Shown here in pieces: positions 1 through 64,000 of a stretch of 64,000 nucleotides of DNA. A program made the translations under genes and the position numbers. The DNA is from Halovenus rubra (lineage in GTDB: Archaea; Halobacteriota; Halobacteria; Halobacteriales; Haloarculaceae), in the NCBI RefSeq assembly GCF_026586665.1, contig NZ_JAODIY010000013.1, positions 248,001-312,000 on the forward strand, in the 5' to 3' direction. Position 1 is the stretch's first letter; the number at the start of each line of letters is the position of its first letter. The notes beneath the pieces were generated by a model that saw only the letters and a list, made by a program, of their open reading frames with translations, ran no database searches and was not told the origin of the DNA.

Positions 1-183
1 TCTCCTGAATGTAGTGAACCACGGGACGGAACCACCGCGCGTCAAAATCGCTCGGTTTCCGAACGAAAGCACCAACATTGCAGGAGCGACGCCATAAAAT
101 AGGATTAGAGGCCCTCTAAGTGAGTGTTTGGAGCGTAAAATGTAGCATGGGCGCTGCAGGCTTGCGTTCGAGCGTCGAACGAA
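1..183. repeat. Direct repeat R1 with tRNA-Arg 3' end fragment
   Basis: Copy 1 of a long imperfect direct repeat. Bases 1-160 match 21254-21414 and 31308-31468, including the central stretch from about 40 to 140. The repeat ends at 149-160 with GGGCGCTGCAGG, identical to the 3' terminal 12 bp of the tRNA-Arg gene at 31457. The following 23 bp (161-183, near-palindromic around TTCGAGCGTCGAA) are shared only with the middle copy. The left end runs out of the window. It looks like an attachment-site scar left by integration at a tRNA 3' end. Confidence 0.8.
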
Positions 184-278
184 TCGACCTTTTGGCCGTG
201 AGGCGGCCGAATTCGGGCGCCAGAGTGCGCGATTCGAACCCGAAAATATGTCGTCTATACCGAGGCTGAAATCACTGA

Positions 279-635
279 TCAGAACGTGATAATCTCGTAG
301 TCGTCGTCCACGGGAGACCGAATACTTGGATGTCCGTCGTGGTCGTCAAGTGTCACGACCCCAGCGTCGTCGATAGCCTCGTCGACGCCGAAGGCTCCCG
401 CACAGAAGTCACAGGCAGATGCCTCGTCTCGGACAGATTGATAGAGGTCGTGGTAATCGTGGAATTCGTCTTCGAGTTCTGGAATCCACTGCGTCCCAGC
501 GCCATCGAAGATGAGTTCGACTTCGTCGCCCGCTGTTTTGGCGAACTCCCGTGCTGTTTCGAGGCCGTTGACCAGGCGGCCACTGTCTGCGTGCGATTCC
601 GTTCCTGCGAGGATGACGACTGCTGCTTTTGCCAT
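279..635 (-). CDS. DsrE-like small sulfur-transfer family protein
   Basis: A 118-residue soluble protein with the DsrE/DsrF-like layout: an N-terminal beta strand (AKAAVVILAG), an alternating alpha/beta body, and a Cys-containing segment ASACDFCAGAFG at about residues 73-84. DsrE-family proteins carry sulfur or sense sulfane sulfur through such a cysteine; that role here is family knowledge, not shown. The start ATG at 635 is preceded by an A/T-rich TATA-like run at 661-667 and a TTAC-type site at 684-698. A second, broken copy lies at 19677-20029, so this appears to be the functional one of a duplicated pair. Confidence 0.75.
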   Translation of the reverse strand: MAKAAVVILAGTESHADSGRLVNGLETAREFAKTAGDEVELIFDGAGTQWIPELEDEFHDYHDLYQSVRDEASACDFCAGAFGVDEAIDDAGVVTLDDHDGHPSIRSPVDDDYEIITF

Positions 636-683
636 TGCACCTATACGAAGTACCTCGATGGAAAAAACTCCGAGCGAACTCTG

Positions 684-710
684 GCGTAAGGGAGTAAAAC
701 CAGTGTTACT
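684..710 (-). promoter_or_regulatory. Candidate operator upstream of the dsrE-like gene
   Basis: On the minus strand, 698-684 reads TTTACTCCCTTACGC, two TTAC blocks 8 bp apart. It overlaps an imperfect 20-bp dyad (691-710, GAGTAA at one end and TTACTC at the other). It lies about 17 bp upstream of the TATA-like run at 661-667 and matches sites at 6558, 6601 and 9423. This is by-eye motif detection. Confidence 0.35.
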
Positions 711-718
711 CCAACAAA

Positions 719-2158
719 TCAGTGCTGGTGATGGTGGTGGTCCGACCCACCACGCGTAAACTTCCCGCCAAACGTTCTGTCGACGACTTCCGGCAGTGCC
801 GGGTGGATGTGGACCGCCTCGCGAATGTCACTGACGGTTCCCGAACCCGACTTCATCGCGACGACGACTTCCTGAATCAGCGTCGACGCGTCAGGACCGA
901 CGATGTGACAGCCCAGAATCTCGCCTTCGAGGTCCATGAGTGCTTTCACGAAGCCGTCAGTCTTCATCGCGTCACCGCGGGCGGTGTCGGCGTAGTCGTA
1001 CGTGTTCGTCGCGTACTCGCGGCCAGCCTCCTGAAGTTCTGCCTCTGTCGCTCCGACACCCGCAACCTCCGGCGAGGCGAACACCGCGTACGGCATCGCC
1101 GTGTAGTCGACTGCGTTCAGGCTATCGCTGAAAATGTTCATCGCGGCCGTACGCGCTTCGTGGTTGGCGTTGTGCTTCAACAGGTACTCACCGACGATGT
1201 CACCGAGCGCCCAGATGCCGTCGGCGTCCGTTCGGAGGTACTCGTCTGTTTCGACGAAGCCCGCGGGGCCGGTCTCGACGTTGGTCGCGTCGAGGTTCAG
1301 CGTGTCGGCGTTCGAGCGGCGTCCGGCGGCAACGAGCAGTTCGTCGCCAGTCACCGTGATTGGGTCCTCGTCTTCGACGATACCAGCATCCTCACCGTAC
1401 TCGTAGGGGTACGCTTCGACGGAGACTGTCCCTTCGTCTTCAGAGACTGCCGTGACCGAATGGCCAGTGTGGACAGTAAAGCGGTCAGCGTATGTCTCTG
1501 TGAAAGACTCAGCAACCTCATCATCGGTCGTCGGTAGCAAGTTTGGCCGTCGTCCGACAATCGTCACGTCGCTCCCGAAGGTCCCGAAGAAATGGCCCAT
1601 TTCGGCGGCGATGTAGCCGCCACCGACGACAATCAGGTGGTCAGGTGGCGTCTCCAACTGGAGTGCGTCGGTGCTGGTCAGGTAATCGACCGATTCGATA
1701 CCGTCGATGGGTGGGATTGTAGGGCGCGACCCCGCCGCAAGGAGAATTGTTTCGGCGCGCAGTCGCGTTCCGTCGCCCTCGCCGCTGGAGATTTCGAGCG
1801 TCTTGTCGTCGACGAACCTGGCCTCGCCATCGAAGAGCGCGTGGTCCGATGAGGATTCGAGTCCCCGCCGAATCGAGTCGGCGTCTGCCGAGACTTCCTC
1901 GTTGACCTCGCTGACGATGTCGGCGAAACCGACGCCGTCGACGGTCACGTCAATGTTGAACTCGCTGGCACGCTCAACCGTTTCGAGGATGTCAGCGTGG
2001 TACAACAGGAGTTTCGACGGGATACAGCCCCGGTTCAGACAGGTGCCGCCAAGGGGTCCTTTTTCGATGATTGCGACGGATTGTCCCTGATTCGCTGCGA
2101 CGTTGGCAACGTCGAGCCCGGACCCGGACCCGACGACCAGAAAGTCGAATGTTTCCAT
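719..2158 (-). CDS. Pyridine nucleotide-disulfide oxidoreductase (GCR/mycothione reductase-like)
   Basis: A 479-residue FAD enzyme of the glutathione reductase/dihydrolipoamide dehydrogenase superfamily. It shows an N-terminal FAD motif (VVGSGSG), the redox pair GGTCLNRGC (Cys40, Cys45), a central NAD(P) motif (VVGGGYIAAEMG), a second FAD motif (ADGIWALGDIVG) and the C-terminal catalytic His in HIHPALPE. The GSGSG start resembles mycothione reductase and haloarchaeal bis-gamma-glutamylcystine reductase (GCR, formerly called mercuric reductase) more than pyruvate-complex Lpd. The inferred role is reduction of a low-molecular-weight disulfide. I chose ATG 2158 over 2182 because the fold begins there. 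The C-terminus ends in a natural HHHHQH tail. Confidence 0.8.
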   Translation of the reverse strand: METFDFLVVGSGSGLDVANVAANQGQSVAIIEKGPLGGTCLNRGCIPSKLLLYHADILETVERASEFNIDVTVDGVGFADIVSEVNEEVSADADSIRRGLESSSDHALFDGEARFVDDKTLEISSGEGDGTRLRAETILLAAGSRPTIPPIDGIESVDYLTSTDALQLETPPDHLIVVGGGYIAAEMGHFFGTFGSDVTIVGRRPNLLPTTDDEVAESFTETYADRFTVHTGHSVTAVSEDEGTVSVEAYPYEYGEDAGIVEDEDPITVTGDELLVAAGRRSNADTLNLDATNVETGPAGFVETDEYLRTDADGIWALGDIVGEYLLKHNANHEARTAAMNIFSDSLNAVDYTAMPYAVFASPEVAGVGATEAELQEAGREYATNTYDYADTARGDAMKTDGFVKALMDLEGEILGCHIVGPDASTLIQEVVVAMKSGSGTVSDIREAVHIHPALPEVVDRTFGGKFTRGGSDHHHHQH

Positions 2159-2206
2159 GTTGTACCACTGCCGAGCCAGCATAAAGAAATCTCAGTAACG
2201 TGTGGG

Positions 2207-2962
2207 TTAGTCCCCGTTGACCAGTTCGTCCAGTTCGTTCGCCTGGCTAATCGCGTCGATGACCTTGCTCGCAAGTCCGTCGATGTCGTCGGCGTAGCTC
2301 TGTGTCGTCTCTGCCATTGCATCGATGCTTTCGGAGGTTTTGACGGCGCTGTCTGCGATTTCGTCTAGATCATCGACAGTCTCGGTAATCGAGTCAGTCG
2401 CACTCGCAGTTTTGTCATCGACAGACTCGATGTGTTCGATGGTATCGGCTGTTTCCTCCCGCACGTCCGAAACAATGGTATCAATGTCCGAGGCGTGGTC
2501 CTGGGCCTGTTCGGCGAGAGATTTCACCTCGTCTGCGACGACGGCGAAGCTCTCTCCCTCCTTGCCGACACGGGCGGCTTCGATAGAGGCGTTGAGTGCA
2601 AGCATATTCGTCTGCTCGGCTATCTCGTCGATGAGCGCGGTTATCTCGTCTATCTCGCGCATCGTTTCCCGAAGTGCTTCGAGTTCCTCACACGCGATGC
2701 TGGCGGCCTCCCGTGCCTCACGAACGTCCTGATGGGCCTCGTGAGCTGATGATTGGGCGGTTTCAGCCAGTTGGGCCGTCTCGGAACTCGATTTGTTCGC
2801 AGTCGCGGCGTTACGGGACAGCGAGTCGATGGCGTCGGATGACTCGCTGAGTTCCGAACCAATGACCGACAATAGCTTCGAGTGCTCGGTGGCCAGCTGT
2901 GCCAGTCGCTGTGTGCTTTCGTCTGTCTGTTCTCCCTCGTCCTCAATTGGTTCGGTACTCAT
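2207..2962 (-). CDS. Soluble methyl-accepting chemotaxis transducer domain protein
   Basis: A 251-residue cytoplasmic transducer with no membrane segment. The long coiled coil carries the conserved MCP hairpin tip at about residues 105-155 ([20 protein letters not shown], then [14 protein letters not shown]), which docks CheA and CheW. It lacks HAMP and any recognisable sensor domain; the first 50 residues are acidic and probably helical. Full-length Htr proteins are 450-800 residues, so this is a minimal soluble transducer that may sense a cytoplasmic cue or work with a partner. It lies between two disulfide reductases, with 48 bp to the reductase start downstream, suggesting a link to redox signalling (inference). 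Confidence 0.85.
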
Positions 2963-3071
2963 ATCGTCTCACCTCTGACTGTCTTATTGCTCGGTTTCGC
3001 ATCGATTGTGACTCCGGGTAACCTTGAACTCAGTCGCCCTTTTTGTTCCCGAGTCCCGCTCTCTAACAGTA

Positions 3072-3185
3072 ATGTCCGACGACGAACACGCCTGCAAATG
3101 TGGTGCAACGTTCGACACGCTCGATGAATTGAAAGATCACGCCGAAGAGAACCATCCCGACCTCTACGAGGAGAAATTCGAGTAG
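3072..3185 (+). CDS. 37-residue C2H2-type zinc-finger microprotein
   Basis: A short ORF with ATG at 3072 and TAG at 3183. The product begins MSDDEHACKCGATF and contains Cys8, Cys10, His23 and His28, spaced C-x-C-x12-H-x4-H, close to a single classical C2H2 finger. Such tiny zinc-finger proteins are frequent in haloarchaea and may bind nucleic acid or protein; no specific function is known to me. It sits alone in the gap between divergent neighbours, on the opposite strand to both flanking genes. Confidence 0.6.
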   Translation: MSDDEHACKCGATFDTLDELKDHAEENHPDLYEEKFE

Positions 3186-3240
3186 CGATCGAAAACGTGC
3201 TCGTTGCTTGCCATCGATAATTCCGGTGTCGGTGCATTTC

Positions 3241-4605
3241 TTAGTCCTCGATATCCTCGAAGGCGTACTGAACGGCTTTGTTCAGCGTCGGATGCGCGTG
3301 GATGATGTTGGTCACATCCCCGACCGTCCCGCCAGCGCTGCGCATCGCAACGACGACCTCGTGGATCATCGTTGACGCCTCGTAGCCGAGCATGTGACAG
3401 CCAAGAATCTCTCCGTCGGGCGCGGCGAGCACCTTCACGAACCCTTCGTCGAGTTTCTTCGCCCGCCCCATCGGCGTGTCCGGAAGTGACTGTCGACCGA
3501 CCACGTACTCGGTGCCGTCCTCGCGGAGTTGTTGTTCGGTCTTTCCGACGCCTGCCATCTGAGGCTCTGTGAAGATGGCGTGGGGCATCGCGTCGAAATC
3601 GGCTGTTCGGTTCCCACCGTTGACTACGTTCTCGATGGTGACCTGTGTCTCGTAATCGCCGCTGTGTTTGAACATCGCGTTGTCGGCGATGTCACCCTGC
3701 GCCCAGACGTTCTCCGCCGAGGTCTCGAGTCGGTCATCGGTGACGATGAAACCGTTATCGTCGGTTTCGATACCAGCCGCGGCCACGTCGAGCGTGTCGG
3801 TGTTCGGTCTGCGACCCAGCGCCACTAGTAGTTCGTCGCCGGTGAGAGTCGTCATCTCGCCAGCTTCGGTTTCGGTGCGAACAGCCACACCATCGCCGTC
3901 GGAATCCACGGCCGTTGCACGGTGGCCCGTGTACACGTCATGGCGCTTGCTGGCAACCTCGGTGAACGTCTCCGAAATAGCCTCGTCCTCGCGGGGCACG
4001 AGTGTGTCCATCATCTCGACGATGGTCACGTCGGTTCCGAGCGACTCGAAAAAGTAGCCCAGTTCGACCGCGATGTAGCCTCCACCCATGATGACCAAAC
4101 TCTCTGGTTGGTCACGCAGATACAACGCCTCCGCGCTTGTGAGAAAGTCCACATCGTCCAGTCCGTCGATAGGTGGCACAAGTGGACGCGACCCGGCAGC
4201 AACCACCACCTTGTCGCCGCTGACCCGCTCGCCGTCGACTTCGATGGTCCGTTCGTCGACGAACACAGCCGTATCGCGGTACATTGTGAGGTTCTCTTTC
4301 TCCTGATAGCTATCGTTCATGCCGTCGGCCAGCGCTGAGAGTGTCTCGTCCATGTCGTCGATAATATCTGCGTACTCGATTCCGTCGAGGCTGGCGTCAA
4401 GGTGGAATTTCTCAGCTTCACGGACGTGGTTTGCAGCGGTTGCAGCCTGAATTAACATCTTCGAGGGGTTACAGCCACGATTGAGGCAGGTTCCCCCGAG
4501 CGGGCCTTTCTCGACGAGCGCGGTGTCGAGACCAGCGTCAGCCGCAGCGGCGGCGACGTTGTTCCCCGTGCCACCACCGACGACGAGTACGTCGTGATGG
4601 GACAT
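3241..4605 (-). CDS. Pyridine nucleotide-disulfide oxidoreductase, second copy
   Basis: A 454-residue paralogue of the enzyme at 719-2158 with the same architecture: FAD motif VVGGGTG, redox pair GGTCLNRGC (Cys40, Cys45), NAD(P) motif IMGGGYIAVELG and C-terminal HAHPTLNKAV containing the catalytic His. It is often annotated as dihydrolipoyl dehydrogenase or mercuric reductase. No HMA-type metal-binding domain or C-terminal vicinal cysteines are present, so mercuric reduction is unlikely. There is no 2-oxoacid dehydrogenase E1 or E2 nearby, which argues against a core Lpd role. Its ATG abuts the stop of the HxlR regulator upstream with no gap, so the two are very likely cotranscribed. Confidence 0.8.
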   Translation of the reverse strand: MSHHDVLVVGGGTGNNVAAAAADAGLDTALVEKGPLGGTCLNRGCNPSKMLIQAATAANHVREAEKFHLDASLDGIEYADIIDDMDETLSALADGMNDSYQEKENLTMYRDTAVFVDERTIEVDGERVSGDKVVVAAGSRPLVPPIDGLDDVDFLTSAEALYLRDQPESLVIMGGGYIAVELGYFFESLGTDVTIVEMMDTLVPREDEAISETFTEVASKRHDVYTGHRATAVDSDGDGVAVRTETEAGEMTTLTGDELLVALGRRPNTDTLDVAAAGIETDDNGFIVTDDRLETSAENVWAQGDIADNAMFKHSGDYETQVTIENVVNGGNRTADFDAMPHAIFTEPQMAGVGKTEQQLREDGTEYVVGRQSLPDTPMGRAKKLDEGFVKVLAAPDGEILGCHMLGYEASTMIHEVVVAMRSAGGTVGDVTNIIHAHPTLNKAVQYAFEDIED

Positions 4606-5025
4606 CTACCACTCCCTCCCCTGCTGGGCGACATCGGCTGAGCCGTCCACATCGCCGGTTGCTTCTTCAACAGCATGTTCGCTTCCCCACTGGACCATTT
4701 CTGTCACCAGTGGCTCCAGTGAGCGGCCTCGTGCCGTCAGTGAGTACTCGACGCGTACGGGTTGGTCGTTGAGAAGTTTCCGCGAGACCAGCCCTTCGGC
4801 CTGTAATTCGTCCAGGCTTTCCGAGAGCATCTTCGACGAGATGCCGTCGACGCGTTCTTTGAGTGCGCTGAATCCGAGCGGACCATCATCGAGGAGGCGA
4901 TAGACCAGAATTGGATGCCACTTCCGGCCGACGATGTCTTGCATCGCACGAAGCGACTGCTGTGCGTCTACGAAACGCGGGAGGTCCACGCTTTGTGCGG
5001 TTCGTGAGGGTAATTCCGAACTCAT
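4606..5025 (-). CDS. HxlR-family winged-helix transcriptional regulator
   Basis: A 139-residue MarR-like winged helix of the HxlR/YodB class, spanning about residues 25-115: IVGRKWHPILVYRLLDDGP, then the recognition region around GISSKMLSESLDELQAEGLV. HxlR proteins often act as local repressors that sense thiol-reactive or oxidant signals through cysteines. Here the start at 5025 excludes the only cysteines (they fall in an upstream extension to 5046), so Cys sensing is doubtful. It directly precedes the disulfide reductase at 3241-4605 with zero spacing, implying autoregulation of a two-gene operon. Confidence 0.85.
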   Translation of the reverse strand: MSSELPSRTAQSVDLPRFVDAQQSLRAMQDIVGRKWHPILVYRLLDDGPLGFSALKERVDGISSKMLSESLDELQAEGLVSRKLLNDQPVRVEYSLTARGRSLEPLVTEMVQWGSEHAVEEATGDVDGSADVAQQGREW

Positions 5026-5109
5026 ACTACAACAGAGAACAGACACCTCTCTTAATCCGACTCTAACGGGTAGTAACCGTACAGGTCACCACAAAATCTA
5101 AATAGTAGT

Positions 5110-5754
5110 CTATTTGGTATCGGGCTCCGCTCGGTGGTCAGCAAACTCTTCCCAGAATACTTCGTCGAGTCGGCCGTCGCCGCCTTCTTTGAGGTAATCC
5201 TCCTTTGTGAGGTTTGCCTGTTCGATGAGTGAGGCGGCTTCACCCGCCCAGACGTAGAATCCGATGAGTGTTTCACGGCGCATCTGGTCCAGATCAACTG
5301 GCTGATACACGTTGACGAAGCCGCCGTCCTCGCGGTTGAGCTGTGAGCGGGTCAGGAGGCCGATCTCATCGAGTTTCTTCAGGTACCTTCGGACGGTACT
5401 TTCTTCGTAGTCGAGTCGCTCGGCGATTTCGTTAGCAGAGAGGGGGCCCTCACCGATGACACAGAGACAGATGTCGAGGCCCGATTTGGGCAGGCCGAAG
5501 GCATCGAGTAACACCTGTCGCAAGTCTGGAGGATTCACGTCCATCGCATACTCTGAGACCCGTTCCATCGGCTCGCCGTGGCAGGTCATGCCGTCCCCAC
5601 AGTCCTGCATCGAGAGGACGATATTCTGACAGTCCGTACACCGGTAGATGCTGTACGGTCGTTCTGTCAGATTCGGATTCGACTGACTCTGATGGTTGAC
5701 GAACTGCTCCCCACCGTGGTCGTGTGCGCCGGGAGTGTTGTTATCCTCAGTCAT
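5110..5754 (-). CDS. Winged-helix regulator with desulforedoxin-like zinc domain
   Basis: A 214-residue protein. Residues about 35-70 form a desulforedoxin-like knuckle (YRCTDCQNIVLSM, then MTCHGEPME) with C-x2-C and a later C-H in place of the usual C-C. This fold binds iron or zinc in desulfoferrodoxins. Residues about 85-155 form a winged helix of TrmB/IclR type (ANEIAERLDYEESTVRRYLK). The C-terminal 60 residues are helical and acidic. The order suggests a metal- or redox-gated DNA-binding regulator (inference). It is the last gene of a probable three-gene minus-strand unit with 5810-6070 and 6079-6510. Confidence 0.7.
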   Translation of the reverse strand: MTEDNNTPGAHDHGGEQFVNHQSQSNPNLTERPYSIYRCTDCQNIVLSMQDCGDGMTCHGEPMERVSEYAMDVNPPDLRQVLLDAFGLPKSGLDICLCVIGEGPLSANEIAERLDYEESTVRRYLKKLDEIGLLTRSQLNREDGGFVNVYQPVDLDQMRRETLIGFYVWAGEAASLIEQANLTKEDYLKEGGDGRLDEVFWEEFADHRAEPDTK

Positions 5755-5809
5755 GAACAGTGTATGGCACGAATCTGCCGTCTACCGGTGATTTCATCCC
5801 CACGTGTAA

Positions 5810-6070
5810 TCAAAGTTTGTCTGCCTCGGGACAGGGGTCGACGATTGCGCCGTCACAGTCCAGCGCGAGCAGTTCTCTGGCGGTCACTGTCGGACGGTAT
5901 CCGTCGTTCTCAGGGACGACGAGGTGGCAATCGGTGAATGCTGTGAGACACTCGGCCACAAGAGACTCATCGAGACCAAGACTACGGGCTGCCTCGGCCG
6001 GCGTCACTAGTCGCTCCTCTCGGTCGTACTGTGCGACCACGTACTCGAGGAGTTTTTGTCTGTGTCCCAT
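5810..6070 (-). CDS. Small winged-helix protein
   Basis: An 86-residue protein whose middle (RLVTPAEAARSLGLDESLVA) reads as a helix-turn-helix and whose C-terminal half is an acidic beta-rich wing. The first residues, MGHRQKLLEYVVAQYDREER, are helical. Two cysteines occur (in ECLTAF and DPCPEADK). It could be a small DNA-binding regulator. It starts 8 bp after the stop of the upstream membrane protein and is followed after 55 bp by the zinc winged-helix regulator, so the three are probably one transcript. Confidence 0.6.
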   Translation of the reverse strand: MGHRQKLLEYVVAQYDREERLVTPAEAARSLGLDESLVAECLTAFTDCHLVVPENDGYRPTVTARELLALDCDGAIVDPCPEADKL

Positions 6071-6078
6071 CGTTGGAT

Positions 6079-6510
6079 CTACACGATACCAGCACCGATC
6101 ACACCACCCAGGACAGCACCATAAACTAGGTGAAACAACAGGAACTGTGCTACCTGTGGCGGTTCAGGATCCATCGCCAACACGATTTTCATCCAGAATA
6201 CGGCCGCGAAGGCGAACAGGACGAACCCATACGCAAGACCAACGCCGACTGCAGTCACGAGCGTCACCGTCTCGAATCCAACCAACGGAAGCACCACTGC
6301 CAGTGCAACGCCGGCACCCAGTCCGTACAGGAAGTGAAGGACCATCCCCTGCATCATGTAATCAGTCGGCGCACCATCTCCGACGTACTTCGACCAGAAC
6401 GCTGCCGTCGGTGGCGGCGAGTCGTCTCCGAGTGCCATCATCAGCATCGTCATCACGAGTGTTGCGAGCAATCCGCCCGCAACACCGCCGAGTACTGTTA
6501 TTTCTACCAT
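6079..6510 (-). CDS. Four-helix integral membrane protein
   Basis: A 143-residue hydrophobic protein with four predicted membrane helices: GGVAGGLLATLVMTMLMMAL, MVLHFLYGLGAGVALAVVLP, a third around VTAVGVGLAYGFVLFAFAAV, and a C-terminal one around LFHLVYGAVLGGVIGAGIV. I do not recognise the family; function is unknown. ATG 6510 was preferred over 6537 because the helical core begins just after it. It is divergent from the peroxiredoxin at 6663 and shares the intervening control region, which carries two inverted TTAC-type sites. Confidence 0.65.
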   Translation of the reverse strand: MVEITVLGGVAGGLLATLVMTMLMMALGDDSPPPTAAFWSKYVGDGAPTDYMMQGMVLHFLYGLGAGVALAVVLPLVGFETVTLVTAVGVGLAYGFVLFAFAAVFWMKIVLAMDPEPPQVAQFLLFHLVYGAVLGGVIGAGIV

Positions 6511-6541
6511 AGCAACACCTTGGTCAGTCTCGCACATAACT

Positions 6542-6641
6542 GGATATTGAGGTGAGCGTTACCAGCTTACGCCATCGAAACCCGGCAGTGGGTGAGACAA
6601 GCGTAACCCGGTAACGTTCGCGTTCGTGGTAAATTATACGT
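6542..6641. promoter_or_regulatory. Divergent promoter with two inverted TTAC-type sites
   Basis: Between divergent genes there are two copies of the same 15-mer pattern: GTTACCAGCTTACGC at 6558-6572 (plus) and GTTACCGGGTTACGC on the minus strand of 6601-6615. They are 43 bp apart and oppositely oriented. TATA-like boxes follow on each outer side: about 6542-6548 for the leftward gene and ATTATACGT at about 6633-6641 for the peroxiredoxin. Each site is thus about 10-18 bp upstream of its TATA box, a place where archaeal regulators act on TBP/TFB recruitment. Confidence 0.45.
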
Positions 6642-6662
6642 ATCTCTCAGAAATGTTCAACA

Positions 6663-7154
6663 ATGCTCTCGACAGGAAGCGCTGCGCCGAATTTCACACT
6701 GCCTGGAACCAGCCCTGACAGCGACCAGCCAACCGAGTACACACTCTCCGCAGCACTTGAGACTGGTCCGGTCGTCCTGAATTTCTACCTGTTCGACTTC
6801 CACCCGGCCTGTACCGAACACATGTGTGATCTCCACGAGCTTGCTTGGTTCGATCTCAATGACGATGTGACGGTCTTCGGTATCTCTACGGACCGCACGT
6901 TCAGCCACCAGGCGTTCGCCGAGTCCGAAGAGCTCGATATTCGACTCCTCTCGGATAGCGACGGCACGGTGGCCGAGGCGTACGACGCACTCTACGATGA
7001 GTTCAAAGGACACAAGCGAATCGCAAAACGGTCTGTCTACGTCGTCGACACCGCCGGGAATATCGCGTACGCCTGGCAGACCGAGAGTCCACAGGAACAG
7101 CCTGATTGGAGCGAGGTGAGAGACGCGCTGGACAGTCTCGTCGGAACAGCCTGA
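6663..7154 (+). CDS. Peroxiredoxin (AhpC/TSA-Bcp type)
   Basis: A 163-residue thioredoxin-fold peroxidase. The peroxidatic Cys50 lies in FDFHPACTEHMC, with a second cysteine (Cys55) five residues later, the arrangement of 2-Cys Bcp/PrxQ enzymes. It reduces H2O2 or organic peroxides using thioredoxin-like donors (family knowledge). The usual PxxxT/SxxC motif is altered: the Thr/Ser three residues before the Cys is replaced by His, as in its paralogue at 14876. The ATG lies 22-30 bp after the TATA-like box, so the mRNA is probably leaderless. It is divergent from the membrane-protein/regulator unit. Confidence 0.85.
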   Translation: MLSTGSAAPNFTLPGTSPDSDQPTEYTLSAALETGPVVLNFYLFDFHPACTEHMCDLHELAWFDLNDDVTVFGISTDRTFSHQAFAESEELDIRLLSDSDGTVAEAYDALYDEFKGHKRIAKRSVYVVDTAGNIAYAWQTESPQEQPDWSEVRDALDSLVGTA

Positions 7155-7159
7155 TTTGG

Positions 7160-7891
7160 TCAGTCACGTTGAGTCAGTTCCACCCAGTACTCCCCGAACG
7201 GGTTTTCGTAGGGGATGTCGAGTCGGTCGTACACCGTCGCTGGTATCGCGATGTCGGCCAGCCACAGGTCCCAGTCGCCGTCTGCCAGTCCCGTCTTTGG
7301 GAGTGCGAGCGTCAGCACGCGGTCGGATGTGACGGCGACGCCGGGTTCTGCGCCTGTGGTCGCGTTCCGGCCGGTCGGCACATCGAGCGACATGATGAGG
7401 TCAGCCTCGGCCGTTTCGGTCACGAGTTCGGCGGCGAAACCGCCCAGCGCACCACTGAGTCCGTAGCCGACGAGGGCGTCGACGACCAGGCCTGGCTGTG
7501 TGGGGACCGCATCGGGACCGGTGCCCACGGGTACGTCCATCGCCGTCAGTATCTCATATTGTTGTGCTGCGGCTCCCGATAACTTGGCTGGGGTGCGGTC
7601 AAGCACTACTGAGACTGGAACGTCTCGGTTGGCAAGATGCCGGGCACAGGACAGTCCACCGCCACCGTTACCGCCGTCGCCAGCGAGGACAACAACCTGG
7701 TTTCCTTGCTGCATCTCGCGGGCGTGAGCGGCCAGGTTCCGGCCTGCGTTCTCCATCATCTGTCGAAGTGTCAGTCCAACGTCCTCGACAGCAACTCGGT
7801 CGACTGCCCGCATCTCCTCGGCAGTGACGGCGGTCACTTGCTGGCCGCCAGCAGTCTCGAACAGTGTTTCGTTCACACTGATCGTGCCCAC
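7160..7891 (-). CDS. YjeF_N/NAD(P)HX epimerase-like protein, stand-alone
   Basis: A 243-residue Rossmann-like YjeF_N protein: an N-terminal helix region (TAEEMRAVDRVAVEDVGLTL), the nucleotide loop GDGGNGGGGLSCARHLANR at about residues 70-88, and LIMSLDVPTGRNATTG near residue 170. True epimerases have GxGNNGGDG; here the NNGGD is NGGGG, so the conserved Asp is missing. A complete epimerase-dehydratase (nnr) exists at 47047-48486, so this copy probably has another substrate or a binding role. Its first 19 bp overlap the end of the upstream STAS-like gene, indicating cotranscription. Confidence 0.75.
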   Translation of the reverse strand: MGTISVNETLFETAGGQQVTAVTAEEMRAVDRVAVEDVGLTLRQMMENAGRNLAAHAREMQQGNQVVVLAGDGGNGGGGLSCARHLANRDVPVSVVLDRTPAKLSGAAAQQYEILTAMDVPVGTGPDAVPTQPGLVVDALVGYGLSGALGGFAAELVTETAEADLIMSLDVPTGRNATTGAEPGVAVTSDRVLTLALPKTGLADGDWDLWLADIAIPATVYDRLDIPYENPFGEYWVELTQRD

Positions 7892-8247
7892 TCGACAGCC
7901 TCAGTTCGATTTTCAGTCGTCATCGTTTCCAGCCCACCAGTATCGACTTTCCCGCGAAGCGAGATTGCCTTGATCCCGTCGGCGACGACGTCCCACCGCT
8001 CGATACCTGCTTGTTCGGCCCGATGAGCCGATTTCTCCCATACATCGAAGACATCGGCGTTGAATTTATCGTCGAGTTTCACGACTGTTACCATGCCGTC
8101 GATGTCGTGATCTATAAGCAGTTTTTCGAACGTGTCGTACGCTTCGCCAGAGAAGACTGATAGTTCCATCCCCGGGAGAAACTCCCAGACCATGACACCG
8201 TCGTCTAGTTCGACGGTCCAGCCATCGCCGCTGTACGATTCGCTCAT
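7873..8247 (-). CDS. SpoIIAA/STAS-like domain protein
   Basis: A 124-residue acidic protein. Alternating strands and helices (VELDDGVMVWEFLPGMELSV, then HDIDGMVTVVKLDD and GIERWDVVADGIKAISLRGK) resemble the SpoIIAA-like/STAS fold seen in many small haloarchaeal proteins. No catalytic residues are recognisable. ATG 8247 was chosen because the protein core starts there; 8298 would add an unrelated hydrophobic tail. It overlaps the YjeF_N gene by 19 bp, so translation is probably coupled. Confidence 0.6.
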   Translation of the reverse strand: MSESYSGDGWTVELDDGVMVWEFLPGMELSVFSGEAYDTFEKLLIDHDIDGMVTVVKLDDKFNADVFDVWEKSAHRAEQAGIERWDVVADGIKAISLRGKVDTGGLETMTTENRTEAVEWARSV

Positions 8248-8354
8248 AGTACAGTCGACTGGATGTGTGAATAAGTAGGTGACTGACGTGACACTCACTT
8301 GGTTACGTAGGTGTGAGATGGGCTTTTATTGAGTGCTCGCCCATCCGTACCCAT

Positions 8355-8447
8355 ATGGCCCGACCCGACTTGCTCGACATCGACGAGATACCGGTGGAGT
8401 ACCACTACCTGTTCACTGACGAAACTATCCACGAACTGTTCGGATGA
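8355..8447 (+). CDS. 30-residue ORF translationally coupled to the TauE exporter
   Basis: ATG 8355 lies about 33 bp after a TATA-like CTTTTATT (8322-8329) and encodes MARPDLLDIDEIPVEYHYLF plus ten residues. Its TGA (8445-8447) overlaps the ATG of the TauE gene as ATGA. The codon choice and acidic composition look coding. It may be a leader peptide or a small partner of the exporter. I do not recognise a family. Confidence 0.5.
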   Translation: MARPDLLDIDEIPVEYHYLFTDETIHELFG

Positions 8448-9415
8448 GACCAACGACCACAATTGCTGGTGGAACGCTCGTCGTCGGGAGCCTGTTACTG
8501 GCGCTGGCCACCGACCCCGTGGTCGCTGCTGAGGCGGGCAGTGATGCCCCGCCGACTGCCTTCACGATGGACCGCTTCATCGCCCACTGGTGGGTCTTCC
8601 CGGCCGCTATTCTCTTTTCGACCATTGCACTGGCGTCGGGAGTCTCCGGTGCACTCTTTTTCAGTCCATTCTTCATGCTCGGTGTTGGCCTTGCGCCCGC
8701 CCAGGCCATCGGTGCTGGTCTCTTGACCGAGGTGTTCGGGATGGGCAACGGGCTTCGGTCCTACGTCAAGCAGGGTGTCGTCGACTATCGAACGGCGAAG
8801 TGGCTGTTAGCTGGTGCAGTCCCAGCCGTCGTCGTCGGTGCGTTCGCCGCCCACTACGTCGACCCAACACTCCTGAAACTCCTCTTTGGTGCTGGCCTGA
8901 TACTCCTCGGAACCTTCCTCGTCTACTACGACCCGGCTGAGGAGTGTGAACCCGGCGAATCCGAAGGTGAGTACCTCAAAGGGAAAAACGAGGGACGCGG
9001 CACGACAACCATCGAAGCCGCCGACGGCGAGACCTTTACCTACGAAACCTGCTGGCGGCCACCAGGCATTGGCCTCTCGACTGTAGGCGGCTTCATTACC
9101 GGCCTCATCAGTGCTGGCCTGCCCGAGATCGTCACCACACAACTCATCGTTCGGTGTCGCCTGCCACCGCGAGTGGCCGTCGCTACCAGCGTCTTCACGC
9201 TCGCTATCGCCGCCGGTGCGGGCGCGCTCGTCCACGCGCTGACCGCCTCGCCGGTCTGGTACGTCGTCGCGTGGTCGATACCTGGTGTCCTCGTCGGCGG
9301 CACCATCGGTACCCGTGTCGGCAAGTACGTCCCAAGCGACCTGATGGAAGTCGGTCTAGGCATCGTCTTCGCGCTCGTCGGCGCACTCGTTCTCGGCGTC
9401 GAGTTGCTGGCCTGA
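8444..9415 (+). CDS. TauE/SafE-family sulfite or sulfonate exporter
   Basis: A 323-residue polytopic membrane protein of the TauE/SafE (DUF81) family with about eight to nine helices. The two homologous halves are visible: SGVSGALFFSPFFMLGVGLA near the start and STVGGFITGLISAGLPEIVT after a hydrophilic acidic loop of about 60 residues (roughly 160-215). The N-terminus has a hydrophobic signal-like segment ending near VVAAEA. The family moves sulfite, sulfoacetate, taurine and related anions out of cells (family knowledge). The surrounding DsrE, peroxiredoxin and disulfide reductase genes make a sulfur-related role attractive but unproven. Confidence 0.8.
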   Translation: MRPTTTIAGGTLVVGSLLLALATDPVVAAEAGSDAPPTAFTMDRFIAHWWVFPAAILFSTIALASGVSGALFFSPFFMLGVGLAPAQAIGAGLLTEVFGMGNGLRSYVKQGVVDYRTAKWLLAGAVPAVVVGAFAAHYVDPTLLKLLFGAGLILLGTFLVYYDPAEECEPGESEGEYLKGKNEGRGTTTIEAADGETFTYETCWRPPGIGLSTVGGFITGLISAGLPEIVTTQLIVRCRLPPRVAVATSVFTLAIAAGAGALVHALTASPVWYVVAWSIPGVLVGGTIGTRVGKYVPSDLMEVGLGIVFALVGALVLGVELLA

Positions 9416-9422
9416 GCGTGAG

Positions 9423-9459
9423 GTTACCAGCTTACTTCGACGTGAGATACGCCTTTTAT
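9423..9459 (+). promoter_or_regulatory. bdhA promoter with TTAC-type site and TATA box
   Basis: GTTACCAGCTTACTT at 9423-9437 shares 13 of 15 bases with the site at 6558. CCTTTTATCT at about 9451-9460 is a TATA-like element 17-25 bp before the ATG at 9476, so the transcript would be leaderless. The operator again lies about 14 bp upstream of the TATA element. Confidence 0.4.
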
Positions 9460-9475
9460 CTGATGGTATCTCTCA

Positions 9476-10342
9476 ATGGGTGTGACTGACGATTTCGACC
9501 TTACAGCGCCAGAACTGACTCGTGACGACCTCCTCGTACTGGAGGATCCCTACTTCCACACCGATACCGTCGCACTCGTAACAGGGGCTGCCTCGGGTAT
9601 CGGCCGCGCGACTGCCGTCGCCCTCGCCGCGAACGGCCTCACTGTGGTCGGGGCCGACATCGACGAGGACGGTCTCGCCGAGACGACAGCTATCGCTGAG
9701 GACTTCGACGCTCCAGGGACTGTTCACGGCGTCGAGACAGACCTCACCGACGACGAGGATGTGGATGCTGTCGTGGAAGCCGCGGCTGACGAAGGAGACC
9801 TGCGTTTCGTCGCCAACATTGCCGGGATGCAACACATCGATCCCGTCGCCGAGTTTCCGATGGACAAATACGACCTCCTGACTGACATCATGCTCCGTGC
9901 GCCCTTCTACACCGCACAGAAGGCCATCCCACACATTGAAGCCACGGACGACGGCGTCGGTGCAATCGCCAACATGTCTTCGGTACACGGCCACTACGCG
10001 ACACAGGCCAAGCCCGCCTACATCACCGCAAAACACGGTATCACCGGCCTCACTCGTGCAATCGCCGCTGAGGGAGAGGGAACCCTGCGTGGCTTTTCGG
10101 TCTCTGTGGGCTACGTGCTGACGCCGCTGATGGTCGGCCAGATTCAGGAGACCGCCGAAGAACGCGGTATCTCCGAGCAGGAAGTCGTCGAGGACGTAAT
10201 GCTTGGGCAGGCCCGCACGAAAGAGATGATGACGCCCGCAGAGGTTGCCAATCTGTTCGTCTTTGGGTTTTCCGGACATGGCAGTCACCTCAACGGCGCT
10301 GACTTGCTCTGGGACGGCGGCTACACCACCACCTACGAATGA
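9476..10342 (+). CDS. bdhA: SDR dehydrogenase, probable 3-hydroxybutyrate dehydrogenase
   Basis: A 288-residue short-chain dehydrogenase with the cofactor motif TGAASGIG at 36-43, NIAG, a catalytic Ser in NMSSVHGHY and YITAK (YxxxK). The conserved Asp following the second strand (VGADID) favours NAD. In Haloferax mediterranei an SDR of this kind (bdhA) sits immediately upstream of the patatin-like PHA depolymerase gene phaZh1; the same order and a 4-bp ATGA overlap with the patatin gene are seen here. It probably oxidises 3-hydroxybutyrate released from PHA to acetoacetate. The symbol is assigned by synteny and family, not by direct alignment. Confidence 0.7.
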   Translation: MGVTDDFDLTAPELTRDDLLVLEDPYFHTDTVALVTGAASGIGRATAVALAANGLTVVGADIDEDGLAETTAIAEDFDAPGTVHGVETDLTDDEDVDAVVEAAADEGDLRFVANIAGMQHIDPVAEFPMDKYDLLTDIMLRAPFYTAQKAIPHIEATDDGVGAIANMSSVHGHYATQAKPAYITAKHGITGLTRAIAAEGEGTLRGFSVSVGYVLTPLMVGQIQETAEERGISEQEVVEDVMLGQARTKEMMTPAEVANLFVFGFSGHGSHLNGADLLWDGGYTTTYE

Positions 10343-11310
10343 GTGAGCAAACCAACGTCGCCATCGCCTGTCAGGGGGGCGGGAGTCACACCGCCTTCAC
10401 TGCGGGCGTCTTGGAGACAATGTTACTGGAGTGTGACTGGGAGGACGAGTACGAACTGGTGGGTATCAGCGGTGCCTCCGGTGGCGCGTTCAACGCGCTC
10501 GCCGCGTGGTACGGACTGGTTACGGACGGTCCGGAAGTCGCCGCCGATCTCCTGAACGACGTGTGGATGGATCTTTCGGCCTCCGACACCAGTGACCGGA
10601 TGCTGAATTCCTGGCTACAATCAATCAACCGACTGGAGTCAAGTGGAATGCCGTTACCACAGTTTAGCCCCTATCAGATGCCCGGCAAAGAGATTGGGAA
10701 GGAACGCATCCGAAGCGTGCTGGAGTTACACATCAACTTCGATGAGGTCCCTGAGTATTGCCGCGCGTCGGCCCCAGAACTGGTCGTCGGCACCGTCAAC
10801 ATCAACGCTGGCGTCTTCGAGACGTTCACCAACGAGGACGTGACTGTCGACGCCGTCCTCGCGTCCGCGGCCGTTCCCAATATCTTCGAGGCCGTCGAAA
10901 TCAACGGCCATCTCCACTGGGACGGCCTGTTCTCACAGAATCCACCGGTGGGCGACTTGATGCACCAACCGACCGACCGCAAGCCCGACGAACTCTGGAT
11001 CATTCAGATCAACCCTCAGGAACTAGACGGCGAACCGACGAGCGTCGACGAAATCGCTGACCGGCGCAACGAACTCTCGGGGAACATTTCGCTGAATCAG
11101 GAACTAGGATTCATCGAACAAATCAACGACTGGGTTGCCGATGGGACATTGCCCGCGGATAAGTTTACACAGACCGACATCCACCGTATCGAGATGGGCA
11201 AACGCTTCCACTGCTCAACGAAACTCGACCGCGACCCCGAGTTCATCGAGGAACTGATGGACCTCGGTCGGGACCGCGGCGAAACATTCCTTACAAGAGT
11301 CGGAGAGTGA
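10339..11310 (+). CDS. phaZh1: Patatin-like hydrolase, probable PHA depolymerase
   Basis: A 323-residue patatin-family protein. The oxyanion-hole loop (QGGGSHTAF) is at residues 12-20, the nucleophile motif GASGG has Ser47, and the dyad region DGLFSQNP is near residue 197. Catalysis is by a Ser-Asp dyad. PhaZh1 of Haloferax mediterranei is a patatin-like PHA-granule depolymerase encoded next to bdhA; the arrangement here matches. The ATG overlaps the stop of the dehydrogenase (ATGA), so translation is coupled. No PHA synthase genes are visible in the window, so a phospholipase role remains possible. Confidence 0.7.
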   Translation: MSEQTNVAIACQGGGSHTAFTAGVLETMLLECDWEDEYELVGISGASGGAFNALAAWYGLVTDGPEVAADLLNDVWMDLSASDTSDRMLNSWLQSINRLESSGMPLPQFSPYQMPGKEIGKERIRSVLELHINFDEVPEYCRASAPELVVGTVNINAGVFETFTNEDVTVDAVLASAAVPNIFEAVEINGHLHWDGLFSQNPPVGDLMHQPTDRKPDELWIIQINPQELDGEPTSVDEIADRRNELSGNISLNQELGFIEQINDWVADGTLPADKFTQTDIHRIEMGKRFHCSTKLDRDPEFIEELMDLGRDRGETFLTRVGE

Positions 11311-11352
11311 TCGGTGGCGGGCAAATCATGGCAAAACAGCCCGACAGCTAGG

Positions 11353-13602
11353 TTACTGTGGCGGCGTGTCGGACTGACCTGGCAGGCCCCGGCCCTGGTA
11401 GAAGTCGCCGCTCCACTGGCTGATCCAGATTTCCTGGTTCGCGAGATAGAGTGCCGCCTCCGTGTCGAACGTGTCGTCGGTGACAGTCCACTCGCCGGCT
11501 CCAGTATCGTACTCAACCTCTGCGTTGTACACCGCTGCCTGGCCGTGCTCGCCACCGGCCATTGGCGGCAGTGGCAGTGTGTGCTCGGCAGCCTCGTCAC
11601 GTGACGGCGGCCGCTCGGCCCGCTGGAGACGGCCGCGGTTCATCGTCTGGTTGAAGTACTGGGCGTATTTTTCTTTGACGTCCATACCGAGGACGTTCTC
11701 TGCGGCGTTGATGCCTCCAGTGATGTCGCCGGCGTCTCGTGCGGAAATGGTGTATACGTCGTCGTCGACCCCGGATCTGAACGTTCCCGCGTCGCCGTCC
11801 CAGAGATCGTCGAGCAGATAGCCAAGCACTGTCTCGGCGGTACCGGTGTGGTCGACGCCGTCCATTTCTGAGGCCCACAACAGCCCCTGACCGACGATCC
11901 CTTGGGTCGCAGCCTGGTTTGCTGCGCCGTTTTCGACTCGTCCGGAACTGGTCAGACTCTGCTCGATGGCAGCTGCGAGCTGGTTCGCGTAGTCGGCGGC
12001 GGCCTGTCGCTGTTGTTCCCCACCAGCCTGTGGCCCGTAGTAGCCGATGGCTGCGAGCAGTAGTCCCACAGAGCGCGTCGATTCCATCTCGATGACCTCC
12101 GCGGGATCGAACAGATCCATCGTCGTCGTTGCGACACCGTCGGTGATACCCTGGATGCCCACCGGCGGGTCGAAGACTCCATCCCCGCCGGCTTCGACAG
12201 GGATGAGCGGTCGAGGGTTGACATAGCCAAACCAGCCGTTCTGTGCCAGACTGGTTATATCCGAGAGGAACCACACCATCGCAGCGTGGTGGTGGGGCCG
12301 TCTGGTTTTGTCTTCGATTTCCCCCGCTGCGGGGCGGTACTCCGAGAGGAACTCGAAGGAATCGCCATGCGTGAGCGCACCGTTACCCCGCGACCCGCCG
12401 ACGAGTATGCTGGCGTTGATGCCGACCTGCGCGAGCGTGGTCAACAGTTGTGCCCGGAACTTCGCGGCAAGTCCTGGGGGCAGAACATCGAAGTGTGCCT
12501 GGAAATTTTTTGCCCAAGTGATACCCTTGAGGTGAGTCCAAGCCAGCGACGATGGGCTCACGACACCCGAGGATTTGGATTTGTCCCAGGCGAGTGTCTC
12601 GCCGTTTGGCCGCCCGGTGTCGTCCTCGAAGACTGGCTGCTGTGTGAAGTGTGGGTCGCCGCTCGTGAACGCAGCGAACGAGAGGTTCGGATTGTTGATC
12701 GGTGGTCTGTCGGTGTCGGCGGCTTCAAGCATCGCCGGCATCCGGTTTTGTTGCAACTGCTCCATCTGGTCGTTGAGTGGGAACGGCACCCCGTTGCCCG
12801 ACATTGCGATGTTCGTGCTCATGTTGTACAGCGAGTACCAGTACGAATCCCAGGTGGCGTCGCTCCAGCTGTACTGCTGGGTCTCACCGCTGCTCTCGGA
12901 CGTATCGACGCCAGCTATGGAGAGCAACTCGCCGAGATTGGTAGCTGCCGTGCTCGCTTCGACACCGTCCGGCGCGGTGGTTCCGGGTCCGCCGCCCGGC
13001 TCGCCGACGATGACCAGGCCGACCATTCCCAGCCCTTCGTGTGGGCGGCAGTAGTAGTTGTACACCCCTTCTGTCTCGAAGGTGTGGCTGAACGTCTCAC
13101 CCCCAGAGAGAGTCCCGGAGTCGAATGGCTCGGCGCTTTCTGGAATCCGCTGCTGTTTCTCGTTTTCTGGGTGGTACGCCGTCACCGAGTGTGCGCCGTT
13201 CGTGATCGACCAGGTGATCTCTCCACCGGGTTCGAGCCAGACCACCGCTGGCGTGTTGACGTACTGACCCGCACCCTGGTCGGCCTCCAGTGTGATAGCG
13301 TCGACTTCGGCCGAGCTCTGGAGACTGTCCGGACCACCGAGTTGGTCACGGCCTGGGACGGCCTCTCCCCCTTCATCCTCGTCGCCGTTTTCTGACCCAT
13401 TCTCGCCCCCATTTTCACTCCCGTTTTCGCCCCCATTTCCGTCACCGCTCTCCGCGCCGTTTTCGCCCCCATTTCCGTCGTCATTTTCCGCCCCATTCTC
13501 GTCACCGTTCTCTCCCGAGGAGTCCGAGCCAGAACATCCTGCGAGTGCGGCTAGCGCTGCTGCGCTACCCAGTGTAAGTACCTTTCTTCGTTCGTAATCC
13601 AT
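11353..13602 (-). CDS. Tat lipoprotein: halocyanin domain fused to a large unknown domain
   Basis: A 749-residue secreted protein. The N-terminus has a twin-arginine motif (ERRKVLT, residues 4-10) and a lipobox LAGC with Cys23, so it should be anchored to the outer face of the membrane by lipid. Residues about 25-85 are a Gly/Glu/Asn/Ser linker. Residues about 95-205 form a type I copper domain with ligands His in NGAHSVT and Cys, His and Met in YYCRPHEGLGMVG. The remaining 540 residues are not recognised; they are rich in Gln/Asn/Ala with an HHH cluster (RRPHHHAAMVWFL) and look globular and largely helical. Ordinary halocyanins are about 150-200 residues. A membrane-side electron carrier joined to an enzyme is a reasonable guess. 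Confidence 0.75.
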   Translation of the reverse strand: MDYERRKVLTLGSAAALAALAGCSGSDSSGENGDENGAENDDGNGGENGAESGDGNGGENGSENGGENGSENGDEDEGGEAVPGRDQLGGPDSLQSSAEVDAITLEADQGAGQYVNTPAVVWLEPGGEITWSITNGAHSVTAYHPENEKQQRIPESAEPFDSGTLSGGETFSHTFETEGVYNYYCRPHEGLGMVGLVIVGEPGGGPGTTAPDGVEASTAATNLGELLSIAGVDTSESSGETQQYSWSDATWDSYWYSLYNMSTNIAMSGNGVPFPLNDQMEQLQQNRMPAMLEAADTDRPPINNPNLSFAAFTSGDPHFTQQPVFEDDTGRPNGETLAWDKSKSSGVVSPSSLAWTHLKGITWAKNFQAHFDVLPPGLAAKFRAQLLTTLAQVGINASILVGGSRGNGALTHGDSFEFLSEYRPAAGEIEDKTRRPHHHAAMVWFLSDITSLAQNGWFGYVNPRPLIPVEAGGDGVFDPPVGIQGITDGVATTTMDLFDPAEVIEMESTRSVGLLLAAIGYYGPQAGGEQQRQAAADYANQLAAAIEQSLTSSGRVENGAANQAATQGIVGQGLLWASEMDGVDHTGTAETVLGYLLDDLWDGDAGTFRSGVDDDVYTISARDAGDITGGINAAENVLGMDVKEKYAQYFNQTMNRGRLQRAERPPSRDEAAEHTLPLPPMAGGEHGQAAVYNAEVEYDTGAGEWTVTDDTFDTEAALYLANQEIWISQWSGDFYQGRGLPGQSDTPPQ
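13380..13512. repeat. Tandem coding repeat for a Gly/Glu/Asn linker
   Basis: Imperfect short tandem units (variants of TTTTCGCCCCCATTTCCGTC on the plus strand) encode the repeated NGGENGxEN linker of the halocyanin fusion. They form part of the gene, not CRISPR. Such tracts vary in length by slippage and give a flexible tether between lipid anchor and copper domain. Confidence 0.7.
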
Positions 13603-13749
13603 GGCGTCTGGACCGACGAGTGTATTTCAAATATCTGTTCCTCTGAGATGTAATCGGAACACACGACACCCAAACTATTATATATGATTTCCGAGTGTTC
13701 TTGCAGAGGTGACGCACGACCGCCAACCCACTTGAACAGTAGGACTGGC

Positions 13750-13864
13750 TTACTCCTGAACACCGAGTCTGGTCTGAATGTGTTCTGCAAGTCGGTCCAT
13801 CGCTCGGTCCGTGGTTTCGACATCGTCGGTCAGACTGAGAAAGCCGTGTGCGAGACTCGGGAAG
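13750..13864 (-). pseudogene. C-terminal fragment of an alpha/beta hydrolase
   Basis: The minus strand from 13864 to the TAA at 13752-13750 encodes YFPSLAHGFLSLTDDVETTD and a further 18 residues ending in RLGVQE. This matches the end of acetyl-esterase/lipase-type alpha/beta hydrolases, with the catalytic His in AHGF. The gene is cut exactly where the IS-like inverted repeat begins (13865), so it was truncated by insertion and later deletion. The rest of the hydrolase is not found nearby. Confidence 0.65.
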
Positions 13865-13873
13865 TAAGGACAG

Positions 13874-14037
13874 ATGATGCCGATTACAGATTTCTTGTCG
13901 GTACGCAGGTACTCAACGAGTTTGAATCGCTGTCAACACCGCAACGAGATTATGCCAAAACATACATCACAGGTCTTGTTGCCAGTCGTCGGAAGAAGTC
14001 TACGATGAATCTCCGCAAACCGCCACATGTGGAGTAA
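13874..14037 (+). pseudogene. Transposase N-terminal remnant (IS701-like)
   Basis: From the ATG inside the left inverted repeat, one frame gives MPITDFLS. After a frameshift near 13900 the next frame gives LNEFESLSTPQRDYAKTYIT and then GLVASRRKKS, resembling the start of IS701-type DDE transposases of haloarchaea. Only about 50 of some 400 codons remain and the frame is broken, so it is inactive. Confidence 0.55.
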
Positions 14038-14069
14038 CATGTATTGCCAGGGAGCGAGTACGTCTACAC

Positions 14070-14318
14070 ATGGCAACTGACGAAGGTTCTGAGGAAACGA
14101 AAGTGAGCGACAGAGGGATGGTTACGATTCCGGCGGACCTTCGCCGTCGTCTCGACATTGAGCCCGGCGACAAACTCCGCTGGACAACCGGCACAGACGG
14201 AGAGCTTTCTGTGGAGATTATCCACCAGCGTGAAGGCGTTTTCGACGATTTCGAGCCAGTGGATGTCGGTGAAACAAACGCTGTCGAAGCCGAACGCGAG
14301 TTTGGAGCGGAGGAATGA
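14070..14318 (+). CDS. AbrB/SpoVT-family antitoxin
   Basis: An 82-residue protein with the swapped-hairpin AbrB signature near its N-terminus (VSDRGMVTIPADLRRRLDIE, followed by PGDKLRWT). The C-terminal 30 residues are acidic, as expected for a segment that wraps and inhibits a toxin. Its stop overlaps the start of the PIN toxin gene (ATGA), typical of VapBC-like operons. It should bind DNA upstream of its own gene; a palindrome CCACATGTGG at 14028-14037 lies about 30 bp upstream. The pair sits between inverted repeats of an IS relic. Confidence 0.8.
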   Translation: MATDEGSEETKVSDRGMVTIPADLRRRLDIEPGDKLRWTTGTDGELSVEIIHQREGVFDDFEPVDVGETNAVEAEREFGAEE

Positions 14319-14743
14319 CAGTCGCGATTCTGGACACCAACGTACTCTTCGCTAGCGCCAGTGCCCGCGACGAGTACCATGACCCCGCTCGAGAGATTAT
14401 CCGGGGTGTCGATCATGGTGAGCTTCCGAAGGCCATCATCACGAACTATGTAATTGCGGAGACACTGAACCTGACCCGTGAAAAGCTCGGTGCAGATGCA
14501 GCGAACCAACTGCTGGATCGACTCATTGAGGGAGCCCACTTTGAGGTCGTCCACGCGGCGAAGTCAGATTTCAACGCGGCACAACCGCTGTTCCGCAGGT
14601 ACGGAGAACTCTCCTTTGTTGACTCGACTATTACAGCGTATATGGATAGGGAGGATATCGACTATCTGTACTCCTTTGATAGCGATTTTGACGCCATTGA
14701 GAATATTACGCGCCTGAAGACCGCGGATCACCCCTCTCATTGA
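14315..14743 (+). CDS. PIN-domain toxin (VapC-like ribonuclease)
   Basis: A 142-residue PIN-domain protein with the acidic metal-binding set visible: Asp7 in ILDTNVL, Glu49 in VIAETLN, Asp103 in SFVDSTI and Asp122/124 in FDSDFD. PIN toxins cleave RNA using Mg or Mn ions and are neutralised by the cognate antitoxin encoded just upstream (coupled by a 4-bp overlap). All expected catalytic acids are present, so it is probably active. Confidence 0.85.
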   Translation: MTVAILDTNVLFASASARDEYHDPAREIIRGVDHGELPKAIITNYVIAETLNLTREKLGADAANQLLDRLIEGAHFEVVHAAKSDFNAAQPLFRRYGELSFVDSTITAYMDREDIDYLYSFDSDFDAIENITRLKTADHPSH

Positions 14744-14875
14744 GGAATGCAATCCTGAAGCCCCGGATTAGCGGATGTGATGGGCATCATCTGTCCTTAA
14801 AACGCCCTACGTCACCTTCCTACATCAATGTGCAAAGCTGAGTAGAGGTGACAAAAGCACCTTGAACGTCGACCC

Positions 14876-15391
14876 TTACAGGTAGGATTTGCCGTCGGGT
14901 AGTTCACAGCGGTCGCCGTGGCAGTTGGTCGCTTTTTCTACCGCTTTGAGGTCGGGTTCCTCGTCGGGAGCTTCGCTTTGCCAGGCGTACTGAATGTTCT
15001 GGCTGGGGTCAACGACGAACAGCGATGATCGCGGAACGTTCCGATGCCCTTCGATTTCTTCGACGAGGACGCCGTATGCTTCTGCGATCTGGCCGTCGCT
15101 ATCCGAGAGCAGTGGAAAATCGATCCGATGTTGCTCGGCGAACTCCTCGTGGCTGTAGACACTGTCGGGTGAGATGCCCAGAACGACTGTATTTTCGGTT
15201 AGCGAAAGCTTCTCGGCATCTCTGAGAAGACAGAGCTGAGACGTACAGCTGGGGTGGAAATCGAAGGGATAGAACAGGAGCACAACTGCCCAGCTGTGTT
15301 CGGTGTACTCTCCGAGCGTGTGATTGTCGATACGTCCCCCAGTAACGCCCGGCACGTCGAACTCCGGTGCCTGTTGGCCGACCTGTAGCAT
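14876..15391 (-). CDS. Peroxiredoxin (Bcp-like) with cysteine-rich tail
   Basis: A 171-residue paralogue of the peroxiredoxin at 6663. The peroxidatic Cys49 lies in FDFHPSCTSQLC with Cys54 as possible resolving residue. The C-terminus adds a short tail with two more cysteines (NCHGDRCELPDGKSYL), absent from the first copy; it could bind metal or offer an extra disulfide. It probably reduces peroxides. It is followed on the opposite strand by the CoA-disulfide-reductase-like gene. Confidence 0.8.
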   Translation of the reverse strand: MLQVGQQAPEFDVPGVTGGRIDNHTLGEYTEHSWAVVLLFYPFDFHPSCTSQLCLLRDAEKLSLTENTVVLGISPDSVYSHEEFAEQHRIDFPLLSDSDGQIAEAYGVLVEEIEGHRNVPRSSLFVVDPSQNIQYAWQSEAPDEEPDLKAVEKATNCHGDRCELPDGKSYL

Positions 15392-15624
15392 ACAAAAAAT
15401 GACGAGAACAGCCCCAATGAAAGTAGGTCGATTGTGTAACTATCACACATTTACGACCAATAGGCTACTCGGACAAAACGCTGGCAGCAATTCGGGTGAC
15501 GAAGGCGACTGTTGCTAAACCACCAGTTCGACACTGAGAACAAGCAACCCGACGAGACTGGAGACGACAACAAGGTTACCTCCAGGTCATCAACGCTTAG
15601 GTGGCTTGGGATGGAGTAGAGCGT

Positions 15625-17058
15625 ATGAGCCAGCCATTCGTCGTGGTCGGCGGTGATGCTGCCGGTCTGAGCGCGGCCAGCAAGTGCAAACGCGAGGACC
15701 CCGAGAGGGAAGTCATCGTCTACGAAAAAAGCGAGTGGATTTCGTACGCGCACTGCGGGATGCCCTACTACGTCAAAGGCGAGGTCGACTCGCTCGGAGA
15801 CCTTCTTTCACTGTCCCCCAGAGAGGTCGACGAACGGGGTATCGACCTCCATCGCAACCACGAGGTACTCTCGGTCGACCCCGAAGAGCAACACGTCAGG
15901 GTCCACGGGCCAGATGGCGAATTCGAACAGTCCTACGGAGACCTCCTCATTGCAACGGGCGCGCGAGCGCTTGTGGCTCCAATCGAGGGAACCGACCTTG
16001 CAGATGTCTTCACAATGCATCATATGCACTCGACAGCACAGCTCCGTGCGTTCCTGACACCACCAGACGAGGCCGACGAGAGTGCGTTCGAGACTGACTA
16101 CGTCGACGTGGACGTGACGGAGTATCTCGACCGTGAACCCCCCACAACAGCAGCAATTGTTGGCGGTGGCTACGTGGGAGTCGAGATGGCCGAAGCGTTC
16201 CGCAGCAGGGGTCTCGAAACGCATCTCTACCAGCGTTCCGACCGACCCGTGCCACCCTTCGGCGACGCTGTTGGCCAGAGAGTGAGTGAGACACTCGAAG
16301 AGGCTGGCGTCGAGTGTCACTTCGGAACGGCTGTCAATTCCCTCGAAGGTAACGGACGTGTCGACCGGGTTGAGACAGATGACGGGAGCCAAGCTGTCGA
16401 CCTCGTCCTCGTGGGTATCGGGATACGGCCGAACACACAACTGGTCGAAGATACTGGCATCGAGTTCGGTGACTCCGGGGCTATACGTATCGACGAGTAC
16501 GGGCGAACGACAGTCGAAAGCGTCTATGCAGCGGGCGACTGCGCAGAGAAGACCCACACCGTCACGGGCGACCCCGCCTGGGTCCCGCTGGGGCTGACCG
16601 CGAACCGAGCCGGGCGGGCCATCGGCCAGACGGTTGCGGGCGATCCCGAGCCAGTCGGTGAAATCGCGGGGACAGCCGTCCTGAAAGCCTTCGAGTTGGA
16701 GTGTGGGCGAACCGGGATCACCGATTTCGATGCCGCACGCGAGGCAGGTTTCGACCCAGTAGCCGAGACCATCACTGCAGGGTCACGCTCGGGCTACTAT
16801 CCGGGCAACGCCGAGACGACTGTCACACTTGTTGCCGACCGCGAGACCGGACAGTTGCTGGGTGGTACCATCGCCGGGGAGGACCGCGCAGCCATTCGCA
16901 TCAATACGCTGGCGACTGCCCTGGAAAGCGATATGACTGTCTCCGAGGTCGAACGGCTCGACCTGGCATATGCACCGCCGTTTAGTCCAGTCTGGGACCC
17001 GCTGCTGGTCGCAGCGAAAGTTCTCCGTGGGACACTCAGTGACTGGCGGTCAAACTAA
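15625..17058 (+). CDS. CoA-disulfide reductase/NADH oxidase-like flavoprotein
   Basis: A 477-residue FAD/NAD(P) enzyme of the CoADR/Nox/Npsr family. FAD is bound by VVVGGDAAGLSAASK at 6-20, the single active Cys44 lies in SYAHCGMPYY, the NAD(P) loop is IVGGGYVGVEMAE, and the second FAD motif is YAAGDCAEK. A C-terminal dimerisation domain is complete. The family reduces CoA disulfide, CoA persulfide, polysulfide or oxygen (family knowledge); which applies here cannot be told. There is no C-terminal rhodanese domain. ATG 15625 was chosen because the Rossmann strand starts four residues later. Confidence 0.8.
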   Translation: MSQPFVVVGGDAAGLSAASKCKREDPEREVIVYEKSEWISYAHCGMPYYVKGEVDSLGDLLSLSPREVDERGIDLHRNHEVLSVDPEEQHVRVHGPDGEFEQSYGDLLIATGARALVAPIEGTDLADVFTMHHMHSTAQLRAFLTPPDEADESAFETDYVDVDVTEYLDREPPTTAAIVGGGYVGVEMAEAFRSRGLETHLYQRSDRPVPPFGDAVGQRVSETLEEAGVECHFGTAVNSLEGNGRVDRVETDDGSQAVDLVLVGIGIRPNTQLVEDTGIEFGDSGAIRIDEYGRTTVESVYAAGDCAEKTHTVTGDPAWVPLGLTANRAGRAIGQTVAGDPEPVGEIAGTAVLKAFELECGRTGITDFDAAREAGFDPVAETITAGSRSGYYPGNAETTVTLVADRETGQLLGGTIAGEDRAAIRINTLATALESDMTVSEVERLDLAYAPPFSPVWDPLLVAAKVLRGTLSDWRSN

Positions 17059-17105
17059 CCCAAACGTTAGTAACTGCTTTTGTGCGGGTACGTGGTAATC
17101 GAAGT

Positions 17106-18119
17106 ATGGGAGAAGACATCCCCTCCTACGAGGTTGCAGTCATCGGCGGCGGGCCAGCCGGACAGATGGCAGCGATGTACAGCACACGCCTCGGTCACAA
17201 GACCGCACTGCTGGACCGTGGCGGCGGTCGGGCAGCGATGATGCAAGAAGTCCACAACATGATCGGCATCCGTGAAGAGACAAGCGGAAACGAACTACTT
17301 GCAACTGGCAAGGATCAATTACAGGAGTACGGCTGTGACATCCAACGGGATATGATTAATTCATGTCATAGCGTCGAGGACGAACAGATACGACTCTGTG
17401 GCAACAGTGGCGACTACGACGCAGAGTATGTCGTGCTCGCGACCGGTTTCAACGACGTCCGCCCGGACCCACCTCTGCCACGCACTGGGCGAGGCTTGCA
17501 TTACTGTCTGCACTGTGATGCACATATGTTCGTCGACCAATCGGTGTACGTGATGGGGTCAGGTGAGAGTGCAGCTCACGTTGCACTTATCCTGTTGAAT
17601 TTCACCGACGATGTGGACCTGTTGACGAGAGGTGCCGACCCAGAATGGAGTGACGAGACTGACGAACAACTCTCGAACCATCCGATCGAACTCGTCCACG
17701 AGGAGGTAACTGGCGTCCAGAACGGTGAGGACGGCTGGCTGAAAGCTCTCGAGTTCGAAGACGGGACTGTGAGAGAGTACAAAGGCGGGTTTGCAATGTA
17801 TGGTGCTGAATACAACAATGGCCTGGCACGTGAGCTTGGCTGTGAAATAAACGACGACGGCACAGTGGCAGTCGATGACCACGGGCAGACCTCCGTCGAC
17901 AATATCTATGCAGTCGGTGACGTGACGCCGGGCCACAATCAGGTACCAATCGCCTACGGCGATGGGGCCAAAGCCGGTATCTCGATCCACTTCGAGTTGC
18001 GTGATTTCCCGCGGGACCCTGACAAGGTGGATGAGGCAGGGCCAGTCCGATGCGAGGAAGTGCCGGGGATTCCGGACGAACTACTCGAACAGGCCGTCGA
18101 TTTCCACACCTACGATTAG
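17106..18119 (+). CDS. Thioredoxin reductase-like flavoprotein
   Basis: A 337-residue class II pyridine nucleotide-disulfide oxidoreductase with FAD motif VIGGGPAGQMAAMYS at 12-26, redox pair Cys134/Cys137 in HYCLHCDAH, an NAD(P) domain (VMGSGESAAHVAL) and the terminal FAD motif YAVGDVTPGHNQ. The fold matches TrxB-type reductases. The redox motif CLHC differs from the classic CATC, as is common in haloarchaeal paralogues. The NAD(P) motif GSGESA lacks the basic residues that favour NADPH. It starts 47 bp after the CoADR-like gene and may be cotranscribed. Confidence 0.8.
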   Translation: MGEDIPSYEVAVIGGGPAGQMAAMYSTRLGHKTALLDRGGGRAAMMQEVHNMIGIREETSGNELLATGKDQLQEYGCDIQRDMINSCHSVEDEQIRLCGNSGDYDAEYVVLATGFNDVRPDPPLPRTGRGLHYCLHCDAHMFVDQSVYVMGSGESAAHVALILLNFTDDVDLLTRGADPEWSDETDEQLSNHPIELVHEEVTGVQNGEDGWLKALEFEDGTVREYKGGFAMYGAEYNNGLARELGCEINDDGTVAVDDHGQTSVDNIYAVGDVTPGHNQVPIAYGDGAKAGISIHFELRDFPRDPDKVDEAGPVRCEEVPGIPDELLEQAVDFHTYD

Positions 18120-18475
18120 CCAGCACAATATCTACTCGGACGTGGTCCAGTGAAGCGGAAGATTTTCCACACGGACCAATCAGATTTTCTCGCTTCATTC
18201 CCCCCTCGTTTTAACGGTTCGTTTCAGTGCTGTATTTCGATTCACCAGAGCCGAAAAACGGAGTTTGAAAGGAGATGGACTTACGTCCCCGTAAGATGCG
18301 TTTTTGTCTGCGGACACGAAAAGGAATCCAACGCACGCCACAGTTTTCGATTCCTATTGAAAGCCCATCCGAGATACCAAAAATATCGAGTTCTCACACT
18401 GCTAGCCACAGCCGAACTATTGGCGATGTTCAGAGAAGAATTGAAGCATGAGGCGCGGCAGGATTTCAGTGTACC
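18120..18475. other. Non-coding stretch
   Basis: This AT-richer stretch has no recognisable gene on either strand. An ORF runs through it, but its composition is basic and only its last 100 bp match a transposase remnant. A short hairpin TTACGTCCCCGTAA occurs at 18284-18297. Confidence 0.6.
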
Positions 18476-18757
18476 ATGCCAAAATCCACCGCACCTCAGT
18501 GGCTTTTTAGACGAGACCAACTTACATTTTATTGAACGAGAAGTAACACCGCGACTGCTGATGAAATTCAATATTTAGTTACTTTTTGTAGGACTGTCTC
18601 TTACGGATACTGTCTCATTTCTAGAGCCGGTGTCAAACGTGCGTGTTCAACTGTCCACAACTGCTGGGTTCACAAATCCGATCTACAGCCAGATTCTGGT
18701 CGGTTACAAGATCACGTTACGGTCGATGGGACCGTGATCCAACACAATGAATCCAAC
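18476..18757 (+). pseudogene. IS6-family transposase remnant
   Basis: Broken translation gives SGFLDETNLHFIEREVTPRL, a TAG in the same frame, LLFVGLSLTDTVSFLEP, a frameshift, then GVKRACSTVHN and HKSDLQPDSGRLQDHVTVDG, ending in TVIQHNE. This is the N-terminal third of haloarchaeal IS6-type transposases, up to the first catalytic Asp region (usually VDETVI, here VDGTVI). It has at least one stop and one frameshift and lacks the rest of the DDE domain. Confidence 0.7.
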
Positions 18758-18799
18758 AAGAGACATCCGATCGGCCGGCCGAGAAAACATCAAACGCTG

Positions 18800-19519
18800 T
18801 CAGATGAATTCGGAGTTCTGTGGCCCGTTCGTGATATGAACCTCGAACGGCTGGGTGCTGACATCATCTTGTTCGACGAGATGCCAGTAGGTCTCGGCCA
18901 TCTCGTCGGGGTTGAGGAACGTCTCGCCGTCCCGGTCAGTAAATCGATCCCGGACGCCCGGCGTGTCGATCTGCCCGTCGATGACGACATGGGCGACGTG
19001 AATCCCCTCGGGGCCGTACTCTTGGGCGATATCCATTGCCATCCCACGGGCAGCGAACTTCGCAGCTGTGAATCCAATGGCACCGCCGAGGCTCCGCACT
19101 GAAGAGGTAGCACCGGTAAAGATGACTGTCCCACCGCCCGTCTCAAGCATGTCACCGACAGCTTCTTGCGAGCAAACGAACGCGCCTCGTCCGTTGACAG
19201 CCCACGCTTGTTCGAACTCTTCGACACTCACGTCCATAATGCCCTTCCAAGAGGCGGCGCTCGCGTGATTCACAAGGACATCGACCGAGCCAAACGCTTC
19301 TCGGACCGCCTTGAACCCTTCCTGTATCTGCTCGACGTCTGTGAGATCGGTCTGGACGGCGAGGCCTTCACCGGGATCCGGCAGTTCCTCGGCAAGTTCC
19401 TCGATATAGTCCTCCGACCGAGCGAAGAGTGCGACCTGACAGCCCTCTGCTGCGAATTTTCGGGCAAGCGATGCACCGAGTCCCGGACCGACACCTGCGA
19501 TGACTGCTGTCCGCGTCAT
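18800..19519 (-). CDS. SDR-family oxidoreductase with Tyr-to-Phe at the active site
   Basis: A 239-residue short-chain dehydrogenase. The cofactor loop is VIAGVGPGLGASLAR (a variant of TGxxxGxG) near residues 5-19, with NHAS in place of NAG and GATSSVRS for the catalytic Ser. The expected YxxxK appears as FTAAK, so the catalytic Tyr is Phe. Either the protein belongs to a subfamily with altered chemistry or it is not a classical dehydrogenase. ATG 19519 was chosen because the Rossmann strand begins at once; 19618 would add 33 unrelated residues. The natural substrate cannot be inferred. Confidence 0.75.
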   Translation of the reverse strand: MTRTAVIAGVGPGLGASLARKFAAEGCQVALFARSEDYIEELAEELPDPGEGLAVQTDLTDVEQIQEGFKAVREAFGSVDVLVNHASAASWKGIMDVSVEEFEQAWAVNGRGAFVCSQEAVGDMLETGGGTVIFTGATSSVRSLGGAIGFTAAKFAARGMAMDIAQEYGPEGIHVAHVVIDGQIDTPGVRDRFTDRDGETFLNPDEMAETYWHLVEQDDVSTQPFEVHITNGPQNSEFI

Positions 19520-19676
19520 GGTCCAGTCTACGAATCGAACCGGCAAAGACGTGGCGACAGATCTTGTACTGGTCGGTCGACAGACGGGCAGCGAGTTCAC
19601 CACTCTCGCCGAGGTCAATGAGCGCGCGATTTGAACCCGACAATATGTAGTCTATACCGAGTGCTGAAATCACTGA

Positions 19677-20029
19677 TCAGAACGTGATCATCTCGTAGTC
19701 GTCGTCAACCAGCGAGCGGATGCTCGGGTGGCCGTCGTGGTCGTCAAGAGTCACGACCCCAGCGTCGTCGATAGCCGCGTCGACGCCGAAGGCTCCCGCA
19801 CAGAAGTCACAGGCAGATGCCTCGTCTCGGACGGACTGATAGAGGTCGTGGTAATCGTGGTCCTCGTCTTCGAGTTCTGGAACCCACTGCGTCCCAGCAC
19901 CATCGAAGATGAGTTCGACTCCGTCGCCCGCTGTTTGGGCGAACTCCCGTGCTGTTTCGAGGCCGTTGACCAGGCGGCCACTGTCTGCGTGCGATTCCGT
20001 TCAGGGATGATGACTCCTGCTTTTGCCAT
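19677..20029 (-). pseudogene. Second DsrE-like gene, frameshifted
   Basis: Near-copy of the gene at 279-635 and its flanks (about 221-715 against 19621-20110). It starts at ATG 20029 (MAKAGVII), but 4 nt are missing near codon 9 relative to the first copy, which shifts the frame. The remaining codons downstream, including the ACDFC segment and the C-terminal YEMITF, stay intact in the original frame. The lesion seems recent. Confidence 0.8.
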
Positions 20030-20077
20030 TGCACCCGGACGAAGGAGCTCGATAGGAAAAACTCCGAGCGAACCCCG

Positions 20078-20103
20078 GCGTAAGGGAGTACCACCGGTGG
20101 TAC
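20078..20103 (-). promoter_or_regulatory. Control region of dsrE copy 2 with 16-bp perfect palindrome
   Basis: GTACCACCGGTGGTAC at 20088-20103 is a perfect 16-bp palindrome. It overlaps GCGTAAGGGAGTACC (20078-20092), the counterpart of the TTAC-type site upstream of copy 1. In copy 1 the equivalent dyad is degenerate (691-710). This suggests a dimeric regulator bound here. Confidence 0.4.
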
Positions 20104-20290
20104 CCAATCAAATCAGTGGTGGTATCGTTGTATTCTTGGTGAATATGGCGCTCGTGGTTCGCCGACACAGCCCCACTCACTCGACCGAATCGTGTTCGGT
20201 TCGATGACCCCGAGACGCGACAACGACGAGTCATCACCACCAGAGCCACAGTCGTGATACTGGGGCCAAAAGCACGGGTAGGTCAATCAG

Positions 20291-20971
20291 TCACGGAACA
20301 ACTGCGACAGTGAGCAGCGTCCCCAGTTCGCGGTAGCGTTCGACCATCTGCTCGCGCGTCTCAAACTCCGCCGTGGGGAACTCCGATTCAGGCGGAATCT
20401 CGGTGTCCCTGTCTGGCACGTAACTCTGTTCTGCGAGCTGGAAGCCAGCATTCTGGAACGCCGAGCGGTACTCTGTTGCACTCCAGAGAAGCATCTCCGG
20501 TTCTATGCGGTCGGCCCACTCGTGAGCATAGTGATTCTCTTGATAGTAGTTGACGCCACAGTAAAATGTCCCGCCAGAGCGGAGTACTCGCCGTAGTTCC
20601 GCCAGCAACTCCTCTGGGTGGGTCGCAAAGAAAAACGACTCCATCGAGACACAGTGGTCGAACGACTCCGACTCGAAAGGGAGCTGGTGGAAATCTCCCG
20701 CAAGGAATCCAACATCCGAGTCGTCAGTGTACGAGCGGGCGTTTGTGACCATCTCCGGAGACGCATCGAGTCCGACTGCTAGACCCGCATCTGCAGCTTG
20801 GGAGATGGCACGCGGTGCATACCCACTCCCAGTGCCCAAATCGAGGACTCGATCACCCGGCTCAACCGGCATACGAGCCAACAGTTGCTTTGCAGTTGCC
20901 CAGTGTTCGTCTTCCATCTCGCGGTCACGACCATCGTCGGCCCACTCGTCGAAGGCATCGCCCACACTCAT
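20291..20971 (-). CDS. Class I SAM-dependent methyltransferase
   Basis: A 226-residue Rossmann methyltransferase. Motif I is VLDLGTGSGYAPR at about 43-55, followed by the acidic loop GLDASPEM, motif II FLAGDFHQLPFESESFDHC and the post-II segment LLAELRRVLRSGGTF. It belongs to the UbiE/Methyltransf_11 group, which methylates small molecules. The aromatic C-terminal half (FYCGVNYYQENHYAHEWADR) is not typical of protein methyltransferases. It starts 11 codons before a CGTAACCACCGT stretch in the upstream region. Confidence 0.8.
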   Translation of the reverse strand: MSVGDAFDEWADDGRDREMEDEHWATAKQLLARMPVEPGDRVLDLGTGSGYAPRAISQAADAGLAVGLDASPEMVTNARSYTDDSDVGFLAGDFHQLPFESESFDHCVSMESFFFATHPEELLAELRRVLRSGGTFYCGVNYYQENHYAHEWADRIEPEMLLWSATEYRSAFQNAGFQLAEQSYVPDRDTEIPPESEFPTAEFETREQMVERYRELGTLLTVAVVP

Positions 20972-21045
20972 ACGTAACCACCGTCTGTCGTGTGCATACT
21001 GGTTGATACATCACCAAAGACGTAGTTTTTGTCGTTCACTCACGG

Positions 21046-21181
21046 GCTGTCGAACACGCTCAAACGGCTGACTGAGAGAGACGAGACAGTACTGGTCCAG
21101 TACAACGACCGCGCTTCCCAGCACCTCTATCCGAAGTTAGAAGACAGAGGCTATCAGTACGAGACCCTCGAAGACGAGTAA
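21046..21181 (+). pseudogene. C-terminal gene fragment ending inside repeat R2
   Basis: An open frame gives LKRLTERDETVLVQYNDRAS and QHLYPKLEDRGYQYETLEDE before TAA (21179-21181). The composition is haloarchaeal, but no start is present upstream, so it is the tail of a truncated gene. The last six codons lie inside repeat R2 and are shared with the unrelated small ORF at 31095-31235, showing that the repeat boundary falls within coding sequence. Confidence 0.4.
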
Positions 21182-21437
21182 CACCCGACTAGTCATTCTA
21201 CAGTCTGCTCTCTGCTTTCTTTGCAATGGCCGATTGATTACAGGTGTGGAACGTCTCCTGAAATGTAGCGAACCACGGGACAGAACCACCGCGCGTCAGA
21301 ATTGTTTGCTTTCCGAACGAAAGCACGAACATTGCAGGAGCGACGGCATAAATCGGGAGTAGAGTGCCTCTAAGTCGGAATTTGGAACAGAACCTGCAAT
21401 ATGGGCGCTGCAGGCTTGCGTTCGAGCGTCGAACGAA
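21165..21437. repeat. Direct repeat R2 with tRNA-Arg 3' end fragment
   Basis: Middle copy. Bases 21165-21414 (250 bp) align without net gaps to 31219-31468. The final 12 bp (21403-21414) equal the tRNA-Arg 3' end. The next 23 bp (21415-21437) match the window-start copy only, with a near-palindrome around TTCGAGCGTCGAA that could be an integrase arm site. The spacing to R3 is 10,054 bp and to R1 is 21,254 bp. Confidence 0.85.
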
Positions 21438-21517
21438 GTCCCTTGCAAGAAATGAGACAGCTGAATTCGGGCGTTTAAGAACGGGTGTCTGTCCCGGTGT
21501 TTGCAGGACAGACAGCT

Positions 21518-21748
21518 ATGAGTCTCGAACCAATCGATCCGGAAACTGCACTCGAACTGTACATGGCTGACAGGGAGAATAACGTCACAGAAGCGACGAT
21601 TTACTCGCATCGCTCACGACTTGGGCATTTTGTCCGATGGTGTGAGTGTCGCGCAGAAATGCAAAGAACGCAAGACAATAGAAATGTGCCTGCTCTCAAC
21701 ACACACTCACAAGTACAAAAATGGGAGTTGTGGTTCACTTCGGTTTGA
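21518..21748 (+). pseudogene. Tyrosine integrase, N-terminal stub
   Basis: ATG 21518 encodes MSLEPIDPETALELYMADRE, then NNVTEATIYSHRSRLGHFVR and WC, which is the SAM-like core-binding domain of haloarchaeal XerC/D-type phage integrases. After about residue 42 the similarity stops and the frame ends within the capB 3' region. The catalytic domain (R...HxxR...Y) is absent. It lies 104 bp from the tRNA-like att core of R2, where an element integrase is expected. Confidence 0.75.
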
Positions 21749-23318
21749 TGTATTCGTTTGCTTCTTGTTCCTGAGTGCTTACAGCTTGCTCGAACTCACG
21801 CATGAAATCGGCGACGGTGTTCCCCATAATCACGACGGGATCACCGATTGCAAGAAGATCGTTCAATACAGTCTCGGCTTCTGCTCCGTTGTCGTGTCGA
21901 GTGACCGGTAGCTCAGTATTCTCAGCGAACGCACGCGCGTTAGCCCCACCAACGTGGACGCTATCGATGTGGTCTTGCTCGTAGAGAAGGTCGACGTACT
22001 CTGCGAAGGAGGCGGTTCGACCTCGCCGGTCTCGCCGGAGATAGACGAACGGCAGTATCTTTTCGTCTTCAGAAACGAGTGCCTGACGAACCATCTCCGT
22101 ACTTTCAACGTCGTTCACCTGTGCTGCGTTGAATACGCGACCGTTGGGAAGTCGAGTCCATTCGGGCTGAATTGCCGCTAAAAACGCCTCGAGTTCGCCC
22201 TCAGGGAGAACCGATTCATCGAGAAATTCGAGAACCGCGTCAATTGCGTGAGCAGTCTCTGCCCCGATCATGCCCTCGTGTCGGTCGGGTATCTCAACCT
22301 GTTCGATAGTCCCGCCCCGTCGTTCGATTTCTTCTCGCATGTAGTCGTGGAGAACAGGATGTTGTTCCCCACTGACGACGTGCGTTCCGGCGGAAATCGA
22401 CCGGGCAAACGACCTGGCGATATTGGTTCGCGTCTTGCCAAGTGTATCGTTGTGATCCTGGCGGACGTTTGTGAGTACGACTATGTCCGGATTGATAAGT
22501 TGCTGATTGATCAGCCGTGTCGTGTATTCAGTGATCCCCTGGTTTTCGAAGATACCGATATCTTCAGCAGCATAGGCATCGAGTTCCGGAGCGAATTCCG
22601 CGATCACGCTGATGTTCTCATAGAGCGTCGTCCGAGGGCCTCTGCGTTCGATTGGATGGACCTCGCCGTTGTGGATGAGCGTCGGATGGTTCCCGGTGAT
22701 CTTCGTCAGCGTATCGTAGCCACGACGATTGAACACGTCGTCGAGGCGACGGGTAGTTGAGGTCTTGCCACGGCTCCCCGCTACGGCGATGCGGGTGTCC
22801 AGTCGCCGGAGCGCCTTTCGGTGGCGGAACCCCCGTGTTAACTCCTTAATAATCCCGATTAGACTCGGCTTGCCGACCTTGATAGGCCGTGGGCCAACCC
22901 GCCACTCGTATTCGGCACCGACCATGAACATTGGAAGAGCACCGGCAGCCCGCGTGAGAAACTGATCCAGCGCAGTTCTGGCCTCGCTCTCGGTGGGAAA
23001 TCGGTCTGCGCTGTTTGCGAGGGTTCGTTCGGGTGTCTGTAGTTGCCACACCCAATTGTTTCGGTCTTCCGGAAGATCGCCAGCCGGTGTCGGATCTTCT
23101 CTGACAATTGTGCGCGGATCGCTAATTTCCTCGCTCTCGAACGCGTCGTCATCGCCGCCGAGGGAGGCAACCGCTCCTCGGACCCTGTCGACAGCGTGTC
23201 GGGCCTCTCGTGACGTATCGTAGTGATGGCCTCCGGTCGCAACCACGCGTTCCTGAACGCGAAGTCGCCACGACCAACCGAACCCTCGCCCGTATATCTC
23301 GTACGCGGTCGTGCTCAT
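21735..23318 (-). CDS. capB: CapB/PgsB-like poly-gamma-glutamate ligase with DUF1508 repeats
   Basis: A 527-residue amide ligase of the Mur-ligase/PgsB type. Two YegP-like DUF1508 repeats lead (YEIYGRGFGWSWRLRVQE at 6-23, then NNWVWQLQTPERTLANSADR at about 86-105). The ATP loop VAGSRGKTSTTRRL is near residue 182, with VLTNVRQDHNDTLG and a C-terminal domain (IMGNTVADFMREFE). It would activate the gamma-carboxyl of glutamate for polymer growth at the membrane with CapC. DUF1508 repeats in front of CapB are unusual. It overlaps capC by 4 bp. CapA is not seen nearby. Confidence 0.8.
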   Translation of the reverse strand: MSTTAYEIYGRGFGWSWRLRVQERVVATGGHHYDTSREARHAVDRVRGAVASLGGDDDAFESEEISDPRTIVREDPTPAGDLPEDRNNWVWQLQTPERTLANSADRFPTESEARTALDQFLTRAAGALPMFMVGAEYEWRVGPRPIKVGKPSLIGIIKELTRGFRHRKALRRLDTRIAVAGSRGKTSTTRRLDDVFNRRGYDTLTKITGNHPTLIHNGEVHPIERRGPRTTLYENISVIAEFAPELDAYAAEDIGIFENQGITEYTTRLINQQLINPDIVVLTNVRQDHNDTLGKTRTNIARSFARSISAGTHVVSGEQHPVLHDYMREEIERRGGTIEQVEIPDRHEGMIGAETAHAIDAVLEFLDESVLPEGELEAFLAAIQPEWTRLPNGRVFNAAQVNDVESTEMVRQALVSEDEKILPFVYLRRDRRGRTASFAEYVDLLYEQDHIDSVHVGGANARAFAENTELPVTRHDNGAEAETVLNDLLAIGDPVVIMGNTVADFMREFEQAVSTQEQEANEYIKPK

Positions 23319-24478
23319 GAGTCATCCCCCGACAGAACGGACGCAGACAGTACCTCAGTCTCGTCAGGTCGGTCGACGGCGTACCAGCGCCCGATCCACA
23401 GGCCGACCAACACGACGAGCACACCTGTCAGTATCACTGGGAGCGTGAGTTCTTGTGGGGCTCCCGTAGGTTCCGGCGCGGTGAACAGTCGCGCGATGAG
23501 CAACGCTGGAACGAACACGACTGCTTGGAGAGGTAGTACCAGACGCCGCTCGAATGGTCCTGTCACGTGAGCGTTGTATGCTGTGAAGCCCCCCAGGAAG
23601 GAAATGAAAAACGCAGACAACCCCCGTCTGATCGGGAGCGAAAGTGTGAGTGGCACTGCCACGAAAACTGCAAACGCGATAGTGGTTCCAAGGAGGACTC
23701 TCCCGTACCGCAGTGTTGCGTAGTTCACTGCCTGGATGAAGCCGAATGAAAGAAACACTAAAACGAAGTACATGGCGATCAACCAGACGTTCGTGAGAGC
23801 GTAGACTGCCAACAGGACAGCCGTAATTACGCCCACTCGGACGCCGAATCGTCTTCGGATACGCTCGGATAACAGAAGACCGAGGACGAAGAGACCAGCC
23901 ACAATCCCCCTCGAAATGACGACTGTTTCTGTCGGATTATCAGCGACTGCATTCTTGAACACCGCAACGTCTGCGGTATCTGCGAACAACACCGGTGGCG
24001 TCACTGTTCCGAGTCGGGCAGCGACTCCGGGCGTGACCAGTCCCCAACCGATGGCGAACAGTGCTGTGAACAATCCGATTGTTGCGAGCAAATCGTTCCG
24101 ACGAAACTCTGGTTTGATGCTATGGTAGTTGTAGGCTGCTATACCGGGGAGGATACTGCCAATAAACACGATGAGGTCTGCATCAAACCCAACCTGAATT
24201 AGCCCAAGAAGCGTGACCAACGGAACTGACGTTCCGATGACTAATGCGACGATGAACTGGTCTCGACCGTAGATCAGAGTTCGCTGCCGAAAATACCAGA
24301 GGCCGATGTACGCTGCGCTAGTACTGAGGACGAACACCGGCAACATCAGGACGTTCTTGAGCGTGTACACAGCGAGTACGGGAACGGTGATCGTTCCGCC
24401 AAGACGGTACCCGGTAAACTGTGTAATCACTGCTACGCCGAGTAGCCCAGCAACGGCTAAAAGCGTCGCAAGCCACAT
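23315..24478 (-). CDS. capC: CapC/PgsC-like membrane protein, duplicated
   Basis: A 387-residue polytopic membrane protein. The PgsC/CapC signature occurs twice: LPGIAAYNYHSIKPEFRR near residue 113 and FLGGFTAYNAHVTGPFERR near residue 310. The protein is therefore a tandem duplication of a roughly 150-residue CapC unit and has about 11-12 helices. It partners with CapB in poly-gamma-glutamate synthesis and export (family knowledge). The final 4 bp overlap the capB start. In halophiles the polymer can form an exopolymer or capsule, as in Natrialba. Confidence 0.8.
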   Translation of the reverse strand: MWLATLLAVAGLLGVAVITQFTGYRLGGTITVPVLAVYTLKNVLMLPVFVLSTSAAYIGLWYFRQRTLIYGRDQFIVALVIGTSVPLVTLLGLIQVGFDADLIVFIGSILPGIAAYNYHSIKPEFRRNDLLATIGLFTALFAIGWGLVTPGVAARLGTVTPPVLFADTADVAVFKNAVADNPTETVVISRGIVAGLFVLGLLLSERIRRRFGVRVGVITAVLLAVYALTNVWLIAMYFVLVFLSFGFIQAVNYATLRYGRVLLGTTIAFAVFVAVPLTLSLPIRRGLSAFFISFLGGFTAYNAHVTGPFERRLVLPLQAVVFVPALLIARLFTAPEPTGAPQELTLPVILTGVLVVLVGLWIGRWYAVDRPDETEVLSASVLSGDDS

Positions 24479-24539
24479 TACATCAGATAAAAGCGCATGG
24501 GTTATCAGGATATTGGTGAAAAATCACACATATCGAAAT

Positions 24540-24920
24540 TTATACTTCGTCGAGCACCGTTTCAACTCGACTGACAAGTTCGGTTTCCGAGAAGGGCTTT
24601 GCCACAAAATCGTCAGCTCCGGCGTCGAGTGCTTGCACGATATCTTCCTCCCGATTACGGGACGTCAACATGACGACTGGCAAATCGACGAGTGCGTCAT
24701 GATTCCGGATACGTTTGAGGACAGCAGTCCCGTCAAGTTCGGGCATCATCACGTCTAACACCACGAGATCTGGTGGGTTGCTGGCTCGTGATTCGAGAGA
24801 CTCCCAACACTCATTGCCATCACTAAAGGCCACCACGTCCCACCCGTTGTCAGTCAAGTTGAATTCGACTACCTCTCGGGTCGTCTCATCATCCTCGGCA
24901 ATGACTATTTCAGCGGTCAT
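24540..24920 (-). CDS. Response regulator receiver-domain protein
   Basis: A 126-residue single receiver domain with acidic triad at EDDE (residues 8-11), phosphoacceptor Asp in LVVLDVMMPELDG near residue 53, Thr/Ser in VVMLTSRN and Lys in FVAKPFSE. There is no output domain; such receivers often pass phosphate or gate a partner. It follows the histidine kinase gene downstream by about 50 bp and is the likely partner. ATG 24920 fits the family N-terminus better than 24953. Confidence 0.85.
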   Translation of the reverse strand: MTAEIVIAEDDETTREVVEFNLTDNGWDVVAFSDGNECWESLESRASNPPDLVVLDVMMPELDGTAVLKRIRNHDALVDLPVVMLTSRNREEDIVQALDAGADDFVAKPFSETELVSRVETVLDEV

Positions 24921-24968
24921 GTACGGCTCGTACTCACGTTTCATCGCGGGCACGTTTGTTACTATGGG

Positions 24969-27002
24969 TCATTCGCTCCGCTGACCAGTTCGTATTTCGA
25001 TGCGTGCTCCGTGGTCCGTGTCGGGAATCGTGAGTGTCCATCCGTGTGCATCGACAACATCGGTAACGCTCATGAGTCCGATTCCCGTCCCCGATACCCC
25101 TTCCGTTTCTTCGAGTTCTTCGATTTCTGCTCGGCTCTCCTCGGAAAACCCTGGCCCGTCATCGGCAACATAGAACCCCGTGTCGTTTGCGAGGGGGCCG
25201 ACCTCCACGGTAACATCGTCACTGCCGTGTTCGACACTGTTACGGAAGAGATTGCCAAACAGTTGCAACAGTCGTGTCTCGTCGGCCTGTATCTCTCCGA
25301 GGGGGTCGTCTACGGACAGAGTCGCTTTTGGAGCGTCGGTATACGACCACGACTCCTCGACGATTGGTTGTAATTGGAGTGTGCGTACGTTGGTCGTCTG
25401 GCGATCACCGCGTGCGATCATCAGCAACTCGTCGATGAGTTGCTCCATCCGGTCCAGAGACTGTTCGACGCGTTCGAAATGCTGTGCCTCGTTTGTTTTG
25501 CGAGCAACTTCGAGGAAGCCAACCGCTCCCGTCAGGGGGTTCCGCAGGTCGTGTGCCACGACATCGGCAAACTCTTCGAGGCGTTCGTTCTGTCGCTGGA
25601 GTGCTTCACCACGCTCGGCCAGTTGCTCTTCGCGTTTGACTGCGGTTATCGCCTCTGTGACCAACGCCTCAAGAAGACGGAGGCTTTCGATGTCGATCTC
25701 GTCGAAGGCACGTGGCTCGGTCGCGGAACTTGTGATGATTCCATGCTTCTCACAGGGAATGTGGACCTCTGACCGTAACGGCGTCTCTGAATTATAGGCC
25801 TCTGATTGTTCAGCCAAGTCCTCGTAGTTCCGGATTTCGCCACTGTCGAAACTCTCCCAAAGAAGTGCGTCACCTCGTTCGAACGTCGGGGCCTCGCCGA
25901 CTATCCGGACTGCGTCGTCGGTTTCGACCACCGGGCGTAACACGTCGTCCCCAGCGTCGTACTTCCAAAACGCACTTACCGGGAGATCGAAAAGCTCCGC
26001 GACCGTCTCGATCGTCACTTCTGCGACTTCCGTCGTCGTTTCAGCCCCCAACAACTGCTGTGATATCCTGTGGAGACCTTCTAACCGTTCTTCGAACCGC
26101 TGGCGTTCGATTTCGTACCCGGCCCACTGTCCGAGGAGCTTGATCACCTCTCGCTCGCCGTCGGTGAATTGCCGGTCACGGTCGTATGGGGCCGCAAAGC
26201 AGAACGTCCCGTAGAGGTTCTCTCCAACCATGACCTTCGTTCCAATATAACACCCCAGCTCGAACAGTTCGTACGCCCGGTCGGTTTCGCCCAACTCCGC
26301 TCGGGCATCTTGCATCCCGACGAGGCCGTCGCTTTTGATGGTTTTCCGACAGTACGACTGCTCTAGCGGTGCCGATTCGTCTGGCTGGAGGAGTGTATGA
26401 TCGCCAACAGCGTGGACGATCTCCTGTACGTCTTCTTCCACTCTCGTTAAGAACCCATACGGCAGGTCTAGGTACTCACAGCCGATAGAGAGGATTCGCT
26501 CGGCCTTTTGTTCGAACGTGAGACTGGCCTCAGCGCCAACCTGGTAGAGTTTGGCCAGCACCTCCTGTTTTTGTTCTGCTTCCCGGGCCCTCCGCTCGCG
26601 CTCTGTCACGTCCCGAGCCACGCCGACGATATCCGCAGTACCGTCATCTCGAATATGTTTTGAGACACGAACTTCTACCATCTGGTCGGTGTCTTGGCCA
26701 ATCTCGAATGTCAGAGCCTGGTCCTGAATGTCTCCGTTGGCAAGGTTGTCAATCGCCGTATCGAACCGGTCAAACTCCTCCGGTTGAACCAGTTCTGACT
26801 CAACCAGCGTGTCGAACGTCTCGCCGACCAGCTCGTTCGGTTTGTGCCCGACCAGTGAGCAAAGCGAGTCGTTGACGAAGGTGATGGTACCATCTAAATT
26901 GACGATGAAAATGCCATCTTGAACGGCTTCGATGATGGATCGATAGGAACTGATGCTCTCTTCGTTATCCCCCAGAGAACCATCATGGGGGCCTGTGTCC
27001 AT
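24969..27002 (-). CDS. PAS-GAF-GAF sensor histidine kinase
   Basis: A 677-residue cytoplasmic kinase. Residues about 20-135 form a PAS domain (DGIFIVNLDGTITFVNDSLC), about 150-310 a GAF domain, about 325-460 a second GAF-like domain and about 485-555 HisKA with phospho-His in VVAHDLRNPLTGAVGFLE. HATPase follows with N box LFGNLFRNSVEHG, G1 VADDGPGF and G2 GVSGTGIGL. All key residues are intact, so it should be active. There are no membrane helices; it probably senses a small molecule, redox state or light through PAS or GAF. It is followed by a receiver protein, forming a two-component pair. Confidence 0.85.
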   Translation of the reverse strand: MDTGPHDGSLGDNEESISSYRSIIEAVQDGIFIVNLDGTITFVNDSLCSLVGHKPNELVGETFDTLVESELVQPEEFDRFDTAIDNLANGDIQDQALTFEIGQDTDQMVEVRVSKHIRDDGTADIVGVARDVTERERRAREAEQKQEVLAKLYQVGAEASLTFEQKAERILSIGCEYLDLPYGFLTRVEEDVQEIVHAVGDHTLLQPDESAPLEQSYCRKTIKSDGLVGMQDARAELGETDRAYELFELGCYIGTKVMVGENLYGTFCFAAPYDRDRQFTDGEREVIKLLGQWAGYEIERQRFEERLEGLHRISQQLLGAETTTEVAEVTIETVAELFDLPVSAFWKYDAGDDVLRPVVETDDAVRIVGEAPTFERGDALLWESFDSGEIRNYEDLAEQSEAYNSETPLRSEVHIPCEKHGIITSSATEPRAFDEIDIESLRLLEALVTEAITAVKREEQLAERGEALQRQNERLEEFADVVAHDLRNPLTGAVGFLEVARKTNEAQHFERVEQSLDRMEQLIDELLMIARGDRQTTNVRTLQLQPIVEESWSYTDAPKATLSVDDPLGEIQADETRLLQLFGNLFRNSVEHGSDDVTVEVGPLANDTGFYVADDGPGFSEESRAEIEELEETEGVSGTGIGLMSVTDVVDAHGWTLTIPDTDHGARIEIRTGQRSE

Positions 27003-27326
27003 GTTTACATTTTTCACTAATTCACAATAGGCGTTTTGTTCGATTGAGTACAACGTTGTGACGAGTAATCGTCGAATAGTGCAATTCGATATTAGTCACC
27101 CGGACGCGGTTTGTACACTTTATTTCGATAGGGGGGTGGGTTTAAGATGGTGCCCGCAAACAGTTCTGGATACAGAAATCAAAGTTTGGATTGGAGAAAA
27201 GAAAAGAAAAGATTCTCACAGAGCCGCTCAGGTCGACAGTTGTGACCTGAGAGTGTTCACTGGTCCAGACCACCCCTGTCGCCGGTCTCCGAACAGCATA
27301 GCCCCACCCGGCCAGGTCGAACAAGT

Positions 27327-28310
27327 ATGGACACCGACATCAGGCGCTTAGTGCCAGCGGTCATCAAGCGGCGTTACGCCCTGAAATTCGCCATCGTAGC
27401 GGTCATCGGGCTGTCGGTCGCAATTATCGGCGGTATCGCGACGGTGGCAGTCGCCAATGGCGTCGAGGAGTCGGTCCAGGAGGAGTACCGGTTCGCGGCT
27501 TCCCAGGAGGCCGACCGAATTAGCAAATGGATCGAGCAAAACGAGCGGACAGTCCGGTTGGCGTCGGACGGCGAGACGCTCACCGGCGACTCCGACGCTG
27601 ACAGGCAGGCGTATCTCGACCGCCAGAGTGAGCTCGCCGACAGCCAACAGCCCGATGCGTTCCTACTGGTCGATCGTGAGTCGGCGGACATCGTCAGCCA
27701 GTCTCGAACCGATCTCGGAAGCCTGACCGCGGGAACGAACCTCCGGGAGGACGGCGACGCAGTGTGGCTTTCCGAACTGTCGCTCAAGGGGCCTGACGAT
27801 ACCTATACTTCGACGGTGTTCGAGAGCTACGACAGTCAACCGATGATTGCGTTCGTCAGTCCAGTCACCGGGGACCAGGACCTGATGGTCGTCTGGTTGG
27901 TCGAACGACCGGGTCCCGAGTTCCTCCGAGGGAGCCAGATGGACGCCAAGGGGAGCTACCACGCGCTCGGTGGCTGGCTGGTCGGTGCCAATCCACACGG
28001 CGAAAACGTCGCCTCCACGCTGGAAGTACTCAGGGCGTTCCACTCCAGAGAGGTCCAGCTAACAGCACTAGATACGCTCGGATACCTCCCTCACGACCCG
28101 TCGCTATTCAGCGGCGAAGCCTACGATGACCGCGTCTACGGCGAGTACATGGACACGCTTGCGTTTGCGGGTGAACACACTGTTGCACGCCCAGTCTCCC
28201 AGGCATGGCCCGAGCAGGAGGCCGCTATCGTAGACGAAGTCCATACCGCCCTCGAAGGCGATAAACTGCCAGGCCGGGCAATGCGGGACCTCGAAACGCG
28301 ACTGGGCTAA
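27327..28310 (+). CDS. Chimera: Htr sensor N-terminus fused to ABC solute-binding protein tail
   Basis: A 327-residue ORF made of two unrelated parts. Residues 1 to about 195 match the N-terminus of a haloarchaeal transducer: a membrane helix (FAIVAVIGLSVAIIGGIATV) and an extracellular Cache-like region to about VVWLVERPGPEFLRG. From about residue 200 it becomes the C-terminal lobe of a family 1 sugar-binding ABC protein: GSYHALGGWLVGANPH, LGYLPHDPSLF, ARPVSQAWPEQEAAIVDEVH and TALEG. The junction is near 27942-27960. HAMP and signalling domains are missing, so it cannot act as a transducer. It is probably the product of a deletion joining two genes. Confidence 0.75.
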   Translation: MDTDIRRLVPAVIKRRYALKFAIVAVIGLSVAIIGGIATVAVANGVEESVQEEYRFAASQEADRISKWIEQNERTVRLASDGETLTGDSDADRQAYLDRQSELADSQQPDAFLLVDRESADIVSQSRTDLGSLTAGTNLREDGDAVWLSELSLKGPDDTYTSTVFESYDSQPMIAFVSPVTGDQDLMVVWLVERPGPEFLRGSQMDAKGSYHALGGWLVGANPHGENVASTLEVLRAFHSREVQLTALDTLGYLPHDPSLFSGEAYDDRVYGEYMDTLAFAGEHTVARPVSQAWPEQEAAIVDEVHTALEGDKLPGRAMRDLETRLG

Positions 28311-28502
28311 CCAAAGGACGTGGATAGCCATCGAACCAGTCAAAAGAACAGAGGGCCACGAGGAACCGTCCGACATTCCGGTGTCGAGGGGTCCGAACAC
28401 AGCGGCAGCTTATGATTTTTTTGGAGATACGATCGGAGTTCCGAATGACAGCTGCTCGAAAAGCATTAGTCGGGTTACCCATCTAGCATAAACCTGTGGT
28501 TG

Positions 28503-28670
28503 ATGAGTGTCTGTTAAAGACGTTGCAGTCCGTATCAGGATGAACTGCTCGGAACTATCTCTCCGGGCGCTTACCTGCTGCAGAACTCGAAGAAGTGGCT
28601 GACATTCTTTCGACTGACGAACTGGCTGTCCCTGCGTCTCTGGAGACAGGCATCGAACCAAGCCAGTAAT
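28503..28670 (+). pseudogene. Degenerate small ORF
   Basis: Read across frames from ATG 28503, the segment gives MSV, then KDVAVRIR, then ELLG, and ends in frame as GRLPAAELEEVADILSTDEL and AVPASLETGIEPSQ before TAA (28668-28670). This looks like a small acidic haloarchaeal protein with two or three frameshifts. No family is recognised. The flanking 28311-28502 shows no gene. Confidence 0.35.
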
Positions 28671-28697
28671 GTCTGAACGTAATTGGAGCAAGACTTC

Positions 28698-29120
28698 TCA
28701 AAATGGATCATCAGTTTCAGCTGTGAAGTAGTCGTCAGCCACGAACGCACGGGAACTCGTCACGTCGAGCCCGGAATCGTGCAGGAGTGCCAGCACTGCT
28801 TCTTCTAATTCTTCGACGAGTTGCTCTAGGGCTTCGGGCGAGACACCGTGTTTCTGACTACGATCTCGCCATAGACTGCCGTAGTAGATTGCACCGATAT
28901 TGGGACGGCGAAGCGGGTCCTCCTTGTCGAGATTGTGACTCTCGCGTGCTCGGTAGTGTTTCCAGCGTTTGGGAAGTTTGTGGTCGGAGAAGTCCTCACG
29001 GACGTGCTTCTCGTCGATACCGACCTGGTGGCGGTAGCCCGGCACTTGCTCACCATCTTCGGTCACGTCAGATTGCTCGATTTTGCGGCGGCCGTCGCGA
29101 TCGCCTTCGAGCAGGATCAT
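28698..29120 (-). CDS. Hypothetical acidic protein, possibly truncated
   Basis: A 140-residue ORF with acidic, helical C-terminal half (SPEALEQLVEELEEAVLALL) and a charged N-terminal half (LLEGDRDGRRKIEQSDVTED). Composition and codon use look haloarchaeal. The frame stays open and protein-like for a few codons upstream of the ATG (WTKQ), so the true N-terminus may have been lost. No domain is recognised. It lies among decayed genes in the proximal island unit. Confidence 0.4.
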   Translation of the reverse strand: MILLEGDRDGRRKIEQSDVTEDGEQVPGYRHQVGIDEKHVREDFSDHKLPKRWKHYRARESHNLDKEDPLRRPNIGAIYYGSLWRDRSQKHGVSPEALEQLVEELEEAVLALLHDSGLDVTSSRAFVADDYFTAETDDPF

Positions 29121-29240
29121 CTGCTTCGTCCAGCAGACGATCTAACTCTTTCATTTCATGTGCATCGCTGGGGCCTTGTCACGTTCCCGTCACTACGCTG
29201 TGACCGACAGGATCGGCGGTTACGGTCATTCGAGGTGTGG

Positions 29241-29283
29241 TTCTATTGACTTCCTCTCCCAACCTCTTTGAGGTTTGGTCACA
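29241..29283 (-). repeat. IS200/IS605-type end-like hairpin
   Basis: On the minus strand the segment reads CCAAACCTCAAAGAGGTTGG followed by GAGAGGAAGTCAA, a stem-loop with a GGAAGTCAA end. This resembles the right end of haloarchaeal IS200/IS605 elements. No transposase or TnpB is nearby, so it would be a solo end or palindrome-associated relic. Recognition is from memory of such ends. Confidence 0.3.
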
Positions 29284-29304
29284 TACACCACAATATATTT
29301 ACTG

Positions 29305-30837
29305 ATGGAGCTACAGATCACGCCGCCGATGCTCGTCAAGGTGGGTATCTTCTTCCTTACGGCCGGGCTGGCGATCTACGGGATTCGGGTGGGGAGTAAT
29401 CGGAGAAGCAACCGCTCGGAACTCACTGCGTTCGTCGCGTTGATGCTCACAATAGCCTTCTGGGAACTGTTGGGCATCTTGATCGACACTGCGACGACGG
29501 CTGAGGCGAAGTTGCTTGTCACCAACGTCAACAACAGCGTCGCTGCGCCATTGTACCTATTTGCTATAATCTGGTTCGGGCTGGCCTACACCAGCAATGA
29601 CCGGTGGGTGTACCCCTGGTTGGTGACCGTCACGGCCGCCAGCATCGGTCTCATGAGTGTCGTACTCGCCCTCTACCCGGAGTTCTTGTACGAGTCTAAT
29701 GGGTTGGTCACCCGTGGACCCGTGCAGTTTCTGACGGTCACGTTCGAACCGTGGGTCGGACTGGATCGTACCCTCAAGGACTCTTTTCGCGCGTACCAGT
29801 TGTACTCGTACCTCGGTCTGCTGTTCGTTCTGGGTCTCATCGTGCGATATCTGCTCGACAACCGAGATCAGTTACAGATCGGGCAGATCTTCTCACTGAT
29901 CGCCGGAATCAGCGTCCCGCTGGCTGGTAACATGCTGCTGTTCTTCGGGCTGGTCCCGCCGGATATGAACCCGACGGACCTCGCCTTTGGCGTGCTGGCG
30001 CTGTGTTTCGCCGTCGCCATCTTTCGGTACCGACTGTTCGATATCGCCCCACTGGGTCGCCAGCAGGCGATCGAGACGATGACCGATCCGATCGTGATCA
30101 TCGACGACGACGACCGGACGGCAAAGAACGTGGACGGCTCCTCGTTGCCAGAGACGTGACGCGGTTGAAATCGCGCGAACAGGAACTCGATCTGCTGCGG
30201 CAGATCCAGCGACGCGTGCTCAGACACAACCTCCGCAACGACCTGCAAGTGATCCGGAGCCAGAGCGAACTGCTCACACACCGAGGGGAACGAAGACGAA
30301 GTCGCCGAGACGATTATAAAGAAAGCCGATTCACTGCTGTCGATCAGCGACAAGACTCGCACGGCCGAACGCCTCATCGAACAGGACCAGCAGCCGATAC
30401 CACAGGACATCGCCGAGTCCGTTCGTGACGTGGTCGACGCCAACCGGCGTGCGTTTTCGTCCGTCTCCTTCTCACTGTCCTGTCCCGAGGAGTGTCACAT
30501 CAAGACGGTCGGTGCGATGCCACTCGTCGTCGACTACATCGTCGAGAACGCCGCCGAGCACAACGTCGGCCCGTCCCCGTCGGTCACTGTCGACCTCAGC
30601 GAGACGGACGAGACTGTCATCCTCACAATCAGCGACGACGGACCGGGTATTCCAGATCAGGAATTCTCCGCGCTCGATGCAGAGGAGGAAACGCAGTTGA
30701 AACACGCCAGTGGCGTCGGGCTATGGATCGTCCAGTGAATCATCGACACCTCGGCGGCCACCATCGACTTCGAGACGGGAACTGAGGGCACGGCGGTGGC
30801 GATCACGATGCCAGCATCAGACGACCTCGATCGCTGA
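29305..30837 (+). pseudogene. Broken 7TM sensor histidine kinase
   Basis: ATG 29305 opens about 280 codons for an N-terminal seven-helix sensor (LVKVGIFFLTAGLAIYGIRV through FGVLALCFAVAIFRYRLFDI) and the start of a PAS-like segment (TMTDPIVIIDDDD). A frameshift or deletion at about 30105-30125 leads to GRLLVARDVTRLKSREQELD and the phospho-His region VLRHNLRNDLQVIRSQSELL. A second frameshift near 30285 leads to the HATPase (TISDDGPGIPDQEF, GVGLWIVQ), which is then cut by TGA at 30736-30738 before IIDTSAATIDFETG. Most of the PAS domain is missing. Three lesions make it non-functional. Confidence 0.8.
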
Positions 30838-31094
30838 CCGGTCACAAACGCCACCAAGTCATCCATCGACGCGGTCCCCGTCGAGCAGTTGGCTGCCTTC
30901 TTCTTCTGAGACTACGGCTCTATTGACAATGGAAGACTGGAGCAGGATTACTCCCACATGAGTTTGAGAAGACGAGGTCGAAACGGCAATGATAGGCCTC
31001 GCTTTGCTCGACCTCGTCCAGTATGGAATCGACAAGCTGATCGGTGACTCCTCCGAGCCGAATAATTAACAGCGGCCGAATCGTCCACTTAGAT
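30838..31094. other. Gap with a possible gene tail
   Basis: No complete gene is seen. The plus frame 30989-31069 encodes MIGLALLDLVQYGIDKLIGD and six more residues (SSEPNN) before TAA; an in-frame TGA lies 7 codons upstream. It could be a 26-residue peptide or the end of a deleted gene. Confidence 0.3.
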
Positions 31095-31235
31095 ATGTCC
31101 ACAGACGAACAGACTCCCTCTACGTCTCCACTTGACGAGGTCATGGCAGACATCCGTCGAGAACTGGTCCGACGAGTCGCGGCACAAGACCGAGACGTAA
31201 ACAGAGATATGTGCGACGCCCTCGAAGACGAGTAA
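31095..31235 (+). CDS. 46-residue acidic ORF ending in repeat R3
   Basis: ATG 31095 to TAA 31235 encodes MSTDEQTPSTSPLDEVMADI, then a helical RRELVRRVAAQDRDVNRDMC and DALEDE. It is acidic and haloarchaeal in composition. Its last codons are part of the repeat shared with R2. It may be a genuine small gene at the element end (for example a regulator of integration) or a truncated one. No family is recognised. Confidence 0.4.
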   Translation: MSTDEQTPSTSPLDEVMADIRRELVRRVAAQDRDVNRDMCDALEDE

Positions 31236-31468
31236 CACCCGACTATTCATTCTACGGTCTGCTCTCTGCGTTCTTTGCAATAGCCGATTGATTACAGGTG
31301 TGGAACGTTTCCTGAAATGTAGCGAACCACAGGACAGAACCGCCACGCGTCAGAATCGTTCGGTTCCCGAACGAAAGCACAAACATTGCAGGAGCGACGC
31401 CATAAAATAGGATTAGAGGCCCTCTAAGGGAGTATTTGGAGGGGAAAATGTAGCATGGGCGCTGCAGG
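31219..31468. repeat. Direct repeat R3, at the intact tRNA-Arg
   Basis: A 250-bp copy that aligns to 21165-21414 without net gaps and to 1-160 over its right part. It spans the DNA directly downstream of tRNA-Arg plus the last 12 bp of the tRNA gene itself (31457-31468). Beyond 31468 this copy continues into the intact tRNA, whereas R1 and R2 continue into unrelated sequence. Confidence 0.85.
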
Positions 31469-31530
31469 ATTTGAACCCGCGGCATCTTGGTCCGAAGCCA
31501 AGTGCTCTGTCCAAGCTGAGCTAAGCGCCC
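31457..31530 (-). tRNA. tRNA-Arg (anticodon UCG)
   Basis: A 74-nt cloverleaf on the minus strand. Acceptor GGGCGCT pairs with AGCGCCC. The D-arm is GCTC/GAGC, the anticodon stem CTTGG/CCAAG has loop CTTCGGA with anticodon TCG, and the T-arm GCGGG/CCTGC has loop TTCAAAT. All stems pair, allowing one G-U in the T stem. No intron is present. CCA is not encoded. Its 3' end serves as the core of repeats R1-R3, a classic archaeal integration site. Confidence 0.97.
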
Positions 31531-31555
31531 GCATTAGATCTATCCACGGGTCACA

Positions 31556-31564
31556 CTATTAAAC
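31556..31564 (-). promoter_or_regulatory. TATA box of tRNA-Arg
   Basis: The minus strand reads GTTTAATAG, 26-34 bp upstream of the tRNA 5' end at 31530, the expected archaeal TATA position. Confidence 0.6.
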
Positions 31565-31684
31565 CCCGCGATTCGATGTAATCAGCCAGACAAAAAACCA
31601 TATATATCCTCCGCGGTACTAATGGTACAAGGTTGCCGGAAGCGTCGGGTACGTAACCGGATACCCGGGATAGGAATCAACGCA

Positions 31685-32302
31685 ATGTACGAACTTGGTT
31701 CAGACTTCGAGAGTGCGACCGTCGAGCCTGGCACAAATCTGCTCGTTTCGGGGCCAGCTATCAATGGGAAGCGCCGGCTGGCGTTTGAGTCACTCGCCCA
31801 AGGCGCGAACAACGGCGAAGGCTCGGTCATTATCACGACACGTGATAGTTCCAATCGTGTTACCACCGATTATCACTCACTTGTTGACGAGCCTAGTGAC
31901 GCTCACATTGGTATCGTGGACTGCGTTACACAGCACCAAGGCCGTTCCGTCTCCGATACCAGTATCGTGAAGCATGCTTCCTCACCCACAGACATGACCG
32001 GTATCGGAATCAAGTTTTCTGAGTTCCTCGAAGAATTCTACAGTGACCGTGGTATCACGAAAAACCGGATCGTGATGGATTCTCTGTCGACCCTGTTGAT
32101 GTACTCTGATGTACAGACCGTCTTCCGGTTCATGCACGTTCTGACCAGTCGCATCGAGGATGCTGACGCTATTGGGCTTGTGATTATCGATTCGACGGCA
32201 CACGACGCCGAGGATATAAACACGCTGAAACAATTGTTCGATGGCATTGTTGATGTCGATGAGGCTGGCGACGTGACACTACAGTTATCAAGAACCGCCT
32301 GA
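31685..32302 (+). CDS. RecA/KaiC-superfamily-like ATPase domain protein
   Basis: A 205-residue protein similar in layout to the haloarchaeal KaiC-like single-domain proteins. It has an N-terminal strand and P-loop-like segment (LLVSGPAINGKRRLAFESLA, with a GPxxxGK core), an arginine-rich strand (SVIITTRDSS) and RIVMDSLSTLLMYSD in the Walker B position, then a C-terminal strand VTLQLSRT. It probably binds ATP or has lost ATPase activity; such proteins often accompany chemotaxis or signalling genes. ATG 31685 was chosen because upstream codons read as basic leader sequence. Confidence 0.65.
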   Translation: MYELGSDFESATVEPGTNLLVSGPAINGKRRLAFESLAQGANNGEGSVIITTRDSSNRVTTDYHSLVDEPSDAHIGIVDCVTQHQGRSVSDTSIVKHASSPTDMTGIGIKFSEFLEEFYSDRGITKNRIVMDSLSTLLMYSDVQTVFRFMHVLTSRIEDADAIGLVIIDSTAHDAEDINTLKQLFDGIVDVDEAGDVTLQLSRTA

Positions 32303-32379
32303 TAGCGATGTAAAGCGTCAGCAGTCACCCCATCACAAAGACAGACACTGCTTTGTACAGTCGGCCACCTACTAGACGT

Positions 32380-32799
32380 ATGCGTGTTGAGACAGCGTCC
32401 GACATTCGGACTTTACTGGAAGTTGAGACAATCGCCGTTGTCGGCTGTTCGTCGACGCCGGGGAAAGAGGCACACGAGATTCCAAAGCATATGTTAGAAA
32501 AGGGGTACACAATTATCCCGGTCAATCCGTTTGCGGACAGGATTCTCGGCCGGGAGGCCGCCGACAGTCTCGGCGAGGTAGCTGAGGAAATTGAGATGGT
32601 GAACGTGTTCCGGCCCAGCGAGGAAGTGCCCGAAATCGTCGACGATGTCCTGAATCGGCACACCACCCGTGGTGATATCGAATCGCTTTGGCTCCAACTT
32701 GGAATCCGTGACGATGACGCGACTGAGCGGGCAGTCACGGCTGGTATCGATGTGGTGCAGGACCGGTGTCTTAAAGTCGAACAGCAACGTCTTTTATAA
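32380..32799 (+). CDS. CoA-binding domain protein (YccU-like)
   Basis: A 139-residue Rossmann protein of the CoA_binding_2 family, with TIAVVGCSSTPGKEAHEIPK at about 15-34, YTIIPVNPFADRILGREA next, and LWLQLGIRDDDATERAVTAG followed by VVQDRCLKVE. These proteins bind CoA or a related nucleotide; the precise role is unknown. The C-terminal Cys within DRCLK is conserved in the family. It begins at ATG 32380, which fits the family start. Confidence 0.85.
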   Translation: MRVETASDIRTLLEVETIAVVGCSSTPGKEAHEIPKHMLEKGYTIIPVNPFADRILGREAADSLGEVAEEIEMVNVFRPSEEVPEIVDDVLNRHTTRGDIESLWLQLGIRDDDATERAVTAGIDVVQDRCLKVEQQRLL

Positions 32800-32886
32800 A
32801 TGACTTCGGGGTCAAGCCCCGTGACATCCGTCCCGTCTGTGAAACTGACCCGACACCACTATGCGAGCGGTGGTCGTGCTCTTTGT

Positions 32887-33423
32887 ATGGTCACAGTCGG
32901 AGAGAAGGCACCGGATTTCGTCGCACCAGCGCTAATCGACGGTGAGGGAACAGCAGTCGAACTGTTCAAACAAATTCGAACTCACGAAGCGACCGTTTTG
33001 TACTTTTATCCAGCGGATTTCGTTCCAGAGTGTACGGCGGAACTCCTCGCTGTTCAACAGGCTGGGTGGGCAGACGAGGATGAGATAGCGGTCATCGCTC
33101 TGTCAGGAGATAGTTTATTTAGCCATGCCGCCTACGCTGCGGAGTTCGAGCTAACATTCACGCTTGTCTCAGACTTTCACGCGAGCGTCGCAGAAAGCTA
33201 CGACCTCCGTATGGAGAAATGGGAGGGGCATATCCAGATCCCGCTCCGAGCGAGCGTGGTTATCGGGAGCGACTGGGAGGTGCGCGCAGTCGAACCGGCC
33301 AAGGAGCCACTGGCACGGACGACACCCGCACCAATCGAGCGCGCAGGTGAGGTGCTCCGCTCAGAAGGGCTGGATGTAACTCAGCCGACGGTCGACTACG
33401 CAGACTGCCCGGATGTTCCGTGA
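32887..33423 (+). CDS. Redoxin-domain (peroxiredoxin-like) protein
   Basis: A 178-residue thioredoxin-fold protein with Cys49 in FVPECTAELLAVQ. Unlike the two peroxiredoxins in the left part of the window it has no second Cys five residues later; a later Cys occurs near the C-terminus (YADCPDVP). It is probably a 1-Cys-type or atypical peroxidase. ATG 32887 gives the expected MVTVGEKAPDFVAP family start; an in-frame start at 32800 would add 29 unlikely residues. It is 40 bp upstream of aroD and may be cotranscribed. Confidence 0.75.
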   Translation: MVTVGEKAPDFVAPALIDGEGTAVELFKQIRTHEATVLYFYPADFVPECTAELLAVQQAGWADEDEIAVIALSGDSLFSHAAYAAEFELTFTLVSDFHASVAESYDLRMEKWEGHIQIPLRASVVIGSDWEVRAVEPAKEPLARTTPAPIERAGEVLRSEGLDVTQPTVDYADCPDVP

Positions 33424-33462
33424 ACCACCTGCTTTTTGCTCGTGGTCATAGTATCGGGGGAC

Positions 33463-34131
33463 ATGGACTTCTCGGAGTTCGTGCTTATGGCGAGTACGAC
33501 CCGCCTCAACGAGATAGAGCGTGCAAAACAGTACGCCGATGCAGTAGAGTTTCGTCTCGACCTCGCCGACGCCGGCGTCGACGCACTCGATGTCTCTCTC
33601 CCATTGCCAGTTCTGGTCACGAACCGAGTCAAAGGCGAGGGTGGAGAAGCCGCGCCAACGACGGATCGGCTCGATAGATTGTGTCGTGCGGTCAAACAAC
33701 CGACTGTCAAGGCGGTGGACATCGAACTCTCGACGCTCACCGACGGGGATGGCGAGCGGGTCGTCGACCAGGCGCGAGAACATGATGTCACAGTCGTTGT
33801 CTCGACACATGATTTCGAAGAGACACCGAACCGAGACCGTCTGCTCTCGTTGCTCACACAGGCCGACGAGCTAGGTGACGTGGCGAAACTCGCTGTCACA
33901 GCCAAAAACAGGCGTGACGCTCTCACTCTCCTTTCCGTGACAGAAGAAACAACACGGAACGGACGGACCGTCGCGACGATGGCAATGGGAGAGGCAGGGC
34001 GACACTCGCGGGTCGTCGCCCCACTATACGGTTCACGGATTGGGTATGCACCACTGAGCGGTGAACATGCCACTGCACCAGGGCAGTACGACCTCGAAAC
34101 ATTCCGGCAGCTGTATGAATCGCTTCGGTAG
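33463..34131 (+). CDS. aroD: 3-dehydroquinate dehydratase, type I
   Basis: A 222-residue TIM-barrel enzyme that converts 3-dehydroquinate to 3-dehydroshikimate in aromatic amino acid synthesis. The substrate-binding start EFRLDLADAG, the catalytic His116 in VVSTHDFEETP and the Schiff-base Lys142 in DVAKLAVTAK are all visible, as is the C-terminal SRIGYAPL segment. The type II dehydroquinate synthase lies 500 bp away on the other strand, so two consecutive pathway steps are neighbours. ATG 33463 was chosen from family length. Confidence 0.93.
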   Translation: MDFSEFVLMASTTRLNEIERAKQYADAVEFRLDLADAGVDALDVSLPLPVLVTNRVKGEGGEAAPTTDRLDRLCRAVKQPTVKAVDIELSTLTDGDGERVVDQAREHDVTVVVSTHDFEETPNRDRLLSLLTQADELGDVAKLAVTAKNRRDALTLLSVTEETTRNGRTVATMAMGEAGRHSRVVAPLYGSRIGYAPLSGEHATAPGQYDLETFRQLYESLR

Positions 34132-34201
34132 AACGGTTGACAGATATACGACACGACGTGGGAAGGAAGATACATATTCCTCAGACTCGAACGTTCAGAT
34201 A

Positions 34202-34633
34202 GTGAGTGATTCAGCGTCAGAGCACAGTCACCCGCGAAAGCGGTCGTGGCTGGCTCTACTGTTGACGATTCTGGTTCCGGGACTCGGACACGTCTACTTG
34301 CGTCTGTGGCTCCGGTCAGCTCTCTGGTTTGCTCTGTATATTACTGCTACCTCGTTTGTCCTGCCCAGCGATGCAGTACCCGACGGTTTCTCTGTTGATG
34401 CATTCGTCACTGCAAGCGAGGCAGTTGCGTTGCAGGAAGGGCTGCTCATACTTGGTATTTCAGCGGTCTGTCTCATCGACGTCTATATGATGACGAATTA
34501 CATCAACAGGCGTGCAAGACGGGCAAGCGGTGAGGCCCAGGCGGTCTGTCCACATTGTGGAAAAGAAATCGACGAGGAACTCAATTTCTGTCACTGGTGT
34601 ACAACGGAACTCGACGAGCCATCCGAGACGTGA
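34202..34633 (+). CDS. Membrane protein with C-terminal zinc ribbon
   Basis: A 143-residue protein starting at GTG 34202. Two to three membrane helices (WLALLLTILVPGLGHVYLRL, LWFALYITATSFVLP, LLILGISAVCLIDVYMM) are followed by a double-CxxC ribbon (VCPHCGKEIDEELNFCHWCT). The combination occurs in several haloarchaeal membrane proteins of unknown function. It abuts the convergent dehydroquinate synthase gene with no spacer. Confidence 0.65.
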   Translation: MSDSASEHSHPRKRSWLALLLTILVPGLGHVYLRLWLRSALWFALYITATSFVLPSDAVPDGFSVDAFVTASEAVALQEGLLILGISAVCLIDVYMMTNYINRRARRASGEAQAVCPHCGKEIDEELNFCHWCTTELDEPSET

Positions 34634-35800
34634 TTACTTTTCGATAATGCTTTCTTCGACTGCCTCGCCGAAGTGCCGTGCCGTCTCCTCGTAGTAGAGA
34701 CCAACTTCGTCACCCTCCTCAATCTCTGTTATCGCGGTTCGCCCATCCGGTGTGTTTACTTTTATTGTCTCAGCGTTCTGTAGGAGTGTCTCAACACGGT
34801 CGCCGTCAGCGGTTTCGGCCTGGATACGGAACATCGGTCGTTTCTCGATTTTTGCCCGACCGATGATTGCCTCCCGGGTATTACCGCCAGTATCCGTAAT
34901 CAGAACCGAGTCGCCGCTTGAAAGCTCAGAGAGATAGTTTGTTCCCCCGTCCGGCCCCCGAATGTAAGCGTGGACAGCACCAGCGTTCACACGGAATGGC
35001 CGAGAGTCGACATACGGTGAATCAGCCGTCTCGGCGTGGACAAAGAAGAGCCCACGGGACATCGAGCCGACAAGCATCCCCTCGTCGTCGTCCATTAGCG
35101 AGCCAGTATCGATACAGACACGGTCAGCGGAGCCGGTCTCCTCGATTGCTGTGACCTCAGCCCACTGAAGAGAAAGCTGTTCGCGGTCAACTTTATCAGC
35201 AATCTCGACCGTTTGCCGAATCTCGCTTGGGTCGTCAGTATCCAGCAAGACAGCGTCAGCTCCGTTCTCAAGCGTTTCAAACGCAGTCTGTGCCTCCTGT
35301 GCTGTTGTCACTCCAGCAATGAGTGTGGTCTCCTCGCCGATGCGTGCAATCAGGTTTTCGAGTGGGATAATCTGCCAGTCTTCGCCGACAACAAGTGTGT
35401 ACTCGCCATCGCGAGCAACCTCCTCGGCGAATGCTTCGTACTCTTCGTCGAAGATTCGGACGTAGCCTCCGGTGGCAGCGTTATCATCCCGACGAAGCGC
35501 AGATAGGTCGGCCGACCCAGAGAGGTCTGGCGGGAGGTCAACAGTACCGTCGCCTTCAGTGTGCTTGCCGACGAGAATTGCGTCGGCATCGGACTGTTCA
35601 GGTTCAGCTTCCATCACGTGAACGTCGTCCCCAGCAAAGGCTGCAATGTTGACCGAACCCAGTGATCGGACGCGGTCAACATCAGCTTCGTCGACAATAA
35701 CCCAGTCGATGCCAGCTTCGAGCCCGGCAGTGATACGTCGTTTTCGTTGTTCCCAGTCACCAACCGTGTCGTCTGCTTTCAGCCAGACGGATCGTGTCAT
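34634..35800 (-). CDS. aroB': 3-dehydroquinate synthase, type II
   Basis: A 388-residue archaeal dehydroquinate synthase II (MJ1249 family). It makes 3-dehydroquinate from 2-amino-3,7-dideoxy-D-threo-hept-6-ulosonate using NAD, replacing the bacterial AroB route. Diagnostic segments are SVWLKADDTVGDWEQRK at the N-terminus, DDDEGMLVGSMSRGLFFVHA and SRPFRVNAGAVHAYIRGPDG in the middle, and a beta-rich C-terminal domain. Length matches the family. It converges on the zinc-ribbon membrane protein with stops touching. Confidence 0.93.
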   Translation of the reverse strand: MTRSVWLKADDTVGDWEQRKRRITAGLEAGIDWVIVDEADVDRVRSLGSVNIAAFAGDDVHVMEAEPEQSDADAILVGKHTEGDGTVDLPPDLSGSADLSALRRDDNAATGGYVRIFDEEYEAFAEEVARDGEYTLVVGEDWQIIPLENLIARIGEETTLIAGVTTAQEAQTAFETLENGADAVLLDTDDPSEIRQTVEIADKVDREQLSLQWAEVTAIEETGSADRVCIDTGSLMDDDEGMLVGSMSRGLFFVHAETADSPYVDSRPFRVNAGAVHAYIRGPDGGTNYLSELSSGDSVLITDTGGNTREAIIGRAKIEKRPMFRIQAETADGDRVETLLQNAETIKVNTPDGRTAITEIEEGDEVGLYYEETARHFGEAVEESIIEK

Positions 35801-35888
35801 GTGCGTAGGCTTGTAGGCGGGGGGCTTGAACGTGGCGGAAAACCAACTCTCGATGTGAGTCCTGATTTACTGTCGCGACTAGACCAGG

Positions 35889-36035
35889 CTACTGCTGTTC
35901 GAGGGCTTCCTGGACAACTGCGCCGGGTGTTTCGTACCCTTCCAGAACAGCCAACTGGTCGATATCTACCAACAACTCGCGGGGGAGCTCTACCTCAACC
36001 GCAACGAGTTCCTCTTCGGTCTCGTCTGGGACCAT
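35889..36035 (-). CDS. Small ribbon-helix-helix-like protein
   Basis: A 48-residue protein. LVAVEVELPRELLVDIDQLA, then VLEGYETPGAVVQEALEQQ, gives one strand and two helices in the CopG/Arc style. It could be a DNA-binding dimer. ATG 36035 was chosen because upstream codons are basic and include no further ribbon sequence. It is transcribed divergently from the gene at 36158. Confidence 0.55.
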   Translation of the reverse strand: MVPDETEEELVAVEVELPRELLVDIDQLAVLEGYETPGAVVQEALEQQ

Positions 36036-36157
36036 GTCGGCAAGGTGGAGATGGATTCGTATAAGTATGCGTCGGACAGCCGGCAGACGCATGCCAAAGA
36101 GGTGCATGAAACACGGATACCGTACAGGTTTAACACGGCAGAAGTCGTAGTTACTGT

Positions 36158-36499
36158 ATGTTGCTCGTGCGTGGCAAAGCAAGTGGGACAGAGCTGACCG
36201 GGACAATCTACGAGAAAGGAGAGGAGCCACCACAGTATAGCGGCAGTCCCGACGATGATGCTCCGTATGTTTGGGTCTGTGACGAGTTCTACGAAGTTGA
36301 CAGCGGTGGGAGTACACAAGTCATCGGCGACCGAGAAATCCAGATTGCCTTCGAGACACCAATGCCACGAGGGTTCAAATCACGCAACCAAGCACTCGAA
36401 CGCGCCAAAGAGCACGTCAGAACGCAGTTTGCCCGGCTCGGTGTCGATCCAGAGGCAGTCGTTATCACCGTTCTTGATGCTGAGGAAGTAGACGACTAA
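36158..36499 (+). CDS. Conserved-looking haloarchaeal protein of unknown function
   Basis: A 113-residue acidic protein: a beta-rich N-terminal half (LLVRGKASGTELTGTIYEKG, APYVWVCDEFYEVD) and a helical middle (ALERAKEHVRTQFARLGVDP) followed by VVITVLDAEEV. The even mix of structure suggests a folded single domain. I do not recognise a catalytic motif. It probably forms a divergent pair with the small ribbon-helix-helix protein. Confidence 0.6.
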   Translation: MLLVRGKASGTELTGTIYEKGEEPPQYSGSPDDDAPYVWVCDEFYEVDSGGSTQVIGDREIQIAFETPMPRGFKSRNQALERAKEHVRTQFARLGVDPEAVVITVLDAEEVDD

Positions 36500-36535
36500 G
36501 CTCCAACGTGGATGGAAAAAGCCCAGTGAGACAGT

Positions 36536-37201
36536 TCATGCGTCGAGAAACGCAGTGACAAGTTTTCTTTCAGCAGCGTTGAGCCGTTGTGATGTTGCAG
36601 ACGCTGAGATGCCAAGTTGCTCCGCAACAGCACTCAGGTCAGCACGGCGCGGCGTCTCGTAGTAGCCAAGTTCCCAAGCACACTCCATCGCGTCCCGCTG
36701 TTTGTCAGTAACTGTGCTGACATCAATTTCAGCCGTCGAGGAGCCGTCACTTCCCTCGACGAGCCAGTCGACAGAGACGGTCGACCCAGTAGCACGGAGG
36801 TCACTGATAACATCCCGGAGGACATCACGGCGGGCCAGAGACAGGACAACAACAATTGCGCCAGAGCGGACTGTTTTGATTTGTGGGATACAGTCGTGTT
36901 GTTCGAAAACCGGGCAGATACAATGATTTGATACGGCAGACCTGAGATACAGACGGTCGCGGCCAGTCTCCGGGTCGAACGATAGCTCTGTGTGACATTC
37001 GACACAGCGACTCCCGGTTTCAGCACTCTCATCTGGCTGTCCCGATTTGAGACGGTGGGTCAGATCAGTTGCCTCACTACCGGTGTCAACAACGGCACAG
37101 CTCGACTCTGGATGGGGCTCGATTACGAGTTGGGCACGCAGTACCGGTCCGGAGAGCCCGCTCTCAGCAGGTTCTTCTGGGTTCGGGTTTGAATGTACCA
37201 T
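36536..37201 (-). CDS. HTH_10-type regulator (Bat-like)
   Basis: A 221-residue regulator. The C-terminal 60 residues form the HTH_10 domain typical of haloarchaeal bacterio-opsin-activator-like proteins: TDKQRDAMECAWELGYYETP followed by ADLSAVAEQLGISASATSQR. The N-terminal two thirds include a Cys pair (RCVECHTELSFD) and several more cysteines (CICPVFEQHDC), so a metal or redox sensor may be present. The usual PAS/GAF domains are absent. The target is unknown. Confidence 0.8.
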   Translation of the reverse strand: MVHSNPNPEEPAESGLSGPVLRAQLVIEPHPESSCAVVDTGSEATDLTHRLKSGQPDESAETGSRCVECHTELSFDPETGRDRLYLRSAVSNHCICPVFEQHDCIPQIKTVRSGAIVVVLSLARRDVLRDVISDLRATGSTVSVDWLVEGSDGSSTAEIDVSTVTDKQRDAMECAWELGYYETPRRADLSAVAEQLGISASATSQRLNAAERKLVTAFLDA

Positions 37202-37433
37202 CTCATATAACTGTTCAAGTACGTATCAGATAAAGCCAGAGGCCAACTCCAACGGTTCGGGAACCGATGGTTTTGCCCTCAGCGACCGTTTGGCTAGGAC
37301 TCAGGCGACAGCAGACAAAATAGTGCGACCGGTCGGCTCGTTGTACATAGAGAGTCTGAGAGTCGTATGGAAATCGAAGCTGTCCGTGACAACGAAACGA
37401 GTTGCGTCTCGAATTACCAGATTCTACAGCGGT

Positions 37434-38057
37434 TTACCACTGAGGAAGAACGCTCGCTCGCTGAGTTGTCGGGTCAAGGTAGACGACGATTTCGCCTTGG
37501 TCAGTCTCTCCATGGCCGACCCAGACACTCAGTTGTCGCTGGACGCTAATATTCGATGGGGCGTATCCTGCCTCCTCGATAGCCTCCTCGATGAGTCGCG
37601 TAGCGTGGTCGTTTTCTTCGACAGTGACATCAGGCTCGGGCAAACGGACGGTAAGTACCGGACACGTCGAGTGACGAACCAGCCGCTCAGTCACGCTGCC
37701 AATCAGCTGTCTCGTCACACCAGAGCGTCCATGCGTCCCTGCGACGATGACATCTGCACCAATTTCGGTTGCATAGTCAAGAATTGTCTCCGCCGGGCTT
37801 CCGTCTTCAATGGCAGTTTCACAGTCGACGCTGTGGCTGTTGGCCATCTCTTTGACCGCCTCGACAGCCTTTTTTCCCTGAGTGTCCAGCGAGTCACGGG
37901 CGATTCCGGCGTCTGCAAGCGGACCGGTAAGTTTCGTGTCGACAACGTGTATCGTATGTACTGCCGCGTCGTGCTTTGTTGCAAGCTCAATTGCATGCAT
38001 GGCGACGTGAGCGGTGCCTGTGCTTCCGTCAGTTGGGACGAGGATTCGGTCGTACAT
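37434..38057 (-). CDS. Universal stress protein with C-terminal extension
   Basis: A 207-residue UspA-type protein. Residues 1-140 form the ATP-binding Usp fold (RILVPTDGSTGTAHVAM, GADVIVAGTHGRSGVTR and IGSVTERLVRHSTCPVLTV). The nucleotide motif G-x2-G-x9-G-S/T is present, so ATP binding is likely. About 65 residues follow (ATRLIEEAIEEAGYAPSNIS onwards) and look like a small alpha/beta domain. Stand-alone Usps are about 140-150 residues. Confidence 0.85.
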   Translation of the reverse strand: MYDRILVPTDGSTGTAHVAMHAIELATKHDAAVHTIHVVDTKLTGPLADAGIARDSLDTQGKKAVEAVKEMANSHSVDCETAIEDGSPAETILDYATEIGADVIVAGTHGRSGVTRQLIGSVTERLVRHSTCPVLTVRLPEPDVTVEENDHATRLIEEAIEEAGYAPSNISVQRQLSVWVGHGETDQGEIVVYLDPTTQRASVLPQW

Positions 38058-38180
38058 AGATAAGTATTCACAGAGACGTTACAAAAATGAGTTCGCCACT
38101 TACCAGCTAGTGGGAACAAGAGACTCGATACTGCCGCCCGCAGTACCAGAAGTTCCCGTCTTCTGAGAATGGGGCAGATG

Positions 38181-38188
38181 TTATATAC
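38181..38188 (+). promoter_or_regulatory. TATA box of the htr gene
   Basis: TTATATAC lies 27-34 bp upstream of ATG 38215, consistent with a leaderless transcript. Confidence 0.6.
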
Positions 38189-38214
38189 CCACATTTATCA
38201 TAAATGAGAATATA

Positions 38215-39927
38215 ATGAAGTCATCAATTCCTCACGCTGCCGAGACACGGTCAAATCAGTCACTCAAGCAGCGGTACGAAGAAGTTCTCTGGTGGACAAT
38301 GGACCAACTTGGCGTGCTTGAGTCGGTACAGCGAAAAGTCGTCACAGCAGTCTTCTTACAGTTTTTCTCGACAGTTGCAATCTTTGTAATTCCGTTTGTT
38401 TTCTCGGGGACAGCCTGGTATGTCCTTTCAGGATTGTTGTTTCTCGGAGCCTTTGTTGCGATGAGTAATACACTGCTTATCGTGCGACGAGACTTTACCG
38501 AGCCTGTTCTCGAAATTGAGAATGCTGCAGACTCAATTGCACAGGGTGACCTCGACGTGACAATTGAGTCGTCGGCACAAAAAGACGAGATCGGAAACCT
38601 GACAAACGCGTTCGTTGGGATGCAGGAGTATCTAGTCACTGTGTCTGGGCAGGCGGATGCACTCGCTCGCCAGGAGTTCGACGACCCAGCATTGGATGAA
38701 GACGTGCCCGGTGAGTTCGGCGAGTCACTGGGTGAAATGGCCGAGAGTCTGGAGGCATATACGACGGAACTTGAAGAGATGACCGCACAGCTAGAACAAC
38801 GGTCACAGCGTCTTGAGTCACTTGTTGACGCGTTTAGCGACGCGGCTGCACGCGCTCGTGATGGAGACCTGACAGCAACAATCGACAGCGCAGAACTGGA
38901 CCTACAAGACGAGCAGTATATCCAACTGGTAGAGACATATAACGGCCTCCTCAACACGCTCGGCGACACAATCGATGAAGTACAGACGTTCGCCGACGAT
39001 GTTACGGCTGCAAGCAGCGATGCAACAGAGCAGATGGACGAAATCGATACCGCCAGCAGTCAGGTAACACGCTCCATAGAGGAGATTTCGACAGGCGCAG
39101 CCAGACAGACAGAGGACCTGCAAGCAGTCGCTTCGGAAATGAACACGCTTTCAGCAACTGTCGAAGAGATAGCCGCGTCAGCCGACGAGGCTGCCAAGAC
39201 GGCCGGTCAAGCAGCTGAACGGAGCCACGAGGGGCGGGAATCAGCTAAAGAGGCAATTGAGGAACTTGACCAACTCGAAGCAGGTATTAGCCAGACCGCG
39301 ACTGCCGTCGAAGAGTTGGTCGACCAGATTGCCGAGATTGACGAGATTGTCTCGTTTATCGATGAGGTCGCCGAGCAGACCAACTTGCTTGCACTCAACG
39401 CTGGTATCGAAGCTGCCCGTGCTGGTAAGACAGGAGATGGGTTTGCTGTCGTCGCAGACGAAGTCAAAACGCTCGCCGAGGAAACACGTGACTCTGCTGC
39501 TGAAATCCAACAACGCATTGAGGCTGTCCAGTCTGCCTCTACTGAGACTGTCAACGATGTCCAGCACATGGAACAGCAGGTTTCCGGCAGTGTCGATACA
39601 ATCGAGACAACGTTGCACAACTTTGACGATATCGTCGAAGAAGTCAATACGGTCAACACGACAATTCAGGAAATCAGCAACGCGACTGACGACCAGGCCA
39701 AGACGACACAAGAGGTCGTCAAGATGGTAGATGATGTCGCCAGCGTCAGCGAAGAGACAACCAGTGAGGCAGAAAGCGTCGCCACTGCAGCAGCACAACA
39801 GACCACGACGATCTCGGATATGACCGGGAACATCCGACAACTCTCCGGACAGACAACTGACCTCCAAGCGCTGTTAAAGACGTTCACCGTGGAGTCGGAG
39901 AAGGAGGCTCAGCTGGTAACGCCGTGA
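38215..39927 (+). CDS. HtrI-like methyl-accepting transducer without a sensor domain
   Basis: A 570-residue transducer. Two membrane helices lie at about 42-65 and 67-90 (VVTAVFLQFFSTVAIFVIPF, then WYVLSGLLFLGAFVAMSNTL) with only a very short loop between, so there is no extracellular sensor. Then come HAMP domains (EPVLEIENAADSIAQGDLDV and a second near residue 215) and the MCP signalling hairpin (FIDEVAEQTNLLALNAGIEA, then [14 protein letters not shown]). This is the topology of HtrI or short HtrII, which rely on a sensory rhodopsin, or of MpcT, which responds to membrane potential. No opsin gene is in the window. Confidence 0.9.
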   Translation: MKSSIPHAAETRSNQSLKQRYEEVLWWTMDQLGVLESVQRKVVTAVFLQFFSTVAIFVIPFVFSGTAWYVLSGLLFLGAFVAMSNTLLIVRRDFTEPVLEIENAADSIAQGDLDVTIESSAQKDEIGNLTNAFVGMQEYLVTVSGQADALARQEFDDPALDEDVPGEFGESLGEMAESLEAYTTELEEMTAQLEQRSQRLESLVDAFSDAAARARDGDLTATIDSAELDLQDEQYIQLVETYNGLLNTLGDTIDEVQTFADDVTAASSDATEQMDEIDTASSQVTRSIEEISTGAARQTEDLQAVASEMNTLSATVEEIAASADEAAKTAGQAAERSHEGRESAKEAIEELDQLEAGISQTATAVEELVDQIAEIDEIVSFIDEVAEQTNLLALNAGIEAARAGKTGDGFAVVADEVKTLAEETRDSAAEIQQRIEAVQSASTETVNDVQHMEQQVSGSVDTIETTLHNFDDIVEEVNTVNTTIQEISNATDDQAKTTQEVVKMVDDVASVSEETTSEAESVATAAAQQTTTISDMTGNIRQLSGQTTDLQALLKTFTVESEKEAQLVTP

Positions 39928-40249
39928 CTCTGGGATTTGTGTGACACCCTCCGTTTTAGGCTAATCTCGCTGTATCCCGACTAACCAATCCAAGATACTG
40001 TTCGCCAGTCGGGACAACACAGCCGATCACAGCCTATCTCTCGGGTGGAAAATATCTCATACTGGTCCTGAACCGTTTCTGTGTACCACGCCTCCGGGTG
40101 GTCGGGCGACACCGGTGCTGGCATAGTCTGTCTGTGGGCTGTTGTTGTCCCCGAACGTTGTGTTTCCCCATCGACCATGTGGGGGAGTTGGTCGCTCCAT
40201 CTGGTTTAAACGATGGCAATTACACATGCTCTGTGAGAGAAGCACGCAA
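39928..40249. other. Gap with no convincing gene
   Basis: No full gene is seen. On the minus strand 40178-39981 a 65-codon frame contains MPAPVSPDHPEAWYTETVQD followed by QYEIFSTREIG, which looks protein-like and may be a decayed small gene; it is not recognised. Confidence 0.4.
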
Positions 40250-41545
40250 TCAGCTACCAGTTTGAGAAGCTATCTCGTGGATCCACTCGGAGAGGTCTGT
40301 GAGTGCGGATTCAATCACAGTACCACCGAAATAGAGGCTCAAGGGGCCAGTGGGAGGTGTGACCGACTGGAAGAAATGGTCAACGTCCTGGTAGCGCTCG
40401 ACGCGGCTGCCAGCCGGGAGATCGGCGTCTTGCCACGCCTCGTAGCTGTCCTCGAAGAAGGCAGCCAGTTCGGGTTGTGTCTGTTCGTCTGCACCGTTGG
40501 TCTGGAGCGAGAAAAGCGGGATGTCCAGTGCGCTGACGGTCTCGACAGGGTTGTTGGCTTGCAGACTCCGGTGCCAGACGCCAGGGCGACCCATGATCGT
40601 CTCGTCGTCTTCGAACGCACCGGCGTCGATGCGTGCCAGTGTTTCCCGGTCCTGTTCGATCTGTGCCGCCTGCTCCTCGTCCAGTTTCCCATCGATTACG
40701 AACTCGTATCTGATGATATCAGCATGTTCGGGAGCGATTGCTCCGGGGTCCGTACTGCCGTCAAAAGTGACGACGCCTGCAACAGCACCATACCGATCGG
40801 CAATGCGGGGGGCACACGCACCACCCTGGCTGTGGCCGGCGACAAACAGCGCGTCTTCGTCGACACCACCGGCAGCAGCAAGTCGTGAGAGTGCCGTGAC
40901 CGCGTCGTCGGTTACGACGCTGTCGAGTGTAAACTCTTTGTCCGGCACGGACTCGACAGCGAGGCGCTTCTCGTATCGGAGCGAGGCGATACCCTCGGTG
41001 GCGAGCACCCAGGCGATATCTTTCAGAATCTTCGAGTTCCCATTGGTCCCGTCTGGGTCGTGAATCCCTGCGCCATGAACCAGTAACACCCCCGGCGCTG
41101 TCCCGGTGTCGTCTGGGAGTGTGAGTCGCCCGTCGAGAGTTAGCTCACCGGCATCGATGGAGACCGAGCGCTCGGTGAACACCCCCTCGTCGGCGTATTC
41201 TGGCGGTTCGTACGCAGGCATGAACGAGAACTCCGAAATGTCACCGTCACCGAGACCAATGCGTGCAGTTTCTGTTCCGTTCTCGAACGTGAACTGGACT
41301 GTAACCGTTGCTGGCTCGTTCTGTGTGACAGCACCGATCCCATCGAACGCTCCGTACTGACCATGTAACCCCCACCAGTACTGTTTAAGCAGTTCTTCGG
41401 CCGTTGCCGATTCGGGCTGAAAGCCATCCGGAAACGGGCCACTCACTGCCGCCCGGTCGGCCAGCAGTTCGACTGCGTCGGCAAACGCCCTGTCAGCAAA
41501 CTGTGTTGCGAACTGGCGTGCGCGGTCTGTTGCAGTGGTTCCCAT
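40250..41545 (-). CDS. Alpha/beta hydrolase with N-terminal NTF2-like domain
   Basis: A 431-residue protein. Residues 1 to about 110 resemble a DUF3887/NTF2-like cone (ARQFATQFADRAFADAVELL). From about 125 on it is an alpha/beta hydrolase: oxyanion strand GVLLVHGAGIHDPDG, nucleophile Ser in VAGHSQGGACAPR near residue 246, and C-terminal His in QDVDHFFQSVTPP. This resembles dienelactone-hydrolase/prolyl-oligopeptidase-like esterases with DUF3887. The substrate is unknown. It is cytoplasmic, with no signal peptide. Confidence 0.8.
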   Translation of the reverse strand: MGTTATDRARQFATQFADRAFADAVELLADRAAVSGPFPDGFQPESATAEELLKQYWWGLHGQYGAFDGIGAVTQNEPATVTVQFTFENGTETARIGLGDGDISEFSFMPAYEPPEYADEGVFTERSVSIDAGELTLDGRLTLPDDTGTAPGVLLVHGAGIHDPDGTNGNSKILKDIAWVLATEGIASLRYEKRLAVESVPDKEFTLDSVVTDDAVTALSRLAAAGGVDEDALFVAGHSQGGACAPRIADRYGAVAGVVTFDGSTDPGAIAPEHADIIRYEFVIDGKLDEEQAAQIEQDRETLARIDAGAFEDDETIMGRPGVWHRSLQANNPVETVSALDIPLFSLQTNGADEQTQPELAAFFEDSYEAWQDADLPAGSRVERYQDVDHFFQSVTPPTGPLSLYFGGTVIESALTDLSEWIHEIASQTGS

Positions 41546-41684
41546 ATTTTGAGACGTTTGTCCCGCGCGTATAAGTCAGGCTGATTTTGACTCGTCGGTG
41601 GTCACGTACACTGTTTTCCGAGCGGTTGCTGGTGTTGGTCGTCGAACCGCTCAATGTGGCTACTGTATCGTTCGTGGTGTAGCT

Positions 41685-41973
41685 AGAAGGTGACAGTCAC
41701 AGTTACAAGAAACAGTGTCTCGATGTCGACGCCCAGATTGACATGACCCCCTACGAAGAAACCGAACCCGGAACAGCGTGGCAAACTGTCGTAGTTCAGG
41801 GAACGCTCGTCGACATAGATAATGGAGAGGATGAAACGGCACCGGCAGCGCTTGCACGGAATACATAGGGAAAGCCGAACCCACTTCTCTGGAGTGGACT
41901 CTCAGAAAGTGGTGCCATACCGCCGTATCAACTCCAAATCGAAAAGATGACCCGCCGAGAACTGATAGCATGA
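41685..41973 (+). pseudogene. Flavin split-barrel (PNPOx-like) gene remnant
   Basis: The plus frame reads HSYKKQCLDVDAQIDMTPYE, then ETEPGTAWQTVVVQGTLVDI and DNGEDETAPAALARNT, a TAG at 41866-41868, then GKPNPLLWSGLSESGAIPPY and QLQIEKMTRRELIA before TGA (41971). This matches the C-terminal part of pyridoxamine-phosphate-oxidase-like FMN proteins. The 5' half is missing and one internal stop is present. The rest of 41546-42174 shows no other gene. Confidence 0.5.
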
Positions 41974-42174
41974 GAGCGAGAGTTGCGTCTCGACGAAATA
42001 ACATCAAAGTTGTGTAATGTAAATTTATTGTCATTTTTGAAGTGAAATGGAGCGGATTATTTAACATTCTTCAGAAAGAACCGAAAGCAAATAATCGATT
42101 TCGCCCGTCGAAAGAGAGCACGTACATAGCTTGGATGAGCAACGTTCACCAAACCGCCCACAGACCCTGCTTCA

Positions 42175-44010
42175 ATGGTACTCGAAACATCAGTTCCCTC
42201 GTTCGGTCTCGCGCTCGCGGCTATTGGCAGCTCCGGTACACTCTTGGGTCTCGTCGTCAAGCACAGAGGGAAGCCAACCGCCCGGCCGATGATTGGGCTT
42301 GCAGCTATGCTGTTTTTTACATCGATAATCCACTTGTGTCACGTTCATTTCACACCGACACATGAGTGGCTTGCACAGGCCGTCGGGAGTGAGTTTGCAG
42401 AGGTGTACTGGATTGCTGTTCTGTTTGTCAGTTACGTCCCGATTCTCGGACTCTGGACCGTGTTTGCTTTCGAGTATACTGGCCGTGGAGCGTCGGTGAC
42501 GCGGTTGCTTGGCATAATATTTATTGGTCTGTTTCTCGCACAGATTGGCTCGCTTGTTCTTGCCATTACCGGCGGTGGGATCGAACTTGCGTTCACCCTT
42601 GCGTTCACCCAGGCGATTCTGGTTGGTATTGTCCTCGTAGCACTGATTCTTGCCATCATCGGCATATTCCTCATTATCGATGAATCAACGAGGTTGGGGT
42701 CACTTATGTTCAGGGAAGCACTGGTCCTCTCCAGTGGCGCGGGTGCACTTGTTGTTGGGGCCTGGCTCTTTTTTCCATTCGCCGAACCGCCAGTATTCAC
42801 AGGGTCGGTGTTGTCGAGTAGCTTGATTTTTATATTCGCAATTCGTCACTACGCGGTGTTTGAGTCGCTGCCGGTCGCTAGTGTTCTGGGTCGGGACCGT
42901 GTTATCGACGAGATGGCAGAAGCTGTCGTCGTTGTCGGCAAGGATGAAACGATTCAGGACGTAAATCCGGCTGTTGTCTCACTGTTTGACCGAGAGCGCA
43001 ACGAGATGGTCGGCAACGAGTGGGGGACACTGTTTTCCTCGGAACGGTCCTGCCGAGAGATGGCCCAAACAAACAGTCCGGACAGAATCCAGCTAGCTGG
43101 GTCTGTGTTGTCGGTAACAGTGAGTGAGGTACGCGACGAGAGTGGACGGTTACTTGGCTATCTGGTGGTCTGTCAAGATGTAACCGACCGTCGAGAGCGC
43201 GAACAACGTCTGGCGGTTCTTAACCGCTTTCTTGTCGATGCTGTGTCCGACAGAATGGGTGATGTTGCGACAGATGCTGACAGGCTAGCTTCGAACCCGA
43301 CAGCTGGCAACAAGAAGACAGCAGAGCGTGGAAGCAATATCTGGTCAACAACAACAAACATCACTAAACTGCTTGCGTACGTCAGGGAGATAGAGCGGGC
43401 TCTGGCGGCCGATGATGAACAACGAAGCGACGCCAGTGCAGTCATCCACCGCGTCGCAGACTCGGTTTCTAGGGCGAACGACTCGCCGGCACTCAAAGTA
43501 ACGAAAACTGCACCTGTACCAATAAAGTCTGCACTGCTTGAGTCAACCGTAGAATTGCTCGTAACAAGAGCGTTCCAACTACCATCGGATTCACTACTGT
43601 TGACCGTTAAATCGACCGATAAAGCAGTTACCATCTCCATCACAAACAAACAGGACACCGTCGATGAAAATGCGCGTCGTCAGCCACTTGATGAGCTGTC
43701 GGTCCAGCTTGTCCGACTGACCATCGAGTCTGCCGGCGGCTCAGTTAGTACGAATAACATTGGAGTGCCAGCCAACAATGACCACTCTAGCAGAGAAGCT
43801 GTCCAGACAACAGTAACACGACCTGACACAGAAAGAGAGGCTGTCGCGACGTCAGGCAAGCCAGACGACAGACAGCGAGTCACGGTTACGTTACCAGCAA
43901 TCGATGGCGTTGAGTCGTCCGAGCCGTCAGCACCCTCCCCCGAGACCATGGCAGACACTACAGAGCAGTCCGACCAGCCCAGCGGACACACGGACGGTGA
44001 ACAGCCGTGA
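42175..44010 (+). CDS. 7TM-PAS protein with degenerate kinase core (pseudokinase)
   Basis: A 611-residue protein. Seven membrane helices occupy about 1-225 (haloarchaeal 7TM sensor type), followed by PAS (RVIDEMAEAVVVVGKDETIQ to GYLVVCQDVTDRREREQR). Where HisKA should carry RH-N-LRN it reads LNRFLVDAVSDRMGDVATDA, so no phosphorylatable His is present. The HATPase region lacks the N box (LLESTVELLVTRAFQ) and the DxGxG box (SITNKQDTVDE). The C-terminal 100 residues are a low-complexity Ser/Pro/Thr/Asp tail. It overlaps by 4 bp an intact 7TM kinase gene, so it may be a receptor partner or regulator of that kinase. Confidence 0.75.
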   Translation: MVLETSVPSFGLALAAIGSSGTLLGLVVKHRGKPTARPMIGLAAMLFFTSIIHLCHVHFTPTHEWLAQAVGSEFAEVYWIAVLFVSYVPILGLWTVFAFEYTGRGASVTRLLGIIFIGLFLAQIGSLVLAITGGGIELAFTLAFTQAILVGIVLVALILAIIGIFLIIDESTRLGSLMFREALVLSSGAGALVVGAWLFFPFAEPPVFTGSVLSSSLIFIFAIRHYAVFESLPVASVLGRDRVIDEMAEAVVVVGKDETIQDVNPAVVSLFDRERNEMVGNEWGTLFSSERSCREMAQTNSPDRIQLAGSVLSVTVSEVRDESGRLLGYLVVCQDVTDRREREQRLAVLNRFLVDAVSDRMGDVATDADRLASNPTAGNKKTAERGSNIWSTTTNITKLLAYVREIERALAADDEQRSDASAVIHRVADSVSRANDSPALKVTKTAPVPIKSALLESTVELLVTRAFQLPSDSLLLTVKSTDKAVTISITNKQDTVDENARRQPLDELSVQLVRLTIESAGGSVSTNNIGVPANNDHSSREAVQTTVTRPDTEREAVATSGKPDDRQRVTVTLPAIDGVESSEPSAPSPETMADTTEQSDQPSGHTDGEQP

Positions 44011-45635
44011 ACGACATAGTATTGTCGACAATGGGGATAGCCAGTATTGGGCTCCACTGCTGGCTCTCCATCTACGCGGTGCAGCGTCGGGACCGGCCGG
44101 GAGCCCTTCCGCTGACGTTGCTCGGTGCGGCGTTGACAGCCGCAAGTTTGATATTGACACTTGACATTGTCGCCAATCTATCCGTACTCAACTTCTTTGG
44201 CCAAGCGCTTGTGTTTGCGACAGTTCTGTGGACTGCATTCACCCTCGAATATACGGGTCGAGGGCCAGCAATGACGAGAAACCGGCTCATCGGGCTGCTT
44301 GGCCTGTCAACCGTTATCGTCGTGTTACAGGTGCTCATTATCTACGTATTCTCTCCCGGGTTCCCGTACTGGCTGTTTATATCCGCGTCAAACATCACAG
44401 TCATCTCTACAGGCGGGTTTGGGATATTCCTCGTTGTCCGCTCAGGTGTTACCTACGACGACCTTCCGCTGGTCCGCGCACTTGTCGTTGCAGGAACCGG
44501 CGTTTCCATTGTTTTTATTTGGATTGCTGGGATAATTCTGGGCGAGCGACTCCAGTTCGACTCTGTGTTTCGGACAGTCATTACTGTCCTGTTGGTCTCT
44601 AGCGGTGGGCTATTCGCTCTTGCTCAGTATCGTTACGACCTGCTCGAAGCTGACCCGAGTGCAGGTCACCTCGCACGCAACACTATCTTTGACGAGATGG
44701 CTGAAGCCGTTATTGTTTCAGACCGACAACAGCAACTCTTAGACAGCAATCGAACGGCCGAGCAGGTTTTCGATATCGGCCCAGCCGTACTCGGCGAACC
44801 AATTGTGGATGTCATCGGTACCTCACTTGCGCCGTATGATGGCGAGACAATCACCATACCCGGTCGAGACGGGAGACGGGAGTACGAGGTTCGACAGTCG
44901 CCTGTCAAAGGGAGCACAGAGAAGTCGGTCGGGACAGTCTACATGCTTAGAGATGTAACTGACCAGCAGACACACGAACAGCAACTGGCGGTCCTCAACA
45001 GAGTGTTGCGTCATAACCTGCGCAACGATTTTGACTCAATCCGAGGGTTTGCAGAGCCGATTCGGGACGGGAACACGACCGTCGACGAGACGGTTGCGTT
45101 CAGCAAACGAATCCGTGACTCAGCACACCGAATCAGAGACCTTGGCCAAAAAGTGTCCCACGCAGAACGATTGCTTGAATGGGAGCCACTCGACCGCAAT
45201 CAGATTGACCTCGTCGCTGTCTCGGAGTCAGTCGCAGACCAGATGGAAAGCAAATACCCTGATTCGTCTGTCGACGTGTCGGTCTTGAAGCGACCACTAC
45301 AGGCGCGCACCGACAGAGAAACAATCACTGCCGTTATCGAAGAACTCGTCGACAACAGCCTAAAACATCGGCAAGAAGCGGGTGGGAAAGTCAACATCGA
45401 GCTGGGAAAAGCAAATGGCGAGATTGCGATTGTTATCCGCGACGATGGACCGGGAATTCCAGAACACGAGCGAGCAGTGCTTCTCGACGGAGAAGAGACG
45501 CCACTACGCCATGGCACTGGCATCGGCCTCTGGTTCGTTTACTGGGGAATACGGCGACTCGGTGGAACACTCTCCTTTGCCGAAAACAAGCCACAAGGCA
45601 GTGTTGTAACCGTACAACTCCCGACTGTTGACTGA
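44007..45635 (+). CDS. 7TM-PAS sensor histidine kinase, intact
   Basis: A 542-residue kinase. Seven membrane helices (about 1-220) and a PAS domain (NTIFDEMAEAVIVSDRQQQL) precede HisKA with LNRVLRHNLRNDFDSIRGFA and a full HATPase: N box VIEELVDNSLKHR, G1 IRDDGPGIPEHE and G2 HGTGIGLWFVYWGIRRLGG. It is the paralogue of the upstream pseudokinase with the same domain order and is linked to it by an ATGA overlap. It autophosphorylates on the His of RHNLRN (family knowledge). No receiver gene is adjacent. Confidence 0.88.
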   Translation: MNDIVLSTMGIASIGLHCWLSIYAVQRRDRPGALPLTLLGAALTAASLILTLDIVANLSVLNFFGQALVFATVLWTAFTLEYTGRGPAMTRNRLIGLLGLSTVIVVLQVLIIYVFSPGFPYWLFISASNITVISTGGFGIFLVVRSGVTYDDLPLVRALVVAGTGVSIVFIWIAGIILGERLQFDSVFRTVITVLLVSSGGLFALAQYRYDLLEADPSAGHLARNTIFDEMAEAVIVSDRQQQLLDSNRTAEQVFDIGPAVLGEPIVDVIGTSLAPYDGETITIPGRDGRREYEVRQSPVKGSTEKSVGTVYMLRDVTDQQTHEQQLAVLNRVLRHNLRNDFDSIRGFAEPIRDGNTTVDETVAFSKRIRDSAHRIRDLGQKVSHAERLLEWEPLDRNQIDLVAVSESVADQMESKYPDSSVDVSVLKRPLQARTDRETITAVIEELVDNSLKHRQEAGGKVNIELGKANGEIAIVIRDDGPGIPEHERAVLLDGEETPLRHGTGIGLWFVYWGIRRLGGTLSFAENKPQGSVVTVQLPTVD

Positions 45636-45653
45636 GGGCGATAGTCGAACTGG

Positions 45654-45663
45654 TATTTAAATA
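45654..45663 (+). promoter_or_regulatory. TATA box of hflX
   Basis: TATTTAAATA lies 25-34 bp upstream of GTG 45688, in the normal archaeal position for a leaderless start. Confidence 0.6.
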
Positions 45664-45687
45664 CTATGCCGCCGTAGGTGGAAGTGA

Positions 45688-47016
45688 GTGACGGAGAGAA
45701 ACACGACAGCTGACCGGACCGTCATCGCAAAGCGAGTGCCGTCGGGCGAGGCCGATACGTCTGAGATTCGCGACCTCACAGCAGCAGCAGGCTATCAGGT
45801 CGTTGATTCCGTGACCCAGACGCGCAAGGAAAACCCTGCGTATCACCTCGGAGAAGGAAAAGTCGAGGAGATTGCAACAGCCGTTGTTGCAGCCAATGCG
45901 ACGGTAGTAATCGTCGACAACGAGCTTGGTCCGTACCAGACCTACAATATCGGGAACAAGTTCCCAACTGGCGTCCGCGTTATCGACCGGTTTCGTCTCA
46001 TTCTAGAGATATTCGGCCAGCGTGCCCAGACACGGAAGGCACAACTTCAGGTCGAACTCGCGGAGTTACGCTATGAGTTACCACGAGCAGAGGCAAAAGC
46101 GAGTCTTGCAAAGCGCGATGAACGCCCCGGATTCATGGGGTTGGGGGAGTACGACGAGAGTCGCGAACGGGATATCAAAGCCCGTATCTCGCGTATTCGG
46201 GACGAACTCGAACAAATCGAGCAAGACGACGAACACCGCCGTGAGCAGCGGCGGGAGTCTGGATTCGACCTCGTCGCGCTTGCGGGCTATACAAATGCCG
46301 GCAAGTCGACGCTCTTGCGACAGCTCGCCGAGGACCTAGCGGTCGACGAAAACGAGGACCTCCACCCGGACCTAGATTCGACAGCGGAGTCAGAAGACCG
46401 GCTGTTCACGACGCTTGGGACGACAACTCGGAAGGCTGCCCTTGACCGCCGGGACGTGCTCGTAACCGACACCGTCGGCTTCATCTCGGACCTGCCCCAC
46501 TGGCTTGTGGAGTCATTCAAGTCGACGCTCGATGCGGTCTACCGGGCGGACCTTGTCTTGCTCGTCGTCGACGTAAGTGAACCAATCGAAGACATCCATG
46601 AGAAATTGGTGACCTGCCACGACACGCTCTATGAGCGTAACGAGGCACCCATTGTGACCGTTCTCAACAAGTGTGACAAGGTTACTAACGAGGAAATCGA
46701 GCGCAAGAGAGATGCGGTCTCGGCACTTGCCCCGAACCCGGTCATGGTGAGCGCGAAAACTGGAGAGAGTATCGACCAGCTCTCATCGCGTATTAACGAC
46801 GAGTTGCCGGCATACGAGCGTGAACGGCTGGTCATGCCGATGACCGAGGAAACGATGAGTGTCGTCTCGTGGATTCACGACAATGCCTTCGTCGACGGCG
46901 TCGAGTACGGAGACCATGCAGACGAGGTGACAATCGAGTTCGAGGCACGTCCAACCATCGTCGAGCAGTCCCGGTCAAAAGCACAGCGCCTCGTCGAGAC
47001 TGAGCCCTCGGCCTGA
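45688..47016 (+). CDS. hflX: GTPase HflX
   Basis: A 442-residue ribosome-associated GTPase. The N-terminal HflX domain (VVIVDNELGPYQTYNIGNKF) and coiled-coil region (LELAELRYELPRAEAKASLA-type) are followed by the G domain: G1 AGYTNAGKSTLL, G2 TTLGTTTRKAAL, G3 DTVGFISDLP and G4 NKCDK. HflX splits or rescues stalled ribosomes in bacteria; archaeal forms bind the large subunit. The start is GTG 45688, which is 25 bp after the TATA box. Confidence 0.93.
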   Translation: MTERNTTADRTVIAKRVPSGEADTSEIRDLTAAAGYQVVDSVTQTRKENPAYHLGEGKVEEIATAVVAANATVVIVDNELGPYQTYNIGNKFPTGVRVIDRFRLILEIFGQRAQTRKAQLQVELAELRYELPRAEAKASLAKRDERPGFMGLGEYDESRERDIKARISRIRDELEQIEQDDEHRREQRRESGFDLVALAGYTNAGKSTLLRQLAEDLAVDENEDLHPDLDSTAESEDRLFTTLGTTTRKAALDRRDVLVTDTVGFISDLPHWLVESFKSTLDAVYRADLVLLVVDVSEPIEDIHEKLVTCHDTLYERNEAPIVTVLNKCDKVTNEEIERKRDAVSALAPNPVMVSAKTGESIDQLSSRINDELPAYERERLVMPMTEETMSVVSWIHDNAFVDGVEYGDHADEVTIEFEARPTIVEQSRSKAQRLVETEPSA

Positions 47017-47046
47017 GACAGGACCGCCTGCCGTTGTGCGATACGA

Positions 47047-48486
47047 TTATTTTGTTTTTGGCTGCTCCATCGCTTTGGGAATTGCATCCAGCAGGTCAGA
47101 CGCCACGAGCCCGTTTCCGTGTTCATCGGCGACAATATCCCCAGCCCTGCCAGTAATATATGCGCCGAGAACGGCCGCTTCAAACGGGTCCTGAACAGCG
47201 GCCAGTGCCCCAGTGACGCCGGCGAGGATATCTCCTGTCCCACCGACAGTCATGCCGGCGTTTCCGGTCCGGCTGACCCTGTGTTGGTCGTTGTCTGTGA
47301 CGATATCGTACGCACCCTTAAGCAAGACAGTGTGCCCGATGTCGGCGGCAAAGTCGGCCACGAGGTCACAACGTTCTTGCCAGTCAGCGCTCGACCGCCC
47401 ACCCATCTTGACGAGTTCACCCTGATGGGGTGTACAGATGAGATTTGCTTCTGTCTCTATTTCAGGGACAATCTGGAGTGGGTCCGCGTCGACAACAGCA
47501 GTCCCGTCGTAGGATTCGATGATAGCACGTGCAGCATCAAGCGTTTCGTCGTCGTCACCCAGCCCCGGCCCGATGACGAGTACGTCATGTTCGCGAGCGT
47601 ACTCCATAACAGGTCCGACATGACCGGGTTGGAGTCGCCGTCCCTGCATCGGATAGAGAATCAGGTTCTCGCTGTACCCCTGTATCTCGTGTGCAACGGA
47701 GGTCGGACAGGTGACTTTGACCAAGTCTGCCCCCGTTCGGAGGGCGGCCTGTGCGGTCAGTGCGGGGGCGCCAGTGTAAGGACCGCCGCCGATGATGAGC
47801 ACTTCGCCGTGGTCTCCTTTGTGGCTATCACGCCTACGAGACAGTCGCTGCAGGTCGCCACGCTCGACGAACAGTTCAGCCGCCTCAGGAATCCCAATAT
47901 CTGCCACTCGGATGTCTGCGTCGAGTTCGGCCAACCCGGGTTTGGTATCGTGGAACGTAACGACGTGGTCAGGTGTGACAGCGGTGTCGGCCATGTCACC
48001 AGTCTCCGAATCGAGGCCGGACGGGACATCAACGGAGAGAACGGGAGCATCAGCCTCGTTCATTGCTGTCGCAGCCGTCTTAACAGGCTCGCGCAGGTTG
48101 CCGCTGATGCCGGTCCCAAGCATTGCGTCGACGAGAACATCAGCATCGCTCAGGTCCAGCGCGGTCGAGTCTCGAATTTCTGCAGTGTCGTACTCGGCAG
48201 TCACGAGTGTGTCCCAATTTTCTCTGGCAATGTCTGTTGTAATTGTCTCAGCCCGTCCAAGAAGTCGCACCTGAACATCAAACTCGTCAAGGAAGCGAGC
48301 TGTGACAAACGCGTCACCACCGTTGTTTCCACGGCCAGCGACGATGAGAATACAATCCGTAGCAGAAGCAACCTCCCTGATGGCATCAGCGAGAGCGTTT
48401 CCACTGGATTCCATAAGTTGCTTGCGTGGCACCCCCAGTGCTTCGGCATTAGCATCGACCACGGACATCTCAGACCCCTTAATCAT
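47047..48486 (-). CDS. nnr: Bifunctional NAD(P)HX epimerase/dehydratase
   Basis: A 479-residue fusion that repairs hydrated NAD(P)H. The N-terminal YjeF_N epimerase (about 1-215) has the intact loop VAGRGNNGGDAFVTARFL and VLSVDVPSGLDSETG. The C-terminal ADP-dependent dehydratase (about 225-479) has VLIIGGGPYTGAPALTAQAA and the diagnostic GNAGMTVGGTGDILAGVTG. Length and domain order are standard for archaea. It contrasts with the stand-alone YjeF_N at 7160-7891, which lacks the NNGGD Asp. Confidence 0.93.
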   Translation of the reverse strand: MIKGSEMSVVDANAEALGVPRKQLMESSGNALADAIREVASATDCILIVAGRGNNGGDAFVTARFLDEFDVQVRLLGRAETITTDIARENWDTLVTAEYDTAEIRDSTALDLSDADVLVDAMLGTGISGNLREPVKTAATAMNEADAPVLSVDVPSGLDSETGDMADTAVTPDHVVTFHDTKPGLAELDADIRVADIGIPEAAELFVERGDLQRLSRRRDSHKGDHGEVLIIGGGPYTGAPALTAQAALRTGADLVKVTCPTSVAHEIQGYSENLILYPMQGRRLQPGHVGPVMEYAREHDVLVIGPGLGDDDETLDAARAIIESYDGTAVVDADPLQIVPEIETEANLICTPHQGELVKMGGRSSADWQERCDLVADFAADIGHTVLLKGAYDIVTDNDQHRVSRTGNAGMTVGGTGDILAGVTGALAAVQDPFEAAVLGAYITGRAGDIVADEHGNGLVASDLLDAIPKAMEQPKTK

Positions 48487-48580
48487 ACCCCGTGGTTCAC
48501 AGGGCTTGTAAATAACTGTGTGGCAAAGTAGTCACCCCAATCCGAACAGAGCAGGGCGCTTGGAGGCCGGTTGCCCGCGC

Positions 48581-48958
48581 TTAAATGCCGGGAACGCCAA
48601 GCGCAGTAGAATTACCGATATTAAACAGCGCTAGAACGGCCAACGCAAAGAGAGCACCGAGCCACGCCCCTAGCGCGAGCAGTGTCGCGCGTGTCCACCC
48701 GACACTGTACCGCGAGCGGATAACCCAAGTCCAGACTAGCAAACCGATAATCGAGGAGAGGAGACCGCCGAGGCCAACGCGGCTAAAGAGGACTTCGACG
48801 AGCGCCCAAGCAAGCGCCCCGAAGAGTGCCGTCACAACAGCATACGAGTACTCCTGTGAAGTGAGTGCGACTTTTGACCCGACGTGAATACCGAATCCGC
48901 CAACGAGCAAACTCACTGCGAAAACGAGGAGAGAGTTCTCGACGCCTGTTACTGTCAT
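48581..48958 (-). CDS. Small four-helix membrane protein
   Basis: A 125-residue polytopic protein with helices around SLLVFAVSLLVGGFGIHVGS, YAVVTALFGALAWALVEVLF, GGLLSSIIGLLVWTWVIRS and ATLLALGAWLGALFALAVLA. It is probably a haloarchaeal conserved membrane protein of unknown role. It lies just upstream (25 bp) of nothing else on its strand; its 3' neighbour on the same strand is nnr, 94 bp away. Confidence 0.6.
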   Translation of the reverse strand: MTVTGVENSLLVFAVSLLVGGFGIHVGSKVALTSQEYSYAVVTALFGALAWALVEVLFSRVGLGGLLSSIIGLLVWTWVIRSRYSVGWTRATLLALGAWLGALFALAVLALFNIGNSTALGVPGI

Positions 48959-48982
48959 AAAGAGTGATTGACCCGACTGCGA

Positions 48983-49372
48983 TTAATCGTTTTCGCCGAC
49001 GCTCGTGTCTAGAAGTTGGGCTGAAATATCGTAGTTATCCAGGTCGAACCCGTCTTGATGGATCTCTTTGAACAGAAGGTTTTGCAGAATTTCGGTTCCG
49101 CCAGATAATTCAATTTGGGACGTTTTCCGCCACTCTTTGGTCTCTACGTCTGCTGATTCGTAGCGGACAATAACTTCGATTGTTCCGCTGTGTCGGTCGA
49201 GGAATCCGTTTTCGATTGTGACCTGAACGTCAATCGTTCCTGTTGGCTGGAGGCTAAATGCGGTGTTAGTAACAAGAAACTCGGGTTCTTCGTCATTGAC
49301 ACAGCCGGCAAGCAGGAGGCTCCCGACCCCGCTAAGGGAAACCAGATACTGTCGGCGTGAGGGTTTTTTCAT
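48983..49372 (-). CDS. Tat lipoprotein, unknown function
   Basis: A 129-residue secreted protein with Tat-like SRRQYLVSL and lipobox LLLAGC (Cys at residue 25), so it is lipid-anchored on the cell surface. The mature part is beta-rich and immunoglobulin-like (TIDVQVTIENGF, TIEVIVRYESADV). No binding motif is recognised. It starts 77 bp from the convergent tail of alaX. Confidence 0.65.
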   Translation of the reverse strand: MKKPSRRQYLVSLSGVGSLLLAGCVNDEEPEFLVTNTAFSLQPTGTIDVQVTIENGFLDRHSGTIEVIVRYESADVETKEWRKTSQIELSGGTEILQNLLFKEIHQDGFDLDNYDISAQLLDTSVGEND

Positions 49373-49449
49373 TTACAGAGAACTGAGGAGTCTCTGGACT
49401 TGTACGTTCTGACTTACGCTACGGATTCAGTTGTTGGCTAATGGATTTA

Positions 49450-50169
49450 TTACGCAAGTACGAACTCGATGCGGTCGACATCTTCGCCCTTGGAGGTCCG
49501 GTTGATGATATCGATGTGGCCGACATCACCGAGGCTATCGACGTGTGTGCCGCCACAGGGACACATATCAAACGCCTCGATTTCAACCACACGAAGCGGG
49601 TCAACCGAGTCGGGAATCAGGTTGAGTAGTGCACGTCCCTCATCGACTTCCCGTTCAACCTCCTCGCGTGGGCGGTTCGCCTTCGTGACACCGTAATCTT
49701 GGTCAATAGCCTCGTTGGACAGACGTTCAATCCGGTCGATATCCTCGGTATCGAACTCGGCGGGCTCGAAGTCAATTCGTGAACGGTCCGGCTGAATCTG
49801 ATTGCCGGCCGTTGTAGCGTCGTATTCGTCGAGGACGATGCGAGAGAGAACATGTTGAGCCGTATGCATCCGGCGGAGGTTTTCTCTCCGCTTGGCATCG
49901 ATCTCTCCCTCAACGGACGTTCCTTTGGCCGGTAGGTCTCCCGAAAAAGAGTCAATATAATGGCGCACATCGCCGTGGTTTTTCCGGGCGTCAGTAATAC
50001 TGGCTTGCCCACCGTCCCAAGAGAGTGTGCCGTGGTCCGGTGGTTGGCCACCACCCTCGGGATAGAAATACGTCGAATCGAGAATGATATACTCTTCTGT
50101 TGCCTCAGTCACCGTCGCCGTGAATTCAGTCGTACCATCGTCGGCAGGCAAGTACAGTAACTCAGTCAT
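49450..50169 (-). CDS. alaX: Alanyl-tRNA editing protein AlaX
   Basis: A 239-residue free-standing editing domain that deacylates mischarged Ser- or Gly-tRNA(Ala). The zinc ligands are visible: HTAQH near residue 98 and CPCGGTH near residue 203, with the AlaX beta-barrel start YFYPEGGGQPPDHGTL. The length matches the long AlaX (AlaX-M) type. ATG 50169 was preferred to 50226 because it fits the family start (MTELLYLP). It is divergent from the PiT transporter, 81 bp away. Confidence 0.92.
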   Translation of the reverse strand: MTELLYLPADDGTTEFTATVTEATEEYIILDSTYFYPEGGGQPPDHGTLSWDGGQASITDARKNHGDVRHYIDSFSGDLPAKGTSVEGEIDAKRRENLRRMHTAQHVLSRIVLDEYDATTAGNQIQPDRSRIDFEPAEFDTEDIDRIERLSNEAIDQDYGVTKANRPREEVEREVDEGRALLNLIPDSVDPLRVVEIEAFDMCPCGGTHVDSLGDVGHIDIINRTSKGEDVDRIEFVLA

Positions 50170-50250
50170 GTACAGACATTGAACGTACTGCCTAAAGAAT
50201 CGGTCGGAGAAATCAGTAGGATACATTACACTGCGCCGAGAGGGAGAGAT

Positions 50251-51507
50251 ATGGCAGAGATACTATTCATCGTCGGCGTCCTCGTGGCAGTCTTTGTCGG
50301 GTACAACATCGGTGGTTCCTCGACAGGTGTTGCCTTCGGGCCGGCTGTCGGTAGTCGCATCGTTCGCAAAGTGACTGCCGGTGTGTTGTTTACGCTTTTT
50401 GCTTTTATCGGTGCGTGGACCGTTGGGCGCAACGTCATCGACACGATGAGCAGCGAGATTGTTGCTGCATCGGCCTTTTCTCTTGAGGCGAGCGTTGGCG
50501 TCCTGTTTTTTACTGGACTCTCGCTATTGATATCAAATCTCTATGGAGTCCCAGCGTCGACCTCAATGACAGCAGTCGGTGCAATCGTCGGACTGGGGTT
50601 GGCAACGGGAACACTCGACGCCGCACTGATGTTTACTATCCTCTCAGCATGGATTGTTGCCCCACTGATTGCAATCGTTATTGGAGCAGTTATCGGCCGG
50701 TATTTGTACCCATCCCTTGACGCACGGTTTGCGTTCGGTCGGCTTCAGGAGCCATTACTCAATCTCAACACCGATGGAGCGATTCCACGACCGGGGCTCA
50801 ACGAGAACGCGTCTCGCAGAGATATTGTTGGGTCAACGCTCGTGTTGCTGATTGCTTGCTATATGGGGTTCAGTGCAGGAGCCTCAAACGCGGCGAACGC
50901 GGTCGCCCCATTGGTTGGAAACGAGGCTGTCGATGCTGGCCCAGCTATTCTCTTGGCGGTCGGGTCAATCAGCCTCGGCGGCTTGACGATTGCGCGGCGG
51001 ACGCTCGACACCGTCGGCAATGATATCACTGACTTGCCGATACTTGCGGCACTTATCGTTTCGACGACTGGTGCGACGATTATAACTGTGCTTTCGTGGT
51101 TCGGGATTCCAGCAAGTCTCGCAGTGAGTACGACCAGTTGTATTATTGGCTTGGGCTGGGGACGAGCGAGTCGTGCACGAACGCTTGCGGAGATAGCTGC
51201 CCCGCGGGCAACGAATCATGAACCGACCACTGTGAAGACGGGAGCGCTGGCGGCCGGGCCAGACACAGAGTCTCCCGAGACAACAGCAAGTCCGACAGTC
51301 GGTGACCTCGCCAAAGGCAAGGTTCCTGAGCCCGAACGACAGGTTCCCGACGGCGGTGTGGCGTCGATTGGCGACGAGGACCCCGCAGAACTGTCCGCCG
51401 AAAGCCTGTTCGACTCGGGCGCTACTGTTCGAATCGTTGTACTGTGGGTTCTCACACCAACACTCTCGGTTGTTGGAGCATTTGTTCTGTTCTCGATTAT
51501 CGGATAG
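50251..51507 (+). CDS. PiT-family inorganic phosphate transporter
   Basis: A 418-residue integral membrane protein. The two PiT signature repeats are clear: [20 protein letters not shown] and [20 protein letters not shown] in the first half, and [20 protein letters not shown] and [10 protein letters not shown] in the second. A hydrophilic acidic loop of about 80 residues (roughly 320-395) precedes a final helix. It imports phosphate, coupled to cations or protons. ATG 50251 begins directly at the first helix. Confidence 0.88.
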
Positions 51508-51592
51508 GCCCAATCATCGCATACTGTCGTTTTGAAATTATACGCCAGCCTGAGCTCTACCACCCACTACGGCGAAACGACAAGTCGAATCA

Positions 51593-51599
51593 TTTTAAA
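51593..51599 (+). promoter_or_regulatory. TATA box of rps17e
   Basis: TTTTAAA lies 28-34 bp upstream of ATG 51627. Confidence 0.6.
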
Positions 51600-51626
51600 G
51601 GATGTCCCAGTTACGTAGGGACACTA

Positions 51627-51818
51627 ATGGCCATCAAACCTGCATATGTAAAGAAAACGGGTCGCATCCTCATGGAGCGATACCCGGACGCGTTCGGACC
51701 TGACTTCGAGCACAACAAAGAAGCCGTCAACGAACTTACCGACATTGAGTCGAAAGGCGTCCGCAACCGTATCGCGGGCTACGTCACACGGAAGCAAGAC
51801 ACCCAGCAGCCTGCATAA
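51627..51818 (+). CDS. rps17e: 30S ribosomal protein S17e
   Basis: A 63-residue archaeal and eukaryotic-type small-subunit protein: [20 protein letters not shown], then [20 protein letters not shown] and [11 protein letters not shown]. These match the S17e family across its whole length. ATG 51627 follows a TATA box at the right distance for a leaderless start. Core translation gene. Confidence 0.97.
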
Positions 51819-51933
51819 CGCTGTTCTCTACGAACGCTTGCCTGCAGTCGACACAGTTGGACCACAGACAGAAGCAGAGCGATTCGTCTTTTCGGATTTT
51901 CTGTTAGCTCAAGGCAAAACCGAACGTACCCGG

Positions 51934-52400
51934 TTATCTATCAAGCTGTCGCTGTGACTGGAACTGCTCGCCGACAAACTGCTTTTGTTCGCTGACTAGC
52001 TTGAATGCACGCATGAGGGCTGTCCGCGTGATGTGATCGCACAACTGGCCTGCTTATCGACGACAGGAAGACGCCCAACATCAACAGTATCCAGTTGTTC
52101 GAAGGTATCTATCACGTCGACGGACAGTCGACCGTTTCAAGCGCGTCGACCGAAGTCATCGCGTCTGCAACCGATTTGTGAGGAATATCTACAGACTGTT
52201 ATCTTCAAGCGTTACGATACTGACGAACGTCCCGCCGTCGAAGACTGGGTATCCAATCTGTCTATCTTCGAGCATGGCATCGAGAGCTGTAGCGAGTGGT
52301 TTCGTTCTTTGGTTGTCTCTAACTCAGTGACAGACGTCATCACTGCTTCAACAGACAGTCGGGAGACAGCAGAGCGCAGTTGTCTGTAGTTGAGCAGACG
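51934..52400 (-). pseudogene. CBS-domain protein remnant
   Basis: Minus-strand fragments in shifting frames: LRSAVSRLSVEAVMTSVTEL, ALDAMLEDRQIGYPVFDGGT followed by FVSIVTLED, DVIDTFEQLDTVDVGRLPVV followed by DK, and HITRTALMRAFKLVSEQKQF followed by VGEQFQSQ, ending at TAA 51936. They form a CBS-domain pair like the C-terminal part of haloarchaeal M50 (site-2) proteases or channel proteins. At least three frameshifts and a TAG are present. Confidence 0.65.
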
Positions 52401-52492
52401 TTTGACGGCTGGTTAAAACTTATGTCGAATGGATGGCGGACAGTGTATGTGGTAAGCGGACCGGTTAAGTTTGTGTGGGCTAAGAGCCATAT

Positions 52493-53401
52493 ATGAGTGA
52501 GGCAACTGACCTTGAGGAGTTACGGCGCGGGACCGACCTCGTGAAACGCGGCTTTGCTAAGATGCAAAAAGGGGGCGTCATCATGGATGTCGTCACCGAG
52601 GAGCAGGCCAAGATTGCCGAAGATGTCGGTGCTGTCGCCGTGATGGCGCTCGAAGCAGTGCCAGCAGATATCCGTAAACGCGGCGGCGTTGCCCGGATGG
52701 CAGACCCAGCCGATATCGAGGATATCATCGACTCCGTCTCGATTCCAGTGATGGGGAAGGCACGTATCGGGCACACTACCGAAGCCCAGATTCTCGAAGC
52801 TATTGGCGTCGACATGATTGACGAGTCGGAGGTTCTCACGCCGGCCGATGACAAATACCACATCGACAAGCGTGAGTTTACTTCACCGTACGTCTGTGGT
52901 GCACGGAACCTCGGCGAGGCGCTCCGTCGTATCAACGAGGGCGCAGCAATGATTCGGACCAAAGGCGAGGCTGGAACTGGAGATGTCAACCAAGCAGTCC
53001 ACCACCAACGCAACATCAAAAGCGCCATTCGGAAGCTCAAAGGGATGAGCCACGAGGAGCGCGAACACTGGGCTCGCGAAAACGAAGCACCCGCAGAACT
53101 CGTCCACGACACCGCCGAGCGTGGCCGGTTGCCGGTCGTCAACTTCGCTGCCGGTGGTATTGCAACACCCGCCGACGCGGCACTGATGATGCATCACGGC
53201 TGTGATGGCATCTTCGTTGGGTCGGGCATCTTCGGAGCAGAGAATCCGCGAGCGATGGGACAGGCAATTGTCGAAGCAGTAAATAACTGGGACGACCCAG
53301 AGACGCTCTCTGGAATCGCCGCAAACGCTGGCCAAGGTATGAAAGGCGACGCGAACGCTGACCTCGACGAAGACGAGAAGTTACAGGACCGCGGCGTATA
53401 G
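52493..53401 (+). CDS. pdxS: Pyridoxal 5'-phosphate synthase, lyase subunit
   Basis: A 302-residue TIM-barrel synthase subunit that makes PLP from ribose 5-phosphate, glyceraldehyde 3-phosphate and ammonia. Family signatures are [50 protein letters not shown] (catalytic Lys) and [20 protein letters not shown]. The glutaminase partner PdxT is not in the window. The insertion at about 175-195 with [17 protein letters not shown] is normal for the family. Confidence 0.96.
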
Positions 53402-53409
53402 AACGCCAG

Positions 53410-54039
53410 TTACTCGTTACTGTCGCCGACGACTTCGCTGTAGGCTGCAACACCAACAAGAGAGATAGCGCTGAACACAGCAGCGCCTGCTGCAGCAGGG
53501 CCGAAATTCAATCCGCTGTCTCCGCCACCACCGAGGCTCGTGAGTTCTGTTTCGACGTTATCTTCGCCGACGACTAACACACCCTTCATACCGAGTGCCT
53601 TGTGTGGAACACAGTAATATTGGTGCGCTCCCGCCTCGCCTTCTTCTGGTGTGAACTCGTAAGTAAAGCCCGCTTCACCAACAAGAGACGAATCAGATAC
53701 CTCTTTACTGTCGATGGGGCCCTGCTCACCTACGACGTTGTGAGATCCGCCGGCCCCTGTCCACGTCCACACGATAGTCGTGCCGGGTTCGACATAGAGC
53801 GCAGGGGGGTCAAACTGTAGTCCTTGCGGGCCTGCCCCAACATCAACGACAATTTCGTCCATCCCGCTGGCATCGACAGTGGTACCATCCCACTCAGCAT
53901 CGGAGAGGTACCCACCGTACGCGTCAGACTGTGCGCTTGCCGTCCCGGCACCCGCTACACCAAGTGTCGCTGCTGCGCCGACACCGGCTTTGAGTGCTTG
54001 CCGTCTCGTCACTGCTGGCGTTGACTCGCGTTCCTTCAT
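53410..54039 (-). CDS. Halocyanin, Tat-exported with C-terminal anchor
   Basis: A 209-residue blue-copper electron carrier. The Tat signal TRRQALKAGVGAAATLG is followed by an AQS cleavage region. The copper domain has ligands His in GGSHNVVGE and Cys, His and Met in YYCVPHKALGMKG. A C-terminal hydrophobic helix (AAAGAAVFSAISLVGVAAYS) anchors it to the membrane, unlike the lipid anchor of the large fusion at 11353. It probably shuttles electrons to a terminal oxidase or other membrane acceptor. Confidence 0.9.
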   Translation of the reverse strand: MKERESTPAVTRRQALKAGVGAAATLGVAGAGTASAQSDAYGGYLSDAEWDGTTVDASGMDEIVVDVGAGPQGLQFDPPALYVEPGTTIVWTWTGAGGSHNVVGEQGPIDSKEVSDSSLVGEAGFTYEFTPEEGEAGAHQYYCVPHKALGMKGVLVVGEDNVETELTSLGGGGDSGLNFGPAAAGAAVFSAISLVGVAAYSEVVGDSNE

Positions 54040-54288
54040 ATACCCCTATGTCGCAGTTTCCAACGTATAAATCCGATTGTTCTGTCCCGGTCAAACAGTG
54101 TAACTGTAGACCCAATAGGTCAGTACTCGCCTGTACGGTACTCTGTCAGCTCTGGATGAACACTAGCAAAGCACAGGTTACGACGTGGCCACGTTGTGGA
54201 CGAAAAAATACCTATTTCGTATAACTAATCTGTGTACTGGGAATGTGTCAGCGGTCACTACGTATATTCTAACGCAGTGGTTCGGGCA

Positions 54289-54720
54289 TCAATCAGCCGC
54301 GTCAGCTTCTAATTCGAGGAGCGCACAGACATCGCCATTGGCGTCAAAGCAGTCGGGGCATTGGGGTTCGCGGTCGATGATTGTGTCGAGGCGCTCCGCG
54401 ACTGTTTCGTCGATAACCGCCTCCAGTTGCTGGGCTTCGACACGGAAGTCGTCCACATCGAGCACTTCGACAAGGAACCGCTCGATGATACAGTAGTTCT
54501 GGAGGGCATCTCTGGCGCGGACAATGCCATCATCGGTTAGGTCAACTCCCTTGTATTTTTCGTGGTCACACAACCCGTCATTTTCGAGTTTTCCAATCAT
54601 TTCGTTGGCGCTTGCGGGACTTACGTCAAGCATGTCTGCGATTGCGCCTGTTGAGGCCGGGCCGTCCTCAATCTCCTGTACGAGATAGATGGCTTTTAGA
54701 TACTGGTTTGCCGTGTTCAT
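54289..54720 (-). CDS. DtxR/MntR-family metal-dependent regulator
   Basis: A 143-residue regulator. The N-terminal winged helix (NTANQYLKAIYLVQEIEDGP, SANEMIGKLENDGLCDHEKY) is followed by the dimerisation and metal-binding helices (CIIERFLVEVLDVDDFRVEA, with His/Glu/Asp/Cys ligand candidates) and a Cys-rich C-terminus (CPDCFDANGDVCALL). It represses metal uptake or oxidative stress genes when loaded with Fe or Mn (family knowledge). ATG 54720 fits the family start. Confidence 0.85.
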   Translation of the reverse strand: MNTANQYLKAIYLVQEIEDGPASTGAIADMLDVSPASANEMIGKLENDGLCDHEKYKGVDLTDDGIVRARDALQNYCIIERFLVEVLDVDDFRVEAQQLEAVIDETVAERLDTIIDREPQCPDCFDANGDVCALLELEADAAD

Positions 54721-54811
54721 GCGTGCCTCCGTCGGTATCGGTCGGTCGGTCGATGCTTTCGTGTCCGGGTACACAGGGTTGTTTGGGTTTTCTGAGCGAC
54801 AGTCCCACCAA

Positions 54812-55291
54812 TCATGTCCGGCTCTCCATTAGCGTCGTGACCTCTTCGACGCCTTCTTCTTCCTCTTCACGAATAGCTGTAAGTTCCTCAAGCAGTACTG
54901 TTCTGTCGACGCTAAACTCGGCATCGGACGTATTGATGGAGTCGATGAGGTCATCATAGAATTTGTAGGCGGTTTCCTCGTTACAAAGCTGGTCATAGAG
55001 GACGCCATCGAAATCCTGGTCGCTCTCGTACTGCTGTTCGACTAGCATCTGTATCTGGTCGAACGGAATCGTCTCCGCGTCAAGCTTGTCAACAAGCGCT
55101 TCGATGCGCTCACGATGCTTAGCGGATTCATCGGCTGCCTCGGCCAACAACTCGTGGATTTCGTCGTCGAGGTCGTCAGCCTCGTCGGCATGTTTCTCGG
55201 CACGTGCCTCGACGACTTCCTCCAGAACAACACCAATCTGGAGCAATCGGGCGAGTTGGTGGTCCGAAGAGACCGGCGACTGAACGCTCAT
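54812..55291 (-). CDS. Ferritin-like helical protein next to the DtxR regulator
   Basis: A 159-residue, highly acidic helical protein: VEARAEKHADEADDLDDEIH, ESAKHRERIEALVDKLDAET, CNEETAYKFYDDLIDSINTS. The Glu and Glu-x2-His pattern resembles ferritin-like four-helix bundles, and the function may be iron or redox handling. The link to the metal regulator downstream on the same strand (92 bp) supports this. Iron binding is not proved from sequence. Confidence 0.6.
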   Translation of the reverse strand: MSVQSPVSSDHQLARLLQIGVVLEEVVEARAEKHADEADDLDDEIHELLAEAADESAKHRERIEALVDKLDAETIPFDQIQMLVEQQYESDQDFDGVLYDQLCNEETAYKFYDDLIDSINTSDAEFSVDRTVLLEELTAIREEEEEGVEEVTTLMESRT

Positions 55292-55391
55292 CGGCACCCC
55301 AGGGAACAAACCCCGAACTCAACTACTGCGCGGTTCATACAGGCAACTCGGGTATACATCCCCTTAAGCGGTTCCCTGTCAGGTTGGCGGG

Positions 55392-56281
55392 CTATTCTCG
55401 CCACAGGGCAGTCACTGTGCACGTCTCGTCGAGTTCAATTACCAAGGTATCGCCGTTGAGCGTGATGTTTGTTCTGACAGCGATTGGGTTCTCTGCAGTC
55501 TGTTCTATCTGTGTTCTGTCTGGTCTGACAAGCGCGTTCGAGCCAAAAAGTAGGCCACTAATACCGTCCCATGCTCTTTGTAGAAGGCGCGAGCGGACGG
55601 CATACTCGCAATGAGTATCTGCAACGGTGGTTCAAGGCCGTACCAACAGCGATTGCAGGATACAACCGTCTTGTACTCGAAAGGCGTTTCTTGTTCGTTG
55701 TTGGGCTTGATTTCGGCAGTGGTATCCCCCCAACAGCGCGGACAGAGGCCTTGTCTTGCAAGGTTGATACCGTGGGTGGTTCGTTTGGCGACGGCCTCTG
55801 CCAGTTCTTCGAGTGAACGACCACGGTAGGCCCCCGGGGGTGTAGGATACCCTAATATAACAGGGTCTTGTTCACATAACACGAAGAGTTGGTCTTGCTT
55901 ATACCTGATTTAGAGTGGGTCACCACATTTGGGACAGTCCCAAGATGATTCAGCCGTCTCGTCGCCACTACCGTCTCCGTACGTCCCCGCGTACACGGCT
56001 GAGACGACTGCAAGCCCCGACGAGCGAATCGAATATTTGTCGTCAGCCTTCTCGATGAACCCCTCACTGAGCTTGTCTAAATGGTAATTGAACTGTCCGC
56101 TATCTTCGACACCAACACGCCTGCGGAGTTCGGAAAACGAGAGCCCGTCACTCTCGGTCTGAAACGCGTCAGCAAGTTCGAGCAGGATTGTTAAGCGTGT
56201 TTCATCGCCAAGAATCGAAAACGCATCTTCGGGAGCCCACAGATGTTCAGAGTCGGGCGTATCTGCCGGTTGCTCTGCCAT
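55392..56281 (-). pseudogene. ArsR-type winged-helix regulator split by a stop and a frameshift
   Basis: ATG 56281 opens an ArsR-like HTH protein (ILGDETRLTILLELADAFQT, SFSELRRRVGVEDSGQFNYH) down to CPKCGDPL, where TAA at 55912-55910 stops it. The same frame continues after the stop (IRYKQDQLFVLCEQDPVILG) through GLCPRCWGDTTAEIKP and CNRCWYGLEPPLQILI to EHG near 55570. There a frameshift breaks it; the other frame then gives SGLLFGSNALVRPDRTQIEQ and ends TLVIELDETCTVTALWRE at TAG 55394-55392. A normal member is about 290 residues. A truncated N-terminal protein (123 residues) could still bind DNA. Confidence 0.7.
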
Positions 56282-56327
56282 ACCGTTTACTCTGTACGAG
56301 AGCTGAAATATTTCAGGGATGCTCCGC

Positions 56328-59057
56328 TTACTCAGTCAACAGCCGACGGAGGACAAGGTGGAGCACACCGCCGTTCTCGACGTACTCGACAGCTGCGGGC
56401 GTTCCGACCTGTGCTGTGACGGGGAACTGAGTTGTTTCACCGGTTTCATCTTCTGCTCTGACCGTCAGTTCGTCGTTCGGTTCGAGGCCGTCCTCAAGCC
56501 CACGAATCTCGAAGACTTCGCTGCCATCAAGGCCGAGTGATTCCCAGGAGTCTCCGTGCTGGAACTGAAGGGGCAAAACACCCATTCCGATGAGGTTGTC
56601 GCGGTAGATTCGTTCGTAGCTTTCGGCGATTGTCGCCTGGATACCGAGTAGGTCAGTCCCTTTGGCAGCCCAGTCGCGACTCGACCCGGTTCCGAACTCG
56701 ATGCCGGACATGGCGACAAGCGGCGTGTCTTCGTCCTGATAGCGCATGCTTGCGTCGTAGACTGTTGTCTCTTCGTCTGTCGGATGGTGGACCGTATAGC
56801 CACCTTCAACGTCGTCGAGCATCTGGTTCTCGATTCGGACGTTGGCGAATGTCCCCCGCATCATGACCTCGTGGTTGCCACGCCGTGCGCCGTAAGTGTT
56901 GAATTCGTAGGGTTCGACGCCACGCTCTTCGAGCCACTCACCGGCTGGCAGTTCCTCGTTGAACGGCCCAGCAGGACTAATGTGGTCTGTCGTTACGGTA
57001 TCCCCAAGTGTCAACAGACAGCGTGCTCCGTCGATATCCTTAACGCCCGGCTCTTCAAGCGGGAAGTCCCTGAAAAACGGCGGCTCACGGATATAGGTTG
57101 ACTCGTCGTCCCACTCGTAGACATCGCCGGTCGGCGCTTCAAGTGTGTCCCAACGGTCGTCGCCCTCGAAAGCGCTTGCGTACTTTGCCTCGAACATCTC
57201 GGGTGAGACGTTGTCGTGAATCGTCCGATGAATCTCGTCAGGGTCAGGCCAGATATCGTCAAGATAGACCGGGTCGCCCGCCTCGTTCGTCCCCAGTGGC
57301 TCTGTTTCGAGGTCAATATTCATCCGTCCAGCCAACCCGTAGGCGACGACCAGCGGTGGGCTGGCGAGGTAGTTCGCGCGAATCTTCGGGTGGATACGCG
57401 CCTCGAAGTTTCGATTGCCCGAGAGAACACTCGTCGTCCAGAGGTCGTGTTCTTCAATAGCGGCCTCAATTGGGTCAGGAAGTGGGCCAGAGTTTCCGAT
57501 ACAGGTCGTACAGCCGTACCCGACGACGTGGTAGCCAAGCGCTTCGAGGTCGTCGAGCAAGTCGGCCTGTTCGAGATACTCCGTGACTACTTTACTTCCG
57601 GGTGCAAGCGATGTCTTTACATAATCCGGTACTTCGAGGCCTTCCTCGGCGGCATTCCGGGCAAGCAACCCGGCAGCAACCATCACTGACGGGTTGGAGG
57701 TATTGGTACAGCTCGTAATCGCGCTGACGAGGACACTCCCGTGGCCAATTTCGGTCTCTGTCCCATCATCGAGTGTGACTGGAACTGTTTCGTTGAGTGT
57801 CTGCTGGTTGGTATCAGTGACGACGCCGCCGTCACTTTCGGCTGCACCCGAGTCGACGACCCCCTCTTCTTCGAGCAGTGTCGGGAAATGCTCGTCAAGG
57901 TCACCCATCGGAATCCGTGAATGCGGCTTCTTGTGGCCAGCAAGACTTGGCTCCACGTCGCCAAGGTCGAAGTTGACGGTCTCAGTGAACTCGGGGTCGT
58001 GTTCGCCAAACAGCCCTTGGGCTTCGAGATACTCCCGAACCAGTTCGATATGGTCGTCCTCACGACCAGTGAGCTCCAGATACTCAAGCGTTTTCTCGTC
58101 GGCAGGGAACATGCTGATAGTACAGCCGTGTTCGGGTGACATGTTCGCGATGGTCGCACGGTCGGCGACTGAAAGTTGCGAGACGCCGGGCCCATAGAAC
58201 TCGACGAACTTGTCGACAACGCCCACCTGTCGGAGTGTCTCTGTGATATGGAGCACGAGGTCAGTAGCGGTCGCTCCCTCCGGTAGGTCGCCGGTGAGTT
58301 TGACGCCGACAACCTCTGGCAAAGTCATGGTAATTGGCTGGCCAAGCAGTGCGGCCTCCGCTTCGATACCGCCAACACCCCAGCCGACGACCCCGATGCC
58401 GTTGATCATCGGCGTGTGGCTGTCGGTACCGACAAGTGTGTCGGGCAGAAGCCACTGTTCGCCGTCTATCTGACGGCTGTGAACGACTCGGCCGAGATGT
58501 TCGAGGTTGACTTGATGGACGATGCCAGTCCCCGGGGGAACGACGTTGAAATCCTCGAAGGCTTGTTCTGCCCACTTGATTGCTTTATATCGCTCCTCGT
58601 TGCGCTCGTATTCCATCTCGACGTTTTTCTCGTAAGCGTCGTCGGAGCCAAAGTAATCGACTTGCACACTGTGGTCGATGACGAGGTCCGCAGGAATCTC
58701 TGGTTCTACAATATCAGGGTCTTCGCCAGCACGCAGGGCCGCCGAGCGCATCGCCGCGAGGTCGACCACTGCTGGCACACCTGTCAAGTCCTGCAAAACA
58801 ATTCGTGACGGGTTGAAGGGCACTTCTACGTCCGGGACAGCAGGCTCCCACGACGCTGCGTTTCGAACGTCTTTGGCTGTAATACGCTCACCGTCGACGT
58901 TTCGTAGGACAGCTTCGAGGAGGATTCGGATACTCACCGGCAACGAATCGAGGTCACAGAGCCCCTGTTCCTCAAGAACCGTGAGGTCTGCTATCTTATA
59001 CGATGTTCCGTCGACTGAGAGTTCTCGAACTGCATCGAAGGGGTCTACATCTGCCAT
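56328..59057 (-). CDS. acn: Aconitate hydratase (AcnA type)
   Basis: A 909-residue TCA enzyme interconverting citrate and isocitrate. Iron-sulfur ligands are visible: Cys in SAITSCTNTSNPSV and the pair in GYGCTTCIGNSGPLPD. Substrate-binding segments include GTDSHTPMINGIGVVGWGVG and SGIEFGTGSSRDWAAKGT. The domain order and length match AcnA/IRP1-type enzymes. The ATG is preceded by a TATA-like ATTAAAG at about 28 bp. It lies directly upstream of the ArsR-type pseudogene on the same strand. Confidence 0.96.
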   Translation of the reverse strand: MADVDPFDAVRELSVDGTSYKIADLTVLEEQGLCDLDSLPVSIRILLEAVLRNVDGERITAKDVRNAASWEPAVPDVEVPFNPSRIVLQDLTGVPAVVDLAAMRSAALRAGEDPDIVEPEIPADLVIDHSVQVDYFGSDDAYEKNVEMEYERNEERYKAIKWAEQAFEDFNVVPPGTGIVHQVNLEHLGRVVHSRQIDGEQWLLPDTLVGTDSHTPMINGIGVVGWGVGGIEAEAALLGQPITMTLPEVVGVKLTGDLPEGATATDLVLHITETLRQVGVVDKFVEFYGPGVSQLSVADRATIANMSPEHGCTISMFPADEKTLEYLELTGREDDHIELVREYLEAQGLFGEHDPEFTETVNFDLGDVEPSLAGHKKPHSRIPMGDLDEHFPTLLEEEGVVDSGAAESDGGVVTDTNQQTLNETVPVTLDDGTETEIGHGSVLVSAITSCTNTSNPSVMVAAGLLARNAAEEGLEVPDYVKTSLAPGSKVVTEYLEQADLLDDLEALGYHVVGYGCTTCIGNSGPLPDPIEAAIEEHDLWTTSVLSGNRNFEARIHPKIRANYLASPPLVVAYGLAGRMNIDLETEPLGTNEAGDPVYLDDIWPDPDEIHRTIHDNVSPEMFEAKYASAFEGDDRWDTLEAPTGDVYEWDDESTYIREPPFFRDFPLEEPGVKDIDGARCLLTLGDTVTTDHISPAGPFNEELPAGEWLEERGVEPYEFNTYGARRGNHEVMMRGTFANVRIENQMLDDVEGGYTVHHPTDEETTVYDASMRYQDEDTPLVAMSGIEFGTGSSRDWAAKGTDLLGIQATIAESYERIYRDNLIGMGVLPLQFQHGDSWESLGLDGSEVFEIRGLEDGLEPNDELTVRAEDETGETTQFPVTAQVGTPAAVEYVENGGVLHLVLRRLLTE

Positions 59058-59292
59058 GATTATCGATAGTACGAAATAGGGTCTTTAATCGGTTACCCAT
59101 ATATTCCTTATATGTATCGTAACACCTAGCAGTCCTCCCAACGTTACGCTATGACAAGATACCGAAACTGTGTACTGCCTTCCTCAAATACCCACTATAG
59201 AGCAGGACTGATAGGTCTCGAACGAGAGTGCGTATTCTCAACAGAGTGGACAGCAAAAATTGAGGGTGAGAGCCGACTACCGACTACCGAAG

Positions 59293-60504
59293 TTATGTTC
59301 GGAGTCGGTCTGCAATGAGCTCTTGTGTGTCTTCACGCAGTTCGTCAACCTCCACTTCGTCGAGCACCGGCACGAAGAAGCCTTCGACAAGCATGTTGAT
59401 GGCATCTTCTTCGGCGATACTCCGTGAGGTCAGGTACAACAAGTCTTCTTGGTCGACCTGGCCAACAGTGGCAGAGTGGCTCGCTTCGGTGTCGTGGTTG
59501 TTGATAATGAGCTTCGGTGAAGCGTCGGCTTCGCTTTCATCCGAGAGCATTAGTGTATTCTCGCGCTGGTAGGAGTTGGTATCCCATGCGTCTTCACCGA
59601 CGTCTTGGACACCCTCGTAGACAGACCGGGCGACATCATCGAGGACGCCACGGGTCACGAGGTCAGCAGTGGTGTGTTCGCCTTCGTGCCAGACACGGCT
59701 TGCGAGGTCGAGGTGCTGGTCTTCGTGACCGAAGAACGCGCCGACAATCTTGGACTCGCTGCTGTCGCCAATAAGCCGCGTCTCGACCGATGACTTGGTC
59801 ATCCGGGTGCCGATGTTGCCCTCGATCCAGTTGAGGCTCCCGTACGTGTCGGCGTGGCCGCGTTTGACCTGATAGTTGTATGTCTCCTCGGAAAGGTTTT
59901 GAAGCGTTCCGAACTGGACGTGCGCGTTTTCGCCAGTGACTGCTTCGACAACGCCACTGTAGTAGCGTTGTCCGTCCATCTCCTCGCCTGTCGACTGCCG
60001 TTCTAGGATTGCCACGCTCGCGGAGTCTTCGGCGATGACAAGCGTGTAGTTGAACAGCGACCGGGAGTTCATTTCGGTCCGAATCGTCACGTCTTCAGCG
60101 GTGACGCCTTCAGGGACGTAGACGACCGTTCCGGCACTAAATAGTGCCGTCGAGAGTGCAGTCAGATAGTTCCGCTCTGTGTCGATAACACTGCCAAACC
60201 GCTGTTCAATGAGGTCACCGTGTTCGTCGAGTGCCTCTTCCCAGGAGAGTACGTCGACACCGTCGGCGTCAACGCGGTCTTTCTCCTGTGCCCAGTCAAG
60301 CGGGTCGACGAGCGTCTCGTAATCTAGCGAATCGAGATTCGTCCAGTCTCGACCGGGAGTTCGGATGACATCAGGCATCTCCAGGCCCTCAAGTGCCTCG
60401 AACGCTTCGAGGCGCGTTTCGAGAAGCCACTCTGGCTCGCCGAGGGACTCGCTGATTTCTGTTACCTGTTCTTCTGTCAGATTTGCGTGTACTTGCGTAC
60501 TCAT
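59293..60504 (-). CDS. sufD: Fe-S cluster assembly protein SufD
   Basis: A 403-residue SufBD-family scaffold partner. The beta-helix core is visible in FNYTLVIAEDSASVAILERQ, HVQFGTLQNLSEETYNYQVK and STVGQVDQEDLLYLTSRSIA-like repeats, with a C-terminal helical segment EEDAINMLVEGFFVPVLDEV. It acts in the SufBCD complex to build or transfer clusters. It starts 16 bp after the sufB stop, in the order sufC-sufB-sufD. ATG 60504 fits the family better than 60552. Confidence 0.95.
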   Translation of the reverse strand: MSTQVHANLTEEQVTEISESLGEPEWLLETRLEAFEALEGLEMPDVIRTPGRDWTNLDSLDYETLVDPLDWAQEKDRVDADGVDVLSWEEALDEHGDLIEQRFGSVIDTERNYLTALSTALFSAGTVVYVPEGVTAEDVTIRTEMNSRSLFNYTLVIAEDSASVAILERQSTGEEMDGQRYYSGVVEAVTGENAHVQFGTLQNLSEETYNYQVKRGHADTYGSLNWIEGNIGTRMTKSSVETRLIGDSSESKIVGAFFGHEDQHLDLASRVWHEGEHTTADLVTRGVLDDVARSVYEGVQDVGEDAWDTNSYQRENTLMLSDESEADASPKLIINNHDTEASHSATVGQVDQEDLLYLTSRSIAEEDAINMLVEGFFVPVLDEVEVDELREDTQELIADRLRT

Positions 60505-60520
60505 GGAAGTCACCTCGGGG

Positions 60521-61945
60521 TTATCCGAGCGAGCCCTCCATCTCGAGTTCAACGAGCCGGTTGAGTTCGACTGCGTACTCGATGGGAAGCTCCTCGGTAA
60601 TCGGCTCGATGAAGCCGTTTACAATCATCTGCTTTGCGTCATCATCGTCGAGACCGCGCGACTGGAGGTAGAACACGTCCTCGTCACCAATTTTTCCGAC
60701 GGTTGCCTCGTGGGCCACGTGGACGTTCGATTCCTGAATCTCCATGTACGGCATCGTATCCGATGTCGACTCGTTGTCGAACATCAGCGCGTCACACTCG
60801 ACTGCCGTCGAAGAGTTCTCTGCGCCGTCTGCGATGTGGACAAGACCGCGGTAGTTGGTCCGGCCGCCGTCCTTGGCGACGGACTTGGACTCGATTGTTG
60901 ACTGCGTGTTCGGCGCGTTGTGGTAGACTTTTGCGCCGGTATCGATATTCTGGCCTTCGCCAGCGAACGCAATCGTGATGTGGTTGTCCGTCGCACCGGG
61001 GCCTTTGAGGATGGTGCTCGGGTAGAGCATCGTCGCTTTCGAACCCATCGAACCTGAAACCCACTCCATCGTCCCGTCACTCTCGACGATGGCGCGTTTC
61101 GTGTTCAGGTTGTAAGTGTTGCGCGACCAGTTTTGGACCGTGGAGTACTGGACGTGAGCGTTATCGCCGACGAACACCTCGACACCACCGGAGTGAAGAT
61201 TGAAGGCGGAGTATTTCGGCGCTGAACAGCCCTCAATGTAGTGAACTTCGGAGTTCTCTTCGGCGATGATGAGGGTGTGCTCGAACTGTCCCATTCCTTC
61301 ACTGTTCATCCGGAAGTATGCCTGTACGGGCATCTCGACGGTCGTGTCTTCGGGAACGTAGACGAACGAACCGCCCGACCAGATAGCGCCGTGGAGTGCG
61401 GCGAACTTGTTGTCACTCGGGGGAACACAGGAAGTCATGAAGTGTTCACGGACGATTTCCGGGTGTTCTTGAACAGCCCGGTCCATGTCCATGAAGATGA
61501 CGCCCTTATCTTCCCACTGCTCTTTCATGTTCTGGTAGACAATCTCGGACTCGTACTGCGCACCGACGCCGGAAAGTGCGTTTTTCTCGGCCTCGGGAAT
61601 ACCGAGCTTGTCGAACGTATCCTGAATCTCTTCGGGTAGGTCTTCCCAGTCATCGACGCCGCCACGGGTTTCGATGTCCGGGCGGATGTAGGGGACAATT
61701 TCGTCAATCTCGATTTCCGAGAGGTCGGGCTGGCCGGGCCAGTCCGTCGGCATTGGCATCTCCTTGAACAGGTTCAGCGCACGGAGGCGACGCTCTAGCA
61801 TCCACTCGGGTTCATCTTTATCCTCAGAGATGACTCGGATGGTTTCCTCGGTCAGCCCCTTGTCGGACTTGAACGCCGACTTTTCTTCTTTCTTGAACTC
61901 GAATCGGGCTTCAGTGTCAGTTTCTTGGAGGTCTTCTGAACTCAT
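60521..61945 (-). CDS. sufB: Fe-S cluster assembly protein SufB
   Basis: A 474-residue scaffold of the SUF system. The signature regions are PEWMLERRLRALNLFKEMPM at the start, MTSCVPPSDNKFAALHGAIW, HYIEGCSAPKYSAFNLHSGG (cluster-linked Cys) and EATVGKIGDEDVFYLQSRGL. It assembles clusters together with SufC and SufD. It starts 32 bp after sufC in the operon. Confidence 0.97.
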   Translation of the reverse strand: MSSEDLQETDTEARFEFKKEEKSAFKSDKGLTEETIRVISEDKDEPEWMLERRLRALNLFKEMPMPTDWPGQPDLSEIEIDEIVPYIRPDIETRGGVDDWEDLPEEIQDTFDKLGIPEAEKNALSGVGAQYESEIVYQNMKEQWEDKGVIFMDMDRAVQEHPEIVREHFMTSCVPPSDNKFAALHGAIWSGGSFVYVPEDTTVEMPVQAYFRMNSEGMGQFEHTLIIAEENSEVHYIEGCSAPKYSAFNLHSGGVEVFVGDNAHVQYSTVQNWSRNTYNLNTKRAIVESDGTMEWVSGSMGSKATMLYPSTILKGPGATDNHITIAFAGEGQNIDTGAKVYHNAPNTQSTIESKSVAKDGGRTNYRGLVHIADGAENSSTAVECDALMFDNESTSDTMPYMEIQESNVHVAHEATVGKIGDEDVFYLQSRGLDDDDAKQMIVNGFIEPITEELPIEYAVELNRLVELEMEGSLG

Positions 61946-61977
61946 AGTGTATCAGTAGTGTTTGGTATCGTATCGCG

Positions 61978-62889
61978 TTAGGCCGTCTCGTATACTTCTT
62001 CGCGAACCCAGTCGTAGCCGTCGTCTTCGAGTTTCTCGGCCAGTTCGGCACCGCCACTCTTTGCAATCTTACCGTCGAGCATTACGTGGACGTAATCGGG
62101 CTCGACGTAATCGAGGATGCGCTGATAGTGGGTGATCTGGAGGATACCAGTTCCCTGCTCGTCACGCAGCGCGTTGATGCCGTTGGAGACATCTTGGAGT
62201 CGGTCGATGTCCAGCCCGGAGTCGATTTCGTCAAGCACTGCAATTTCCGGCTCCAGAATCGCTGCCTGGAGAACCTCGTTTTGCTTTTTTTCGCCGCCCG
62301 AGAAGCCGGCGTTCAGGTAACGGCTGGCGAACTTTTCATCCATATCCAACTGTTCCATTTTCTCTTGGAGGATCTGTTGGAATTGGGCGACGCCGACTTC
62401 ACCCTCGTCCTGTGGCCCCTCCATCGGGGAGGTCTCGTAGCCAGCATCGTCTTCGTCCTCAGCTTCAACTTCCTCGTCTTCATCCGTGAAGAGCTCCTCG
62501 CGCTCTTCGAGCTTGGCGTTGAGCGCCGTCCGGAGGAAATTCACCATTGTGATACCCTCGATTTCGGCAGGGTACTGGAAGCCAAGGAAGATACCCAGTG
62601 CCGCTCGCTCGTTCGGTTCAAGGTCGAGCAGGTCCCACTCCGCCAGGTCGGCAGGAACGTCTTCGTCGAACTCGCTCCCTTCGAGTTCGAGCGTCACGCT
62701 GCCACCAGTTACGTCGTAAGCAGGGTGACCGGCGATGACTTTCGCCAGCGTCGATTTCCCGCTTCCGTTGGGTCCCATCAGTGCGTGAATGTCGTTGCTC
62801 TTGACTTCGAGGTCGACACCGCGCAGAATCTGCTCTCCATCTTCCTCTGCTACTTGAGCCTGTAAGTTCTCGATTTTGAGTACTGCCAT
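61978..62889 (-). CDS. sufC: Fe-S cluster assembly ATPase SufC
   Basis: A 303-residue ABC ATPase. Walker A is GPNGSGKSTL, Q-loop FLGFQYPAEIEG, signature FSGGEKKQNEV, Walker B IAVLDEIDSGLD, with H-loop ITHYQRIL. A highly acidic insert of about 45 residues (around LFTDEDEEVEAEDEDD, near 150-190) makes it longer than the bacterial 250 residues; this is usual in haloarchaea. It drives the SufBCD complex. ATG 62889 (MAVLKIENLQ) matches the family start; 62925 is less likely. Confidence 0.96.
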   Translation of the reverse strand: MAVLKIENLQAQVAEEDGEQILRGVDLEVKSNDIHALMGPNGSGKSTLAKVIAGHPAYDVTGGSVTLELEGSEFDEDVPADLAEWDLLDLEPNERAALGIFLGFQYPAEIEGITMVNFLRTALNAKLEEREELFTDEDEEVEAEDEDDAGYETSPMEGPQDEGEVGVAQFQQILQEKMEQLDMDEKFASRYLNAGFSGGEKKQNEVLQAAILEPEIAVLDEIDSGLDIDRLQDVSNGINALRDEQGTGILQITHYQRILDYVEPDYVHVMLDGKIAKSGGAELAEKLEDDGYDWVREEVYETA

Positions 62890-63076
62890 TGTTTTGATTA
62901 GGTCATCCGAAAAGATGGTCGTCACGGTGATAATGCTTTCGCATTTTCACCGCAATTTTTCCAGAACCGAAAATATGGTTTTTGATATGAAAATGAATTC
63001 AGTAGATGTGCGAGATATTGGGGGCTGTATTCGATGCGTTGTTTCTAATTAGCAAACTGTACGGTAGCTACGGGCC

Positions 63077-64000
63077 TCAGCTGTACTGCCCTAATCCCGT
63101 CTGTGTCTGGCCTGACCGGACTTCATCCCAAGAGATTCCGAGTGCTTCAAGAATGCGTGCAATCGGACCCTCAAGCGTTTTATCGAGCATTTTCTCCCAG
63201 TCAATTTCGAACTCGTCGGGGACTTGGTCGGCGTACTCAAAGCAGATAACATCGGGGTCTCGCTTGAACTCGTTGTACACAGGGTCCGGTTTCAACTCTC
63301 CATCGTCTTTGCGTTCAATCCGCTCAAAGAAATCAGCGTGTACCCGGTCCATGTACAGATGTTTGGGTTTAGAGCCACGCTGGAAGTTTGTTCCGAGCAC
63401 CCTGTTTGCGTATTTGGCTCCCCGGACGTGAGCACTTTCTGTGTCGTAATTATCCAACCGTTTTCCGATACCGCCTGGCACACCAACATCTTCCAAGTCG
63501 ACGTTACCGTTCATAAAGTCCTCAATAACGTCGTGGACGTATGTTTTGATTTCCTCAGCATCTTCTCCGGTGACAATCATCTCAATGACGTCTTTTTGAA
63601 CCTCCTTGGTGATGGGAGCAATGTCTGACCGCTGGTACTCAAAGCCAGTAATGTCGATATTGTCGACGTCTTTGCCTTCCTTCCAGACGATGTGGCCGGC
63701 GTAGCGCTTTTTCGTACCGGCTTGGAAAAACCGCCGATACAGCTTCTCGAACTCTATCTGGAACCGGTGTTCGTTGGCGTGAAGTTCCTCTCGGGCGAAC
63801 TCGTCGTAGGCGTCGTTGATACGCTCTTCAATTTCGAACGAGCGCTCGATTGCCTCGTCTTTTGTCACGTCATCGCCGACGCTGACCATGACTGAGTCGG
63901 TATCGCCGTAGATAACCTCCTTGTCGAGTTCGTTTGTCACCTGTTCGGTGAACTCGATAACATCTCGACCGGTCGCCGTGACGGCTGCACCCATTTCCCG
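63077..64000 (-). CDS. polB: DNA polymerase family B, C-terminal part (continues beyond window)
   Basis: The frame is open to the right edge of the window. It contains the end of the palm (EVIYGDTDSVMVSV, motif C with both catalytic Asp), KKRYAGHI (KKRY motif) and the thumb/C-terminal region ending GLGQYS. The stop is at 63077. It is the replicative or repair family B polymerase of archaea. Many archaeal polB genes carry inteins at motif C; here YGDTDS is continuous, so no intein is present at that site. The upstream part lies outside the window. Confidence 0.92.
   Translation of the reverse strand, partial: REMGAAVTATGRDVIEFTEQVTNELDKEVIYGDTDSVMVSVGDDVTKDEAIERSFEIEERINDAYDEFAREELHANEHRFQIEFEKLYRRFFQAGTKKRYAGHIVWKEGKDVDNIDITGFEYQRSDIAPITKEVQKDVIEMIVTGEDAEEIKTYVHDVIEDFMNGNVDLEDVGVPGGIGKRLDNYDTESAHVRGAKYANRVLGTNFQRGSKPKHLYMDRVHADFFERIERKDDGELKPDPVYNEFKRDPDVICFEYADQVPDEFEIDWEKMLDKTLEGPIARILEALGISWDEVRSGQTQTGLGQYS

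Follow-up and report, generated by a model that had tools for sequence, protein, structure and literature searches.

An overlapping pair of genes for 7TM-PAS proteins

The window (the whole stretch of 64,000 nucleotides of Halovenus rubra DNA that was analysed) carries two overlapping genes on its forward strand, gene A at 42175-44010 (+) and gene B at 44007-45635 (+). Gene A starts with ATG and encodes a protein of 611 aa that we classify as a 7TM-PAS-pseudo-histidine kinase from its ORF, Pfam matches, alignment and AlphaFold2 model; gene B starts with GTG and encodes a 7TM-PAS-histidine kinase of 542 aa with intact H, N, G1 and G2 boxes. The two proteins are paralogues (27% over 440 aa, E 6e-22). 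Both match the HisKA_7TM family of Pfam (PF16927, cut-off 28.6), A with 32.1 bits and B with 31.5 bits, and the PAS match in A is also above its cut-off. HATPase_c is found in B with E 3e-17 and the HisKA match in B is sub-threshold, while Pfam gave no match to HisKA or HATPase_c in A.

The N-terminal part of A contains seven transmembrane helices of the HisKA_7TM family (42193-42849, +; residues 7-225) and a PAS domain (42892-43179, +; about residues 240-335), both located by Pfam and the AlphaFold2 model. These are followed by two regions assigned by alignment and model: a DHp-like helical hairpin without a phospho-acceptor (43183-43407, +; residues 337-411) and a degenerate GHKL/CA-like domain that lacks the N, G1 and G2 motifs and the ATP lid (43411-43902, +; residues 413-576). 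The AlphaFold2 model of A includes all four parts with a mean pLDDT of 82, and its CA-like domain matches the CA domain of NRII (1r62; Z 14.9, 119 residues, rmsd 2.5). The model of B also has seven transmembrane helices. In a comparison by VIA-align the 7TM region of A reached Z 17 as a candidate relative of class C GPCRs, but helical models with no clear relatives score about 14 and we claim no such relationship.

In B, the predicted phospho-acceptor histidine H336 is encoded at 45012-45014 (+) and the CA (HATPase_c) domain at 45192-45626 (+; Pfam and model). The residue of A at the position of H336 is D355 (43237-43239, +), and none of the catalytic residues of B (H336, N450, D479, G481, G505, G507) is matched in A in the alignment. 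By their His, N, G1 and G2 boxes, B and its homologues are predicted to be active sensor histidine kinases. A has neither the phospho-acceptor His nor the N-box Asn, its G boxes are gone, and it does not qualify as an active histidine kinase; with the DHp hairpin and the GHKL fold kept in the predicted structure and the catalytic residues lost, it is classed as a pseudo-histidine kinase. An earlier note on this DNA had described a 7TM-PAS-kinase architecture common to both proteins, in agreement with the ORFs, Pfam and the models, and had reported that A lost the phospho-His and nucleotide boxes while keeping its sensor and PAS domains, as Pfam and the alignment also indicate. The 4-bp gene overlap that it had pointed out is the GTGA at 44007-44010 (+), which holds the start of B and the stop of A, and a Shine-Dalgarno-like site for B, GGTGA, lies inside the end of A at 43996-44000 (+).

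Catalytic loss and joint inheritance in haloarchaea

The search for homologues of A covered relatives and 293 genomes of the order. The phospho-acceptor His is absent from all 30 aligned A homologues, which have E (n = 10), D (n = 9), G (n = 9), S (n = 1) or a gap (n = 1) at this position; the N-box Asn is likewise absent from 30 out of 30, and G1 and G2 are degraded. The 25 aligned B proteins all keep the His, the catalytic Asn, the G1 Asp and both G2 Gly, and the sole box change among them is a G to A in G1 of one sequence. The loss of the motifs in A is not due to chance, since it is seen in 30/30 A homologues and 0/25 Bs, and in view of the agreement of the 30 homologues we rejected a frameshift or assembly artefact as its cause. 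A-B pairs occur in five haloarchaeal family-level groups, and a sixth has a divergent form. Three loci of this sixth group (f4; L123, L153 and L157) each have a divergent pair of one dead and one live 7TM kinase, joined by the same 4-bp junction, which suggests that the A-B system extends beyond the main set.

Among the 293 genomes of the order we found 20 A loci in 19 genomes at 334 bits or more (next best 196) and 20 B loci at 453 bits or more (next best 378), and the 20 A loci are the 20 B loci, with the two genes adjacent. There are 22 A-B pairs in 146 genomes of the family. Unpaired genes were observed twice, A in G016 and B in G011, in both cases at contig ends; in G011 a fragment resembling A lies at the edge of another contig. 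Many genomes of the order sample have no A. In a thin sample of 197 genomes of the phylum, which apparently includes few or no genomes of the A-bearing groups and so bears little on how far A extends, no A was found outside the window's genome at E 1e-60. A plasmid search returned paralogues only, and a search of the genome contigs with A returned only a short unrelated match. Absence or breakage of A in close relatives, which the earlier note had named as evidence against its reading, was not borne out: the near-complete congeners without A (G007 and G013) have no B either, and no broken A beside an intact B was seen among the homologous loci. The distribution, which that note had proposed to check across haloarchaea, supports the inheritance of A and B together in several families.

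The junction of the two genes is also conserved. In 28 of 30 loci the TGA stop of A forms part of an ATGA or GTGA in which B can start; one of the remaining junctions has a 1-bp overlap and the other, in an incomplete genome (L038), has neither overlap. A Shine-Dalgarno-like 4-mer is found just before the B start in 28/30 junctions as compared to 16% of background positions. Later in-frame starts of B are available 11 (TTG) and 20 (ATG) bases past the A stop, but it is the overlap start that the relatives have in common. The arrangement suggests that A and B are translationally coupled. The branch lengths of A and B are correlated given the regulator distances (partial r 0.78), a value that is weak evidence and no proof of contact because the two genes are tightly linked.

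To place A among its paralogues we built an unrooted tree of A, B and single 7TM kinases linked to the same regulators from the 7TM, PAS and DHp regions. The A proteins form one group apart from B and the single kinases, with a support of 100 on the branch holding B and the singles and low support deep within A. As A is one clade, the catalytic loss looks like a single event; it is ancient and fixed. The window's genome also contains a tandem pair of two active 7TM-PAS kinases (L121, G000:C1:70000-79000, 2457-5628, -), which may resemble the arrangement that preceded the catalytic loss.

Values of dN/dS were obtained by the Nei-Gojobori method for the closest pairs and are rough for these GC-rich genes; they are about 0.25-0.37 for A versus 0.12-0.30 for B. 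Within A, the sensor and PAS regions mostly have values of 0.15-0.23 (single values up to 0.44), and the CA remnant has values of 0.35-0.68 in pairs with unsaturated dS. These values support purifying selection on A, which appears to be maintained mainly for its sensor, PAS domain and dimer helices, with a weakly constrained CA remnant. The earlier note, which had named dN/dS on A as a check, reasoned from the fully open frame that the loss of the motifs is selected; cross-family conservation and dN/dS bear out the selection, but an open frame alone is no proof of it.

The elevated dN/dS of the CA remnant and the many genomes without A could be read as signs that A is a duplicate of B that is decaying and will be lost. 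Frames that are open across at least five families after one ancient origin, a sensor and PAS domain constrained like those of B, and one-to-one retention with B make such decay very improbable. A broken 7TM kinase gene looks different and has an interrupted frame: at 29275-30738 (+) of the window a second 7TM-PAS-histidine kinase gene is spread over three frames (29275-30159, 30003-30428 and 30430-30738) and is apparently a pseudogene or an assembly frameshift, in contrast with A.

The HalX regulator cluster

In relatives, the genes near the pair include a conserved set that encodes a PAS histidine kinase, a PAS-GAF-BAT-HTH_10 protein, a REC-HalX response regulator and a winged-helix protein. 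The winged-helix gene is divergent from the HalX regulator gene, and both are usually found just upstream of A-B. With an E of 1e-65 or better as the threshold for orthologues, the HalX regulator is present in 19/19 A-positive versus 32/274 A-negative genomes (Fisher p about 1e-16, a figure that ignores shared ancestry). The four-gene cluster is present in most of the HalX-positive genomes examined, with or without A-B. The earlier note did not mention the linked HalX cluster.

The window's genome has the HalX cluster on another contig, C43, with the regulator at C43:29380-29955 and the winged-helix gene adjoining it; the linkage of the window's own pair to HalX thus rests on the relatives. 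Positions 6378-13238 of locus L141 (G000:C43:23000-42000) hold the genes of the PAS histidine kinase, the Bat-type HTH_10 protein, the REC-HalX regulator and the winged-helix protein. The A-B pair of the window adjoins hflX, an arrangement common to the two closest relatives (G001 and G003). Upstream of the pair, at 38215-39927 (+), is a gene for a HAMP-MCP transducer, a homologue of which is likewise upstream in the two closest relatives (L034 and L035). About a dozen loci have a gene for a Tat-type lipoprotein-like family of about 450 aa downstream of B (among them L039, L105-L110, L162 and L163), which at L041 (10448-11887) overlaps B by 4 bp; this family has no Pfam or NCBIfam match.

A single active 7TM-PAS kinase replaces the pair at the same cluster in L144, L145, L147, L156, L159, L160 and L161, which are from A-negative genomes or are other loci. 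A borderline B match in G351 (387 bits) is also a single active kinase adjoining this regulator cluster. Because L144, L145, L147, L159 and L161 run one active kinase and no A, A is dispensable for such a circuit in general.

Conserved regions of A and a candidate two-subunit receptor

We compared the column information of A and B region by region. The two are alike in the 7TM region (2.26 bits in A versus 2.26 bits in B), the PAS domain (2.45 versus 2.47) and DHp helix 2 (2.52 versus 2.54), and A is somewhat lower in the coiled coil before DHp (3.09 versus 3.45). The information in A falls to 2.19 bits versus 3.71 in B in the His/docking half of DHp helix 1, and to 1.80 versus 3.01 in the nucleotide-binding part (G1-lid-G2). 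This pattern fits the one expected for a subunit that would sense and pair, with no ATP binding and no regulator docking. Dimer helices that are kept beside an ATP site that is lost and a docking face that is apparently lost would match control of B by pairing; the pattern is compatible with A-B and A-A dimers alike. The proposal of the earlier note, in which a dead kinase controls a live one by heterodimerisation, is partly supported: the fixed catalytic loss, the purifying selection on A and the joint inheritance speak for it, while the heterodimer and an activating or inhibiting effect of A on B are putative.

Since the preserved DHp helices would permit homodimers too, A may act as a homodimer in its own right, its CA domain repurposed for a new ligand or for the winged-helix factor, with B a separate kinase of the same operon. 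The winged-helix gene is usually directly upstream of A, as such a role would have it. We consider this unlikely, as A and B remain paired in genomes with the winged-helix gene at another place (the window's genome and G020) and the CA remnant is the least constrained part of A, which would not be expected of a domain that had gained a new, conserved function. Alternatively, the dead transmitter core of A could bind a response regulator such as HalX and relay to B, so that information flows backward through A. The well-studied pseudo-histidine kinase DivL of Caulobacter does so: it senses DivK~P and controls CckA (PMC4211667), and the transmitter-core fold is retained in the model of A. DivL, in which the His is changed to Tyr, otherwise keeps its H, N, G1, F and G2 boxes together with its docking surface (PMC4211667), whereas A has lost its boxes and has little information in the docking half of DHp helix 1 as compared to B; we therefore regard relay through A as improbable.

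The reading that we prefer, and hold to be moderately probable, is that A, as a dedicated partner, pairs with B and gates the phosphorylation of the HalX regulator by B. Joint inheritance, overlapping genes and the conservation pattern make a dedicated partner the best reading of A. Comparison of the homologues bears out the catalytic loss with its single ancient origin, the joint inheritance, the overlapping junctions, the constraint on A, and the linkage and co-occurrence with HalX; from these we infer contact between A and B, phosphotransfer to the HalX regulator and the direction of control. In this view a single haloarchaeal two-component receptor would have A and B as its two membrane subunits, translationally coupled and paired through their 7TM, coiled-coil and DHp helices. 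A would respond to a stimulus of its own and report it by switching B between a kinase and a non-kinase state. B, as the only subunit able to bind ATP and carry phosphate, would pass the phosphate to the REC-HalX response regulator, which may work with the divergently encoded winged-helix factor and the Bat-type transcription factor. An A-B dimer can work as an active gated receptor provided that B phosphorylates in cis; phosphorylation in trans would leave the A-B dimer unable to phosphorylate, and A would then inhibit by titration. Against gating of B by A stand the frequency of adjacency and 4-bp overlaps in operons, the genomes in which a single active 7TM kinase, in the absence of A, serves this regulator cluster, the separate contig of the HalX cluster in the window's genome, and the near-complete congeners that lack both genes.

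Taken further by analogy, the pair may be an obligate heteromeric archaeal 7TM receptor in which a dead subunit senses a distinct signal and gates a live kinase, a GABA-B-like division of labour that arose once in haloarchaea and serves as HalX/Bat membrane input across several families; we offer this as a tentative proposal that is somewhat doubtful. On sequence grounds the A-B pair would attach a membrane input to the HalX output domain, the function of which was called undocumented in a 2018 archaeal census (PMC5847659). The 30 dead/live pairs, probably of single origin, exist beside genomes in which one live kinase serves the same cluster, a natural replication in which it can be asked directly what the dead subunit adds.

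A few bacteria provide cases in which a dead histidine kinase controls a live one; our literature search found no description of a haloarchaeal histidine-kinase pseudokinase, and an archaeal case of such control is undescribed in the literature searched. The consulted part of the 2018 census mentions HisKA_7TM sensors and tandem duplications, with no dead kinases or A-B pair (PMC5847659). Like DivL, which controls a live kinase (PMC4211667), A combines a PAS domain with a predicted DHp-CA fold that would have no kinase activity; unlike DivL, it has lost all boxes, has a 7TM sensor and overlaps the gene of a live paralogue. In Pseudomonas, the sensor kinase RetS controls another, GacS, through a heterodimer (reviewed in PMC6944256). 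In contrast to this bacterial system, A is an archaeal 7TM pseudokinase whose gene accompanies that of its target, and the heterodimer is putative. A CA-dead pseudokinase variant of the Corynebacterium histidine kinase ChrS alters signalling through its live paralogue HrrS (PMC9491836); this variant is a frameshift mutant from laboratory evolution, whereas A is an ancient conserved protein. By its domains B is an ordinary member of the haloarchaeal HisKA_7TM-PAS histidine kinases, and A, which shares their sensor and PAS domain, differs from them in being catalytically dead and in forming a separate clade.
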